From a virus, in IMG/VR virus record IMGVR_UViG_3300027797_000054, positions 1 to 41,587 of that record: 41,587 nucleotides of DNA, one strand, 5' to 3'. The number at the start of each line of letters is the position of its first letter. Position 1 is the first letter of the stretch. Shown in pieces: positions 1 through 41,587 of the stretch. The notes beneath the pieces were generated by a model. That model saw only the letters and a program-made list of their open reading frames with translations. It had not been told where the DNA came from and made no database searches. Position numbers and translations under genes: made by a program.

Positions 1-1
1 A

Positions 2-2671
2 GCAACTGGAGATGCACACTTTGCTAAAGAAGAAGATAGAATTTTAGAAGAAGCGTTACTTATTCTTTCAACATCACCCAAGATTGACAAGGACTCAGAC
101 TTTGAGATGTCTCGTAATATAAAAGATATGATGGAAAGATTTAACTATCTGTATCCAGACCGCAGAATTTCTTTTCAGGACTACAACCTTTTCATTCAGT
201 CTAGAGAAGAGATTGAAGCAGACTTTAATAAAGCTGGGATTACTCGTACAGACATATATGAAAACACAATGGAGATTGCAGATAAGATTAAGGAATATGA
301 TTTTCATCAAGGCCTAGATCTTTTACCAGTTCCAAAAACAGATGCAGATGATAAGCTTCGTGAAATGGCATATGCTGGATTAGATAAACTTGGATTTGCA
401 GATAATAAAGTTTACACAGATAGAGTTGAAGAAGAGCTTTCTGTAATTGCATCCAAGAGCTTTGCATCTTACTTTTTAGTTATTGCAGACATGATTGATT
501 GGGCAAAGACCAATGACATTCGTGTTGGTCCAGGTCGTGGATCTGCAGCAGGCTCGTTAGTATGTTACTCTTTGGGTATAACAGATGTTGATCCAATCAA
601 ATATGACTTGTTGTTTTTTAGATTTATTAATCCAGAACGTAATGACTTCCCAGATATTGATACTGACTTTGAAGATCGACGTCGCAAAGAAGTAAAAGAA
701 TACTTAAAGAAAAAGTTTAAGCACGTAGCATCTATTTCAACATACACTTATTTTAAAGACAAGGGTGTAATCCGTGATGCTGCAAGAATTTTTATGGTAC
801 CTCTACAAGAGGTTAATCGTGCAATGAAATCAATTGATACCTTTGAAGACTTTATTTCTTCTCCAAATACAAAAGAGTTTAGAGCAAAGTATCCAGAGGT
901 TGTTTGGCTTGCAGATAGATTACGTGGAAGAATTCGTTCAGTTGGAGTCCACGCTGCTGGAGTTGTTGTTGCTAAGGATGACCTTAGAAAATTTGCTCCA
1001 GTTGAATCAAGAGAAGATGCACAGGATAAAGTATCTGGAAGAATTCCAGTCGTTGCATACGACATGGATACGGTTGCGGATATAGGTCTTATTAAACTAG
1101 ATGCACTAGGGCTTAAGACCTTATCTGTAATTTCAGATACACTTAAATCAATTAAGTCTCGAACAGGCAAAGATATAGTTTTGTCTGATATGACTTTAGA
1201 CGATCCACAAGTTTATAAAATGCTTAGCGAGGGATACACTAAAGGAGTCTTTCAGGCAGAAGCAACTCCATACACAAACCTTCTTATTAAAATGGGAACC
1301 GATAAGTTTGAGGACCTAGTTGCATCCAATGCTCTTGTCAGACCAGGAGCTATGAATACAGTTGGTGCTGCATATATCAAGCGTAAGCATGGCAATGAGG
1401 CTGTAGATTATACACATGCAATCATGAAGCCGTTTACCGAGAACACATATGGTGTTATTATATATCAAGAGCAAGTTATGCAGGCATGCGTACACTTGGG
1501 AGGTATGACTTGGGCAGAGGCTGATAAGGTCCGCAAGATTATTGGAAAGAAAAAAGATGCAAAAGAATTTGACCAGTTCAAAGATAGGTTTGTTACTGGG
1601 GCTTCAGAACACATTACTAAGAAAAAGGCAGAAGCACTATGGCATGATTTTGAAGCGCATGCTGGTTATTCTTTTAACCGTTCCCATGCTGTTGCTTACT
1701 CTATGCTTAGTTACTATACTGCTTGGCTTAAGTTTTATTATCCACTTGAGTTCATGTTTTCAATTCTTAAAAACGAAAATGATAAAGATGCTAGGACCGA
1801 ATACCTAATTGAATCCAAGAGACTAGGTCTAAAGGTTTTGCTTCCTCACGTAAATGAGTCTGGTCTTTATTTCTCTCTTCAAAAGGATGCAATTAGATTT
1901 GGATTAGCTGAGATTAAGTTTATATCAGATAATATTGCAAACAAGATTATTGACAATAGGCCTTACGATAGTTATAAGAATTTTGTTTCTATTGCATCTG
2001 CTAAGGGCAGTGGAATAAATAGTAGGGCCATAAGCTCGTTAAATGCAATTGGCGCAGCAGCATTTAAAGATAATTTAAGAACTGGTAATGAAAAAGATAA
2101 TTACTATGAGTATCTTGGCATACCAACATTTAATTTAGAAGGCATTCCTCCAAGAGTTAAAGCACAAGCTAGACCTATTGAAGATTTTGATGACCTTGGT
2201 TCCTTTGTTATGTTTGGAATGGTAAAGGCAATCAAGCGTGGAACTGGCTGGGCAAGAGTGGAGATTGTAGATGAGACTGGATCAATAGGTCTTTTCCATA
2301 ATGAGCAAACACAAATTGAAGTTGGTCAGATGTACTTTATTCTTGTTGGAGACAACAGAATTGCCAGGTACATAAAGGTTTCCGATATCGATCCTTCATC
2401 AAATGATATGTTTGTTGACTATCTATATCGAAAAGAATATGACCTTGAAGATGATGAGTATATGGTTGTAAACTTTACTCCATATGTAACAAAGGCTGGT
2501 AAGACTATGAGCCACATAGTTCTATCAAATAAAAATAAGGAGCTCACAAGAGCTATTGCTTTCCCAACAATGTACAAGATGACACTTGCAAAAATGCGTG
2601 AGGGAATGAAGTGTAAGGTTGTTCTATCAAAACTAGATGATGGAACTATGAATGTAAAGGAAATAAAATGA
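2..2671 (+). CDS. dnaE: DNA polymerase III alpha-type polymerase (5' truncated by window)
   Basis: Replicative C-family DNA polymerase, probably the phage replicase. The frame is open to the first base of the window, so the gene starts upstream; the ATG at 107 is internal. The first residues (TGDAHF..E) look like the end of a PHP domain. Polymerase core: GPGRGSAAGS near nt 526-555, PDIDTDF at 650-670 with two catalytic aspartates, and the third aspartate in KLDALGLKTL near 1100. The FNRSHAVAYSMLSYYTAWLK block (about 1672) is typical DnaE. A C-terminal OB-like segment (about 2220-2400) follows. About 889 residues are visible, so the intact protein is probably somewhat over 1,000. It overlaps the next gene by ATGA. 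No clamp-binding or tau-binding tail could be identified. Family assignment is very secure; role as phage replicase is inferred. Confidence 0.95.
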   Translation, partial: ATGDAHFAKEEDRILEEALLILSTSPKIDKDSDFEMSRNIKDMMERFNYLYPDRRISFQDYNLFIQSREEIEADFNKAGITRTDIYENTMEIADKIKEYDFHQGLDLLPVPKTDADDKLREMAYAGLDKLGFADNKVYTDRVEEELSVIASKSFASYFLVIADMIDWAKTNDIRVGPGRGSAAGSLVCYSLGITDVDPIKYDLLFFRFINPERNDFPDIDTDFEDRRRKEVKEYLKKKFKHVASISTYTYFKDKGVIRDAARIFMVPLQEVNRAMKSIDTFEDFISSPNTKEFRAKYPEVVWLADRLRGRIRSVGVHAAGVVVAKDDLRKFAPVESREDAQDKVSGRIPVVAYDMDTVADIGLIKLDALGLKTLSVISDTLKSIKSRTGKDIVLSDMTLDDPQVYKMLSEGYTKGVFQAEATPYTNLLIKMGTDKFEDLVASNALVRPGAMNTVGAAYIKRKHGNEAVDYTHAIMKPFTENTYGVIIYQEQVMQACVHLGGMTWAEADKVRKIIGKKKDAKEFDQFKDRFVTGASEHITKKKAEALWHDFEAHAGYSFNRSHAVAYSMLSYYTAWLKFYYPLEFMFSILKNENDKDARTEYLIESKRLGLKVLLPHVNESGLYFSLQKDAIRFGLAEIKFISDNIANKIIDNRPYDSYKNFVSIASAKGSGINSRAISSLNAIGAAAFKDNLRTGNEKDNYYEYLGIPTFNLEGIPPRVKAQARPIEDFDDLGSFVMFGMVKAIKRGTGWARVEIVDETGSIGLFHNEQTQIEVGQMYFILVGDNRIARYIKVSDIDPSSNDMFVDYLYRKEYDLEDDEYMVVNFTPYVTKAGKTMSHIVLSNKNKELTRAIAFPTMYKMTLAKMREGMKCKVVLSKLDDGTMNVKEIK

Positions 2672-2865
2672 GCGATACAAATATTCAAGATGTTTACGCA
2701 CAACTAAATATTGCTAAAATTTTAATTGCAGTAATTGAAAGCCTTGGAGAAATTGCCGTACCAGTTGACAAGTTTATAAATGTAAACAATGAAGACAAGG
2801 AATTGCAAGTAGATTATAATGAGGCCGACAACACATTTGCATTTAAGCTTAAGCAAAAGGATTAA
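2668..2865 (+). CDS. Small hypothetical protein, 65 aa
   Basis: Unrecognised acidic protein translated from an ATG overlapping the dnaE stop codon (ATGA), so translationally coupled to the polymerase. It has a hydrophobic N-terminal half (an ALIAV-type helix) and an acidic, Asn/Glu-rich end. The promoter of recA begins 10 nt after its stop, so it closes the polymerase operon. Function cannot be assigned. Confidence 0.75.
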   Translation: MSDTNIQDVYAQLNIAKILIAVIESLGEIAVPVDKFINVNNEDKELQVDYNEADNTFAFKLKQKD

Positions 2866-2874
2866 TATAAACGC

Positions 2875-2903
2875 TTCACAACAATTTGTTTAAATGGTAT
2901 ACT
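2875..2903 (+). promoter_or_regulatory. Promoter of recA operon (TTCACA-N17-TATACT)
   Basis: TTCACA at 2875-2880, exactly 17 nt, then TATACT at 2898-2903, with an extended -10 TG at 2895-2896. The predicted transcript starts near 2910 and has a short leader containing a purine-rich ribosome site (GAGAGAAGAAAG) before the ATG at 2927. This is a leadered promoter, unlike many others in the window. Confidence 0.75.
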
Positions 2904-2926
2904 AGTAGAGAGAAGAAAGAATATAA

Positions 2927-3931
2927 ATGACTATTTCATTAGAAGACATAATGGCAAAGCTGGATCCAAAAACACGTGCAAGAGTTCAGTCAGCACAAAA
3001 TGTGCAGGTACATAAACAATTAACTCCTAGTATAGGATTAAATGTTGCTCTAAAAGGTGGCTTGGGTTATGGCCGCCAAGTCTTAGTATGGGGAAATAAG
3101 TCTGCTGGTAAATCTTCTTTCTGCTTACAGATGGTAGCATTGGCTCAACAAGAGGGTAAGACGTGTGCTTGGATTGATGCAGAGGCTTCATACGATCAGC
3201 AATGGGCAGAGCAGCTTGGAGTAGATTCATCTTCTCTTATTTATTCTCAAGCTAAAACTGTTAATGATATGGTTGACGTTGGCGTTAAGCTAATGGAAGC
3301 TGGCGTTGATGTAATCGTAGTTGATTCTATTTCCGCCCTACTACCAGGAATATATTTTGAAAAAGATGGAAACGAAATGAAAGATTTGCAAGACACCAAG
3401 CAAATCGGCGCAGAAGCAAAGGATATGACTCATGCAGTCAAAATGTTAAACTATGCAAACAAAAACACACTACTTGTTCTTATCTCCCAACAAAGAAATC
3501 AATTTGGGTCAATGCATGCTTCACACATCCCAACAGGAGGAATGGCAGTTAAATTTTTCTCTAGTACCGTTATCAAGCTCTGGTCTTCAGAAGCTGAAGC
3601 TAATGCTATCAAAGCTGGCGTTCAGGTTGGGGACAAAATTATTGAACAGCGTGTCGGGCGACCAGTCAATTGGATTATTGATTACAACAAACTCGGCCCC
3701 CCTAACCTTTCAGGACAATACGACTTCTACTATCAAGGAGAATCTCTAGGCGTTGATCGCATCGGCGAGACCTTGGACGTTGCAGAAATGTACGGCCTAA
3801 TAGAAAAGGGCGGAGCATGGTATACAATTAATGGTGAACGTTTTCAAGGCAGAGCAAAAGCAGTTGCTTACCTAAGAGAAAACCCAGAAGTTTCTGGTAA
3901 GCTAATAGGAGAAATAAATGCCAAATCTTAA
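2927..3931 (+). CDS. recA: RecA/UvsX-type recombinase
   Basis: ATP-dependent strand-exchange protein for recombination-dependent replication and repair. Walker A is GNKSAGKSS (residues 56-64); the Walker B strand is VDVIVVDSISAL (about 125-136), followed by RecA-like L1/L2 regions (NQFGSMHASHIPTGG). Length of 334 aa is close to bacterial RecA with a shortened C-terminus. It starts an operon running through the Cas4-like and RuvC-like genes, placing it in a recombination module. Its end overlaps the next ORF by 14 nt. It could be host-derived or phage-lineage RecA; a tree would be needed to say which. Confidence 0.93.
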   Translation: MTISLEDIMAKLDPKTRARVQSAQNVQVHKQLTPSIGLNVALKGGLGYGRQVLVWGNKSAGKSSFCLQMVALAQQEGKTCAWIDAEASYDQQWAEQLGVDSSSLIYSQAKTVNDMVDVGVKLMEAGVDVIVVDSISALLPGIYFEKDGNEMKDLQDTKQIGAEAKDMTHAVKMLNYANKNTLLVLISQQRNQFGSMHASHIPTGGMAVKFFSSTVIKLWSSEAEANAIKAGVQVGDKIIEQRVGRPVNWIIDYNKLGPPNLSGQYDFYYQGESLGVDRIGETLDVAEMYGLIEKGGAWYTINGERFQGRAKAVAYLRENPEVSGKLIGEINAKS

Positions 3932-4106
3932 TGAGTTTATTAATAAGCCAGAGGTAATTAAAAAGAAAAGCTTAGAAGTTATAGACGGACTAAAGCCATG
4001 CTCAAAATGCGAGAAGGATGCACCAGAATCATTTTGGGATGTAGAGTCCATGACTCTTGAGTGGGAATGCCCAGATGGACATTCAAATAAAGTTGTGGTG
4101 GGATAA
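3918..4106 (+). CDS. Small zinc-ribbon protein, 62 aa
   Basis: Overlaps the 3' end of recA by 14 nt. The middle contains CSKC and a later CPDGH, spaced as a one-knuckle zinc ribbon with Cys/Cys/Cys/His ligands. The N-terminal half is Lys/Glu-rich. Likely a nucleic-acid- or protein-binding accessory of the recombination operon. Family not recognised. Confidence 0.7.
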   Translation: MPNLNEFINKPEVIKKKSLEVIDGLKPCSKCEKDAPESFWDVESMTLEWECPDGHSNKVVVG

Positions 4107-4107
4107 A

Positions 4108-4947
4108 ATGAGTTATGACTTTAGCAGCGTTGAAAAGATTGTAATAGCCCCACAAATTGTAGTGTATAGAAATATATTTAAACACAGCAAAGAAATAATT
4201 GATTTGCTTCAGGATAGCAGAGACACTTCCTTCTTTAATAATTGGAGAGCTTGGTATGAACAAGGATTTAGAAGAGATGCAGATCCTGATTTATTAGAAA
4301 CAATAAATACTTCAGGCAATAGTAATCTTATTTTAGAAAAAGAATACATAACAGAAATAAATGACTGCATGAAGTTTATTAGAAAAGATTATCTAAATGA
4401 GTTTGAACAACATGGAATTTGGCCATCTTTTATAAAAAGCTGGAATGATCTAAAAGAAAAAGACAGAAATTACTGGATTGATTTTTTCAGATATGACGTT
4501 AAAGTACAAAGTGTTATTAAGTCGTCTGACTTAACTATGGATTATCATGTAGATGAGATTCCAGTACCTGGAGAGAAAAAAAATTATAGACATGTTGCAA
4601 CAGTTAATTTTTATTTAAATAATGAATATGATGGAGGGCAAATATGTGTTTATGATTCAATATCAAATAATATATACATGTACAAGCCTATGCCAGGAGA
4701 TGCTGTAATTATGCCATCAACAGAACCATTTTATCATGGAGTAAAGCCATTTACAAAAGCAGATAGGTATTTTTTAAGAGCGTTTATTGATGCTGAAGTA
4801 CATAATGAAGTTGAATGGATCTCTAAGTATGAGGTTATTACTGGCAAAGACTCCCTAACCGACGTTGCAACAGAAGAAGATTATGTTAAAAAAGATTTAC
4901 AAATTATACAGATAAAGTCTGATTCAAATTTAATAGAGGTTAAATAA
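4108..4947 (+). CDS. 2OG-Fe(II) dioxygenase (prolyl-4-hydroxylase-like fold), 279 aa
   Basis: Oxygenase using 2-oxoglutarate, O2 and Fe(II) to hydroxylate an unknown substrate. Metal ligands are visible as H147-x-D149 (YHVDE) and distal H210 (FYHGV), with R220 or nearby R224 as the 2OG-binding arginine; the double-stranded beta-helix strands lie between (NFYLNNEYDGGQI, PMPGDAVIMPS). An upstream in-frame ATG at 4057 would lie inside the previous gene; the ATG at 4108 directly follows its stop and has a GGTGGGA ribosome site. Two paralogues lie at 5942 and 9661. Phage oxygenases of this class can act on proteins, nucleotides or glycans; the substrate is not readable here. Confidence 0.85.
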   Translation: MSYDFSSVEKIVIAPQIVVYRNIFKHSKEIIDLLQDSRDTSFFNNWRAWYEQGFRRDADPDLLETINTSGNSNLILEKEYITEINDCMKFIRKDYLNEFEQHGIWPSFIKSWNDLKEKDRNYWIDFFRYDVKVQSVIKSSDLTMDYHVDEIPVPGEKKNYRHVATVNFYLNNEYDGGQICVYDSISNNIYMYKPMPGDAVIMPSTEPFYHGVKPFTKADRYFLRAFIDAEVHNEVEWISKYEVITGKDSLTDVATEEDYVKKDLQIIQIKSDSNLIEVK

Positions 4948-4951
4948 CACA

Positions 4952-5263
4952 ATGTCTGAAAGAGCAGAAGTAAAAAGAGATGGGGCTAAGGCTCAAAAAA
5001 ATTCTGGAAGAGGGGATTATCAAAAGGGTGACGCACAATGGAACCAGTTCTTGGTAGATTACAAAGAGGCTGGTTCTACATTTACTTTAAATAAAGATGT
5101 ATGGGCAAAAATATGCACAGACACATTTAAGGTTAATAGAGATATGCACCCAGCATTAAAAATAATTATAGGGAAAGAAAGCAAGGTACGACTTGGTATA
5201 ATAGAGTGGGCAGTTTTAGAAGAGCTAATAGAATTTTGGGAGAGTAACAATGTACAATCTTGA
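4952..5263 (+). CDS. Candidate PD-(D/E)XK endonuclease / Hjc-like protein, 103 aa
   Basis: Small protein with a GRGDYQKGDA segment followed by FLVDYKE: D27 and D36-Y-K38 fit the D...(D/E)xK nuclease core, and the GxGxxxKGD...F(L/I)V(E/D)xK layout resembles small phage Holliday-junction or RecB-like nucleases. The following TFTLNKDVWAKI matches the usual helix after the core. It starts 4 nt after the oxygenase and overlaps the next gene by 14 nt. The assignment rests on motif spacing only; a structural comparison could overturn it. Confidence 0.5.
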   Translation: MSERAEVKRDGAKAQKNSGRGDYQKGDAQWNQFLVDYKEAGSTFTLNKDVWAKICTDTFKVNRDMHPALKIIIGKESKVRLGIIEWAVLEELIEFWESNNVQS

Positions 5264-5945
5264 CGTATACGTAGACAAAGTGGGTGAACCATCTGCAAAG
5301 ATAAGGCCTCTTGAAATGCAGAGAGACTGGATGCACGACTCTACTTACAACTGTGATCCAATCGGGATGGCTAACACATTGGGTTATGGAATTTACTTTG
5401 ATGAAGACATTTCATTTATTTGGAATGGATCTAGAGGTGAAGGCGCAGTAGGCATCATTGGCTCAGAACATGTTTGGGTTGGAAGAGGAGAGGGCACAGT
5501 AAGTTTTGTAACTAACTTAATCTTTAGAACAGATGAAAATACAAGCGTTCTAACTATGCCTATTCCAAATCAATCAATAGAAGGCGCACAAGTTTTAAGT
5601 ACAATTTTATCTACCTCTCTTTTTACTGGTGTTTTTTCTGTTGTTTGGAAATTAGATACTCCAGACAAAGAATATTTTATACCAGCTGGAACTAACATTG
5701 CTTGCATTCTGCCAATTTCATTGGGAGCTATTCAAGATTCTACTGTTAATATTAATAATACAGAGCCTCCTTTTAAAAGAATACAGGACGGCGTAGAGTA
5801 CATAACTTACTTAAAGGGCCTAAATGCAAAAGGAATCAGACCAAGAATGTATAAAAAGGCTATAGATCATACTGGACAAACAATAGGTAAACATGAGGTT
5901 GCTAAGATTAAACTTCATGTCAATTACAAAGAGGATAAAAAATGA
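5250..5945 (+). CDS. DUF6065-like protein, 231 aa
   Basis: Beta-rich cytoplasmic protein without signal peptide. The arrangement RDWMHD.. then CDPIGMANTLGYGIYF, SFIWNG, PIPNQSIEGAQVLSTI and FIPAGTNIACILPISL recalls DUF6065 proteins, which are often encoded beside oxygenases. Activity is unknown. It sits between two 2OG oxygenases with overlaps at both ends (14 nt and ATGA), so the three are probably co-translated and act on the same substrate. The family call is from memory of the pattern and is moderate. Confidence 0.5.
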   Translation: MYNLDVYVDKVGEPSAKIRPLEMQRDWMHDSTYNCDPIGMANTLGYGIYFDEDISFIWNGSRGEGAVGIIGSEHVWVGRGEGTVSFVTNLIFRTDENTSVLTMPIPNQSIEGAQVLSTILSTSLFTGVFSVVWKLDTPDKEYFIPAGTNIACILPISLGAIQDSTVNINNTEPPFKRIQDGVEYITYLKGLNAKGIRPRMYKKAIDHTGQTIGKHEVAKIKLHVNYKEDKK

Positions 5946-6838
5946 TAACATCTAAAAAAGAAATATACAAAAATATATTTGTTTACAAAAATCAATTTAA
6001 GGATGTTAGCAAAACCTTAGAAATTATTAAGAAATCGGAATATCAAACAAAGGATTTCCATTTAAGTGTGTGGAACCCCTGGGGAGAATTTGGCATGATG
6101 GCAAAAGCTAACCTCATGCCAAGCAAAGAGCAATCAGATGACAACTCACAATATTCTTTAGACCAAAAAGAAATCATAGATGAAATAAGAGAAATTTATT
6201 TCAGTGTTGCTAAAGATTATATGAAGGCCTGCCATAACTCAGTAGATTGGCCACATTTTGTTGACAACTTTGATTTGGAATCAGAAAGATGGGTATTGGG
6301 CTCTATAGATGTATTAAAACATTTTGAAAATCCTGCAAAAAATATTGCAATGCATTATCACACAGATCAAAGCTATGCAAAGCTAGAAGACGACACACAC
6401 AAATTTGTGTTAACTATTTCTATGTACCTTAATGATGATCACGAAGGGGGTGAAATCTCTTTTGTTCATTATGAAAATGGAGATATGAAAGTAACTACTT
6501 TAAGGCCAGAAGCTGGTGACGTAGTTGTATTCCCATCATTTTATCCATACTATCATGGAGTATTACCAATTACAAAAAATGAAAAGTATTTACTTAGAAT
6601 GTTTTATTTCTGGAAATATGATGGCTCAGAAGAATGGTTGGCAAATCAATCCAAATATGGAAAAGACGTTTGGAAGAAAATGGAAGAAAAGCGTTTAGAG
6701 GATTTATATGCTTGGACAAGTGCTCAAGCTTTTTACAATACCAGAAACCAGGTCGAGAACCTTGACAAAAATGTAGTATTTGTGCCAGAAGATTTGCCTT
6801 TAGAAAAAATTACTTATATAAATGGGAAGGATTTATAA
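5942..6838 (+). CDS. 2OG-Fe(II) dioxygenase, 298 aa
   Basis: Second 2-oxoglutarate/Fe(II) oxygenase. Ligands: H140-T-D142 (HYHTDQ), distal H205 (YYHGVLP), and R219 for 2-oxoglutarate. The strand pattern MYLNDDHEGGEISF and RPEAGDVVVFPS is the same as in the 4108 paralogue, but the N-terminal 130 residues differ, suggesting a different substrate. ATGA overlap with the DUF6065-like gene and direct abutment with the next gene place it in one operon. Confidence 0.85.
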   Translation: MITSKKEIYKNIFVYKNQFKDVSKTLEIIKKSEYQTKDFHLSVWNPWGEFGMMAKANLMPSKEQSDDNSQYSLDQKEIIDEIREIYFSVAKDYMKACHNSVDWPHFVDNFDLESERWVLGSIDVLKHFENPAKNIAMHYHTDQSYAKLEDDTHKFVLTISMYLNDDHEGGEISFVHYENGDMKVTTLRPEAGDVVVFPSFYPYYHGVLPITKNEKYLLRMFYFWKYDGSEEWLANQSKYGKDVWKKMEEKRLEDLYAWTSAQAFYNTRNQVENLDKNVVFVPEDLPLEKITYINGKDL

Positions 6839-7174
6839 ATGGAAGATAAAAATACTCTACAGTTAATTAGTGATATTACAGAGTTTAATGACTTACATGA
6901 ATTTATGCATGATGAGCACCTCGATAAGGCTCTAGCTATTGTAGTTAAATTACTGATGAATCCAGATGTGCCTTCTGCCAAAGCGCCACATTTAATTATG
7001 GAGCTTCAGGCAATGTCAACTAAGTTTGCAGTACTTGCTTCAGTATATTCAACAATTGCTAAAGACAAGGCGGGGACAGAAAATAATAATAAGAAAAATA
7101 TTTATTATTCAGTAAAGGAGTCCATAGACAAACTCGTAGATGCACTTAAGTATGTAGTTAGGTATAACTCATAA
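6839..7174 (+). CDS. Hypothetical helical protein, 111 aa
   Basis: Starts immediately after the oxygenase stop codon. Predominantly helical with no membrane segment, and no known catalytic motif seen. The C-terminal helix (KESIDKLVDALKYV) is amphipathic. Its position just before a XapX protein and a Cas4-like nuclease suggests a recombination or replication accessory, but this is only context. Confidence 0.7.
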   Translation: MEDKNTLQLISDITEFNDLHEFMHDEHLDKALAIVVKLLMNPDVPSAKAPHLIMELQAMSTKFAVLASVYSTIAKDKAGTENNNKKNIYYSVKESIDKLVDALKYVVRYNS

Positions 7175-7338
7175 TGATTAAAGACATATTACTTTGTACA
7201 TTAACAGGTGCTTTACTAGGTGGAATATTTGCGGCTTTTAAATTGCCAGTTCCAGCGCCACCATATTTCCCAGCCGTAATGGGAATTGTTGGAATTTGGC
7301 TTGGAGCCGACTTAGTGTTTAGGTTTGTTAATGGCTAG
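7174..7338 (+). CDS. XapX-domain membrane protein, 54 aa
   Basis: Short integral membrane protein with two hydrophobic helices around a conserved FKLPVPAPPYFPAVMGIVG core, the signature of the XapX (DUF1427) domain. The ATG overlaps the previous stop codon (TAATG) and the end overlaps the nuclease start by 8 nt, so it is clearly translated within this operon. Family members occur singly or tandemly in bacteria and have no firmly known function. A XapX gene inside a phage recombination operon is unusual. Confidence 0.85.
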   Translation: MIKDILLCTLTGALLGGIFAAFKLPVPAPPYFPAVMGIVGIWLGADLVFRFVNG

Positions 7339-8119
7339 GGATATTGTAAAAAACCTTAAGTTTAAAAAGCACACTGGAAACTTTTTTGACCCAGAAAAGT
7401 TTGCACAACTACTAGACGAATCTTATAGAAACACTAAGCGTCCAGATGGAGACACTACAAAGAAGTCATTTAGCCCCAGCTCACTTGGATATGGACACGG
7501 AACATGTCCAAGATATTGGTATATGGCATTTACTGGTGCAGTATTCATTGATGATAACGATGCAGTTGCTGTAGCCAACATGGCTCAGGGAACGCAAGCA
7601 CACGAGAGACTACAAAATCTTATTAAGACTATGCCTGAGTGGAGGTCAGAAGAAGAAGAAATTATTAATGAGTATCCACCAATTCGTGGCTTCATAGACT
7701 TGATCATGGAGTATGACGGCGAGACTGTAATTGGAGAAATTAAAACGGCAAAGCAAGAGGTCTGGGATACAAGACAAGCAGAGATGAAGTCTTCTCCAAA
7801 TCATATGCTACAGCTACTTACATACATGAAATTAAAGAACGCAAAAGAAGGTTTCTTCCTATATGAGAATAAGAATACACAAGAGGTTTTAATTATTCCC
7901 ATCTCTATGAATGATAAGAATAAGGCTATTATTGAAGATGCATTTCAATGGATGAGAGATGTCTGGGATAATTTTAAAGAAGGAGATATGCCTAAGCGTC
8001 CAGAAGGTGCAACTAAGTACAAACTTCCTTGCACATATTGTCCAGTTAAAAAAGAATGTTGGGCAAAAGGATCTAATCCTGGAACAGTAGAGATTGATTT
8101 AATGAAGGTTGTAAAATAA
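7331..8119 (+). CDS. Cas4/RecB-like PD-(D/E)XK exonuclease, 262 aa
   Basis: Likely 5'-3' or end-processing nuclease with an Fe-S cluster. C59 in GTCPRYWY and C234, C237, C243 in CTYCPVKKEC are the four cluster cysteines. The nuclease core is H91 (QAHERL), D123 (GFIDLI) and E136-x-K138 (GEIKTA), with a later Q161 (LQLLTY). ATG 7331 overlaps the XapX stop and is preferred to the TTG two codons upstream. No cas1/cas2 or CRISPR array is present, so this belongs to the phage recombination set, not to CRISPR immunity. Confidence 0.88.
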   Translation: MARDIVKNLKFKKHTGNFFDPEKFAQLLDESYRNTKRPDGDTTKKSFSPSSLGYGHGTCPRYWYMAFTGAVFIDDNDAVAVANMAQGTQAHERLQNLIKTMPEWRSEEEEIINEYPPIRGFIDLIMEYDGETVIGEIKTAKQEVWDTRQAEMKSSPNHMLQLLTYMKLKNAKEGFFLYENKNTQEVLIIPISMNDKNKAIIEDAFQWMRDVWDNFKEGDMPKRPEGATKYKLPCTYCPVKKECWAKGSNPGTVEIDLMKVVK

Positions 8120-8397
8120 TGGTATGTCTAAATTCAAAATGCAGTAAGGATTTTATTGCTAAAACACATAACCAAAAGTATTGTTCCGACGAGTGTTGCA
8201 GAATTTCAACAAATAAAAGAATCATGGAAAAGTATTATGAGAAGAAAGCAATTAAGAATGGTGCTCCAAGAAAGTGCAAGGGCTGCAGTGGACTACTAAG
8301 TAGATACAATGATCAGCCCTACTGTGCACGATGCAATAAATTAAAGCAATCAAAGTATAAAAAAGATTTAATGGGAATTATAGATGACATTAGCTAG
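8119..8397 (+). CDS. Cys-rich double zinc-finger protein, 92 aa
   Basis: Two cysteine clusters: CLNSKCSKDF..NQKYCSDECC at the N-terminus and CKGCSGLL..YCARCNKLK in the second half, each fitting a four-Cys zinc site. Lys-rich elsewhere, consistent with nucleic-acid binding. TAATG overlap with the nuclease and 14 nt overlap with the RuvC-like gene. The NQKYCS(D/P)xC pattern is common in small phage and HNH-associated zinc fingers. Exact role unknown. Confidence 0.75.
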   Translation: MVCLNSKCSKDFIAKTHNQKYCSDECCRISTNKRIMEKYYEKKAIKNGAPRKCKGCSGLLSRYNDQPYCARCNKLKQSKYKKDLMGIIDDIS

Positions 8398-8950
8398 CCT
8401 AGTGAAAACAAAAGCAAGTAGGGTATTGGGCATAGATGCTTCAACGAACTCAGTTGCTTTCTGTTTAATGGAAGACGACAAGCCTCTTAAATGGGGAAAG
8501 ATAAATCTTGTTGGCACAGACATTTTTGAAAAAATATACGATGCAAAAGTTAAGATGAGTGTTATGCTAGATGAACTAAAGGCAGATTATATTGCAGTAG
8601 AGGGTGCAGTTCTTGTAAGATCTCCTGATGCTGTAATTAAACTATCTTATGTTTATGGGGTCGTTATAGCAGAGCTAATGTCTACAGGAGCTAAAGTAAT
8701 AACTATATCCCCAACTTCGTGGCAGTCTTATATAGGAAACAAAAATCCAACCAAAGAAGAAAAGCAGGCAGTCCGAATAGCTTATCCAGGTCACGTAGAC
8801 TCATGGTATAAAAACTATATAAGGAATATGAGAAAACAAAGAACTGCAGACTATTTTAATTTAAAGTATGGACTTGCACTAGATGACTTTGATGTGGCGG
8901 ACTCATTTGGAATCGCACATTATGCCAATAAAGAGTTGACAAAGCGATGA
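8384..8950 (+). CDS. RuvC-like Holliday-junction resolvase, 188 aa
   Basis: RNase-H-fold nuclease that would cut branched DNA before packaging or during recombination. Acidic catalytic residues are visible: D18 in VLGIDAST, E73 in IAVEGA, and D170/D173 in DFDVADSFGIA. Size fits RuvC (about 170 aa) with a small insertion. An alternative GTG start at 8400 would remove six residues without touching the core. It overlaps both neighbours and completes the RecA/Cas4/RuvC set. Confidence 0.85.
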   Translation: MTLASLVKTKASRVLGIDASTNSVAFCLMEDDKPLKWGKINLVGTDIFEKIYDAKVKMSVMLDELKADYIAVEGAVLVRSPDAVIKLSYVYGVVIAELMSTGAKVITISPTSWQSYIGNKNPTKEEKQAVRIAYPGHVDSWYKNYIRNMRKQRTADYFNLKYGLALDDFDVADSFGIAHYANKELTKR

Positions 8951-9093
8951 AGCTATATCAAAATAAAGACTGGCTATACAATAGATATATTATACAAAAA
9001 AAGACTATTGTTGAAATAGCCAACGAGTGCCTTGTTTCACATATGACAATACAAAGATATATTGACAAATTTAAATTAAAGGTCAAGCGCTAA
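8947..9093 (+). CDS. Small helix-turn-helix protein, 48 aa
   Basis: ATG overlaps the resolvase stop codon. The whole chain is a homeodomain-like HTH: WLYNRYIIQKKTIVEIANEC then LVSHMTIQRYIDKFKLK, matching small phage HTH peptides linked to terminase or HNH genes. It ends directly at the -35 box of the terminase promoter, so it could regulate that promoter; this is inferred from position. Confidence 0.7.
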   Translation: MKLYQNKDWLYNRYIIQKKTIVEIANECLVSHMTIQRYIDKFKLKVKR

Positions 9094-9122
9094 TTGACAT
9101 TTTAGTTGACTAGAAGTATAAT
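9094..9122 (+). promoter_or_regulatory. Perfect consensus leaderless promoter of terminase operon
   Basis: TTGACA at 9094-9099, 17 nt spacer, TATAAT at 9117-9122: both hexamers match the sigma-70/SigA consensus exactly. The terS ATG at 9129 lies only 6 nt after the -10 box, where transcription should begin, so the mRNA is predicted to be leaderless. The -35 box directly follows the stop of the small HTH gene. Confidence 0.9.
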
Positions 9123-9128
9123 AATTTA

Positions 9129-9668
9129 ATGACAGAAATAGAGCCTTCCGTACACTTTGATAAGATGAACAAGGTTGTTTCCGAGCTTTTAAAAGGAAGC
9201 TCTGCTACCCAAATTGCCACAATAACTGGCATGACAAGAAAAGATGTCTTGGGTTATATAGATGAGTGGAAGGCTGTAGTCCACAACGACACAAATGTTA
9301 GAGACCGTGCTAGAGAAGCCCTTATGGGAGCTGATCAGCACTATGACATGCTAATTAAAGAGGCATGGAAAACTGTAGAAGATGCAGACACTCAAGGACA
9401 GCTAAATGTAAAGTCGGGTACCCTAAAACTAATTGCAGATATAGAGGCTAAAAGAATTGGAATGTTACAGGCGGTAGGCGTACTTGAAAACAATGAGATG
9501 GCATCACAAATATTAGAAAACGAAAGAAAACAAGAGATGCTTGTTGGCATATTAAAAGAAGTCACATCCAACTGCAACCATTGCAAGATAGAAGTTGCCA
9601 AACGATTGTCTCAAATAACTGGAATAGTGGAGCCTATTATTATTTCTCAGGAGGCTTCTGATGCTTAA
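9129..9668 (+). CDS. terS: Terminase small subunit (probable)
   Basis: DNA-recognition subunit of the packaging motor by context: it lies in an operon with the large terminase. The N-terminal third has an HTH-like stretch (SATQIATITGMTRKDVLGYI), followed by long helices suited to oligomerisation, and an NHC pattern near the C-terminus. 179 aa is typical for the family. Predicted leaderless start from the consensus promoter; the end overlaps the following oxygenase by 8 nt. Identification depends on position and HTH, not on a diagnostic motif. Confidence 0.65.
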   Translation: MTEIEPSVHFDKMNKVVSELLKGSSATQIATITGMTRKDVLGYIDEWKAVVHNDTNVRDRAREALMGADQHYDMLIKEAWKTVEDADTQGQLNVKSGTLKLIADIEAKRIGMLQAVGVLENNEMASQILENERKQEMLVGILKEVTSNCNHCKIEVAKRLSQITGIVEPIIISQEASDA

Positions 9669-10260
9669 ACTAGATGGATCAATTAATTTAGGTAAAGATA
9701 TATACGTTTATCCTAATTTTATTTCTGAATTAGAAAGACTTGAAATACTGGAAGACATTAGATCTATCCCTGAAGAAAAGTGGGTTGGACATTTTAATGA
9801 GGGAAGCCAAGGCGCAGAAACTGCACATGTGCCAATACAAAAATTTATAGCAATAAACAAAAGACTTACAGACATGCTTGATAAAGATGTTTATCTTGGT
9901 AGCTCTTTGGCAGCAACAAGAATGAAAATGGGTTGGGTAGGACCTCACCACACAGATAACTTTGATTTCTTAGATGTTATTAAAGCCAGCGAAAAATTAA
10001 AAGAGGAAGAACCTTTTGATATTGCAGAGAACAGTGTTGCTGGATTAATAATGTACTTAAATGATTTTGAAGGTGGAGAGATATACTATTCTAATCAAGA
10101 TGTGACATACTATCCAAAAGCTGGAGACTTAGTGATACACAGCTCACAAGATCACTGTAAGCATCAGGTAAAAGAAGTAAAAAGTGATATAAGATACTCT
10201 CATTCAAGTCACCTATTTAATTTAATAAAGGTTCCAAAAGGATTTAAAAATGTCACTTGA
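9661..10260 (+). CDS. 2OG-Fe(II) dioxygenase, 199 aa
   Basis: Third and shortest oxygenase, inserted between the terminase genes. Fe(II) ligands: H97-T-D99 (PHHTDN) and H168 (CKHQV), with R178 for 2-oxoglutarate; strands MYLNDFEGGEIYY and PKAGDLVIHSS are shared with the other two paralogues. AGGAGG lies 6 nt before the ATG at 9661, one of the strongest ribosome sites in the window. It overlaps TerS by 8 nt and TerL by 11 nt, so it is made together with the packaging motor. Confidence 0.85.
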   Translation: MLKLDGSINLGKDIYVYPNFISELERLEILEDIRSIPEEKWVGHFNEGSQGAETAHVPIQKFIAINKRLTDMLDKDVYLGSSLAATRMKMGWVGPHHTDNFDFLDVIKASEKLKEEEPFDIAENSVAGLIMYLNDFEGGEIYYSNQDVTYYPKAGDLVIHSSQDHCKHQVKEVKSDIRYSHSSHLFNLIKVPKGFKNVT

Positions 10261-12055
10261 TTTTTCAGAGTTTATAGAGATATTAGATGGTGATGAGTTT
10301 GAAGAAAAACCAGTTGACCTACAGACTTTTGTAACTAGCCCAGACTATCTTGGCTTGCCACCTCTTTCAGAAAATCAATATACTCTGATAGAAAGAAGCT
10401 CTCAGATATATAAAGAGTCTACTTTAATAAAGCTATATGGTGAGGAGATGGGCAAAAAACTATTTAAGCAAACCTGTGTTGAAGTTATTGCACAGTTAGG
10501 AAAAGGATCTGGAAAAGATTACTCATCTACAATTGCAGTAGCATATATAGTGCATTTGTTGTTATGCCTAAAAGACCCAGCAGCGTATTATGGTAAGCCT
10601 CCAAGAGATGCAATTGATATTTTAAATATTGCTATCAACTCTCAGCAAGCAAACAATGTTTTCTTCAAGGGATTTAAAATGAGAATTGAAGTCTCGCCAT
10701 GGTTTGCTGGAAAGTATACTGACAAGGCATCAGAAATTAAATTTGATAAATCAATTACAGTTCACTCTGGTCACTCAGAAAGAGAAGCATGGGAGGGATA
10801 CAACGTTCTAGTAGTGATACTTGACGAGATATCAGGCTTTGCAACAGAAAATACCAGTGGACATGATCAAGCAAAAACAGCAGATGCTATATACGATATG
10901 TACAGGGCTTCAGTTGATTCTCGTTTTCCAGACGTAGGCAAAGTAATCTTACTGTCTTTCCCACGCTTTAAAAATGATCCGATACAAAAATTTTATGAAT
11001 CAGTAATAGCGGAAAAACAAACAATTATTAGAACAGAGATATTAAAATTAGATCAAGACCTGCCAGACGGCACAGAAGGAAATGAGTTTGAGGTAGTATG
11101 GGAAGAAGATCATATAGTGTCATACGTTTACCCAAGAGTATTTGCACTAAAAAGACCAACATGGGAAGTAAACCCAACAAAAAAAATAACAGACTTTACT
11201 GTTGCATTTCATAAAAATCCACCAGACGCATTGAGTAGATTTGCCTGTATGCCATCCGATGCTGTAGATGCATTTTTTAAATCTAGATCAAAAATTGAAA
11301 AAGCTTTTAACCAAGCTAGTTTAGCGGTAGACAGCTTTGGAAGATTAGAAGACTGGTTTAAGCCAGAAGCAGATAAAGAATATTTTATACACGTCGACTT
11401 AGCTCAAAAGCATGACCATTGTGCAGTTGCTATGGGGCACGTAAATAAATGGGTGGATGTAAAAGTAACAGATACATATTCTCAGCCAGCACCAATAGTA
11501 GAAATTGATGCTGTTAGATTTTGGACCCCAACACCAGATAAGTCGGTAGATTTTACAGAGGTTAAAGACTATATATTATCTTTAAGGACTAGAGGGTTTA
11601 ATATAAAAGTTTGTACTTTTGATAGATGGAATTCCCATGACATGATGCAGCAACTTAAAACATACGGAATTAATACAGAAATTTTGTCGGTGGCAAAAAA
11701 GCACTATGACGATATGGCTATGGTTGTTTTAGAAGAAAGACTATCTGGCCCCCACATACCCTTGCTTATAGATGAATTACTTCAGCTTAGAATAATGAGG
11801 GACAAGGTGGATCACCCAAGAAAAGGATCTAAGGACTTAGCTGATGCCGTATGCGGTGCTGTGTATAATTCTATTAGCAGGACAAGAATTAAAAGAGATG
11901 AAGAGATAAGAATTCATGACTATGAGTCAATGAGCTACGACAACGATTTTGCAAATAATGCAGATGCTGAAGTTGAGTATGTGCAAAATATGATTAGGGC
12001 ACCAAGAATGCCAGAAAGTTTAGCTAGATCAATAGAAAATATGGAGATAATATGA
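10250..12055 (+). CDS. terL: Terminase large subunit
   Basis: ATPase-nuclease that drives DNA into the prohead. Walker A-like LGKGSGKD (residues 83-90), Walker B VLVVILDE (187-193, catalytic Glu193), coupling region LLSFPRF (about 234-240). The C-terminal RNase-H-like nuclease has D383 in FIHVDLAQKHDH, a second acidic position in CTFDRWNS, and KDLADAV near the end. 601 aa is slightly long for the family. It overlaps its neighbours at both ends. Assignment is firm. Confidence 0.92.
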   Translation: MSLDFSEFIEILDGDEFEEKPVDLQTFVTSPDYLGLPPLSENQYTLIERSSQIYKESTLIKLYGEEMGKKLFKQTCVEVIAQLGKGSGKDYSSTIAVAYIVHLLLCLKDPAAYYGKPPRDAIDILNIAINSQQANNVFFKGFKMRIEVSPWFAGKYTDKASEIKFDKSITVHSGHSEREAWEGYNVLVVILDEISGFATENTSGHDQAKTADAIYDMYRASVDSRFPDVGKVILLSFPRFKNDPIQKFYESVIAEKQTIIRTEILKLDQDLPDGTEGNEFEVVWEEDHIVSYVYPRVFALKRPTWEVNPTKKITDFTVAFHKNPPDALSRFACMPSDAVDAFFKSRSKIEKAFNQASLAVDSFGRLEDWFKPEADKEYFIHVDLAQKHDHCAVAMGHVNKWVDVKVTDTYSQPAPIVEIDAVRFWTPTPDKSVDFTEVKDYILSLRTRGFNIKVCTFDRWNSHDMMQQLKTYGINTEILSVAKKHYDDMAMVVLEERLSGPHIPLLIDELLQLRIMRDKVDHPRKGSKDLADAVCGAVYNSISRTRIKRDEEIRIHDYESMSYDNDFANNADAEVEYVQNMIRAPRMPESLARSIENMEII

Positions 12056-12288
12056 GCGAATATCAAGAAAGAGCAAAAGAGTGTAAGTGCTGCACAAAAC
12101 ACGTGCCACTTCCAACAATACTAAAGTTATACAATGAAATAGTTTTATGTCCAACAACATATTATAATGTTATTGAATATAAAAGAATATGGGGCTCTTA
12201 TGGTTCTCGCCCACCTGGTAACATAAGAAAGCATTTTTCTGAGTACGTTCAATCTATTGTTGAAGAAAAAAATAAGGTAGGTGAATAA
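12052..12288 (+). CDS. Small hypothetical protein with Cys cluster, 78 aa
   Basis: ATGA overlap with terL. The N-terminus has CKCCTK, and a further Cys follows at LCPTTYY, possibly one metal site. The remainder is charged, with aromatic-rich YKRIWGSYG. Its last codons contain the ribosome-binding sequence AAGGTAGGTG used by the next gene. Function unknown. Confidence 0.65.
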   Translation: MSEYQERAKECKCCTKHVPLPTILKLYNEIVLCPTTYYNVIEYKRIWGSYGSRPPGNIRKHFSEYVQSIVEEKNKVGE

Positions 12289-12290
12289 AA

Positions 12291-13295
12291 ATTAATATAG
12301 AAGATCAATTTAGAAAATTTAAAATTTTTGTAAACGATCCATTTAATTGGACTAACGCTAAATTTCAGTTTAATTTTGGAAACTCTTTTAAAGATTTAAA
12401 TGGACCAAATGAAAGGTTATCTTGGCTACCAGACGGAATAGATTCCCCATATGAAGTTAATTCTATGGGATACAGAAGTGATGAATTTTCAGAAGATAGA
12501 GATATTCTTTTTGCAGGATGCTCACAAACGTGGGGAGAAGGAGTTGTCTATGATGGAATTTGGGGTAATATTTTATCTGAATTGTTAGACACTAAGTCTT
12601 ACAACCTTGGGTCTGGAGGCAAAAGCACACAGTTTATTGTACAGAACACAATAGCATTTTGCAAAAAGTATGGTAATCCTAAAGCTATATTTTGTTTGTT
12701 CCCAGAATTTATAAGGATTGAAATGAAGTCTGATGTGTCATTTATGTCTGGAAAAACTGTTCCTTCGGGTAGGTATGGTAGGATAACTTATAGCGTAACA
12801 CCAAATCTTAATCCAGACAAAACCGCAAAGTATTCTAAGGCTCCTCACTCAGCTGAAGAAATTATTCCTTTAGAATTTATTTTTGCAGTAAACTTAGACT
12901 ACATTAATATGCTAGAGCTTTATTGTGAATTAAATAACATTAAGTTATTTTGGGGCACGTGGGACAAATTTCAAGATGAATATCTAAACAAAAATATAGA
13001 TTCACTAGACTTTAAAAATTATGTATATTTAGAGCAAGACAAATGGGAAAAAAGAATACAAGACGGCTATTCAGAAAAATTCCATGACGACAGGATATTA
13101 TGTATAAATCAATATGATCGTCCATGTAATACACATACAAAATGTCATGAAAACTATAAAGAAAAATATGGCAAAAACTTTGATCTTCCTATGGACTCGG
13201 ATCCCGCAAATCGTTTATTTGGACACATTGCAGTGCACAAACACGTGCACATTGCAGAAAAATTTGAAAGAGCCTTTAAAAATGCTAGCAATTAA
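12291..13295 (+). CDS. SGNH/GDSL-hydrolase-like protein, apparent AUU start
   Basis: First of four paralogues. The block I motif is LFAGCSQTWGEG (Ser in GxS), followed by NLGSGGKST (block II-like Gly) and a C-terminal HKHVHIAEKF carrying the likely catalytic His. The first ATG in frame (12465) would delete about 58 residues that clearly align with the N-termini of the paralogues (NW..A.F, SWLPDG, GYRS). The open frame extends to a TGA at 12282, with only ATA and ATT codons available; ATT at 12291 is 7 nt after AGGTG, so AUU initiation is the best reading. Predicted 334 aa. A substitution that destroyed an ATG is the alternative. Confidence 0.72.
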   Translation: MNIEDQFRKFKIFVNDPFNWTNAKFQFNFGNSFKDLNGPNERLSWLPDGIDSPYEVNSMGYRSDEFSEDRDILFAGCSQTWGEGVVYDGIWGNILSELLDTKSYNLGSGGKSTQFIVQNTIAFCKKYGNPKAIFCLFPEFIRIEMKSDVSFMSGKTVPSGRYGRITYSVTPNLNPDKTAKYSKAPHSAEEIIPLEFIFAVNLDYINMLELYCELNNIKLFWGTWDKFQDEYLNKNIDSLDFKNYVYLEQDKWEKRIQDGYSEKFHDDRILCINQYDRPCNTHTKCHENYKEKYGKNFDLPMDSDPANRLFGHIAVHKHVHIAEKFERAFKNASN

Positions 13296-13368
13296 ATACT
13301 ATATATACAAAATAAAAATGAAGTTCCGTAGAAAAAAAGATGATGATAGACCTAGGTTTATTTACTAA
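13282..13368 (+). CDS. Possible 28-aa basic peptide
   Basis: Short ORF overlapping the end of the SGNH gene by 14 nt and the next start by TAATG. The product is Lys/Arg-rich with an IKYYIYKIKMKFRRKK stretch. The neat overlap with the following gene argues for translation, perhaps only as a coupling device. No homology recognised. Confidence 0.35.
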   Translation: MLAIKYYIYKIKMKFRRKKDDDRPRFIY

Positions 13369-14339
13369 TGAATTTTTTTCAAAATGATTATAACTGGAAA
13401 GAAGCTGATTTTAAAATACAGTCAGGCACAGATTTAATTCATCATACAAAAAATATTGCTTGGTTTCCAGATGGTGATACAAATCCATACATAAATAATA
13501 GCAAAGCTTATAGGTCAAAAGAATTTGAAAAGGATGCTGAATTACTTTTTGCTGGCTGCTCAATAACGTATGGCGAAGGAATTGTAGAGCCAGCAATTTG
13601 GGGTAATATTATTGCATCAAAATTAAAAATGAATGCCTTTAATATAGGAATTTCTGGGTCATCAGTTCATTTAATTGTAAACAATTTGTTTAATTATTTT
13701 AAAGAATTTGGCAATCCTAAAAATTTAATATGTATGTTCCCAGATTTTTTAAGAATGCAAATGTATTCTAATTCTGCCCACATGAGGTCTGACTCAGATA
13801 ATAATACGGTAAAACATTTAAAGCAAAGCCGAAGCTATCATTTGCTATTAAATCTAAATGATGAATATGCAAAAATATCAAAGCAGCCCCACCTTGCAAG
13901 CAAAATTATCCCTAAAGAGCTTGCAATGTCACTATCGATACAACATATTAAATTTTTAGAGATGTATTGTTTAGAAGCAGGAATTAATTTATTATGGGGG
14001 ACATGGTCAGAAGAAGAAGAGTCCTACATTTTAAAAAACAAATTAGAATTTAAAAATTTTGTGTATTTAAAAAATGATTTGTGGCATAAAATGGCTAAGG
14101 ATAATAGAAAATCTTTAATACATAAAAACAATAATGAAAGAAATATCTGCGTTCAATCAATAGATCCATGCAAAAATTTAGAAGCATGTCATGAAGACGA
14201 GAAAAAAATATACGGTAAAAATTTTGATCTAGCTTTTGACACACACCCAGATAGATTAAACACAAAACATGGTCATGTTGGCGCCCATCAACATATACAT
14301 TGGGCAGAAGAATTTATTAGTAGAATGGAAACCCTATGA
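13368..14339 (+). CDS. SGNH/GDSL-hydrolase-like protein, 323 aa
   Basis: Second SGNH paralogue. AELLFAGCSITYGEG is block I with the nucleophile Ser; NIGISGSSVHLIVNN is the second block; GHVGAHQHIHWAEEF near the C-terminus supplies the His. Shared inner landmarks (NPKNLICMFPDFLRMQM, GTWSEEE) show it arose by duplication with the 12291 gene. No signal peptide, so it acts in the infected cell or in the virion. ATGA overlap with the carbamoyltransferase. Esterase or acyltransferase activity is possible; substrate unknown. Confidence 0.72.
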   Translation: MNFFQNDYNWKEADFKIQSGTDLIHHTKNIAWFPDGDTNPYINNSKAYRSKEFEKDAELLFAGCSITYGEGIVEPAIWGNIIASKLKMNAFNIGISGSSVHLIVNNLFNYFKEFGNPKNLICMFPDFLRMQMYSNSAHMRSDSDNNTVKHLKQSRSYHLLLNLNDEYAKISKQPHLASKIIPKELAMSLSIQHIKFLEMYCLEAGINLLWGTWSEEEESYILKNKLEFKNFVYLKNDLWHKMAKDNRKSLIHKNNNERNICVQSIDPCKNLEACHEDEKKIYGKNFDLAFDTHPDRLNTKHGHVGAHQHIHWAEEFISRMETL

Positions 14340-15784
14340 GTATTATATTAGGCATTAATGAGACATCTCATGACGCATCAGTATCTTTAATTAAAGATGG
14401 TGAGGTACTGTTTGCTGGTCATGCAGAAAGATATAGCAAGCAAAAAAATGACTGGTACGTAAATGATTCTTTAATTCAGGACGCTTTGTCTTACGGGACA
14501 CCTGATCATATAGCTTACTATGAGAAGCCTCTTCTAAAAGCCTCTAGGCTATTTATAAGGGGTGGTGCAGGAGACTGGAAGCCAAAGTTTAATATACCAG
14601 GAGTACCTAGAAAATCTTTTAGCCACCATTACTCTCATGCATGTGCAGGGTATTACACTAGTTATTTTAATGATGCTGTAATTGTTGTGCTTGATGCAAT
14701 AGGGGAATACAATACTTCAACTATTTGGGTCGGAGAAGGAGAAAAGATTAAGCTTAAGTATAAGCAAAACTATCCAGTAAGCTTTGGCTTATTTTATTCT
14801 GCCTTTACTAAATTGATAGGTCTAATGCCAAATCAAGAAGAATATATCATGATGGGAATGGCAGCTTATGGAGACTGGACAAGATACTACAAAGAGGTAG
14901 ATAGCTATTTCCCACAATACGATCAACAAAAATATAATTTTCATAAAGGAATATATGATTGGCAAACTATAATTACAGAGCAAGACAGGTTTGATATTGC
15001 AGCAGCAGTTCAAATGGTATATGAGCAAAGACTAAATCAATTTATGCGTATGGCAAAGGATCTAACTGGTAAAAATAATTTAGTATTTATGGGAGGATGT
15101 GCTCTTAACTCTTCGGCCAATACCTTGCTCTGGAATATTTTTGATATGATTTGGATTATGCCAAACCCAGGAGATGCTGGAAGCTCATTGGGTGCAGCAG
15201 CAGCACTATATGGTAAGCATTTAGAATGGAAAGGCCCTTACCTAGGATATGATATGGGGGGCAAGTATCCAGTTCAAGAAATTGTAGACGGCATACTAAA
15301 AGACGGCATTGTTGCTGTAGCAACAGGTAGGGCTGAGTATGGCCCAAGAGCACTGGGTAATCGAAGTATCTTGGCTGATCCAAGAGATCCATTAATTAAA
15401 GATAAAGTTAACTTGATTAAACAAAGAGAATTATTTAGACCGTTTGCCCCAGTAGTGATGGCAGAGCATGCATCTAAATGGTTTGATATGGATTTTGAAA
15501 GTCCATATATGCAATACACAGTAAAGTGTTTGCAACCACACAAGATACCATCTGTTGTGCATGAAGATGGAACATCTAGAGTTCAAACAGTAACAATAAA
15601 ACAGCATAGAGGTTTATACATGGCTTTAAATAAATTTTATTTACAAACTGGAGTGCCTATATTTTTAAATACTAGTTTAAATATAAAAGGGCAACCCCTT
15701 CTAAACGATGAACAAGATGCTATTGACTGGCAGGCTCATTACAAGTATAATATAGTAATGAGTCCCAATAGCTCAGTTGGTTAG
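14336..15784 (+). CDS. NodU/CmcH-family carbamoyltransferase, 482 aa
   Basis: Would transfer a carbamoyl group from carbamoyl phosphate, via carbamoyl-adenylate, to a hydroxyl on a sugar or nucleoside. N-terminal Kae1-like domain: GINETSHDASVSLI, then HHYSHACAGYY (metal-binding histidines), MGGCALNSSAN and NPGDAGSSLGAA. C-terminal carbamoyltransferase domain: GRAEYGPRALGNRSILADPR, FRPFAPVV, LNTSLNIKGQP. The 482 aa length is somewhat short compared with many family members. The stop codon and last seven residues are encoded by the 5' end of the following tRNA. Upstream SGNH genes are translationally coupled, suggesting one modification pathway. Confidence 0.9.
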   Translation: MSIILGINETSHDASVSLIKDGEVLFAGHAERYSKQKNDWYVNDSLIQDALSYGTPDHIAYYEKPLLKASRLFIRGGAGDWKPKFNIPGVPRKSFSHHYSHACAGYYTSYFNDAVIVVLDAIGEYNTSTIWVGEGEKIKLKYKQNYPVSFGLFYSAFTKLIGLMPNQEEYIMMGMAAYGDWTRYYKEVDSYFPQYDQQKYNFHKGIYDWQTIITEQDRFDIAAAVQMVYEQRLNQFMRMAKDLTGKNNLVFMGGCALNSSANTLLWNIFDMIWIMPNPGDAGSSLGAAAALYGKHLEWKGPYLGYDMGGKYPVQEIVDGILKDGIVAVATGRAEYGPRALGNRSILADPRDPLIKDKVNLIKQRELFRPFAPVVMAEHASKWFDMDFESPYMQYTVKCLQPHKIPSVVHEDGTSRVQTVTIKQHRGLYMALNKFYLQTGVPIFLNTSLNIKGQPLLNDEQDAIDWQAHYKYNIVMSPNSSVG

Positions 15785-15835
15785 AGCCCCGAACTCATAA
15801 TTCGGTAGTCGTAGGTTCGAGTCCTACTTGGAACA
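15762..15835 (+). tRNA. tRNA with CAT anticodon (Met or Ile2)
   Basis: 74-nt cloverleaf: D stem GCTC/GAGC, anticodon stem CCGAA/TTCGG with loop CTCATAA (anticodon CAT), T stem GTAGG/CCTAC with TTCGAGT. The acceptor stem has one C-A mismatch at pair 3. No CCA is encoded. The first 23 nt are also the end of the carbamoyltransferase gene. It could be elongator Met or lysidine-modified Ile; the sequence alone does not settle this. Confidence 0.88.
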
Positions 15836-15839
15836 CGAT

Positions 15840-15912
15840 GCCTTTGTAGCTCAGTGGATAGAGCAGCAGGTTTCTACCCTGCGTGTCGGAGGTTCGATTC
15901 CTTTCAGGGGCA
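15840..15912 (+). tRNA. tRNA-Arg (TCT anticodon)
   Basis: 73-nt cloverleaf starting 4 nt after the previous tRNA. Acceptor GCCTTTG/CAGGGGC (with G-T wobble), D stem GCTC/GAGC, anticodon stem GCAGG/CCTGC with loop TTTCTAC, T stem GGAGG/CCTTT. It decodes AGA/AGG, and AGA is used heavily in the AT-rich genes here, so it plausibly compensates for a different host codon preference. No encoded CCA. Confidence 0.92.
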
Positions 15913-15931
15913 CAAAATGTTTATTGAAAAA

Positions 15932-15940
15932 TGCTATACT
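15932..15940 (+). promoter_or_regulatory. Extended -10 promoter before SGNH gene
   Basis: TGCTATACT, an extended -10 (TGn plus TATACT), 25 nt before the ATG at 15966. No good -35 is found at 16-18 nt spacing. It would give a transcript with a leader of roughly 18 nt. Confidence 0.55.
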
Positions 15941-15965
15941 AGTATAAAAGAAACGGATTATTAAA

Positions 15966-16901
15966 ATGAGTCAAGCAAGCAGTAGTAGCGTATACAAAAG
16001 AGACTTGGATGGCTGGGAGAATCTTTTAATCCAAGACATAAAGCTTGCAGGCTACGGTAGTTTTAGTGAAGATATTATTCCAATTGAATATGCTAAAAAC
16101 GATTTAGGATATCGCAGCCAGCCATTTGAGAATAAAGCTGACATTTTATTTTTAGGTGATTCTTTTACAAGGGGGGACGGGCTCCCAGTAGAAAAAACAT
16201 ATGCACACATGTTATCGAAAAAATTAGATCTTAGCTTTTCTTCTTTGGCTACGGGTGGAGATTCAGTAGCAATACAAATAGCTAAATGTTTTTTCTATTT
16301 TAAGAAATATGGACACCCTAAAACTATTGTAGCTCTATTCCCCATGCATAGATTTTCTTACCCTCCAACTGAAGGCGAAATGGAAAATCCTAAAAAAAAT
16401 GGAGCACAAGCAAAGATTTTTAATTCTCCTGGGGTTTCTGAAAAATATATTTTAACTGCAGATTTATATCAATTTAGTTTGGCAGATTACGCAAAAAAGC
16501 CATACACTCCTCAAGAAGTAATATCTAATCAAATTGCTTTTTTTTATGACAGAATGATGTTAGATATGCTAGAGCAATATTGCGAGTCAAATGGTATTAA
16601 TTTTTACTGGAGCTGCTGGAATCAAGCGTATCAAGAGTCTTTGTATGAACAAATTGAAAATAAGTATCCTGGGTATCATAAAAATTATTGTTGGATTGAA
16701 GCAAATACTTGGTACTCTGATGGTGAAATTGTTGCCCCTAAAGATCAGAAGTCGGTTACCTGTCACCTAGATCAAAGCGAGGAGCTTCTTTTTAACATTG
16801 CGGCAGATAGGCTTAAAAATAATGGTAGAGGCGCACACAACGGATTTCATTGGCATATACATGCCGCTGAAGACTTTTATAATAAAATTAAAATGGTATA
16901 A
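15966..16901 (+). CDS. SGNH/GDSL-hydrolase-like protein, 311 aa
   Basis: Third SGNH paralogue. Block I ILFLGDSFTRGDG has the canonical GDS form, unlike the GCS of the first two; SLATGGDSVA is block II; GAHNGFHWHIHAAEDF holds the C-terminal His. It retains the FPMHR and FYWSCWNQ landmarks. Its own promoter lies upstream, separate from the carbamoyltransferase operon. The stop codon overlaps the -10 box of the endolysin promoter. Confidence 0.75.
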   Translation: MSQASSSSVYKRDLDGWENLLIQDIKLAGYGSFSEDIIPIEYAKNDLGYRSQPFENKADILFLGDSFTRGDGLPVEKTYAHMLSKKLDLSFSSLATGGDSVAIQIAKCFFYFKKYGHPKTIVALFPMHRFSYPPTEGEMENPKKNGAQAKIFNSPGVSEKYILTADLYQFSLADYAKKPYTPQEVISNQIAFFYDRMMLDMLEQYCESNGINFYWSCWNQAYQESLYEQIENKYPGYHKNYCWIEANTWYSDGEIVAPKDQKSVTCHLDQSEELLFNIAADRLKNNGRGAHNGFHWHIHAAEDFYNKIKMV

Positions 16902-16902
16902 T
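16894..16902 (+). promoter_or_regulatory. Extended -10 promoter of endolysin gene
   Basis: TGGTATAAT with TATAAT at 16897-16902, overlapping the stop codon of the upstream SGNH gene. It predicts a leader of about 38 nt that contains a strong AAGGAG ribosome site at 16935-16940, 6 nt before the ATG at 16947. Confidence 0.65.
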
Positions 16903-16946
16903 CTTTATATCGAATGTTTAAAAATAACTAACCCAAGGAGAAAAAA

Positions 16947-17537
16947 ATGGCAGCAGCACAAGGAACAGCAGCAAGACTAGTAGAAGTAGCATTGGCAGAA
17001 GTTGGAACTATTGAGGGTCCAAAGGATAATGAAACAAAGTATGGTAAGTTTACAAAATCAAACTTTCAACCATGGTGCGGAAGTTTCTGTATGTGGGTGG
17101 CTGATCAGGCTGGCGTAAAGATACCTAATACAGTTTATACTCCAGCAGGAGCACAGGCATTTATTAAAGCGGGCACATGGCAAATGGCAGAAGTAGCAAC
17201 ACCAGAAGTCGGAGATATAGCCTATTTTGATTTCCCATCAGATGGCGTCGATAGAATTTCTCATGTAGGAATTGTTGTTGCTGTTAACACAGATGGTACA
17301 GTAGATGTTGTAGAAGGAAATACTTCCGCAGATAAGAAAGGCGATCAAAGAAATGGTGGAGAATGCTGCCTTAAGAATCGTGCTTATAAAAAGAAGAATG
17401 GATCAAAGCTTCGCAGAAGCCAGATTGTAGGAATTGTAGGATTTGGAAGACCAGCATTTGGTAAAGCAGCTAAGCCTGCTGCAAAAAAAGCTGCTGCCTC
17501 AAAAAGCGGCGGAGGAAAATCAGCGGCAGTAAAGTAA
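16947..17537 (+). CDS. CHAP-domain endolysin (peptidoglycan amidase/endopeptidase)
   Basis: Cell-wall hydrolase for host lysis. CHAP catalytic residues: C44 in PWCGSFCMWVAD, H106 in ISHVGIV, and E123/N125 in VVEGNTS. Residues 1-150 form the domain; the last 40 are Ala/Lys/Gly-rich (PAAKKAAAS), a basic tail that could bind the wall. No signal peptide, so it needs a holin; two holin-like membrane proteins lie about 6 kb downstream. A virion-associated role is an alternative. TAATG overlap with the nuclease gene. Confidence 0.85.
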   Translation: MAAAQGTAARLVEVALAEVGTIEGPKDNETKYGKFTKSNFQPWCGSFCMWVADQAGVKIPNTVYTPAGAQAFIKAGTWQMAEVATPEVGDIAYFDFPSDGVDRISHVGIVVAVNTDGTVDVVEGNTSADKKGDQRNGGECCLKNRAYKKKNGSKLRRSQIVGIVGFGRPAFGKAAKPAAKKAAASKSGGGKSAAVK

Positions 17538-17956
17538 TGTTTGAATACTATGTAAAAAAAGTATCAAAGGTTGTAGATGGAGACACTATTGATGTTGACA
17601 TCGACCTCGGATTTGATATATCTTTTACATCTAGAGTTAGATTAGCTGGAATAGATACTCCAGAATCTAGAACTACAGATAAGATAGAGAAGGCCCTTGG
17701 TCTAGAGGCTAAATCTTTTTTAAAAAATGCAATAGACTCTGCTAAATCTGTTGTGATCAAAACAGAAAAGATGGATTCATCAGAAAAGTATGGAAGAATT
17801 TTAGGATGGGTATTCTTAGATGGATCTGATAAATCTATTAACGAAGAAATGATTACTGCTGGACATGCTTGGGGATACCTTGGAGATACTAAGGTTAAAG
17901 ATTTTAATGCGCTTGCAAAAGCTAGAGCATCTTACAATGGAAAGTATAAAAAATGA
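17537..17956 (+). CDS. Staphylococcal-nuclease-like (SNase) protein, 139 aa
   Basis: Ca2+-dependent phosphodiesterase fold. VVDGDTIDVDID (residues 12-23), R35 in VRLAGIDTPE, E43, and YGRILGWVF with the second Arg give the SNase active-site set; the INEEMITAGHAW helix follows. No signal peptide, so it acts inside the cell, possibly degrading host DNA or RNA. Overlaps neighbours at both ends (TAATG, ATGA). Confidence 0.88.
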   Translation: MFEYYVKKVSKVVDGDTIDVDIDLGFDISFTSRVRLAGIDTPESRTTDKIEKALGLEAKSFLKNAIDSAKSVVIKTEKMDSSEKYGRILGWVFLDGSDKSINEEMITAGHAWGYLGDTKVKDFNALAKARASYNGKYKK

Positions 17957-18714
17957 TTATTCAAATTATAGGCCTACCAGGCTCTGGCAAAACAGAACTT
18001 GCAAAGGCTTTAAAAGAACGCATAAATGCTATCCATCTTAACGCAGATGAAGTACGTGCAACAGTAAGCTCTGACCTAGGATTCACACCAGAAGACAGAT
18101 TAGAGCAAGCAAGACGCATGGGAGAGATGGCAAGACTAATCTCTAAGCAGGGCGTTGCTCCAGTCATTGTTGATTTTGTTTGCCCAACAGAACTAACTCG
18201 TGTAGCATTTGGCAAGCCAGACATTCTTATTTTCATGGATACTATTGAAGAAGGTAGATTTGAAGATACTAATAAAATGTTTGAGCGCCCTGAAATTTTT
18301 GATGCAACATTTGAAGACCACCGACTAGATGCCGAACAAAAGGCAACAGTAATCATTAAGTATTTTAATATACATGATTGGTCTGCACCGACAACATTAA
18401 TGCTGGGTAGGTATCAGCCTTGGCACGAAGGACATCATGCTCTCTATAAAGAGGCGGGCAAAAGAACAGATCAAGTCCTTCTTGGTGTACGCAATACATA
18501 TAATACAAGTGAAAAAGATCCGCTTAAGTTTGATCAGGTAAAAGAATATATTGCCAAGGATGAGTTTATGGATGGAGCATTAGTATTAAGACTACCTAAC
18601 ATTACCAACATTGTATATGGTCGTGATGTAGGATACAAGATTGAGCAAGTAGATTTGGGGGCAGACATTCATGCTATTTCGGCTACTCAAAAACGTAAAG
18701 AAATGGGTATCTAA
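17953..18714 (+). CDS. APS-kinase-like / HxGH nucleotidyltransferase fusion, 253 aa
   Basis: Two domains. Residues 1-138 match adenylylsulfate (APS) kinase: P-loop GLPGSGKT (7-14), LNADEVR (29-35), DLGFTPEDRLEQARRMGEMA (41-60). Residues about 145-250 are a HIGH-superfamily nucleotidyltransferase: LGRYQPWHEGHHAL with H158-x-x-H161, and a later ISATQKRKEM resembling the ISSTxIR loop. The domain order is that of animal PAPS synthase, but the second domain is far shorter than ATP sulfurylase and resembles NMN/cytidylyl-type transferases. Likely PAPS-related or cofactor chemistry; a nearby sulfotransferase supports PAPS. Confidence 0.75.
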   Translation: MIIQIIGLPGSGKTELAKALKERINAIHLNADEVRATVSSDLGFTPEDRLEQARRMGEMARLISKQGVAPVIVDFVCPTELTRVAFGKPDILIFMDTIEEGRFEDTNKMFERPEIFDATFEDHRLDAEQKATVIIKYFNIHDWSAPTTLMLGRYQPWHEGHHALYKEAGKRTDQVLLGVRNTYNTSEKDPLKFDQVKEYIAKDEFMDGALVLRLPNITNIVYGRDVGYKIEQVDLGADIHAISATQKRKEMGI

Positions 18715-18759
18715 AGTTTGGAATTTGATTACTAGACCTAACAATATGGAGTGGCCATC

Positions 18760-18969
18760 ATGAATGTATCTAAACAAAGATCAGCACTAAAGGCTATTAC
18801 ATGGCGCATAATTGGAACAGCAGATACATTTGTTATATCTTGGGCAATAACCAAAGAGCCAATTACGGCTGGAGCCATTGCAAGCTTTGAGGTATTTACA
18901 AAGACAATCCTTTATTACTTCCATGAGCGTGGATGGAACAAAATTAAATGGGGAAGAATAAACCTTTAG
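18760..18969 (+). CDS. DUF2061 membrane protein, 69 aa
   Basis: Matches the DUF2061 pattern closely: SALKAITWRIIGTADTFVISW, then IASFEVFTKTILYYFHERGW and a terminal KIKWG. Two hydrophobic helices. In bacteria it is often found with sulfate-assimilation genes, fitting the upstream APS-kinase-like gene. The ATG at 18760 with GGAG 8 nt upstream is preferred to the GTG at 18751. Its 3' end overlaps the convergent sulfotransferase by 26 nt. Confidence 0.85.
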   Translation: MNVSKQRSALKAITWRIIGTADTFVISWAITKEPITAGAIASFEVFTKTILYYFHERGWNKIKWGRINL

Positions 18970-19585
18970 CGGCTTTGTACAGTTCTACATCCATATAGTT
19001 AATTGATTTTATTATTTCAATTTCTTCCTCAGTCAAAGATTCGCATAACTCTTTAACCCCAGGAGTTTTAAAGTCTAAAGTGTCTTCTTTTTCTAAATAA
19101 GATACAAAAGGCATAGAAATATCAGAAGCAATCTTTTTCTTTATTGTATTATAATTTTTTATATTTATGTCTTTAGAATCAATAACAAGATCAACTCTTT
19201 TTAGCCGAGAAAGAATTAGATCTTTATCAAAATCTACCTTACTTTTAAATTGAACTATATTGTTTTCCCATGTAATAAATCCTTTAGACTGTATATTGTC
19301 ATGCATAGCCATTTGATTAAAAAGATCATTTTTATCTTTTATTCCACCATGGTGCATAATGTAGCTCACTGCAACCTCTACGGGATCCCGTAAAGAACAA
19401 ATTAAATAGGTTTCATCAGATATTAAGTTGTGCCAACCATGATGTGTCCAGTCTTCTAAATCTGTTTCTGGCCACAAGTATCTTGTGTTAGTATCGTTTG
19501 ATAATTTTATAAGCTCAGACAATACGTATGTTCTAAAAAATCTACCAGAAGTTTTGCCTAGATGCAAATAATAAAAATCTTTCAT
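18944..19585 (-). CDS. Sulfotransferase-family protein, 213 aa
   Basis: The only minus-strand gene in the left 35 kb. The N-terminal YYLHLGKTSGRFFRTY matches the 5'-phosphosulfate loop (K11-T12), and LICSLRDPVEVAVSYI matches the 3'-phosphate-binding RDP..S motif (R66, S74) of PAPS-dependent sulfotransferases. At 213 aa it is short, so the acceptor region is reduced. It has its own leaderless promoter pointing away from the FmdB gene. A function in sulfating a glycan or surface molecule is plausible; the acceptor is unknown. Confidence 0.72.
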   Translation of the reverse strand: MKDFYYLHLGKTSGRFFRTYVLSELIKLSNDTNTRYLWPETDLEDWTHHGWHNLISDETYLICSLRDPVEVAVSYIMHHGGIKDKNDLFNQMAMHDNIQSKGFITWENNIVQFKSKVDFDKDLILSRLKRVDLVIDSKDINIKNYNTIKKKIASDISMPFVSYLEKEDTLDFKTPGVKELCESLTEEEIEIIKSINYMDVELYKAAKGLFFPI

Positions 19586-19592
19586 ATAATAT

Positions 19593-19601
19593 ATTATAGC
19601 A
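19593..19601 (-). promoter_or_regulatory. Leaderless promoter of sulfotransferase
   Basis: On the minus strand TGCTATAAT (TATAAT complement at 19593-19598, extended TGC at 19599-19601). The ATG at 19585 lies 7 nt beyond the -10, so the mRNA should be leaderless. It overlaps the divergent promoter of the FmdB-type gene. Confidence 0.7.
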
Positions 19602-19607
19602 TTGTGA

Positions 19608-19636
19608 TTGACAATGTGGCATAAGTATAGTATATT
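19608..19636 (+). promoter_or_regulatory. Leaderless promoter of FmdB-type gene (TTGACA-N17-TATATT)
   Basis: TTGACA at 19608-19613, 17 nt, TATATT at 19631-19636; the ATG at 19643 is 6 nt further. It is arranged back-to-back with the sulfotransferase promoter, whose -10 is only 9 nt away, so the two promoters may exclude each other. Confidence 0.8.
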
Positions 19637-19642
19637 TATATA

Positions 19643-19831
19643 ATGCCTATTTATGAATATAAATGCTCATATGATGAATCACACCCACTAATGTCAATCA
19701 ATAGATCTATTACAGATGTTGATCCAGGGTATACATGTGTAGAATGTGAATCAGATATGATGAGGCACTTTACCCCCTTTGGAATTCAATTTAAAGGTAA
19801 TGGCTTTTATAAGACAGATAACCCAAAATGA
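19643..19831 (+). CDS. FmdB-type zinc-ribbon protein, 62 aa
   Basis: MPIYEYKC start, a second Cys pair CVECE, and the C-terminal FKGNGFYKTDNPK are the FmdB/CxxC_CxxC_SSSS zinc-ribbon signature. The first knuckle has a single Cys (C8) with SYDESH instead of the second Cys, so His may replace it or the site may be degenerate. Proposed regulatory role in the family is weakly supported. ATGA overlap with the next SGNH gene; predicted leaderless. Confidence 0.85.
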   Translation: MPIYEYKCSYDESHPLMSINRSITDVDPGYTCVECESDMMRHFTPFGIQFKGNGFYKTDNPK

Positions 19832-20751
19832 TAAATAATAGCCCACCAATTATAAAAAATATTAAAAGACTTTTTGTAAATGAACTACTAGAGTTTCCAA
19901 AAGGGGCTCCCCACTTTCATATAGATTCAGATATAGTTGAGATAGATTATAGTCTTAATAGTCTAGGATACAGAAGCAAAGAGTTTGATGGGAATTCAGA
20001 TATGTTATTCCTTGGATGTTCTCAAACTTATGGACAAGGAATACCACAAGAAGATACCTGGACTGATATTTTATCTAAAAAAATGAATTTAACATCGTCT
20101 AGTTTGTCTGCACGTGGAGACTCTATAATAGGCCAAATTACAAAAGCTTTTTATTACTTTCAAAAATTTGGCAATCCAAAAATTATAGTAGCACTATTTC
20201 CAGATTTTAGAATGATGACTCCATATACAGAAGGAAGGATGGAGGCTTTAAATAAATTTAAAAGACATAAATTTGAAGAGTATGACTATATGCCATTGGT
20301 TGAATACTCAGAAATATCTGGCACCTTTGCTAAATATTCAAAAGCTCCACACGATCCTCAAGAAATATTTACAGAAGAGTTTATATTTTTTTATGACAAT
20401 ATTTTTATTGATATGCTAAGGCAGTATTGTCATTCAAATGGCATAAAGTTTTTTTGGAGCAACTGGGATCCTAAGTACCAAGGATATCTGTACAATGAAA
20501 TTAATAAGTTTTACCCAGAACACTTAGAAGGCTATTGCCACATAGAAGCTTTTACATGGAATACAGACACTGGTGACACTGACAATTATGGAGAATTTAA
20601 TGCATTAGACTGCCATCCAGATCATGATAGAGATAACAAATTATTTTATCGTGGGGCAGATAGAAAAGATGGACACACACCCCATTGGGGTACACATAAG
20701 CATCTTCATATAGCAGAAGATTTTTACAACTTTATTAAAGACAAACTATAG
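19828..20751 (+). CDS. SGNH/GDSL-hydrolase-like protein, 307 aa
   Basis: Fourth SGNH paralogue. Block I is MLFLGCSQTYGQG; SLSARGDSI is block II; GHTPHWGTHKHLHIAEDF ends the fold with the catalytic-type His. Closest in layout to the 15966 gene (shared FYDN/FYDR, FFWSNWD, EAFTWN/EANTWY), so this pair looks like a separate duplication from the 12291/13368 pair. Cytoplasmic; substrate unknown. Confidence 0.75.
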   Translation: MINNSPPIIKNIKRLFVNELLEFPKGAPHFHIDSDIVEIDYSLNSLGYRSKEFDGNSDMLFLGCSQTYGQGIPQEDTWTDILSKKMNLTSSSLSARGDSIIGQITKAFYYFQKFGNPKIIVALFPDFRMMTPYTEGRMEALNKFKRHKFEEYDYMPLVEYSEISGTFAKYSKAPHDPQEIFTEEFIFFYDNIFIDMLRQYCHSNGIKFFWSNWDPKYQGYLYNEINKFYPEHLEGYCHIEAFTWNTDTGDTDNYGEFNALDCHPDHDRDNKLFYRGADRKDGHTPHWGTHKHLHIAEDFYNFIKDKL

Positions 20752-20766
20752 TTTAAACCAACATTC

Positions 20767-20775
20767 TGCTATACT
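20767..20775 (+). promoter_or_regulatory. Extended -10 promoter of the Pro-Glu repeat protein gene
   Basis: TGCTATACT, the same extended -10 as at 15932. Transcription would start near 20782, exactly where an inverted repeat (next entry) begins. The leader includes AGGGGT before a TTG start at 20812. Confidence 0.6.
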
Positions 20776-20781
20776 TACTAT

Positions 20782-20798
20782 GTAAACATGTTGTTTAC
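20782..20798 (+). promoter_or_regulatory. Inverted repeat GTAAAC-N5-GTTTAC at the transcript start
   Basis: Perfect 6-bp arms around ATGTT, located from the predicted start of transcription to 13 nt before the TTG start codon. Could be a repressor operator or a 5' stabilising hairpin in the mRNA; the sequence does not distinguish these. Confidence 0.4.
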
Positions 20799-20811
20799 TT
20801 AGGGGTCATAG

Positions 20812-22932
20812 TTGAAAAGGAATAAATTATTTAGAATAACAGCGTCCATAATGCTTGCATTTGGATGGCTTTTTATGTCTCCCGCCTATTCCGATGACCC
20901 CCTAAGCTTGGCAGCTCAAGAAATTCAAGAGCTAAATAATAGCATTGACGACCTTGGCTACAAGGATGAATTTATATCACTAATTGAAGAAGCAGAAGAT
21001 AAGTATACCCTTGCCGTATCTGCAAAAGAAACCCAGACCCAATCTTCTACCTCATACGACAACTCTCTTGTCTTAAAAGCCACGGCAGGGGAACAAAAAG
21101 CATCAGCCCAAACAGCCGTAGATGGACAAACAGCAGTAGTTGCAACTGCCCTAACTAATAAAAATAATGCACAGGATGCTCTTGATGTGGCCAACATAAA
21201 CCTTTCAACCCAGTCTGGCTCAATAACTGATATCACAACAGAAGATTTTAATAATAATAGTATAAATAATGGTAGACAAAATTGGCCAGCAGGTGCTCTT
21301 AGTATATTTATAGTTGGATCAATAGACTCAAATGGAAACTCTGTGGGCACTGAGGTTGCAATAACTTCAACAAATAATGGTGGATATTTTTATGGAAGCG
21401 ACCAGGTTCCAAGTAATGATTATACAAACCCACCAGCGTTGCATCTTCAAGCCCCAAGTCAAACACTTGCTTTTCGTGTTGCCAATTGGAGTGAGGGAGC
21501 AGTTACTCAGGTTAAATTTTCCGTTTATGCAAAAAATGGAGATGCCACTGCTATGGTCAGGCATACAGATGGAACAACATATAATTTTACAATTCAAAAC
21601 AATGTTAATTCAAACTATCCAGGATATGTTCATCAAGAGGTTTTAGATGCTCTTCCTGGTAAACAAATCCATGAGATATATTTTTGGGCAGACAACAGTG
21701 ACTGGTACATTATTGATAATGTAATTATAAAAACTATTATAGGTAGTGGTCCAAGCCAAGAGTCAAGTGATGCAGTTGCCTCAGCGCAGGCTGTATACAA
21801 TGACAAACTAAATGTTTATAACCAAGCAGTATCAACACTTAATGGTTACAATCAAACACTAACTAATAAAACAAATGAATATAACAACGCAGTTTTAAAT
21901 GTTGCAACGGCATTGCAAAATAAAAATAATGCTATCAGCGCATACAATCAAGCAATCAGTAATGTTAACAGCGCAATTGATAACGCATGGCGTTACTATG
22001 ACGAACAATCACAAAGAGAAATTCAATCTGCCATTGCTCAAGCAGCAGCGAATGCTGCAGCCAATCAGCCTACCCCAGAGCCAAGTCCTGAACCAACTGC
22101 TGAAGAGCCACCTACTCCTGAGCCAAGTCCAGAGCCAACACCAGAAGAGCCTCCTACACCAGAACCAAGCCCTGAACCTACAGCAGAAGAGCCCCCTACC
22201 CCAGAGCCTTCTCCAGAGCCTTCTCCAGAGCCTACGGTGGACCCTACAGACCAGCCTACACCTGAACCTACCCCAGAGGAACCACCAACTCCTGAACCTA
22301 CCCCAGAACCAACTGAAGAGCCTGCTCCTGAACCATCTCCAGAACCTGGACCAGATCCAAAGCCAGAAGAGAACCCTTGGAATGAACCAGATGTAGAAAT
22401 TACTGATGAAGTATTAGCAGCACTTGTTCCTGAAAAAGGAACGGGAACAGAAGAAGATCTATCTAATGTTATTGCTAACCTCACAAGCAAGGATAACAAA
22501 TTAGTTACTCTTTCTGCTGAACAGATTACAGCAGTTAGTCAAACCCTTAGAGCGTTGACACAAGAAGCAAAGCAAGAAGTAGCAAGTGATCTTGGTATTA
22601 AGCCTTCAGAGGTTGCACAGATTGCTGAGCAGATGAAGTCTAACCCAGCACTTGCTGAAGCATTTGTTGAGTTCTCAGATAGAGAGGCGGAGGCAGGAGA
22701 AACACCAATGCCATTTACATTAGCAGATGCAGTAACAGAAGTACAAACAGAAGCATTTTTAGCAGACCCACTTGGAGCAGTATTTGCGGTGGACCCATTA
22801 GAACTGCTATCTAATTTCTCTGAGTTAGGTATGGATATGACAGATGATCAGAGAGAAAAAGCGCAAGAAGTAGTTGTCCCAGTGATCATTGTGTCACAAA
22901 TTGCAGGGGCAATGATAAGGAGGAACAAATGA
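20812..22932 (+). CDS. Exported Pro-Glu-repeat surface/fibre-like protein, 706 aa
   Basis: TTG start with AGGGG 7 nt upstream. Residues 1-27 are a Sec signal peptide (Lys/Arg start, hydrophobic core, SPAYS). Residues 30-140 are coiled-coil-like; about 143-305 form a Thr/Asn-rich beta sandwich resembling a carbohydrate-binding jelly roll (WSEGAVTQVKFSVYA, YFWADNSDWYIIDNV); about 305-405 are again helical; about 419-516 are tandem PEPS/PEPT/EEPP repeats; the rest is helical and ends in a hydrophobic VVPVIIVSQIAGAMI segment plus RRNK, a possible membrane anchor. Probably exposed on the host envelope or part of lysis/adsorption control. It precedes two holin-like genes with an ATGA-type overlap. 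Confidence 0.6.
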   Translation: MKRNKLFRITASIMLAFGWLFMSPAYSDDPLSLAAQEIQELNNSIDDLGYKDEFISLIEEAEDKYTLAVSAKETQTQSSTSYDNSLVLKATAGEQKASAQTAVDGQTAVVATALTNKNNAQDALDVANINLSTQSGSITDITTEDFNNNSINNGRQNWPAGALSIFIVGSIDSNGNSVGTEVAITSTNNGGYFYGSDQVPSNDYTNPPALHLQAPSQTLAFRVANWSEGAVTQVKFSVYAKNGDATAMVRHTDGTTYNFTIQNNVNSNYPGYVHQEVLDALPGKQIHEIYFWADNSDWYIIDNVIIKTIIGSGPSQESSDAVASAQAVYNDKLNVYNQAVSTLNGYNQTLTNKTNEYNNAVLNVATALQNKNNAISAYNQAISNVNSAIDNAWRYYDEQSQREIQSAIAQAAANAAANQPTPEPSPEPTAEEPPTPEPSPEPTPEEPPTPEPSPEPTAEEPPTPEPSPEPSPEPTVDPTDQPTPEPTPEEPPTPEPTPEPTEEPAPEPSPEPGPDPKPEENPWNEPDVEITDEVLAALVPEKGTGTEEDLSNVIANLTSKDNKLVTLSAEQITAVSQTLRALTQEAKQEVASDLGIKPSEVAQIAEQMKSNPALAEAFVEFSDREAEAGETPMPFTLADAVTEVQTEAFLADPLGAVFAVDPLELLSNFSELGMDMTDDQREKAQEVVVPVIIVSQIAGAMIRRNK
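22068..22360 (+). repeat. Tandem PEPSPEPT/EEPP-coding repeats
   Basis: Imperfect tandem units of about 9-24 bp rich in CCAGAGCC/CCTGAACC, encoding a Pro-Glu linker of roughly 100 residues. The repeats create a spurious Gly/Ser-rich open frame on the minus strand. Such tracts vary in length by slippage. Confidence 0.9.
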
Positions 22933-23156
22933 AAATAATCAATAAAGCAATTAGTCTTGTATTAAAGGCACTAAAGGGATTAATTAAATGGTTTAAAGAC
23001 GCAGGAATGGAATTAATTGCACAGGCATTCACCCTCCTTGGCTTCTTTATCGCATGGCTAACTTTGACGGGATCAGCAAGAGACATTGTTGGAATTGCAG
23101 TACTTGCAGTAACAATAGTCTGGCTAATTACAATCCCATTGAGAAAGGATAAATAA
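22929..23156 (+). CDS. Holin-like membrane protein, 75 aa
   Basis: A basic amphipathic N-terminus (KALKGLIKWFKDAG) is followed by two hydrophobic helices (about 32-48 and 53-70) and a charged RKDK tail, as in small class II holins. Start overlaps the previous stop (ATGA), and its end overlaps the next start (TAATG). Lysis function is inferred from topology and size. Confidence 0.6.
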   Translation: MKIINKAISLVLKALKGLIKWFKDAGMELIAQAFTLLGFFIAWLTLTGSARDIVGIAVLAVTIVWLITIPLRKDK

Positions 23157-23446
23157 TGGCAAAAGCATATGTAGAAGAGACAGAGCAGGTGGGTTCAGGA
23201 GCAATTGCAAACATCAATAATATTCTAGCTAGAATTATTGCTGTATTTGCAGCCTCTGGATTATCTGTAATTGGAGCAGGAGCAATTGTAGGAATTGAAA
23301 CCTACAAAGCAGTTATATTGGCTGGAACTTTAGGAGTTGCTACGGTAGTTGAAAAACTTGCTCGTGGATTCTTAGATGATGGTAAATTAACGGTAACGGA
23401 AATCAATGCAGCATTTACAGCAGTAGATAAAAAAGCACCTAAATAA
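23156..23446 (+). CDS. Membrane protein, possible second holin, 96 aa
   Basis: Two hydrophobic helices (IIAVFAASGLSVIGAGAIVGI and AVILAGTLGVATVV) followed by a soluble tail ending LTVTEINAAFTAVDKK, a tail seen in actinophage holin-type proteins. TAATG overlap with the preceding holin-like gene suggests a paired holin/antiholin or two-component system. Confidence 0.6.
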   Translation: MAKAYVEETEQVGSGAIANINNILARIIAVFAASGLSVIGAGAIVGIETYKAVILAGTLGVATVVEKLARGFLDDGKLTVTEINAAFTAVDKKAPK

Positions 23447-23455
23447 CCTTAAAAG

Positions 23456-23464
23456 TGATATAAT
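23456..23464 (+). promoter_or_regulatory. Leaderless extended -10 promoter
   Basis: TGATATAAT; TATAAT at 23459-23464. The ATG at 23470 is 5 nt downstream, so the 48-aa gene should be translated from a leaderless message. No good -35 seen. Confidence 0.65.
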
Positions 23465-23469
23465 AGAGT

Positions 23470-23616
23470 ATGAACACTTACAAAGTTAAAATGGATGTAG
23501 AGTTAGAGGTTACTGCCTTTAATGAAACTGATGCCAGAGACTACGTAGGGGATATATTCAATATAGACGATGAAATTAAAAAGGTCAGTATAGTCAAAAT
23601 AACAGAAAAAAAATAA
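23470..23616 (+). CDS. Small hypothetical protein, 48 aa
   Basis: Unrecognised protein with a YKVKMDVELEVTAFNETDAR start, resembling the small beta-alpha fold of phage proteins in which a beta strand is followed by an NETDAR helix, then a strand ending KVSIVKITEKK. Predicted leaderless from the promoter at 23456. Just upstream of the tRNA-Asn promoter. Confidence 0.65.
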   Translation: MNTYKVKMDVELEVTAFNETDARDYVGDIFNIDDEIKKVSIVKITEKK

Positions 23617-23625
23617 ATAAAATCG

Positions 23626-23655
23626 TTGACAGAGCCGTAGTTTTTACTGTATAAT
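23626..23655 (+). promoter_or_regulatory. Promoter of tRNA-Asn (TTGACA-N18-TATAAT)
   Basis: Perfect hexamers TTGACA (23626-23631) and TATAAT (23650-23655) with an 18-nt spacer. Transcription would begin about 20 nt before the tRNA and may continue into the genes from 23793 to WhiB, because no terminator is seen between. Confidence 0.85.
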
Positions 23656-23682
23656 AATACATAGAAGCTACGGTTTCTGCTT

Positions 23683-23755
23683 TGGCCCATAGCTCAGCAG
23701 GCAGAGCGGGAAGCTGTTAACTTCTAGGTCCTAGGTTCGAATCCTAGTGGGCCAG
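23683..23755 (+). tRNA. tRNA-Asn (GTT anticodon)
   Basis: 73-nt cloverleaf. Acceptor TGGCCCA/TGGGCCA fully paired, D stem GCTC/GAGC, anticodon stem GGAAG/CTTCT with loop CTGTTAA, T stem CTAGG/CCTAG, discriminator G as expected for Asn. No encoded CCA. Driven by the consensus promoter just upstream. Confidence 0.93.
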
Positions 23756-23792
23756 CAAAGCAATCTAGGCGGACTTACTAGATAGGGAAAAA

Positions 23793-24026
23793 ATGCTTAA
23801 CCTTACACTTAAAGGTGTAGAAGTCTTTATACAGAGATCTAAAAACAAAAGTCAAGAATCATATTGGGATAATTATGATTTATTAATTTGGAAAGAAACC
23901 CCAGGCGGCTTTACTAATATAAAAGGGATGTTCCGAAAAAATCAGTGGGGCGTTACAGAAAGAATTGCTGCTAACGAACAAGGAATTTGGAAGCTGCCGA
24001 TAAAATATGTCAAACATTTTAAATGA
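23793..24026 (+). CDS. Hypothetical protein, 77 aa
   Basis: First gene after tRNA-Asn, with an AGGGA ribosome site. The chain alternates short strands with aromatic/basic residues (NYDLLIWKETPGGFTNIKGMF, RKNQWGVTERI) and has no Cys. Overlaps the WhiB gene by 20 nt. Function unknown. Confidence 0.65.
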   Translation: MLNLTLKGVEVFIQRSKNKSQESYWDNYDLLIWKETPGGFTNIKGMFRKNQWGVTERIAANEQGIWKLPIKYVKHFK

Positions 24027-24324
24027 GTTAGGCGTAGACAAAGACGACTTAGATTGGTTTCACCTTGGCATTTGCAGGGGAATGGATACAAATTTATTTT
24101 ACGACAAGTATGAAGCAGATGTTAACATAGCAAAAAGTATTGATGAGGCTTGTTTTAGTTGTCCAGTATCAAAGATGTGTTATCAGGCGGGCGTGGAAAA
24201 TGATGAGCAAGGAGTATGGGGAGGAATCTATTTAAATTCTGGATCCATTGATAAGACAAGAAATCTACACAAAACACCAGAAGTTTGGAAAAAGATTAGG
24301 GCTAAAAATGGAATTCATAAATAA
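24007..24324 (+). CDS. WhiB-family Fe-S transcriptional regulator, 105 aa
   Basis: Four cluster cysteines C23 (GICRGMDTNLFY), C49, C52 and C58 (CFSCPVSKMC) bind a [4Fe-4S] cluster; the GVWGG turn (69-73) follows, then a short basic tail. This is the Wbl signature, known in actinobacteria and their phages, where the protein binds the SigA region 4 to redirect transcription. It strongly indicates an actinobacterial host. Overlaps both neighbours. Confidence 0.92.
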   Translation: MSNILNELGVDKDDLDWFHLGICRGMDTNLFYDKYEADVNIAKSIDEACFSCPVSKMCYQAGVENDEQGVWGGIYLNSGSIDKTRNLHKTPEVWKKIRAKNGIHK

Positions 24325-24637
24325 AGATAAAGACCATTTTAAGTATGGTGTTAATGAGTGGACAGGTGAACCAAATAAGCCTGTTTTTTATACACCAGAA
24401 ATGGCAAAAAGAATCAGGGAAATTAAAAAGCCTGATACAAGTTTACAGATGGACATAGCAAGGTATCCAGAGTTTTTAGCAATAAGACTATATGAAGACA
24501 ATTTTTTGAAATACGAAGGTATTAAAAAAGAAATGGTAATTGATTACGTTGGAAAAGTTAAAAAGTTAATCGAGTCTTACGGAGTAAGATGCGAGCTAGA
24601 GGGGGTACCAAGTGCGAGAATATTACGAAGTAATTAA
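24308..24637 (+). CDS. Hypothetical protein, 109 aa
   Basis: ATG at 24308, inside the WhiB 3' end, is preferred to an upstream in-frame ATG at 24248, which would overlap WhiB by 77 nt. Mixed helical protein with a Lys/Glu-rich centre (KYEGIKKEMVIDYVGKVKKLIES). No recognised family. Overlaps the next gene by 26 nt. Confidence 0.65.
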   Translation: MEFINKDKDHFKYGVNEWTGEPNKPVFYTPEMAKRIREIKKPDTSLQMDIARYPEFLAIRLYEDNFLKYEGIKKEMVIDYVGKVKKLIESYGVRCELEGVPSARILRSN

Positions 24638-24809
24638 GATCGTTTTTATTCATGCTGAAAGACTATATGGGTCAATCGAGAGCTTGGGCATATATGCGTC
24701 AAAAGTTAAATACCAAAAAGATGGTATTGAAATAGAAGAAGTGCTAGAAAATGATGAGTTCACAATAATGGATGAGATTGTTTTTGAACACGTAGAGGGA
24801 TCTAATTAA
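24612..24809 (+). CDS. Hypothetical acidic protein, 65 aa
   Basis: GTG start inside the preceding gene after a GAGGGGG ribosome site. Short strands (VIKIVFIHAERLYGSIESL) and an acidic C-terminal half. TAATG overlap with the following zinc-ribbon gene. Unknown function. Confidence 0.6.
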   Translation: MREYYEVIKIVFIHAERLYGSIESLGIYASKVKYQKDGIEIEEVLENDEFTIMDEIVFEHVEGSN

Positions 24810-25045
24810 TGGAAAAAATATTATGTTACTGTTGTAACAAGACCAAGAACAAGCTAAATGTAAGAAAATCAATTTTAATTCCAATTAACTTGTTAATGTG
24901 TGAAACATGCATAACATCTAAATTTGAGCCTAGATGGGTAGTAATTTTAGCGGGCAGGCAACTAGGATCAGACTCGGTTAAGGAATTTATTATTAAAAAG
25001 AGATACTGCGGAAATGATATAGCAGCCTCAGAATTGCTTGTATAA
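24809..25045 (+). CDS. Actinophage-type zinc-ribbon protein, 78 aa
   Basis: CYCCNKTKNKLNVRKS and MCETCITSKFEPRW form a four-Cys zinc site, followed by VVILAGRQLGSDSVKEFI and a terminal NDIAASELL. I recognise this overall arrangement from small proteins of actinobacterial phages; no activity is established. TAATG overlap with the preceding gene. Confidence 0.75.
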   Translation: MEKILCYCCNKTKNKLNVRKSILIPINLLMCETCITSKFEPRWVVILAGRQLGSDSVKEFIIKKRYCGNDIAASELLV

Positions 25046-25070
25046 TTAAGTATTAACACTCATATTAAGG

Positions 25071-25076
25071 TATAAT
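25071..25076 (+). promoter_or_regulatory. -10 box, near-leaderless promoter
   Basis: TATAAT 9 nt before the ATG at 25086, implying a leader of about 2-3 nt at most. A second TATAAT at 25041-25046 lies in the 3' end of the previous gene. No convincing -35. Confidence 0.5.
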
Positions 25077-25085
25077 TAAACTATT

Positions 25086-25385
25086 ATGAGTATAGACGCC
25101 AATTCTGTTATTATTGTTATTGCAGCCTCAATCTTGAGCGGCATTGGCACAGCGCTGGTTAACGGAATAAAAGAGTCTAAAAGAGAAAAAATTAGACAAT
25201 CTGAGCGTGAGCAAGACTTGCTTAAAATGGATTTAAAAGATCTTGAAATTAAGCTGTATAAATTAGAAAAAGATTTGGCTGAATGGCGAGATAAATACTA
25301 CGAGGCCCTGCAAGAGCTTATTGAAGTTAAGGCTGAGCTTGAAGACACTTTAATTAAATTAACTCATATTGCAATGCACGAGTAG
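25086..25385 (+). CDS. Membrane-anchored coiled-coil protein, 99 aa
   Basis: N-terminal transmembrane helix (residues 8-26, VIIVIAASILSGIGTALV) followed by a long Lys/Glu coiled coil (30-95). The topology suits a small spanin-like, lysis-regulating or structural accessory protein. No family recognised. Confidence 0.65.
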   Translation: MSIDANSVIIVIAASILSGIGTALVNGIKESKREKIRQSEREQDLLKMDLKDLEIKLYKLEKDLAEWRDKYYEALQELIEVKAELEDTLIKLTHIAMHE

Positions 25386-25405
25386 ACTTTCGAATTTATA
25401 TTTAG

Positions 25406-25411
25406 TATACT
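25406..25411 (+). promoter_or_regulatory. Leaderless promoter of the Ntn-hydrolase gene
   Basis: TATACT 6 nt before the ATG at 25418. A weak -35 TAGACT (25383-25388) sits at 17-nt spacing and overlaps the preceding stop codon. Confidence 0.65.
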
Positions 25412-25417
25412 GGGATT

Positions 25418-25975
25418 ATGACCTGTATAGTAGCAATTGCCCAAAACGGAATAGTCTATATGGGCTCCGACCATGCCGCCTCAGATGATAAAACGGGATG
25501 GATTCTGTCCAGAAAAGAACCCAAGGTATTCAAAAATGGTCAATATGGAATTGCATTTACAGACTCATTTCGTATGGGACAAATCCTTCAATACATGTGG
25601 ACCCCTCCAAAATACACACCAACTAAAACTAACTCAGGCTTAGACAAGTTTATGAGAACTAAATTTGTTGATTCTGTTAAGACTACATTTAAAGATCATG
25701 GCTATGGAAGTATAGGATCACCGTCAGAGGAAGATACGGGCGGAATTTTTATTGTTGGAATATGCGGAAGACTTTTTACCGTAGATGAAGACTTCCATGT
25801 TGGAGAAAACATAGTTAACTATATGGCGGAAGGCAGTGGCGGAATGATAGCACTAGGCGCATTGCATGCAACAAAGAAACAGCAAAACCCAAAGCTACGC
25901 TTAAAAGCGGCATTAGAAGCAGCAACTGAGTTTAACATGAGCGTGGCTGCCCCCTATACATACATCCAAGTTTAG
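25418..25975 (+). CDS. Proteasome beta/HslV-like Ntn-hydrolase, 185 aa
   Basis: N-terminal-nucleophile protease fold. Met1 is followed directly by Thr2 in MTCIVAIAQNGIVYMGSDHAASDD; D18 corresponds to Asp17 of mature beta subunits and K33 in SRKEPKVF to Lys33. GGIFIVGICGRLFTVDEDF and AEGSGGMIALGALHA fit the later strands and the Gly-Ser-Gly active-site loop. There is no propeptide, so maturation would need only Met removal, as in HslV. No partner ATPase or alpha subunit is visible. The substrate is unknown; it could form its own ring or join a host proteasome. Confidence 0.75.
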   Translation: MTCIVAIAQNGIVYMGSDHAASDDKTGWILSRKEPKVFKNGQYGIAFTDSFRMGQILQYMWTPPKYTPTKTNSGLDKFMRTKFVDSVKTTFKDHGYGSIGSPSEEDTGGIFIVGICGRLFTVDEDFHVGENIVNYMAEGSGGMIALGALHATKKQQNPKLRLKAALEAATEFNMSVAAPYTYIQV

Positions 25976-25977
25976 GG

Positions 25978-25983
25978 TATAAT
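25978..25983 (+). promoter_or_regulatory. Leaderless promoter (-10 TATAAT)
   Basis: TATAAT 6 nt before the ATG at 25990, overlapping the 3' flank of the Ntn-hydrolase stop codon. No strong -35. Confidence 0.65.
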
Positions 25984-25989
25984 TGTAGT

Positions 25990-26346
25990 ATGAAGTCTAT
26001 TGTTATTATTGTAGCCCTCTTTGCGGCATTCAAGATATATGGCTCTGTCAAAAATTTTTTTATTAAATACGAAGTACTTGTTTTTACAAAAGAAGACATT
26101 CAAGAGGCTAGAGAAGAACAAAATGCACCAGCAGGCGCTCTTCAATTACGTCCTGACAATTACAATAGCTCTATTGATTTAAGAGGTACCCCAACTCATT
26201 TATGTCCGTGTGGATCAAACATTTGGAACATTAAGGCTATTTTTGAAGATTTTGAAATTGCTACATATTTTTTAGACATGGAATGTGTTAGTTGTGGTAG
26301 CGTTGCAACAGCGCCAACCCCCGTAGACAGAAGGGCAATGGAATGA
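25990..26346 (+). CDS. Membrane-anchored zinc-ribbon protein, 118 aa
   Basis: N-terminal hydrophobic helix (SIVIIVALFAAFKIYG) and a C-terminal zinc ribbon with CPCGSNIW and CVSCGSVA (four Cys). Predicted leaderless. Likely a single-pass membrane protein with the ribbon facing the cytoplasm, but orientation is uncertain. ATGA overlap with the next small gene. Confidence 0.65.
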   Translation: MKSIVIIVALFAAFKIYGSVKNFFIKYEVLVFTKEDIQEAREEQNAPAGALQLRPDNYNSSIDLRGTPTHLCPCGSNIWNIKAIFEDFEIATYFLDMECVSCGSVATAPTPVDRRAME

Positions 26347-26519
26347 GAAAATCAGAAAGACTTAGACTGCTAGAAATGCAGGTAGTTAGACTTGAAATGA
26401 TGGTAGAACTTTATTCTCAAAGTATAACTAATCTATTAGAATCTCAGGGCCTACAATCACCAACCCAGCTAGACGCTGGTAAGTGGTATAAGGCTAAATT
26501 AGATACACTAGACAATTAA
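26343..26519 (+). CDS. Small coiled-coil protein, 58 aa
   Basis: ATGA overlap with the previous gene. Residues 1-35 form a leucine-rich heptad helix (RLRLLEMQVVRLEMMVELY), followed by LDAGKWYKAKLD. A small dimerising accessory; function unknown. Confidence 0.65.
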   Translation: MRKSERLRLLEMQVVRLEMMVELYSQSITNLLESQGLQSPTQLDAGKWYKAKLDTLDN

Positions 26520-26526
26520 TAACCTA

Positions 26527-26554
26527 TTGACAATCCGTCAATATTTAGTAGAAT
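26527..26554 (+). promoter_or_regulatory. Leaderless promoter of subtilase gene (TTGACA-N16-TAGAAT)
   Basis: TTGACA at 26527-26532, 16 nt, TAGAAT at 26549-26554. The -10 box overlaps an ATG at 26553, which therefore cannot be the start; the ATG at 26562 lies 7 nt after the -10 and fits a leaderless start. Confidence 0.75.
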
Positions 26555-26561
26555 GGTTACT

Positions 26562-27491
26562 ATGAATAAAAAAATAATCTCGGCTTTAATAGCATTAACA
26601 CTTGTTTTACCTACAACTGCTCACGCAGCAATAAAGAATCAGACAGTTGATTCACAAGCAACTTTAGCAATCATTGATACAGCAGTGGACACATCTATTC
26701 CAGAATTTGCGGGAAAGATTGTTTACGAAGTATGTATTATTCAATGGTCTACATGCCCAAATGGAAAAACATTCATGGAGGGCCCAGGATCTGCTGGAAT
26801 GCCATTAAACTTTATGAAAATTAATGGCTTTAATCACGGTACACAGATGGTGTCATCTGCTCTTCAAACTAATCCCAACATGAATGTAGTGTTTATTAGA
26901 ATAGTTGGAAACACTGCTAATGGAACAAGACAGCTAGTAGATGACAAAACCATCAATGCTGCATTGCAATGGGTATATGACAATAGAACAAAGTTTAATA
27001 TTCAAGCTTTATCTATGTCACAGGGTACACATACATTGTTAAGTGGACCAAATTATTGTTTAAATACACCAAACACTACATCTCTTGTAGTTTTACTAAA
27101 AAATGCTGGCGTACCTTCATTTTTCCCTGTTGGAAATGTAAAAGATTATAAGCGAATTGATTGGCCTGCATGCATACCAGATTCAATTGCAATTTCAGCA
27201 ACCATGCCTGGAGACTCAATAGCAACATATGCGAATTTCGATCCGAACCTAACAGACTTTTTTGCTTTAGGATCTTTAAGAGTTAAGGTTCCAGGAAATT
27301 CTGAAATTAATGCAGCTGGTACATCTGTTGCCGCACAGGTAGCAGCAGCAACATGGGTTGGAGTAAAAACAAAAACCCCTTCTCTGTCATATCAAGCAGC
27401 CTATGATTTACTATCATCTAAATCAACAGTAGTTAGAGGTAGGGGAGCATTTGGTAAGGTTCTTGATACATGGGCTTTGTTAAATGGCTGA
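26562..27491 (+). CDS. Secreted subtilisin-like (S8) serine protease, 309 aa
   Basis: Sec signal peptide MNKKIISALIALTLVLPTTAHA, then an S8 catalytic domain: D39 (LAIIDTAVD), H92 (NHGTQMVS), oxyanion Asn N192 (FFPVGN) and S255 (AAGTSVAAQ). About 285 mature residues, compact, with no prodomain of normal length. The start at 26562 rather than 26553 is chosen from the promoter. Would act outside the membrane on host surface, competing phage receptors or its own structural proteins. Coupled to the next gene by an 8-nt overlap. Confidence 0.85.
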   Translation: MNKKIISALIALTLVLPTTAHAAIKNQTVDSQATLAIIDTAVDTSIPEFAGKIVYEVCIIQWSTCPNGKTFMEGPGSAGMPLNFMKINGFNHGTQMVSSALQTNPNMNVVFIRIVGNTANGTRQLVDDKTINAALQWVYDNRTKFNIQALSMSQGTHTLLSGPNYCLNTPNTTSLVVLLKNAGVPSFFPVGNVKDYKRIDWPACIPDSIAISATMPGDSIATYANFDPNLTDFFALGSLRVKVPGNSEINAAGTSVAAQVAAATWVGVKTKTPSLSYQAAYDLLSSKSTVVRGRGAFGKVLDTWALLNG

Positions 27492-27705
27492 TAGACTTAC
27501 CGTTCTTGAAGAAATAATTAAAGAGATTGGTGAAGAGTTATATCAAAAATGGTATAACGCTCTTGCAATTGAAGATAGAACAGAAGACGCTTCAAAGGCA
27601 ATGGCTACAAATGCTGGAGAAACTGCAATGTGGGTTATTCAAACATTTATGAGTAAGTTCAATGCAGCAGCGGAGGAATTAAAACCTGATGATAGTAACG
27701 GATGA
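27484..27705 (+). CDS. Hypothetical helical protein, 73 aa
   Basis: Overlaps the subtilase stop by 8 nt and thioredoxin by 17 nt. Two or three amphipathic helices (LTVLEEIIKEIGEELYQKW, GETAMWVIQTFMSKFNAAAEEL) with an acidic tail. No motif recognised. Confidence 0.65.
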   Translation: MADRLTVLEEIIKEIGEELYQKWYNALAIEDRTEDASKAMATNAGETAMWVIQTFMSKFNAAAEELKPDDSNG

Positions 27706-27991
27706 AAGCTTTAATGAAGTTATAAAGTCTAATGGTTTGGTTCTTATGGATTTCTGGGCGGAATGGTGTGGCCCCTGCAAAAGGGTCTCACCAATCCTAG
27801 ATGAAATATCAAAAGAGCATGGAATACTCGTCGGTAAGTTAAATATTGATGATAATCCTTTAAAGACATTAGAATTCTCAGTATCCTCTATACCAACTAT
27901 GGTACTATTTGAAGATGGTGTTGTTGTTAAGACAATTATCGGGGCAAAGCCAAAGCACAAGATGCTTGAGGAGTTGTCAGAATGGTTCTAG
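27689..27991 (+). CDS. Thioredoxin, 100 aa
   Basis: Dithiol oxidoreductase with redox site W26-CGPC (C27, C30), conserved D21 in LMDFWAEW, cis-proline in SIPTMVLF and the Gly-rich terminal helix region. No signal peptide. Phage thioredoxins can serve ribonucleotide reduction or act as a polymerase processivity factor; neither partner is shown here. Overlaps both neighbours. Confidence 0.93.
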   Translation: MIVTDESFNEVIKSNGLVLMDFWAEWCGPCKRVSPILDEISKEHGILVGKLNIDDNPLKTLEFSVSSIPTMVLFEDGVVVKTIIGAKPKHKMLEELSEWF

Positions 27992-28182
27992 AATTTGATT
28001 CAGAGGATGCTGATCACTTAGAGTTTGAAATATGGCTCAAGAATGGTTATGATCGTGGCTGGATATCAGATGTATTTTGTGATACACATGATGGACCACC
28101 AATGTCGGATGAAGAATCGCAAGAATGGGAAGATGGCGGAGACCCATGTTCGTTTCATGTAAAGATACATGAATTACATTAA
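27982..28182 (+). CDS. Hypothetical acidic protein, 66 aa
   Basis: Overlaps thioredoxin by 10 nt. Strongly acidic (EFDSEDADHLEFEIW, DEESQEWEDGGD) with FCDTHDGPPMSDEE, a His/Cys patch that could bind metal. The general type is frequent in actinophage genomes. Function unknown. Ends an operon before the hairpin at 28185. Confidence 0.7.
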   Translation: MVLEFDSEDADHLEFEIWLKNGYDRGWISDVFCDTHDGPPMSDEESQEWEDGGDPCSFHVKIHELH

Positions 28183-28184
28183 CT

Positions 28185-28209
28185 TTCTGTGATCGAGTAA
28201 GACACAGAA
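28185..28209 (+). other. Hairpin in the leader of the 28231 gene
   Basis: Arms TTCTGTG (28185-28191) and CACAGAA (28203-28209) around 11 nt, ending just before the AAGGAG ribosome site (28215-28220). Not followed by a T-run, so it is more likely a 5' leader structure or operator than a terminator. Confidence 0.4.
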
Positions 28210-28230
28210 GAAACAAGGAGAATAAAATAA

Positions 28231-29391
28231 ATGAACTCATTTAAGAAAATCGCACTAGCCATGGTTGCAGCCATGACTTTGGGCACAATCGTAGCAACAC
28301 CTGCAAGTGCTGCTGTAATGACAGTCGCTGTATCATTGGATACTGTAGCAAACACTACAGCATCTGCAATTGCTACACCAGCTTCATTGCCAGTACCAGC
28401 AGACAACACAGTTGATGCTGCAGATGCACTAAAGTTTATTGCAACAGTAGATGTTGGAACAAGCGTTTCGGTAGTAGCAACAAACGCAACAATTGTTTCT
28501 GCTTTGCACACAACCGCTGCACCAGTAGGGGCAACATCAGGATCTTCATCTTTGACAGTTGCAACTGGTACAGGAACAACCGCAACGTTTTATGTATATA
28601 CTAAAACGACAGCAATTGGTACAGTTGTAATTACCAATGGCGGAACACAGCTTACATACTATGTACAGGGAACTGCTGGAAAAATTAATACTCTTACAGT
28701 ATCTGCTCCTGCTTCTGGTGCCGCTGGTACAAAGCAAGATATCACAGTAACCGCAACAGATACATTTGGAAACAAAGTATCAGCTAAGTCAATTACTGCA
28801 ACAATATTTGCTGCTACAGCAACAGTAGACACAGCAACAGTAACAACTGGTGCTACACTTTCAGATTTTGGAGTTGCAAAGTTTGTTGCAACACTTCCAG
28901 CAACTGGAACACGTTCACTAATCACATTCAGCCCAACAACTGCTGGAGATGCAACAACTGCAGATGTAGTTGGTTTACCTGCTCGTGCACTTGCACCGTT
29001 TGCAGAAATAACAGTTCGTGATCTTGTATCAGAACTTACTGCTGCTAAGGCTGCTACAGATGCAGCACTTGCTGCTAAAGCTGCTTCAGATGCTGCAGTC
29101 GTAAAGGCTGCTTCAGATGCTGTTACTGCTAAGGCTGCTTCAGATGCCGCTCTTGCAGCAGAGAAAGCTGCTTCAGCAAAGGCACTTGCAGATGCAAAGG
29201 TTGCTGCTGATAAGGCTGCTGCAGATGCAAAGGTTGCTGCTGATAAGGTTGTCCTTGATAAGGACGCAACTATTGCTAAGCTAACAGCAGATAATGCTGT
29301 TGCACTTAAGTCAATTAAAGATGCCTTCAATGCACTTGCAAAGAAGTGGAATGCAAAGAATCCAAAGGCTAAGGTTACCTTAGTTAAGTAA
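28231..29391 (+). CDS. Secreted Ala/Thr-rich protein with Ig-like and coiled-coil regions, 386 aa
   Basis: Signal peptide (residues 1-27, KKIALAMVAAMTLGTIVATP, ASA cleavage). Residues 28-255 are Thr/Ala/Val-rich beta structure, with an invasin-like Ig segment (AGTKQDITVTATDTFGNKVSAKSITATIF). Residues 265-350 are an Ala-rich coiled coil encoded by tandem repeats, and the end is a conserved-looking KKWNAKNPKAKVTLVK. Base composition is visibly richer in GC and Ala codons than its neighbours. It resembles cell-surface proteins of planktonic actinobacteria and may be host-derived. Strong AAGGAG site; followed by an intrinsic terminator, so probably highly expressed as a single gene. Confidence 0.7.
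   Translation: MNSFKKIALAMVAAMTLGTIVATPASAAVMTVAVSLDTVANTTASAIATPASLPVPADNTVDAADALKFIATVDVGTSVSVVATNATIVSALHTTAAPVGATSGSSSLTVATGTGTTATFYVYTKTTAIGTVVITNGGTQLTYYVQGTAGKINTLTVSAPASGAAGTKQDITVTATDTFGNKVSAKSITATIFAATATVDTATVTTGATLSDFGVAKFVATLPATGTRSLITFSPTTAGDATTADVVGLPARALAPFAEITVRDLVSELTAAKAATDAALAAKAASDAAVVKAASDAVTAKAASDAALAAEKAASAKALADAKVAADKAAADAKVAADKVVLDKDATIAKLTADNAVALKSIKDAFNALAKKWNAKNPKAKVTLVK
29041..29249 (+). repeat. Tandem repeats coding (K)AASDA / VAADKAA heptads
   Basis: Imperfect 21-36 bp units built on GCTAAGGCTGCTTCAGATGC and GCAAAGGTTGCTGCTGATAA encode the Ala-rich coiled coil. Two adjacent copies of the second unit are nearly identical, suggesting recent duplication. Confidence 0.85.
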
Positions 29392-29405
29392 TTCTTTAAA
29401 TTAAA

Positions 29406-29431
29406 GGGGCAGGGCTTTAGGGTCTTGCCCC
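29406..29431 (+). terminator. Intrinsic terminator after the secreted Ala-rich protein
   Basis: 10-bp stem GGGGCAGGGC / GTCTTGCCCC (with G-T pairs), loop TTTAGG, followed by TTTTCTAT. The 3' arm doubles as the -35 region of the next promoter. Confidence 0.9.
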
Positions 29432-29453
29432 TTTTCTATATAAATGATAGAAT
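29425..29453 (+). promoter_or_regulatory. Leaderless promoter embedded in a terminator
   Basis: -35 TTGCCC (29425-29430) inside the terminator stem, 17 nt, extended -10 TGATAGAAT (TAGAAT 29448-29453). The ATG at 29460 is 6 nt downstream. Confidence 0.65.
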
Positions 29454-29459
29454 AGGCTT

Positions 29460-29603
29460 ATGGATAAGCTTGTAGAATACTTAGATGAAAGTTATAGAAA
29501 AAAAATTGCGGATCAAATAAGATATTTAGAATTGCCTCCAGATTGGAAGCCGTATGAAGTTATACGATATATAGTAAGGATAATAGAAAAAAACAATGGG
29601 TAA
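29460..29603 (+). CDS. Small hypothetical protein, 47 aa
   Basis: Predicted leaderless. Helical with a PPDWKPYEVIRYIVRI segment; mixed charge. Overlaps the next small gene by 8 nt. No family recognised. Confidence 0.6.
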   Translation: MDKLVEYLDESYRKKIADQIRYLELPPDWKPYEVIRYIVRIIEKNNG

Positions 29604-29739
29604 ACACCACGATAAAATTAAAAAAGCATTAGAGCAAAGAATTGCATCAACACCAGGCGGGGCAGGATTTAAAAAGCCTGGGTCAATGAATAAAAAGAAG
29701 ACAGGATACCGTGGCCAAATAGCCAAAGGGCCTAAATAG
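29596..29739 (+). CDS. Small basic protein, 47 aa
   Basis: Strongly basic, Lys/Gly-rich (STPGGAGFKKPGSMNKKKTGYRGQIAKGPK), probably disordered and nucleic-acid binding. Start overlaps the previous gene; end overlaps the next start (TAGTG). Confidence 0.6.
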   Translation: MGKHHDKIKKALEQRIASTPGGAGFKKPGSMNKKKTGYRGQIAKGPK

Positions 29740-29861
29740 TGTTTGGTGAATTGTGTGAAATGGCGGGATGTGCTAATAAATCTACTAGAATAGCCGCTAA
29801 GCCTGAAGGCAGAATCATAGACATATGTGATGAGTGCTGGCATATACATTACAGATCCTAA
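29739..29861 (+). CDS. Small zinc-binding protein, 40 aa
   Basis: GTG start overlapping the previous stop. LCEMAGC and ICDECWHIH give four Cys plus two His in a compact treble-clef-like pattern. Role unknown. An extended -10 promoter begins 10 nt after its stop. Confidence 0.55.
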   Translation: MFGELCEMAGCANKSTRIAAKPEGRIIDICDECWHIHYRS

Positions 29862-29870
29862 TCAACTAAA

Positions 29871-29879
29871 TGCTATAAT
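29871..29879 (+). promoter_or_regulatory. Extended -10 promoter, leaderless for a 9-codon ORF
   Basis: TGCTATAAT (TATAAT 29874-29879). The first ATG at 29886 lies 6 nt downstream and opens only a 9-codon ORF; the main gene starts at 29937. Confidence 0.65.
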
Positions 29880-29885
29880 AGAGGG

Positions 29886-29915
29886 ATGAGCGGAATACTA
29901 GTCCCGCTTAAATAA
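29886..29915 (+). CDS. Possible 9-aa leaderless leader peptide
   Basis: MSGILVPLK then stop, opening at the standard 6 nt after the -10 box. The body contains short complementary arms (AGCGG/CCGCT). It precedes the AGGAG site (22 nt from its stop to the next ATG), so it could act as an upstream ORF modulating the 29937 gene. Too short for any homology argument. Confidence 0.3.
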   Translation: MSGILVPLK

Positions 29916-29936
29916 ATAACCTATAGGAGTAATAAA

Positions 29937-30095
29937 ATGTCAGACGGAAAAGATTTAAACGGATTTAACGAATTACAAGCAGGAGCCTCAAACAGCTTGG
30001 ATTTAAATCCAACAGGACAGGCACCAGCATCAGCTTTCCCAGCAACAGATAAGTCAACACAAGACGGTTCTGGTCTAGGCAACGGCGGTAAGTAA
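29937..30095 (+). CDS. Small disordered protein, 52 aa
   Basis: ATAGGAGT ribosome site 6 nt upstream. Asn/Gly/Ser-rich with no Cys (LDLNPTGQAPASAFPATDKS), likely unstructured; ends GLGNGGK. Two nucleotides separate it from the next ATG. Function unknown; the leadered promoter suggests substantial expression. Confidence 0.6.
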   Translation: MSDGKDLNGFNELQAGASNSLDLNPTGQAPASAFPATDKSTQDGSGLGNGGK

Positions 30096-30097
30096 TT

Positions 30098-30247
30098 ATG
30101 TGTATTGAATGCGGATGTGAATCAGTAGGTAGCGAATCTGGAATTATTCCAGTAATTGTTACTGATGTTTCAAGAGATGGTGAAGCAGGGCTTACATTAA
30201 GCATGACTTCAACACCAGAGCAGACAAGACAATTCATCAATGAGTAA
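30098..30247 (+). CDS. Small Cys-rich protein, 49 aa
   Basis: MCIECGCESVGS at the N-terminus resembles the MCKECGNC start of the 28-aa gene at 30506, suggesting related metal-binding peptides. The remainder is one strand pair and TPEQTRQFINE. Overlaps the next gene by 8 nt. Confidence 0.6.
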   Translation: MCIECGCESVGSESGIIPVIVTDVSRDGEAGLTLSMTSTPEQTRQFINE

Positions 30248-30452
30248 TTTTACAAAAGATGATGGAACTGGAATGACTCCACCGCCAGCAGCAGGATCTG
30301 CTTCTGGGGCGGTAACAAGTCGTGAGGCAACAAGAAAATATCCAAAGCAAGGCATTAAGCCAAGAATGAAGATAGATATTAATAGTCACGGAATACGTAG
30401 AGAAACTTCCTTAGACCCAAAGCCTAAGAAGACAAGACCAAAGAAGGTCTAA
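30240..30452 (+). CDS. Basic, disordered protein, 70 aa
   Basis: Gly/Pro/Ala-rich N-terminus (GMTPPPAAGSASGAV), Lys/Arg-rich C-terminus (DPKPKKTRPKKV). No folded domain apparent; a nucleic-acid or capsid-associated peptide is possible. Followed by an intrinsic terminator. Confidence 0.6.
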   Translation: MSNFTKDDGTGMTPPPAAGSASGAVTSREATRKYPKQGIKPRMKIDINSHGIRRETSLDPKPKKTRPKKV

Positions 30453-30464
30453 TTACATATTAGA

Positions 30465-30488
30465 TATGGCCCCGTAACTGGGGCTATA
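30465..30488 (+). terminator. Intrinsic terminator
   Basis: 9-bp stem TATGGCCCC / GGGGCTATA (one G-T), loop GTAACT, followed by TTTATTT. Closes the 29937-30452 cluster. Confidence 0.85.
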
Positions 30489-30505
30489 TTTATTTAAGGA
30501 TAACC

Positions 30506-30592
30506 ATGTGCAAGGAATGCGGGAACTGTTCAAAAGAACATTCAAGAACTGTAGATGATGCAGTTGATGAAGTCCTTGACTCTTCAATTTAA
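30506..30592 (+). CDS. 28-aa Cys-rich peptide
   Basis: AAGGA ribosome site 7 nt before the ATG. MCKECGNCSKEH then a short acidic helix (DDAVDEVLDS). CxxCxxC/H metal-binding layout like that of the 30098 product. It lies directly after a terminator with no obvious own promoter, so expression may depend on read-through. Confidence 0.45.
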   Translation: MCKECGNCSKEHSRTVDDAVDEVLDSSI

Positions 30593-30598
30593 TCAAAT

Positions 30599-30616
30599 GT
30601 TATCCCATAGTTAACC
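30599..30616 (+). promoter_or_regulatory. Candidate PHO box (PhoP direct repeat) before pstS
   Basis: Two heptamers GTTATCC and GTTAACC spaced at 11 bp (4-nt linker CATA), matching the actinobacterial PhoP direct-repeat layout (GTTCACC-like units, 11-bp period). It lies about 30 bp upstream of the -10 box of pstS, placing it around and above the -35 region. Confidence 0.55.
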
Positions 30617-30647
30617 AAAATAGATTAATATTAATATATTGTTAAGA

Positions 30648-30653
30648 TATAAT
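30648..30653 (+). promoter_or_regulatory. -10 box of pstS
   Basis: TATAAT 31 nt before the pstS ATG. No consensus -35 exists at 17 nt, as expected for an activator-dependent promoter. The leader carries AAGGAG at 30674-30679, 5 nt before the ATG. Confidence 0.7.
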
Positions 30654-30684
30654 TAAGATAGGCGGATCAAACTAAGGAGATTAT

Positions 30685-31728
30685 ATGAGAAGAAAGTATA
30701 TTACAATCAGTTTTACGCTAGCATTAATTGCTAGCTTTTTTTATTCTACGCCCGCTAATGCTACAGACATTATAGGGTCAGGCTCTTCGTTTGCTGCTAA
30801 TTTTATAGATAGGTGTAGAGTAGATTTTGTTAAATCTACGGGAGATTCTGTTGTATATAGTGCATCGGGATCGGGAGCAGGAAAGAATATGTTTACAAAC
30901 GGAATAACAGACTTTGCTATGTCAGATGTTCCATATTCTGGGTCAGAACAAAAACCTTCAAAAGAATTTGCATACGTCCCGTTAGTAGCAGGCCCAATTG
31001 GAATTGTATATAAACTTGATGGATATAAGATTACAATTAAGATGAGTAAAGATACGCTGTCTAAAGTTTTTGCTGGGCAGATAACAATGTGGAATGACCC
31101 ACAAATATTAAAGGAAAACCTTATATCGGGGAAAATGCCAAGGATTCCAGCAACAAAAATTAGAGTTGTATACCGTATAGACGGGTCTGGAACTTCAGAA
31201 GTTTTTACTTCATACCTTAATGCTATAGCTCCAGCTATATGGAATAAAATAGGCAATAAAAATTTTGCAACGGCATTCCCTGGGGATATAAATAAATTTT
31301 ATATGAATAGTGCTTCTGGCTCGCACGGAATTGCAATGGTGCAAGGAAATACAAATGGATCTATTGGTTATAATGAAATATCTTATGCAAGAGGTCTTAA
31401 AACAATCTCTGTTGAAAACGAGGCTGGAAAATTTATGCAGCCAACCGTATCGGCGGCGTCGGTATTTCTTGGAGACTTTGTTCCAGATAAAAACGGGGTA
31501 GTTAAAATAAACTATAAAAATCCCAACAAGCTATCTTATAACATATCTACCTTTACCTACGGCATAGCATATAAAGAAAAGAATTCTAAAAACGACACAG
31601 TAAATAAATTCTTTAATTTTATGTTAGACACATGTGGCAAGAAGGCAGAAGATATTGGATATTCTCCAATAAGGGGATCAATGCTTAAGTTTGCTAAAGA
31701 TAGGGTTAAAGAAATAAGCTCCAAGTAA
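30685..31728 (+). CDS. pstS: Phosphate-binding protein PstS, 347 aa
   Basis: Periplasmic/extracellular phosphate receptor for the host Pst ABC transporter. Sec signal peptide (residues 1-26, FFYSTPANA). Phosphate-loop landmarks: GSGSSFAANF, SASGSGAGKNMF, DFAMSDVPYS, RIDGSGTSEVFTSYL. No lipobox Cys, so it would be secreted rather than lipid-anchored, unlike typical Gram-positive PstS. Single-gene unit with its own promoter, putative PHO box and terminator, a design like the cyanophage pstS auxiliary gene. It probably sustains phosphate uptake during infection. Confidence 0.92.
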   Translation: MRRKYITISFTLALIASFFYSTPANATDIIGSGSSFAANFIDRCRVDFVKSTGDSVVYSASGSGAGKNMFTNGITDFAMSDVPYSGSEQKPSKEFAYVPLVAGPIGIVYKLDGYKITIKMSKDTLSKVFAGQITMWNDPQILKENLISGKMPRIPATKIRVVYRIDGSGTSEVFTSYLNAIAPAIWNKIGNKNFATAFPGDINKFYMNSASGSHGIAMVQGNTNGSIGYNEISYARGLKTISVENEAGKFMQPTVSAASVFLGDFVPDKNGVVKINYKNPNKLSYNISTFTYGIAYKEKNSKNDTVNKFFNFMLDTCGKKAEDIGYSPIRGSMLKFAKDRVKEISSK

Positions 31729-31743
31729 TCAATTAGATTAGTT

Positions 31744-31767
31744 ATACCCTGCAGCTATGCGGGGTAT
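31744..31767 (+). terminator. Intrinsic terminator of pstS
   Basis: 10-bp stem ATACCCTGCA / TGCGGGGTAT (one T-G), tetraloop GCTA, followed by TTTCTATT. Confidence 0.9.
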
Positions 31768-31772
31768 TTCTA

Positions 31773-31801
31773 TTGACTCTCCCATATAAATATTATATAA
31801 T
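31773..31801 (+). promoter_or_regulatory. Leaderless promoter (TTGACT-N17-TATAAT)
   Basis: TTGACT at 31773-31778, 17 nt, TATAAT at 31796-31801; the ATG at 31808 is 6 nt downstream. Confidence 0.88.
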
Positions 31802-31807
31802 TAAACA

Positions 31808-31918
31808 ATGAAAGAACCTAAGATTATGAAAATGGATTGGCGTTCATTGGGTTATTGGCCCGTATATAAAGATGGAAAACTTACATGGGAAAAGGATCCA
31901 GATAAAAATGTTAATTGA
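31808..31918 (+). CDS. Small hypothetical protein, 36 aa
   Basis: Predicted leaderless. Lys/Trp-rich (MKMDWRSLGYWPVYKDGKLTW); no family. Its 3' end overlaps the next gene by 11 nt, so it may chiefly serve translational coupling. Confidence 0.6.
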   Translation: MKEPKIMKMDWRSLGYWPVYKDGKLTWEKDPDKNVN

Positions 31919-32213
31919 GTTTGTAGAAAGATACCTTATGCGTCCTAAACGCCTTAGAATGGCTATACAGGCGGTTGTAAGAGATAATGATGAACTACTA
32001 CGCACCATTAAAGAGTACGAAGAAGATGATACCCCAACCAATCTAACATGGTCAGAAGGTGATAGATGGTACGGGTGGACATTTAATAGATCAAACAGTA
32101 GATATTACTTTGATGATATCGGTAACGAATCATTAATGGGGTTATGGGAAGATCAATGGGCAAGAGAGGCTGATGAAAATGGCAGATCCAAATCAAACAC
32201 CAGCCAGGGGTAG
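31908..32213 (+). CDS. Hypothetical protein, 101 aa
   Basis: ATG at 31908 within the end of the 36-aa gene is preferred over an in-frame ATG at 31872. N-terminal helix with FVERYLMRPKRLRMAIQAVV, then an acidic linker and a Trp-rich portion (WSEGDRWYGWTFNRSNSRYY). Unknown function. Overlaps the next gene by 41 nt (35 nt if that gene starts at 32179). Confidence 0.65.
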   Translation: MLIEFVERYLMRPKRLRMAIQAVVRDNDELLRTIKEYEEDDTPTNLTWSEGDRWYGWTFNRSNSRYYFDDIGNESLMGLWEDQWAREADENGRSKSNTSQG

Positions 32214-32445
32214 TTGGGTATGCCCGTGCTCTGGATGCTCAAAAGCTGTGGCCTTTGAGAGAGAGAATTTGGTAGAATTAATACTACTACATAAGGCGGA
32301 GTATCTTGTTTATAGGGGCTCATCATTTGATGCAGAAGGCAATCTTCTCTGGGCCAAGGACGATGCGTCTGCTTATGCAGAAGGAATAGATTATGTAGTT
32401 AAACTGATCGAAGATAGAAAGCCAAAACCAAAAAAGAAAGGTTAA
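32173..32445 (+). CDS. Small Cys-containing protein, 90 aa
   Basis: VCPCSGCSKAVAFERENLVELI resembles half of a zinc ribbon; the remainder is helical with a Lys/Pro-rich tail (RKPKPKKKG). Start may be 32173 or 32179 (MADP). It directly precedes the SpeD-like gene. Function unknown. Confidence 0.6.
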   Translation: MKMADPNQTPARGSWVCPCSGCSKAVAFERENLVELILLHKAEYLVYRGSSFDAEGNLLWAKDDASAYAEGIDYVVKLIEDRKPKPKKKG

Positions 32446-32449
32446 ACAT

Positions 32450-32881
32450 ATGCCATTACATAATCAATTACTCGTAAATGGGTACACAAATAGTGCAATC
32501 AAAAGTGAAACGGCGGCGGTAGAGTGGATGCAGTCATTAGTTGATTCCATCAACATGAAGACAATACAGGGACCATATGCCTCATACGTAACAAAGGACG
32601 GGAATAGAGGATTAACATGTGTAGTTATGATAGAAACATCACACATAGCTCTACACGTCTGGGATGAGCCATTTCCAGCAGAGATACAATTTGATCTATA
32701 TACTTGCGGAGAGCTACCAGAGGAACAGATTTTAAGAAAGCTAGAAGATGAACTAGGTCTAACTGATTATAGTTATATGGTATTAGAGAGAGAAACAGGA
32801 TTCAATGTTCTCAAACAAAGTCGTGGAGGAAACTCTTCAACTATAGATACATTGTTTGAAGCACAGATAGACTTTGAATGA
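32450..32881 (+). CDS. speD: S-adenosylmethionine decarboxylase-like proenzyme (SpeD), 143 aa
   Basis: Class 1 AdoMetDC fold, which self-cleaves to a pyruvoyl enzyme for spermidine synthesis. The cleavage Ser is S64 in IETSHIALHVW, with H69 five residues later as in bacterial SpeD (Ser63/His68) and C86 in LYTCGEL (Cys83 equivalent, two-residue insertion). Thr63 replaces the usual Glu-Ser doublet spacing, so processing should be tested. Phages often carry this gene; polyamines can neutralise packaged DNA. ATGA overlap with the next gene. Confidence 0.82.
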   Translation: MPLHNQLLVNGYTNSAIKSETAAVEWMQSLVDSINMKTIQGPYASYVTKDGNRGLTCVVMIETSHIALHVWDEPFPAEIQFDLYTCGELPEEQILRKLEDELGLTDYSYMVLERETGFNVLKQSRGGNSSTIDTLFEAQIDFE

Positions 32882-33051
32882 CCATAACGGTTAACGCCTA
32901 TTGTATTTTATGCCAGAAGAACGTGGTGGGTAAGCTAAATGAGATAGTAGTCCTTGAGTCAGGCAAATGGCTTCATATAGGGGAATGCCCTGATTGTTGC
33001 TATCAAATCAAAAGGATCATGAAAACAAAAAATGATATAATAGACGTATGA
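32878..33051 (+). CDS. DUF5679-like zinc-ribbon protein, 57 aa
   Basis: AYCILCQKNVVGKL...LESGKWLHIGECPDCCYQIKRI matches the small actinobacterial and actinophage DUF5679 type ribbon (CxxC, then G.CP.C). ATGA overlap with speD; its final codons contain the -10 box of the next gene. Confidence 0.75.
   Translation: MTITVNAYCILCQKNVVGKLNEIVVLESGKWLHIGECPDCCYQIKRIMKTKNDIIDV
33033..33041 (+). promoter_or_regulatory. Leaderless extended -10 promoter
   Basis: TGATATAAT (TATAAT 33036-33041) inside the end of the DUF5679-like gene; the ATG at 33048 is 6 nt downstream and overlaps that gene's stop codon. Confidence 0.7.
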
Positions 33052-33896
33052 GCGAAAAAACAGGATATAAACCAACATCAGGAATGCAGTCTGCAGCCCG
33101 TAGAGCAATTAGGCTTAAAGAGCAGGGCAAAGCAAAAGGTGCAGGAACTGCAGTTGGATGGACAAGAGCGGGACAACTAGCAAGAGGCGAAACACTAAGC
33201 CTATCTACCGTAAAAAGAATGTACTCTTTTTTCTCACGTCATGAAGTAGACAAGCAAGGTAAAGATTGGGATAACGCTGAGAACCCGTCAAACGGTAAAA
33301 TTATGTGGTTGGCATGGGGCGGAGACGCAGGATTTTCTTGGTCACGCAAGATAACTCAAAGGGAGAAAAAAATGAAAAAGAATTTAGAATTAAACGATAT
33401 GGTAGAAGAGATTAAGGATATGTTAGATGATGTTGTTAATCCATTTACAAAGTCAATAGAGATTGAAGATGATATTGAAAAGAAATACGAAGACTGCGGA
33501 TGCGATACATGCAAGAAGTTAGATGTATCTTGTGATAAATGTCCTTTATGCTCAAAGGGTGAGATGGACAAGGCTGAGATGACGGACACAAAAGATTGCA
33601 AGTGTAATGGTTGCATGGAGTGTAAAGCAGCAGGCGGTTGCGATATGGAAATGTGCAAAGGCCATGACAACATGTACAAAGCAGAAGAGCTTTCAGATGA
33701 AGAGATTTCAAAGTCTTACGAATCAGATAATGAAGAAGAAGACAACTGGGACAACATGGAAAAGGCTTGCTGGGCTGGATATAAGCAGGTGGGCATGAAG
33801 GACAAGAACGGCAGAAGAGTTCCTAACTGTGTTCCTGTAAAGAAGTCTTTATTCGGTACAGAAGGTCCTCAAACTCTAATACCTAGAAACAATTAA
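33048..33896 (+). CDS. Multi-part phage protein with Cys-rich centre, 282 aa
   Basis: Three parts. Residues 5-105 are a conserved phage/virus module (SGMQSAARRAIRLKEQGKAK, TAVGWTRAGQLARGE, SLSTVKRMYSFFSRHEVDK, NGKIMWLAWGGDAGFSWSRK). Residues 145-205 are extremely Cys-rich (CGCDTC, CDKCPLC, CKCNGCMECKAAGGCDMEMC), about 17 Cys in 60 residues, likely a multi-metal site. The end has ACWAGYKQVGMKDKNGRRVPNCVP, a tail motif found on unrelated phage structural or maturation proteins. A virion or head-maturation role is plausible. Predicted leaderless. Confidence 0.7.
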   Translation: MSEKTGYKPTSGMQSAARRAIRLKEQGKAKGAGTAVGWTRAGQLARGETLSLSTVKRMYSFFSRHEVDKQGKDWDNAENPSNGKIMWLAWGGDAGFSWSRKITQREKKMKKNLELNDMVEEIKDMLDDVVNPFTKSIEIEDDIEKKYEDCGCDTCKKLDVSCDKCPLCSKGEMDKAEMTDTKDCKCNGCMECKAAGGCDMEMCKGHDNMYKAEELSDEEISKSYESDNEEEDNWDNMEKACWAGYKQVGMKDKNGRRVPNCVPVKKSLFGTEGPQTLIPRNN

Positions 33897-33897
33897 T

Positions 33898-34095
33898 ATG
33901 CCAGAGAGCAAAGAGTTCCCGATAAGCATAGGGGCTGTAGAAGCTCAATGGGATGAAAAGAATGAAAACTATACTGTAGACATATCCTTTAATAGGGGTG
34001 GGTCTGCTGAGTATGTAATGGATGAAGATCAACTATCTGATTTTGAATCTAATCCCACTGGAAAGTACTATAACTCTAATATTAGATTAAGTTAA
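33898..34095 (+). CDS. Small KTSC-like protein, 65 aa
   Basis: The C-terminal DFESNPTGKYYNSNIRL resembles the end of KTSC domains (A.S.GkyfN..Ir), with preceding beta strands (IGAVEAQWDEKNENYTVDISF). Starts 2 nt after the previous stop. KTSC proteins are small phage and bacterial domains sometimes linked to nucleic-acid enzymes. Assignment tentative. Confidence 0.5.
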   Translation: MPESKEFPISIGAVEAQWDEKNENYTVDISFNRGGSAEYVMDEDQLSDFESNPTGKYYNSNIRLS

Positions 34096-34142
34096 ATATA
34101 GCTCGCAATTAGTGAAGCGAAAAGTGCCGCGGTAGAGACCTA

Positions 34143-34171
34143 TTGACGGCACCCGTCATAAATGTTATACT
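34143..34171 (+). promoter_or_regulatory. Leaderless promoter with palindromic operator (TTGACG-N17-TATACT)
   Basis: TTGACG at 34143-34148, 17 nt, TATACT at 34166-34171 with extended TG; the ATG at 34178 is 6 nt on. A perfect palindrome TGACGG-CAC-CCGTCA (34144-34158) covers the -35, and a second inverted pair GTGCCG (34124) / CGGCAC (34147) flanks it, so a repressor site is likely. Confidence 0.75.
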
Positions 34172-34177
34172 TAAAGC

Positions 34178-34387
34178 ATGATACAAAGCTTAGAGATACC
34201 TGACCCATTTGCTACATTTGTGGCACACAAGTATGCTAACTTTAAAGGCATGAAATATGACTTCTTTAGCGGTGAATGGGATATGGCATGCGGGGCATGC
34301 AAAGAGCCATTAAATGCTCCTACTAAAAAGATATTGACTAAGATCAGACTCTATCACACTCGTAATGAATGTTTAGGCGGATACTAA
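34178..34387 (+). CDS. Small Cys-containing protein, 69 aa
   Basis: Predicted leaderless. ACGACKEPLNAP and a distal HTRNEC give two Cys plus His/Cys, a possible zinc site. The N-terminus is helical (DPFATFVAHKYANFKGMKYD). TAATG overlap with the next gene. Unknown function. Confidence 0.65.
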   Translation: MIQSLEIPDPFATFVAHKYANFKGMKYDFFSGEWDMACGACKEPLNAPTKKILTKIRLYHTRNECLGGY

Positions 34388-34605
34388 TGTTATTTCATGA
34401 GATAGAGGAATATGTGCCAAAAATTAAAAAGGTATTCTATAATAATAGAAACCCTAAGAAACTTGAACCAATCTTTAAACTTGACCCCATGCCCTTCAAA
34501 TGGACTATATACAACAACGGCGAAATAGCCACATATGGCTATTGCCATAGCAGGATACAGGCAGAAGAAATTGTCACAAGAGAGCTGAAGGATAGGTCAA
34601 AATGA
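34387..34605 (+). CDS. Hypothetical protein, 72 aa
   Basis: ATG at 34387 overlaps the previous stop and is preferred to the in-frame ATG at 34369. A strand-rich middle (FKWTIYNNGEIATYGYC) and terminal helix (RIQAEEIVTRELKD). Unknown. Confidence 0.6.
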   Translation: MLFHEIEEYVPKIKKVFYNNRNPKKLEPIFKLDPMPFKWTIYNNGEIATYGYCHSRIQAEEIVTRELKDRSK

Positions 34606-34757
34606 GCGATGCTCTATGTACCAAATATGGATGTGACTATCAACTAGACCTTGATGGTCAAGTTACATGCTCCAATTGTGGTGCAATGGATGATGATATG
34701 AATGTAAATATAAATGTCGACAATTCAGTATTTGAGACACAGGTGGATTTTGAGTAG
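34602..34757 (+). CDS. Small zinc-ribbon protein, 51 aa
   Basis: ATGA overlap. LCTKYGCDYQLDLDGQVTCSNCGAM is a compact four-Cys ribbon; the acidic tail is Asn/Asp-rich. Probably a nucleic-acid or protein-binding accessory. Confidence 0.6.
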   Translation: MSDALCTKYGCDYQLDLDGQVTCSNCGAMDDDMNVNINVDNSVFETQVDFE

Positions 34758-34965
34758 ACAAAAAGCTCCTGCTAGAAACAATCGTCAAGATCCAAATATC
34801 TTTAGTTCTTCTGCAGGTAAACCAAGCGGAAGAGCCAAAAAGGGTAAATATAGAAATGTTATGCGTGTTGGCGGTAGGCGTGTATCTGCAGCTTTATCAA
34901 ATAAGGTTAAATATGATTTCCCAGTAGAAATTAGTTATATTGAGGCGGGAACTAAAGAGATATGA
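34750..34965 (+). CDS. Basic hypothetical protein, about 71 aa
   Basis: Start uncertain: a TTG at 34750 after GGTGG, overlapping the previous stop, or an ATG at 34714 well inside the previous gene. The chain is Arg/Lys/Ser-rich (RQKAPARNNRQDPNIF, GRAKKGKYRNVMRVGGRRV) with a final strand pair. Possibly nucleic-acid binding. ATGA overlap with the next gene. Confidence 0.5.
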   Translation: MSRQKAPARNNRQDPNIFSSSAGKPSGRAKKGKYRNVMRVGGRRVSAALSNKVKYDFPVEISYIEAGTKEI

Positions 34966-35108
34966 TCAATCTAACCAATAGACTTATATGCTATATAACC
35001 AAGCATAAGATACATAAGACCTTTCTGGAGCAATGTCCATATACAGGACAAACTTATCAGCTTTGTACCAGATGTCTAGCCTTGCTACCAACGTACAATT
35101 TAGATTAA
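34962..35108 (+). CDS. Small Cys-containing protein, 48 aa
   Basis: Last plus-strand gene before the convergent junction. QCPYTGQTYQLCTRCLALLP includes Cys-x2-Cys and an earlier Cys, a partial zinc site. The N-terminus is basic and helical. ATGA overlap with the preceding gene. Confidence 0.55.
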   Translation: MINLTNRLICYITKHKIHKTFLEQCPYTGQTYQLCTRCLALLPTYNLD

Positions 35109-35332
35109 ATTAGTCCCAGACTCCTGTATCCCCCCGCCCATAAACATGTCTCATATACCCCTTAGAAGGCTTTATATGTGGAGTAAAGTGGAGCATAGTG
35201 GGGAATATATACTATAGATTGTATTAGATTAGTTATAGTATTATCGACAAAGATACATATGTCTAATTGAACGTTATCATATGATGCGCCGTAATGTCAA
35301 ATTTTCCATTTGGATATAGAGACATGCTGGCA

Positions 35333-35379
35333 TATTTCAGGGATTTTGTCAATAGCCTCGTAAATGGCATAATTTGCCC
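35333..35379 (+). repeat. 47-bp dispersed element, copy 1
   Basis: TTTCAGGGATTTT ... TCGTAAAT-N5-AATTTGCCC with the fixed 18-nt and 5-nt inner spacings shared by the other copies. One of three strong copies. Confidence 0.75.
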
Positions 35380-35490
35380 ACATTTGTCAATAGATTTCTA
35401 TAGGAAATTCTGACATATTCTGGGTATATAATGCTAGATTTAGTATATGTTTATATATAGATCTATATGATTCTATAGAGATTTGTCGAC

Positions 35491-35537
35491 ATTTTCAGGG
35501 ATTTTAATATGTTGATCGTAAAGGAGAAAATTTGCCC
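35491..35537 (+). repeat. 47-bp dispersed element, copy 2
   Basis: ATTTTCAGGGATTTT ... TCGTAAAG-N5-AATTTGCCC. Directly adjoins the DnaA-box-like cluster on its right and the palindrome TGTCGACA-like sequence on its left. Confidence 0.75.
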
Positions 35538-35540
35538 CCA

Positions 35541-35587
35541 TATCCACACACAAAAAATCCACAGGATGTGGATAACCCTGTGGATAA
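35541..35587. promoter_or_regulatory. Cluster of DnaA-box-like sites
   Basis: Two exact TGTGGATAA nonamers (complement TTATCCACA, the DnaA consensus) at 35567-35575 and 35579-35587, 12 bp apart, preceded by ATCCACA-type half-sites near 35542 and 35557 in the opposite orientation. Such clustering is characteristic of DnaA binding at origins. Confidence 0.55.
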
Positions 35588-35669
35588 TTTGGGCCCATAT
35601 ACTAACCAACTAAGTATATGAGATTGTGGCCTATATATATGGAAAGAAAAGAAACATATATATATTTTG

Positions 35670-36089
35670 TTAGATAAATGGATGGCTCATGAGTATTGGT
35701 TCTTTGGTGTTATCATGTAACCAGGAATGCCTATAGCTTTGTTCTTCCACCTTTGGTAACCGCCTGATAATTTTATCTGGGTCCGCTGGAAGTTTGATGT
35801 TCTCCCATTTGTATGTCTTAATTAGTTTATTAAGAGTTTGATTCAGTTCGTTTGCTAAGAACAATCCTTCGGATGTCATTCCTGAGTTATATATACCATC
35901 TTCTGTATCTAATTCATCTGTATGTCTGTTAGCCTGCCACCTAATGATTTGGGCAACAAGTTCCATAATGCGGTCAACTGTATAAAATGGTTGGTCTGTT
36001 AGATATCTTGCCAATATGGCAGGATTAAACCAGTGGTCTTCTGTTAGATTAACTAACTGTTCTGCTACTTTGATTTCTCTTGTCTTCAT
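35670..36089 (-). CDS. Hypothetical protein, 139 aa
   Basis: Last gene of the right arm. Helical protein with LARYLTDQPFYTVDRIMELVAQIIRWQ and a Lys/Pro-rich end. It has its own promoter (TTGACC-N17-TACAAT) with an approximately 30-nt leader and a GGAGGGCGGA ribosome site. No family recognised, though similar small proteins occur in actinophage right arms. Confidence 0.7.
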   Translation of the reverse strand: MKTREIKVAEQLVNLTEDHWFNPAILARYLTDQPFYTVDRIMELVAQIIRWQANRHTDELDTEDGIYNSGMTSEGLFLANELNQTLNKLIKTYKWENIKLPADPDKIIRRLPKVEEQSYRHSWLHDNTKEPILMSHPFI

Positions 36090-36119
36090 CTGTCCGCCCT
36101 CCGCCTTGGGTAACTACTC

Positions 36120-36148
36120 ATTGTACCAAAATATGTGGGGAAGGTCAA
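36120..36148 (-). promoter_or_regulatory. Promoter of the 36089 gene (TTGACC-N17-TACAAT)
   Basis: On the minus strand, TTGACC (complement at 36143-36148), 17 nt, TACAAT (complement at 36120-36125) with extended TGG. The -35 lies inside the terminator stem of the upstream gene. Confidence 0.75.
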
Positions 36149-36167
36149 GGGAAACCTGACCCTCCCC
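36137..36167 (-). terminator. Intrinsic terminator after the Lsr2-like gene
   Basis: Long hairpin GGGGAAGGTCAAGG / CCTGACCCTCCCC with loop GAAA (one mismatch, one bulge), followed on the minus strand by ATATTTT. Its stem also contains the -35 box of the next promoter. Confidence 0.7.
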
Positions 36168-36174
36168 AACTCTA

Positions 36175-36327
36175 TTACTTAGCCTTGCTTGTAACTGGCT
36201 GTGGATCTGTGAAGGTTACGCCCTTGTTGATAGCTTCCTGGATTGCAACCTTAGCTGCGCCTGAGAAACGTCCACGTACACCTACTGTGATGCCTTGAGC
36301 TTTTAGATATTCTCGCTTTGTTGTCAT
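36175..36327 (-). CDS. Small Lsr2 C-domain-like DNA-binding protein, 50 aa
   Basis: REYLKAQGITVGVRGRFSGAAKVAIQEAI resembles the Lsr2 C-terminal AT-hook-like domain (xxWAKxxGxxVxxRGRIxxxxxxAYxxA), with RGR at residues 18-20 as the minor-groove contact. The N-terminal dimerisation domain is absent, so it could bind DNA as a monomer or antagonise host Lsr2. Own promoter TTTACA-N17-TATAAT and AGAAAGGA ribosome site. Codon use is more GC-rich than its neighbours. Confidence 0.5.
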   Translation of the reverse strand: MTTKREYLKAQGITVGVRGRFSGAAKVAIQEAINKGVTFTDPQPVTSKAK

Positions 36328-36353
36328 GATGATCCTTTCTAGATCTTTTATTA

Positions 36354-36382
36354 ATTATAACAGATTTTCACGGGATTGTAAA
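36354..36382 (-). promoter_or_regulatory. Promoter of the Lsr2-like gene (TTTACA-N17-TATAAT)
   Basis: Minus-strand TATAAT (complement 36354-36359, extended TGT), 17-nt spacer, TTTACA (complement 36377-36382). It overlaps copy 3 of the 47-bp element, whose position spans the -15 to -60 region of this promoter. Confidence 0.75.
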
Positions 36383-36410
36383 TACCTGTCGTAAAGCGGA
36401 CAATTTGCCC
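36364..36410 (+). repeat. 47-bp dispersed element, copy 3
   Basis: ATTTTCACGGGATT ... TCGTAAAG-N5-AATTTGCCC. It fills the gap between the upstream gene's stop and the promoter of the Lsr2-like gene. Confidence 0.75.
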
Positions 36411-36548
36411 TTAGTTAGAAACTTGTTCGGCCCTATCTCTAATTAGATTAGATATAAGGTTATGCGCTGCTATGTTCTCTGTTTCAGATCCGCCCCACAG
36501 AAGCTTTTGGGCTTCTGCGAGGACGGAGTTTAGATAGTTATCACTCAT
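36411..36548 (-). CDS. Small hypothetical protein, 45 aa
   Basis: ATG at 36548 overlaps the end of the upstream gene (ATGAGTGA) and is preferred to an upstream in-frame ATG at 36608. Amphipathic helix (DNYLNSVLAEAQKLLWGG) and a second helix (AAHNLISNLIRDRAEQ). Unknown. Confidence 0.6.
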   Translation of the reverse strand: MSDNYLNSVLAEAQKLLWGGSETENIAAHNLISNLIRDRAEQVSN

Positions 36549-36963
36549 CTTCATCTTCGGTCTCCTCATCGTTATCCATATCCTCATCAAGGGAGACGAG
36601 GAAGTCACATTCTCTTAACCAGTCACGCAGTGCTTCATCAAGGTCTTCGACTCCGTACTCAAGACTAAATCCATTCTTATCTGAATCCTCCCAGAACTTA
36701 TCCCAGATTGTTTTTAACTCTAGGCCTTCAGGGAAACACTCATCTACAAAGCCATTGCCGTGCACATCCGTCCACTGTTCGTTCTTGTACCAATTGCTGA
36801 CAATGTCCCAGCACCACAGCCATACAAGGGACGGGAAGACCTTAACGTTCTCTAGGTCTGCAATTAGTTTAGTTAATTGCTCATATACATCATCCCTACG
36901 TGTTGCTTCCTGCAGGTCTAATTGTTCTTTGGACTTTAAAACATCTAATGATTCTATTATCAT
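36541..36963 (-). CDS. Acidic hypothetical protein, 140 aa
   Basis: Helical N-terminus, Trp-rich middle (SLVWLWCWDIVSNWYKNEQW), and a very acidic C-terminus (DEDMDNDEETEDEDE) that could mimic DNA. ATGA-type overlap with the upstream gene and 8-nt overlap with the next. No family recognised. Confidence 0.65.
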   Translation of the reverse strand: MIIESLDVLKSKEQLDLQEATRRDDVYEQLTKLIADLENVKVFPSLVWLWCWDIVSNWYKNEQWTDVHGNGFVDECFPEGLELKTIWDKFWEDSDKNGFSLEYGVEDLDEALRDWLRECDFLVSLDEDMDNDEETEDEDE

Positions 36964-37226
36964 TCCTTTGCTCCAATCGCAAATGAGAGTTGGTATGTTA
37001 GTTCATATAGGGCTACCAAGGTGTCTAGTGCCCCTTCACATTCTGTACGGACCATAGAGTCCATTGCTTCTTCTGATTCTTCTTCCCGTTCGATTGCGTC
37101 TGCTAGTTCCTGCTCGGCAATCAGCATTAGGTTTTTAAGTTCCCCGTGCATGATGTCAAGGCCTGATACTCCTGCATTAACCAAACGTTGTAAATGGGGC
37201 GGGAGCCCAATATCTTCTGAATTCAT
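36960..37226 (-). CDS. Hypothetical helical protein, 88 aa
   Basis: Long acidic helix (LMLIAEQELADAIEREEESEEAMDSM) and a C-terminal helix. Expressed from a TGTCAGTGG-type promoter located in the 3' end of the preceding gene, with a leader containing AACGAAAGGG before the ATG. Unknown function. Confidence 0.65.
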   Translation of the reverse strand: MNSEDIGLPPHLQRLVNAGVSGLDIMHGELKNLMLIAEQELADAIEREEESEEAMDSMVRTECEGALDTLVALYELTYQLSFAIGAKE

Positions 37227-37227
37227 T

Positions 37228-37416
37228 TTATACCCTTTCGTTAGTAGAGTTCATTATATCAGTTGCCACTGACAATAAATGTTCGGTTGCCACAATTTGT
37301 CCTTGTAAGAAATTCCAATCAGGGTTATTAGTATCCTGAATTTCATTCTCATTATCTTGGATTAAAGATATCCTATGTAGTTTAATATACTCTAGGAATA
37401 CAGATGACTTAGTCAT
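37228..37416 (-). CDS. Hypothetical protein, 62 aa
   Basis: ATG at 37416 with AGAAGGA 7 nt upstream is preferred to the ATG at 37497, because the intervening region encodes another gene (37409-37519). Helical, Asn/Asp-rich (NENEIQDTNNPDWNFLQGQIVATEHLL). Its last codons contain the -10 box of the next gene. Confidence 0.6.
   Translation of the reverse strand: MTKSSVFLEYIKLHRISLIQDNENEIQDTNNPDWNFLQGQIVATEHLLSVATDIMNSTNERV
37253..37274 (-). promoter_or_regulatory. TGTCAGTGG-N7-TATAAT promoter (gene 37226)
   Basis: TGTCAGTGG (complement 37266-37274), 7 nt, TATAAT (complement 37253-37258). One of four identical arrangements in the right arm. Confidence 0.75.
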
Positions 37417-37519
37417 GAATATCCTTCTTTCCCGTTTCTCTATTATGTATTGCGGTAACTCCGCAAACACAGTAAAAGTATCCTGGAATGTCATCACATT
37501 CCCAATAATGATTATGCAT
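37409..37519 (-). CDS. 36-aa zinc-binding peptide
   Basis: MHNHYWECDDIPGYFYCVCG, then a basic tail; His and Cys residues fit a small treble-clef site, a pattern common in actinophage peptides. TAATG overlap with the upstream gene; 8-nt overlap with the downstream one. The existence of this frame explains why the downstream gene should start at 37416. Confidence 0.65.
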   Translation of the reverse strand: MHNHYWECDDIPGYFYCVCGVTAIHNRETGKKDIHD

Positions 37520-37695
37520 TAGTCAAAATACCCTTCTGCCCAAAGACCATCAAGGAAATCCTTTGCCATTAACAAATCATTAACTAAGAGTTCTCTGTCT
37601 ACATATGTGGCAGTTGTATTATTAATATAAAAAAGCTTGGCGTCATGAATAGCATTTGTCATGTCATCAAGATCGGATTTAGTATAACCTAACAT
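37519..37695 (-). CDS. Small hypothetical protein, 58 aa
   Basis: AGGAGGA ribosome site before the ATG and TAATG overlaps at both ends. Helix-rich (KSDLDDMTNAIHDAKLFYINN, LLVNDLLMAKDFLDGLW), acidic. Unknown function. Confidence 0.65.
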   Translation of the reverse strand: MLGYTKSDLDDMTNAIHDAKLFYINNTTATYVDRELLVNDLLMAKDFLDGLWAEGYFD

Positions 37696-37922
37696 TATTC
37701 CTCCTCATATTCTAAATAGTATTGGTCACCTTTATTTAAATCATAGAATAGATTAAATCTACCTTTTAAGTAATTGCTGTCGGACATTTCTGCAAATCTA
37801 TAATCTGCAAATAGTTGTCCTTCATCTAAATTAGCATTAACCCAATCTTCGACAAGCATTTCTCCTATCTCAGAATATGTTGCGTCTATTACCATTTGGT
37901 TTTCATTCTCTAGAAAACTCAT
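37695..37922 (-). CDS. Hypothetical acidic protein, 75 aa
   Basis: Start overlaps the Api92-like gene by ATGA; end overlaps the next ATG. Acidic and aromatic (ADYRFAEMSDSNYLKGRFNLFYDL). Unknown function. Confidence 0.65.
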   Translation of the reverse strand: MSFLENENQMVIDATYSEIGEMLVEDWVNANLDEGQLFADYRFAEMSDSNYLKGRFNLFYDLNKGDQYYLEYEEE

Positions 37923-38665
37923 TCGGTTCCCACCTTTCTATATTCGGGTACTTTAGTGTCTAAGTATATCTTATGGGTCTGACAAGTTGCCACAGCCTCT
38001 AGGTCTGCCTCACCTAGCCAATGGCAGTTGCCACAAATCTCACCGCAGTCTGCTTCTTCGCAGTATTCCATTTGGTCAGTTGCATCACAATCACGGCACA
38101 TGTTATCGTATTCTGATTCTGAGATAACTTTGCCACGCAGTAACTCTAACTCTCCACCCCAACCTGTCTCTTCCTCATATGATAAAGTCATAAGTAAACT
38201 AGGGTATTGTTCTGATAGTTTAATTAAGGCTGACATAGGCCGTGACCAAGCAGTATTAAAGTTATAATGGACTACATGGTTCTCACCGTTAGGTGTTTCT
38301 TCCATAGATGTATCTGAGTACTTATCATTATCTGAGATAGCAACATCCCATTTGGTGCCCCACTCACGGACATTAAAGTTATACCAGTCATTGCCCTCAA
38401 ACTTAAACCAGTCTTTCATTGTTTTATCGTGGGGCGGTTGAGAAAGATATTCTTCTTCAGTAACACCATGGTCTAAATAAGAATAGATATTATGAAATGC
38501 AAATACAGGATTAGGATATGTAACTAATTTCTTCTCCTGTTGGTGAGTTTCCATGTTCCATGAGTCATGCACCATTTTAAATGGCTTATTCATTTGAGCC
38601 ATTAAAGATTTAACCTGCTCAGGTGAGCCTTCTATAGTCAATCCGTTATATACCCAATTTGGCAT
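37919..38665 (-). CDS. Api92-like / DUF1281-type protein with zinc cluster, 248 aa
   Basis: MPNWVYNGLTIEGSPEQVKSLM is the typical opening of Api92-like ferredoxin-fold proteins found in phages and plasmids; NFNVREWGTKWDV and FNTAWSRP are further landmarks, and EEETGWGGE precedes the end of that domain. Residues 190-230 add a Cys cluster (CRDCDATDQMEYCEEADCGEICGNC), probably zinc binding. First gene of a right-arm operon from a TGTCAGTGG-type promoter with an AACGAAAGGA leader. Function is unknown for the family. Confidence 0.75.
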   Translation of the reverse strand: MPNWVYNGLTIEGSPEQVKSLMAQMNKPFKMVHDSWNMETHQQEKKLVTYPNPVFAFHNIYSYLDHGVTEEEYLSQPPHDKTMKDWFKFEGNDWYNFNVREWGTKWDVAISDNDKYSDTSMEETPNGENHVVHYNFNTAWSRPMSALIKLSEQYPSLLMTLSYEEETGWGGELELLRGKVISESEYDNMCRDCDATDQMEYCEEADCGEICGNCHWLGEADLEAVATCQTHKIYLDTKVPEYRKVGTE

Positions 38666-38692
38666 AATATATCCTTTCGTTGATATATGCTA

Positions 38693-38714
38693 ATTATACA
38701 ATGGACCACTGACA
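38693..38714 (-). promoter_or_regulatory. TGTCAGTGG-N7-TATAAT promoter (gene 38665)
   Basis: TGTCAGTGG (complement 38706-38714), 7 nt, TATAAT (complement 38693-38698). The leader of about 20 nt contains AACGAAAGGA before the ATG. Confidence 0.75.
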
Positions 38715-38776
38715 TTTGTATAGGGTATATCGTGTGATACACACCACATTCCCCAGCTTTGTGGTCAAGATCACAT

Positions 38777-38823
38777 ATTTTCAGGGCATTTTATATTGAC
38801 GTCGTAAAGCAAATATGATACCC
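38777..38823 (+). repeat. 47-bp dispersed element, copy 4 (diverged 3' part)
   Basis: ATTTTCAGGGCATTTT ... TCGTAAAG-N5-ATGATACCC; identical spacing, last block diverged. Lies between the terminator of the candidate RNA and the promoter of the 38665 operon. Confidence 0.65.
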
Positions 38824-38842
38824 TCTGCTTTTGCGGGCAAAC

Positions 38843-38866
38843 AAAAAACCCCAGCTTGCGCTGAGG
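38843..38866 (-). terminator. Intrinsic terminator with GCAA tetraloop
   Basis: Minus-strand stem CCTCAGC / GCTGGGG (one U-G) closed by a GNRA-type GCAA loop, followed by six T. A strong factor-independent terminator. Confidence 0.9.
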
Positions 38867-38986
38867 CTTGAAGAAAGTAAAGGCCGCTAGGATCTACCAA
38901 CGAAAGTAAAAAGCCCTGCATTGCTTAGCGACTTGGGAGAACCCTGCTAGCCGCACCCATACTCATGAAGAAGGTCCCTAGACCCA
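38843..38986 (-). ncRNA. Candidate structured small RNA, about 143 nt
   Basis: A unit bounded by an extended -10 promoter (38992-39000) and the terminator above, with no convincing gene; the only ORF is 13 codons without a ribosome site. The RNA begins GGAGTGGGTCTAGGGACC, includes GGTC/GACC and GCTAG/CTAGC complementary pieces and TTTACTTTC twice. It does not match tRNA, tmRNA or 6S layouts that I can recognise. May be a phage regulatory RNA or a leader. Confidence 0.5.
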
Positions 38987-38991
38987 CTCCA

Positions 38992-39000
38992 ATTATACCA
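38992..39000 (-). promoter_or_regulatory. Extended -10 promoter of the candidate RNA
   Basis: Minus-strand TGGTATAAT (TATAAT complement 38992-38997). It overlaps the stop codon of the 39358 gene, so the RNA starts right after that gene. Confidence 0.65.
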
Positions 39001-39358
39001 TAACTAGTTGACTATATTTTGTACAGAATTTATCTAAAGATAAACTAAATACAACTGTCTGCAGGTCCTCTTCCATTAATGTAAACGTTTGTTCGGCCCA
39101 ATCAATTACAGGTATCTTGTGCTCGTTGTCTAGAATTCTATTAACACTGAGACCCCAGCCTGTTTCAGCCTTCCAGTCTTCGCCTACAATTCGTGACACA
39201 CAAATACGTGTTGCATATGACTCATCCGTCCACCGTGGCCGTGCAGCCTCTACAGCATTGGCTAAGCGCTCCAACATGCCATGTCCCGCCCAATGTCCAT
39301 ATAGAAAGATAGTATTGTCATTAGATTGTTTAAATCCAAAGTTTGCTCTGTCGCCCAT
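38993..39358 (-). CDS. Actinophage-type hypothetical protein, 121 aa
   Basis: MGDRANFGFKQSNDNTIFLYGHWAGHGMLERLANAV and RWTDESYATRICVSRIVGE form a pattern I recognise from small conserved right-arm proteins of actinobacterial phages; no activity is known. His residues in YGHWAGHG could bind metal. One nucleotide separates it from the upstream gene. Confidence 0.7.
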   Translation of the reverse strand: MGDRANFGFKQSNDNTIFLYGHWAGHGMLERLANAVEAARPRWTDESYATRICVSRIVGEDWKAETGWGLSVNRILDNEHKIPVIDWAEQTFTLMEEDLQTVVFSLSLDKFCTKYSQLVMV

Positions 39359-39359
39359 T

Positions 39360-39551
39360 TTATTCCGCCTTTGTTAGTAGTTGTTCCTGCTCGTAGTTGA
39401 GCAATTGTACCATTTCTTGGGCCCAGTCCACAAGTGGCTCGCCCTGTTCATTTTTATGGTGCCCGCAAAAATAAAGAGATGCTGCATCTTTCTTTGCTTC
39501 CCACATAGCTTGCGCTGCACATTGGTCACACTTAAGCCATTCAGCCATCAT
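39360..39551 (-). CDS. Small zinc-ribbon protein (DUF7455-like), 63 aa
   Basis: KCDQCAAQAMWEAKK and YFCGHHKNEQG give Cys-x2-Cys and Cys-x-His-His ligands, as in small actinobacterial ribbons of the CDRC.A.A...FC.HH type. ATGA overlap with the upstream gene; Met2 may be the true start. Function unknown. Confidence 0.65.
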   Translation of the reverse strand: MMAEWLKCDQCAAQAMWEAKKDAASLYFCGHHKNEQGEPLVDWAQEMVQLLNYEQEQLLTKAE

Positions 39552-39694
39552 AGTTTCCCACCTTCGATCATTTCACAAATGCGGTCAAGAATCCAAGAGT
39601 CGATGTCATTGATATCAATCTCTGATAACTTCTCCATCATCTCTTCACGAGCAAACTTATACCCGTCATCAAAACCATCTTTGTAATCTGACAC
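39548..39694 (-). CDS. Small acidic protein, 48 aa
   Basis: GTG start after GGGAG (5-nt spacing). SDYKDGFDDGYKFAREEMMEKL, a Tyr/Asp-Gly repeat followed by two helices, is a familiar small actinophage layout. Overlaps the next gene by ATGA. Function unknown. Confidence 0.6.
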   Translation of the reverse strand: MSDYKDGFDDGYKFAREEMMEKLSEIDINDIDSWILDRICEMIEGGKL

Positions 39695-39695
39695 A

Positions 39696-39908
39696 TTATC
39701 TCCCTGTATATCCTGTTGGCTCGTAGTCTGAAATATAACTTTCAGTTAAGTTATATTTATCACGAATCTTACTTACCTTCTCTATACTACCAGTTCCAAT
39801 GTTGAATGTCAACGGTGACAATGCAGTTGGGTCAAGCCCAATTATTTGTGCATCCCAATAGGCCCTCTCCATGGAGAGCCTATCAGGAGCGGTAAGTTCA
39901 AAGTACAT
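39696..39908 (-). CDS. Hypothetical protein, 70 aa
   Basis: Soluble, mixed fold (YFELTAPDRLSMERAYWDAQIIG, then FNIGTGSIEKVSKIRDKYN). Its ATG overlaps the upstream stop by one base. Unknown function. Confidence 0.6.
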   Translation of the reverse strand: MYFELTAPDRLSMERAYWDAQIIGLDPTALSPLTFNIGTGSIEKVSKIRDKYNLTESYISDYEPTGYTGR

Positions 39909-40567
39909 TAGTTCTCACGAACATTACATACTTCAGTGTCAACAATTTCAATGTTGCCATTTTGTGAATCAACATACAGGTTGTCGTAAATTTCTTGTTC
40001 TACATCTGTATCTGAATCAGCAAGTAAATCTAATTGAATAGTACCGCTAACCTCAATTGTTGCAGACCACTCAACATCTCGTGTTAACTCAATGTCAAGC
40101 GCTTCAGCAATTGAACGAAGAGTTTCTTGGTCATCTGAATCAGCATATGCTTCAGTAATAATATCTTTGACTGTGTCAATCTTAGATACATACATGTTGA
40201 CTTGTTTCTGTGATTGACGTCCATTATGTAAAGACCATTCAATGCTAGCAACCTTATCTGTTTCATAAGTTGCATCGGAATAGCCGTGGATAACCTTGTA
40301 GGTTACTAATAGATTAGCGTTATATGTATCGGGGACTGTTACTGCAGGTGTTTCTGTTTCCATTGGTTCCTCTTTCGTTTGGGTTGTAGGTTGTATTGTA
40401 GCATGCTCCACTGACACTAATGTGGTCTTACGGCCACACGGGCATGTGAGTTGTGTCACACCTGAAGGAAATCCAAATCCATCAGATGATGTTAGTTCTA
40501 TTAGGCAATCGCATTCATCTGGGTCACAGACAAATGTGTACTTACTTGATATGAGTTCGTTGGTCAT
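39908..40567 (-). CDS. Zinc-ribbon/beta-rich protein, 219 aa, with possible internal gene start
   Basis: ATG at 40567 lies 6 nt after a TACAAT box and is far better than the ATG at 40711, which is inside tRNA-Asp. Residues 1-55 hold CDPDECDC and CPCGR (zinc ribbon); residues about 56-75 are a linker (TIQPTTQTKEEPMETE); the rest (76-219) is a soluble domain repeated in style (NLLVTYKVIHGYSDATYETD; EVSGTIQLDLLADSDTDVEQE). An internal promoter and ribosome site precede Met69 (ATG 40363), so a separate 151-aa product is likely. Function unknown. Confidence 0.65.
   Translation of the reverse strand: MTNELISSKYTFVCDPDECDCLIELTSSDGFGFPSGVTQLTCPCGRKTTLVSVEHATIQPTTQTKEEPMETETPAVTVPDTYNANLLVTYKVIHGYSDATYETDKVASIEWSLHNGRQSQKQVNMYVSKIDTVKDIITEAYADSDDQETLRSIAEALDIELTRDVEWSATIEVSGTIQLDLLADSDTDVEQEIYDNLYVDSQNGNIEIVDTEVCNVREN
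40395..40416 (-). promoter_or_regulatory. Internal TGTCAGTGG-N7-TACAAT promoter
   Basis: Inside the 40567 gene: TGTCAGTGG (complement 40408-40416), 7 nt, TACAAT (complement 40395-40400). It is followed by a leader with AACGAAAGAGGA before the ATG at 40363, the same leader style as the 37226 and 38665 genes. Confidence 0.65.
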
Positions 40568-40573
40568 AGAAGA

Positions 40574-40595
40574 ATTGTACCAGGACCCACTGACA
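40574..40595 (-). promoter_or_regulatory. TGTCAGTGG-N7-TACAAT leaderless promoter (gene 40567)
   Basis: TGTCAGTGG (complement 40587-40595), 7 nt, TACAAT (complement 40574-40579), then 6 nt to the ATG. TTGTAA sits at a 17-nt -35 position. Confidence 0.75.
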
Positions 40596-40604
40596 TTTAC
40601 AAGC

Positions 40605-40651
40605 TTTTCCAGGGGATTTTTTATCCTTCCCGTATGATCAATATCACACCC
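40605..40651 (+). repeat. 47-bp dispersed element, copy 5 (degenerate)
   Basis: TTTTCCAGGGGATTTT ... CCGTATGA-N5-ATCACACCC with the same spacings. Lies just upstream of the 40567 promoter. Confidence 0.5.
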
Positions 40652-40664
40652 GCAACCTTGCGGG
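40649..40664 (-). other. GC hairpin downstream of tRNA-Asp
   Basis: CCCGCAA/TTGCGGG hairpin in the 3' trailer of tRNA-Asp. No T-run follows on the minus strand, so it may be a processing or stabilising structure rather than a full terminator. Confidence 0.4.
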
Positions 40665-40686
40665 CATTGTCGACAAATATACATAG

Positions 40687-40760
40687 CGACCTGTATGGGA
40701 CTTGAACCCACGACCTCTACCGTGACAGGGTAGCGCTCTAACCAACTGAGCTAACAGATC
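40687..40760 (-). tRNA. tRNA-Asp (GTC anticodon)
   Basis: 74-nt cloverleaf on the minus strand. Acceptor GATCTGT/ACAGGTC, D stem GCTC/GAGC, anticodon stem CTACC/GGTAG with loop CTGTCAC, T stem GTGGG/CCCAT with TTCAAGT, discriminator G. No encoded CCA. Lies 8 nt beyond the terminator of the DUF932 gene; no separate promoter is evident, so it may be expressed by read-through. Confidence 0.92.
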
Positions 40761-40767
40761 AAATGAA

Positions 40768-40793
40768 AACGGGGGAGATTTCTCTCCCCCGTT
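40768..40793 (-). terminator. Intrinsic terminator of the DUF932 gene
   Basis: Perfect 11-bp stem AACGGGGGAGA / TCTCCCCCGTT with loop TTTC; on the minus strand it is followed by TTCATTT. Confidence 0.8.
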
Positions 40794-40806
40794 GCAAATC
40801 ATTTTG

Positions 40807-41586
40807 CTAGAATGATTTTACCAACTTGAGAATTTTATTTTTCTCTGCGGTAAGAATTGGGTCAAAGCCTGAAGCACCAGCCATAAGTGTTTCAGAATTG
40901 CCACGACCTGAACGATAGTAATCAAGGCGCTCAGTTAGTGCATTGAACGCACCCCACTTTGTTCCCTTGATTGTAGCGTTAGTTGGTGAGTTATGGTAAA
41001 GGCTATCAAGAAGCACAACCTTGTTCTCCCACTTAGTTAGCGCAACCTTTGCAGAATCTTTGTCGGGCTTTGGATAAATTGCCTGAATCAATTTAGAAAA
41101 TTCTGCGTCAGTAATTGCTTGAGAGTAAAGCGCTTGCGCTTCTTTCTCAAACTCATCAAAGTAACCAAGAGCAAGACCAAGAGTCTCACGAGCAACTTGA
41201 ATGCGACCTTCAACTGATTGCGTGTGGCGAATCTTGAAAGATTGCTTTGCGCTTTTCATTGCAAGGTTAAGAGTGTTTTGGCAAACTACACGAACAGGTG
41301 TAACGGCTGCCTGAACGGCAACAGACCCGTCATGAGATGTCCAAACAATTAAATAAAGTTTGGTTTGGTCATTAGCACCTTGTGGGTCTAATACCATTGT
41401 GCGAGGAATGTCCACAGTTCCGAAAACTACTTTACCCTTTTTTAATGAGCCAGCAGATTCCCAACGGCAAGCAGGGTCGGCGTCATGAATAGCGTCTGCA
41501 AATTGAAATAACTCTTCATTCTGCACAGGCTTGTAACGCTTTCCAACAGTAGCAAGAACATCTGTTCCGCCATTGAATGGATTGTC
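40807..41586 (-). CDS. DUF932 phage/plasmid-type protein (5' truncated by window)
   Basis: The reading frame is open to the right edge, so the start lies outside; the GTG at 41526 is internal (preceding codons read LATVGKRYKP, typical for the family). Landmarks: PVQNEELFQFADAI, VDIPRTMVL, LIVWTSHDGSVAVQAAVTPVRVVCQNTLNLAM, RHTQSVEGRIQVARETLGLA, WGAFNALTERLDYYR. DUF932 proteins are widespread in phages and plasmids with no settled function. About 259 residues are visible; its codon usage is more GC-rich than the left arm. Followed by a strong terminator. Confidence 0.88.
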   Translation of the reverse strand, partial: DNPFNGGTDVLATVGKRYKPVQNEELFQFADAIHDADPACRWESAGSLKKGKVVFGTVDIPRTMVLDPQGANDQTKLYLIVWTSHDGSVAVQAAVTPVRVVCQNTLNLAMKSAKQSFKIRHTQSVEGRIQVARETLGLALGYFDEFEKEAQALYSQAITDAEFSKLIQAIYPKPDKDSAKVALTKWENKVVLLDSLYHNSPTNATIKGTKWGAFNALTERLDYYRSGRGNSETLMAGASGFDPILTAEKNKILKLVKSF

Positions 41587-41587
41587 A

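Follow-up and report, generated by a model that had tools for sequence, protein, structure and literature searches.

A conserved three-box intergenic element in the early region of an actinophage lineage, a predicted protein-binding site

Five copies in the right-hand part of the window

The window, that is, the whole stretch of DNA analysed, is IMG/VR record IMGVR_UViG_3300027797_000054 (41,587 nt, 37% GC), a piece of a lytic-looking actinophage lineage with genomes of ~110-117 kb. On the plus strand, three genes (5942-6838, 4057-4947 and 9661-10260) match one endonuclease family, phrog_2297; from 35 kb rightwards, the genes lie on the minus strand. A sequence-only reading of this DNA had described five 47-mers in a single orientation with fixed internal spacing, and all of this was confirmed in the sequence: copies A (35333-35379), B (35491-35537), C (36364-36410), D (38777-38823) and the diverged copy E (40605-40651) all lie on the minus strand, their native reading strand and that of the surrounding genes. 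On this strand, the copies take the form GGGCAAATT-N5-CTTTACGA-N-AAATCCCTGAAAAT. The core and arm described as common to all copies are so only in part: the core of copy E is ATACGG instead of TTTACGA, and at D and E the AATTTGCCC arm has shrunk to ...CCC.

Copies A and B fall in a convergent non-coding junction (34966-35669), where that reading had placed them. Copy A carries TTGACA inside its 3' half, and copy B lies just beyond the terminator of the last early gene, with a terminator-like hairpin (35557-35585, minus strand) upstream that overlaps two TTATCCACA DnaA boxes at 35567 and 35579. Copy C sits over the promoter of a downstream gene for an Lsr2-like protein of 50 aa (36175-36327, minus strand; phrog_6269); this product, of about single-domain size, matches only positions 6-47 of the 188 of phrog_6269. 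The promoter itself is sigma-70-like (TTTACA-17-TATAAT with a TG before the -10; 36354-36382, minus strand), the 3' box of copy C falls within its spacer, and the orthologues of copy C largely retain both hexamers. Copy D has a terminator-like hairpin upstream (38846-38869, minus strand) and, 62 bases downstream, the TGTCAGTGG box of a TGTCAGTGG-N7-TATAAT promoter (38693-38714, minus strand). Copy E has a tRNA-Asp on one side and, on the other, only 9 bases away, the TGTCAGTGG box of a TGTCAGTGG-N7-TACAAT promoter (40574-40595, minus strand) with an ATG six bases later, which suggests a leaderless start. An upstream arm, GCCCGCAA, accompanies copies D (38831-38838) and E (40658-40665), both on the minus strand.

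Promoters of the TGTCAGTGG class are found in the window at 40595, 40416, 38714 and 37274, all on the minus strand; the one at 40395-40416 is located within a long open reading frame (39908-40711), which may have an internal start. Palindromes similar to CRP/GlxR boxes (TGTGA-N6-TCACA type) adjoin early promoters at 38733, 38760 and 40445, and the second of these, TGTGATCTTGACCACA (38760-38775, minus strand), directly follows copy D.

Distribution and anatomy of the element

Scored with a leave-one-out matrix, copies A to D reach 24-37 bits, and each ranks fourth among all window positions on both strands, outranked only by the other copies that trained its matrix. Copy E scores 14.1 bits, weak when taken alone and backed by a positional orthologue in 77 of the 80 related loci that were anchored; the best of the non-copy sites in the window reaches 2.7 bits. 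A search with the exact core pattern matched 12 viral contigs, of which ten are true relatives and two (L004 and L011) are chance matches. Anchoring on the neighbouring gene at 40807-41526, which matches phrog_1221 and whose relative in L086 matches Pfam DUF932, yielded the 80 related loci. In the relatives, the refined matrix found 1030 sites with 429 distinct sequences; 718 hits exceeded 10 bits, and none exceeded 11 bits in the reversed-sequence null. The copies are co-stranded in all 159 multi-copy loci. Their places relative to the anchor are orthologous across ~11 kb in the 80 anchored loci, at about -440 (79 loci), +875 (77) and +2700 (about 73), with further groups at about -2.3, -3.6, -4.7, +5.1 and +6 to +6.3 kb. 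Altogether, the freshwater lineage contains nine positional groups, of which seven stand before early genes; the freshwater habitat is suggested by low G+C and the tie to actinophages, not by sample records. The window contains five of these groups and stops before the next one, so that its five copies reflect its being a fragment. Near-complete relatives (97-117 kb) have 5-10 pattern matches each, in a single early-region cluster of ~10-12 kb, and in relatives L005, L007 and L012, a second tandem copy lies 2-3 bp beyond copy B. A host-derived element was considered and rejected: the pattern occurs in 78 viral stretches versus four unrelated hits in 257 Gb of bacterial genomes, a chance level.

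The element is thus real and conserved across relatives; our literature searches found no description of it. Chance repetition in AT-rich intergenic DNA might be invoked given the low GC content of the window and the divergence of its two outlying copies, D and E, but the leave-one-out ranks, the reversed-sequence null, the positional orthology and the one-strand rule refute it, leaving a probability that is virtually nil. The two outcomes that the sequence-only reading had named as fatal to it, chance expectation and absence from related phages, did not materialize, and the matrix scan that it had proposed placed the copies above chance in the window and showed them to be present in related phages.

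On the minus strand, the consensus is GGG-N13-TTACG-N15/16-CCCTGRAAT, with an A-rich run ahead of the CCC. The conserved columns form three boxes over 46-47 bp; the constant length proposed earlier is therefore not strict across relatives, although this frame is kept, and in 178 of 179 cases TTACG and CCCTGRAA are 15 or 16 apart. The interior is highly variable and, in some groups, includes DnaA boxes or CRP-like palindromes: TTATCCACA DnaA boxes occur within copies of groups F, G, H and I as well as in the terminator before B, and are absent from copies A to E. In many copies of the D to I type, GCCCNCAA is found a few bases ahead of the GGG, and GCCCNCA is typically located 7-9 nt ahead of it; in relatives, TGTGA-N6-TCACA directly follows many elements. 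In the early intergenic DNA of L063, L082 and L086, several elements are flanked by repeated GGCGTGTCG / CGACACGCC and TTGACAA-N-TCAAGCT. These flanking repeats contain GACAC, the known WhiA motif.

Because GGG and CCC face each other at the ends, with a weak excess of base pairs on the same diagonal and strong stems in some F, G and H copies, we considered a structured RNA or a single-stranded DNA hairpin closed by GGG/CCC (an attenuator, a processing site or a hairpin promoter). Compensatory changes in a common stem were not found: when position 38 is not C, position 3 is still G in 46 of 47 distinct sequences. The median folding z is -0.01, and the strong stems are mostly due to inverted DnaA boxes. 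Since the ends do not covary, the element is not a common RNA hairpin, and an alternative 5' hairpin (CCC..GGG versus GGG..CCC) was rejected as well, the variable base of GCCCnCA not pairing consistently with the base before GGG. Furthermore, the D to I copies lie upstream of a promoter, and the search for Rfam families yielded no match apart from the tRNA-Asp, with one sub-threshold hit elsewhere disregarded, and thus lends no support to a small RNA. A hairpin of any of these kinds is highly improbable. The protein recognition proposed by the sequence-only reading, in contrast, gains from the uncompensated ends, from the fixed geometry across many divergent sequences and from the recurrence of the 3' half with the same 15/16 spacing in Streptomyces phages.

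The terminal repeat of Streptomyces phages

The 3' half of the element (TTTACGA ... AAAATT CCCGGA) recurs in ten genomes of Streptomyces phages of the Boydwoodruffvirinae (Samistivirus, Karimacvirus and Tomasvirus). Within their first 900 bp, these genomes hold 4-6 TTTACGA, all on the minus strand and none on the plus strand, and this cluster sits at the end of a direct terminal repeat of ~11 kb. When the 3' part of the freshwater matrix (columns 25-47) is scored on the Streptomyces units, it peaks at register -1/0, with a mean best score of -0.95, random places giving -21.5 (sd 1.6). Another peak, only a little lower, lies a helical turn further upstream (-10/-11) and casts some doubt on the exact 3' register in these phages. 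The GGG half gave no peak at the Streptomyces register in the same scoring. In EGole, the terminal repeat spans 11,341 bp (1-11341 identical to 124313-135653) and carries a minus-strand early array with an Lsr2-like gene and a relative of the window gene at 40807-41526. The first 1.2 kb of EGole contain TTTACGA units, two of them in a 35-bp tandem (606-675). Directly before its first early promoter stands a related site, TGTACGA..GAAAATTCCCGGAA, which has counterparts in Karimac and Jay2Jay. Elements of the window style are absent from the early intergenic units of EGole (best score -3.8 bits). The early intergenic DNA of EGole (L173) has a different repeated palindrome, similar to TGTCGGGCCCGGACA, before several early promoters.

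The right-hand repeat copy of EGole forms the same convergent junction as the window and, by this comparison, 34966-35669 is probably the boundary between the unique region and the terminal repeat. Another possible role for the element is at the genome end, as a site bound at the terminal repeat during DNA entry, the start of replication or packaging. The first ~900 bp of the repeat hold nearly all Streptomyces-phage copies, the most divergent phages retain mainly a piece of ~100 bp there, and DnaA boxes are found both in the interior of F, G, H and I copies and in overlap with the terminator before copy B. However, seven of the nine freshwater positional groups precede early genes spread over ~11 kb, the strand bias tracks transcription, and DnaA boxes are present in some copies and not in others, making a role at the genome end improbable.

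Predicted function and likeness to known systems

In the relatives, the start of TGTCAGTGG is exactly 16 bases ahead of that of TATAAT, and a TG precedes the -10, at 305 distinct sites; the peak at this spacing comprises 334 cases. The earlier placement of copies near promoters was upheld, with C overlapping a sigma-70-like promoter and D and E lying upstream of promoters, whereas the suggestion that RNA polymerase itself recognizes the element applies only to copy C and, weakly, to copy A, which has TTGACA but a poor -10. Sigma-70 hexamers spaced by 16-18 bp within or over the element are clear only in C; a separate class of promoter follows the copies of groups D, E, F, G, H and I, and the others have no downstream gene. 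The copies occupy three kinds of places: over a promoter (C and probably A), in the gap between a terminator and a promoter (D to I), and beyond the last early gene (A, B and the Streptomyces cluster).

Very probably, to judge from the sequence patterns, the element is a protein-binding site governing early transcription. Its sequence, geometry, orientation, placement and positional conservation are observed; beyond these, we infer binding by a protein, a phage-encoded origin of that protein, and repression or blocking rather than activation. The reading we favour, with confidence about evenly divided, is that the copies are directional, double-stranded operator or roadblock sites for one putative regulator of early transcription. 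Each copy would be an asymmetric recognition site for a single sequence-specific protein, with contacts to GGG, TTACG and CCCTGRAAT spaced by constant intervals. The bound protein would cover the promoter at copy C and probably at A; at D to I, it would sit between the upstream terminator and the next promoter, shielding the latter from read-through or damping it; and at A and B, early transcription would be halted at the module end, near the genome end. Directional repression or blocking appears most likely because all copies point with early transcription.

The placement of D to I, not over core promoters, together with a weak periodicity of ~10.5 bp in distance, would also suit an upstream activating site, at which a bound phage or host activator would aid RNA polymerase at TGTCAGTGG-N7-TATAAT promoters from the same helix face. 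TGTCAGT is found at most 200 nt downstream in 595 of the 1030 copies, and the distances between element and promoter cluster near 19, 29, 72, 82, 93, 103, 114 and 135 bp (p about 0.007 for a 10.5-bp period over 35 modes; 0.025 within groups). A 9.0-bp period is equally strong, however, so the phasing is suggestive only and was rejected as proof of an activator, and groups G (65), F (58-63) and part of I (75) are out of phase. Moreover, copies C and A overlap core promoters, and no gene that could be activated follows A, B or the terminal cluster of the Streptomyces phages, which favours an operator or roadblock. An activator explains only the terminator-promoter placement, whereas directional repression or a roadblock accounts for all three placements and fits the strict orientation; we consider activation rather unlikely.

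For a single protein, 47 bp and three contact zones make a long site, and the CRP-like or DnaA boxes embedded in several groups mean that more than one factor may act. A rather unlikely extension is that large, terminally redundant actinophages share a new early regulator across the lineage and that the element is its binding scaffold, copied by the freshwater branch before nearly every early operon, the interior holding host DnaA and CRP/GlxR sites; if so, the state of the host would feed into the takeover genes. All five tested relatives and EGole encode WhiB and an Lsr2-like protein. To our knowledge, neither is known to need such a site. In the relatives G001, G003 and G004, an open frame of 51 codons weakly matches sigma-70 region 4, at a score below threshold. 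The five near-complete relatives and EGole yielded no HTH_3 repressor, integrase or resolvase, which makes the usual lysogeny repressor unlikely; the phages therefore appear to be lytic, and the site would act in shutting off early genes, not in immunity.

Little is known of how large actinophages control early takeover, and the environmental phages studied here are from uncultured systems. The half-element in the cultured Streptomyces phages EGole, Karimac and Tomas makes the questions of the binder and of early switch-off testable, and the TGTCAGTGG promoter class provides a second, equally testable handle. With its box near -30 at a fixed distance from an extended -10, this class resembles the geometry of T4 MotA-box middle promoters, a likeness that concerns the neighbouring promoters and not the 47-bp element.

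Among known systems, terminal repeats carrying early genes, as in BE-cluster Streptomyces phages, T5 and SPO1 (PMC5764925, PMC8612146), come close. Cluster BE1 phages have ~11 kb repeats that carry lsr2 (PMC5764925, PMC8612146), and EGole shares with the window lineage the minus-strand early array, lsr2, a relative of the gene at 40807-41526 and the 3' half of the element, which in EGole lies at the end of the terminal repeat; for the window lineage, the repeat itself is only probable. In contrast to the freshwater lineage, the Streptomyces phages have no GGG half, nor do they carry a copy ahead of each early operon. A close parallel in behaviour is with the stoperators of Cluster A mycobacteriophages (L5/TipsytheTRex repressor sites), which have a 13-bp consensus and are bound by a monomeric repressor of temperate phages with an HTH and a stoperator domain (PMC9283540). 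The element described here differs in spanning 46-47 bp in three boxes within a single early region, and in belonging to phages in which a search of the five near-complete relatives and EGole turned up no HTH_3 protein, integrase or resolvase, although other repressor folds are possible. It thus lacks two defining features of stoperators, the ~13-bp consensus and the temperate phage with an HTH repressor, yet it resembles them in its arrangement: many asymmetric, intergenic sites per genome, non-coding in the window, located at promoters and in intergenic spaces, with an orientation that follows transcription (159/159 loci).
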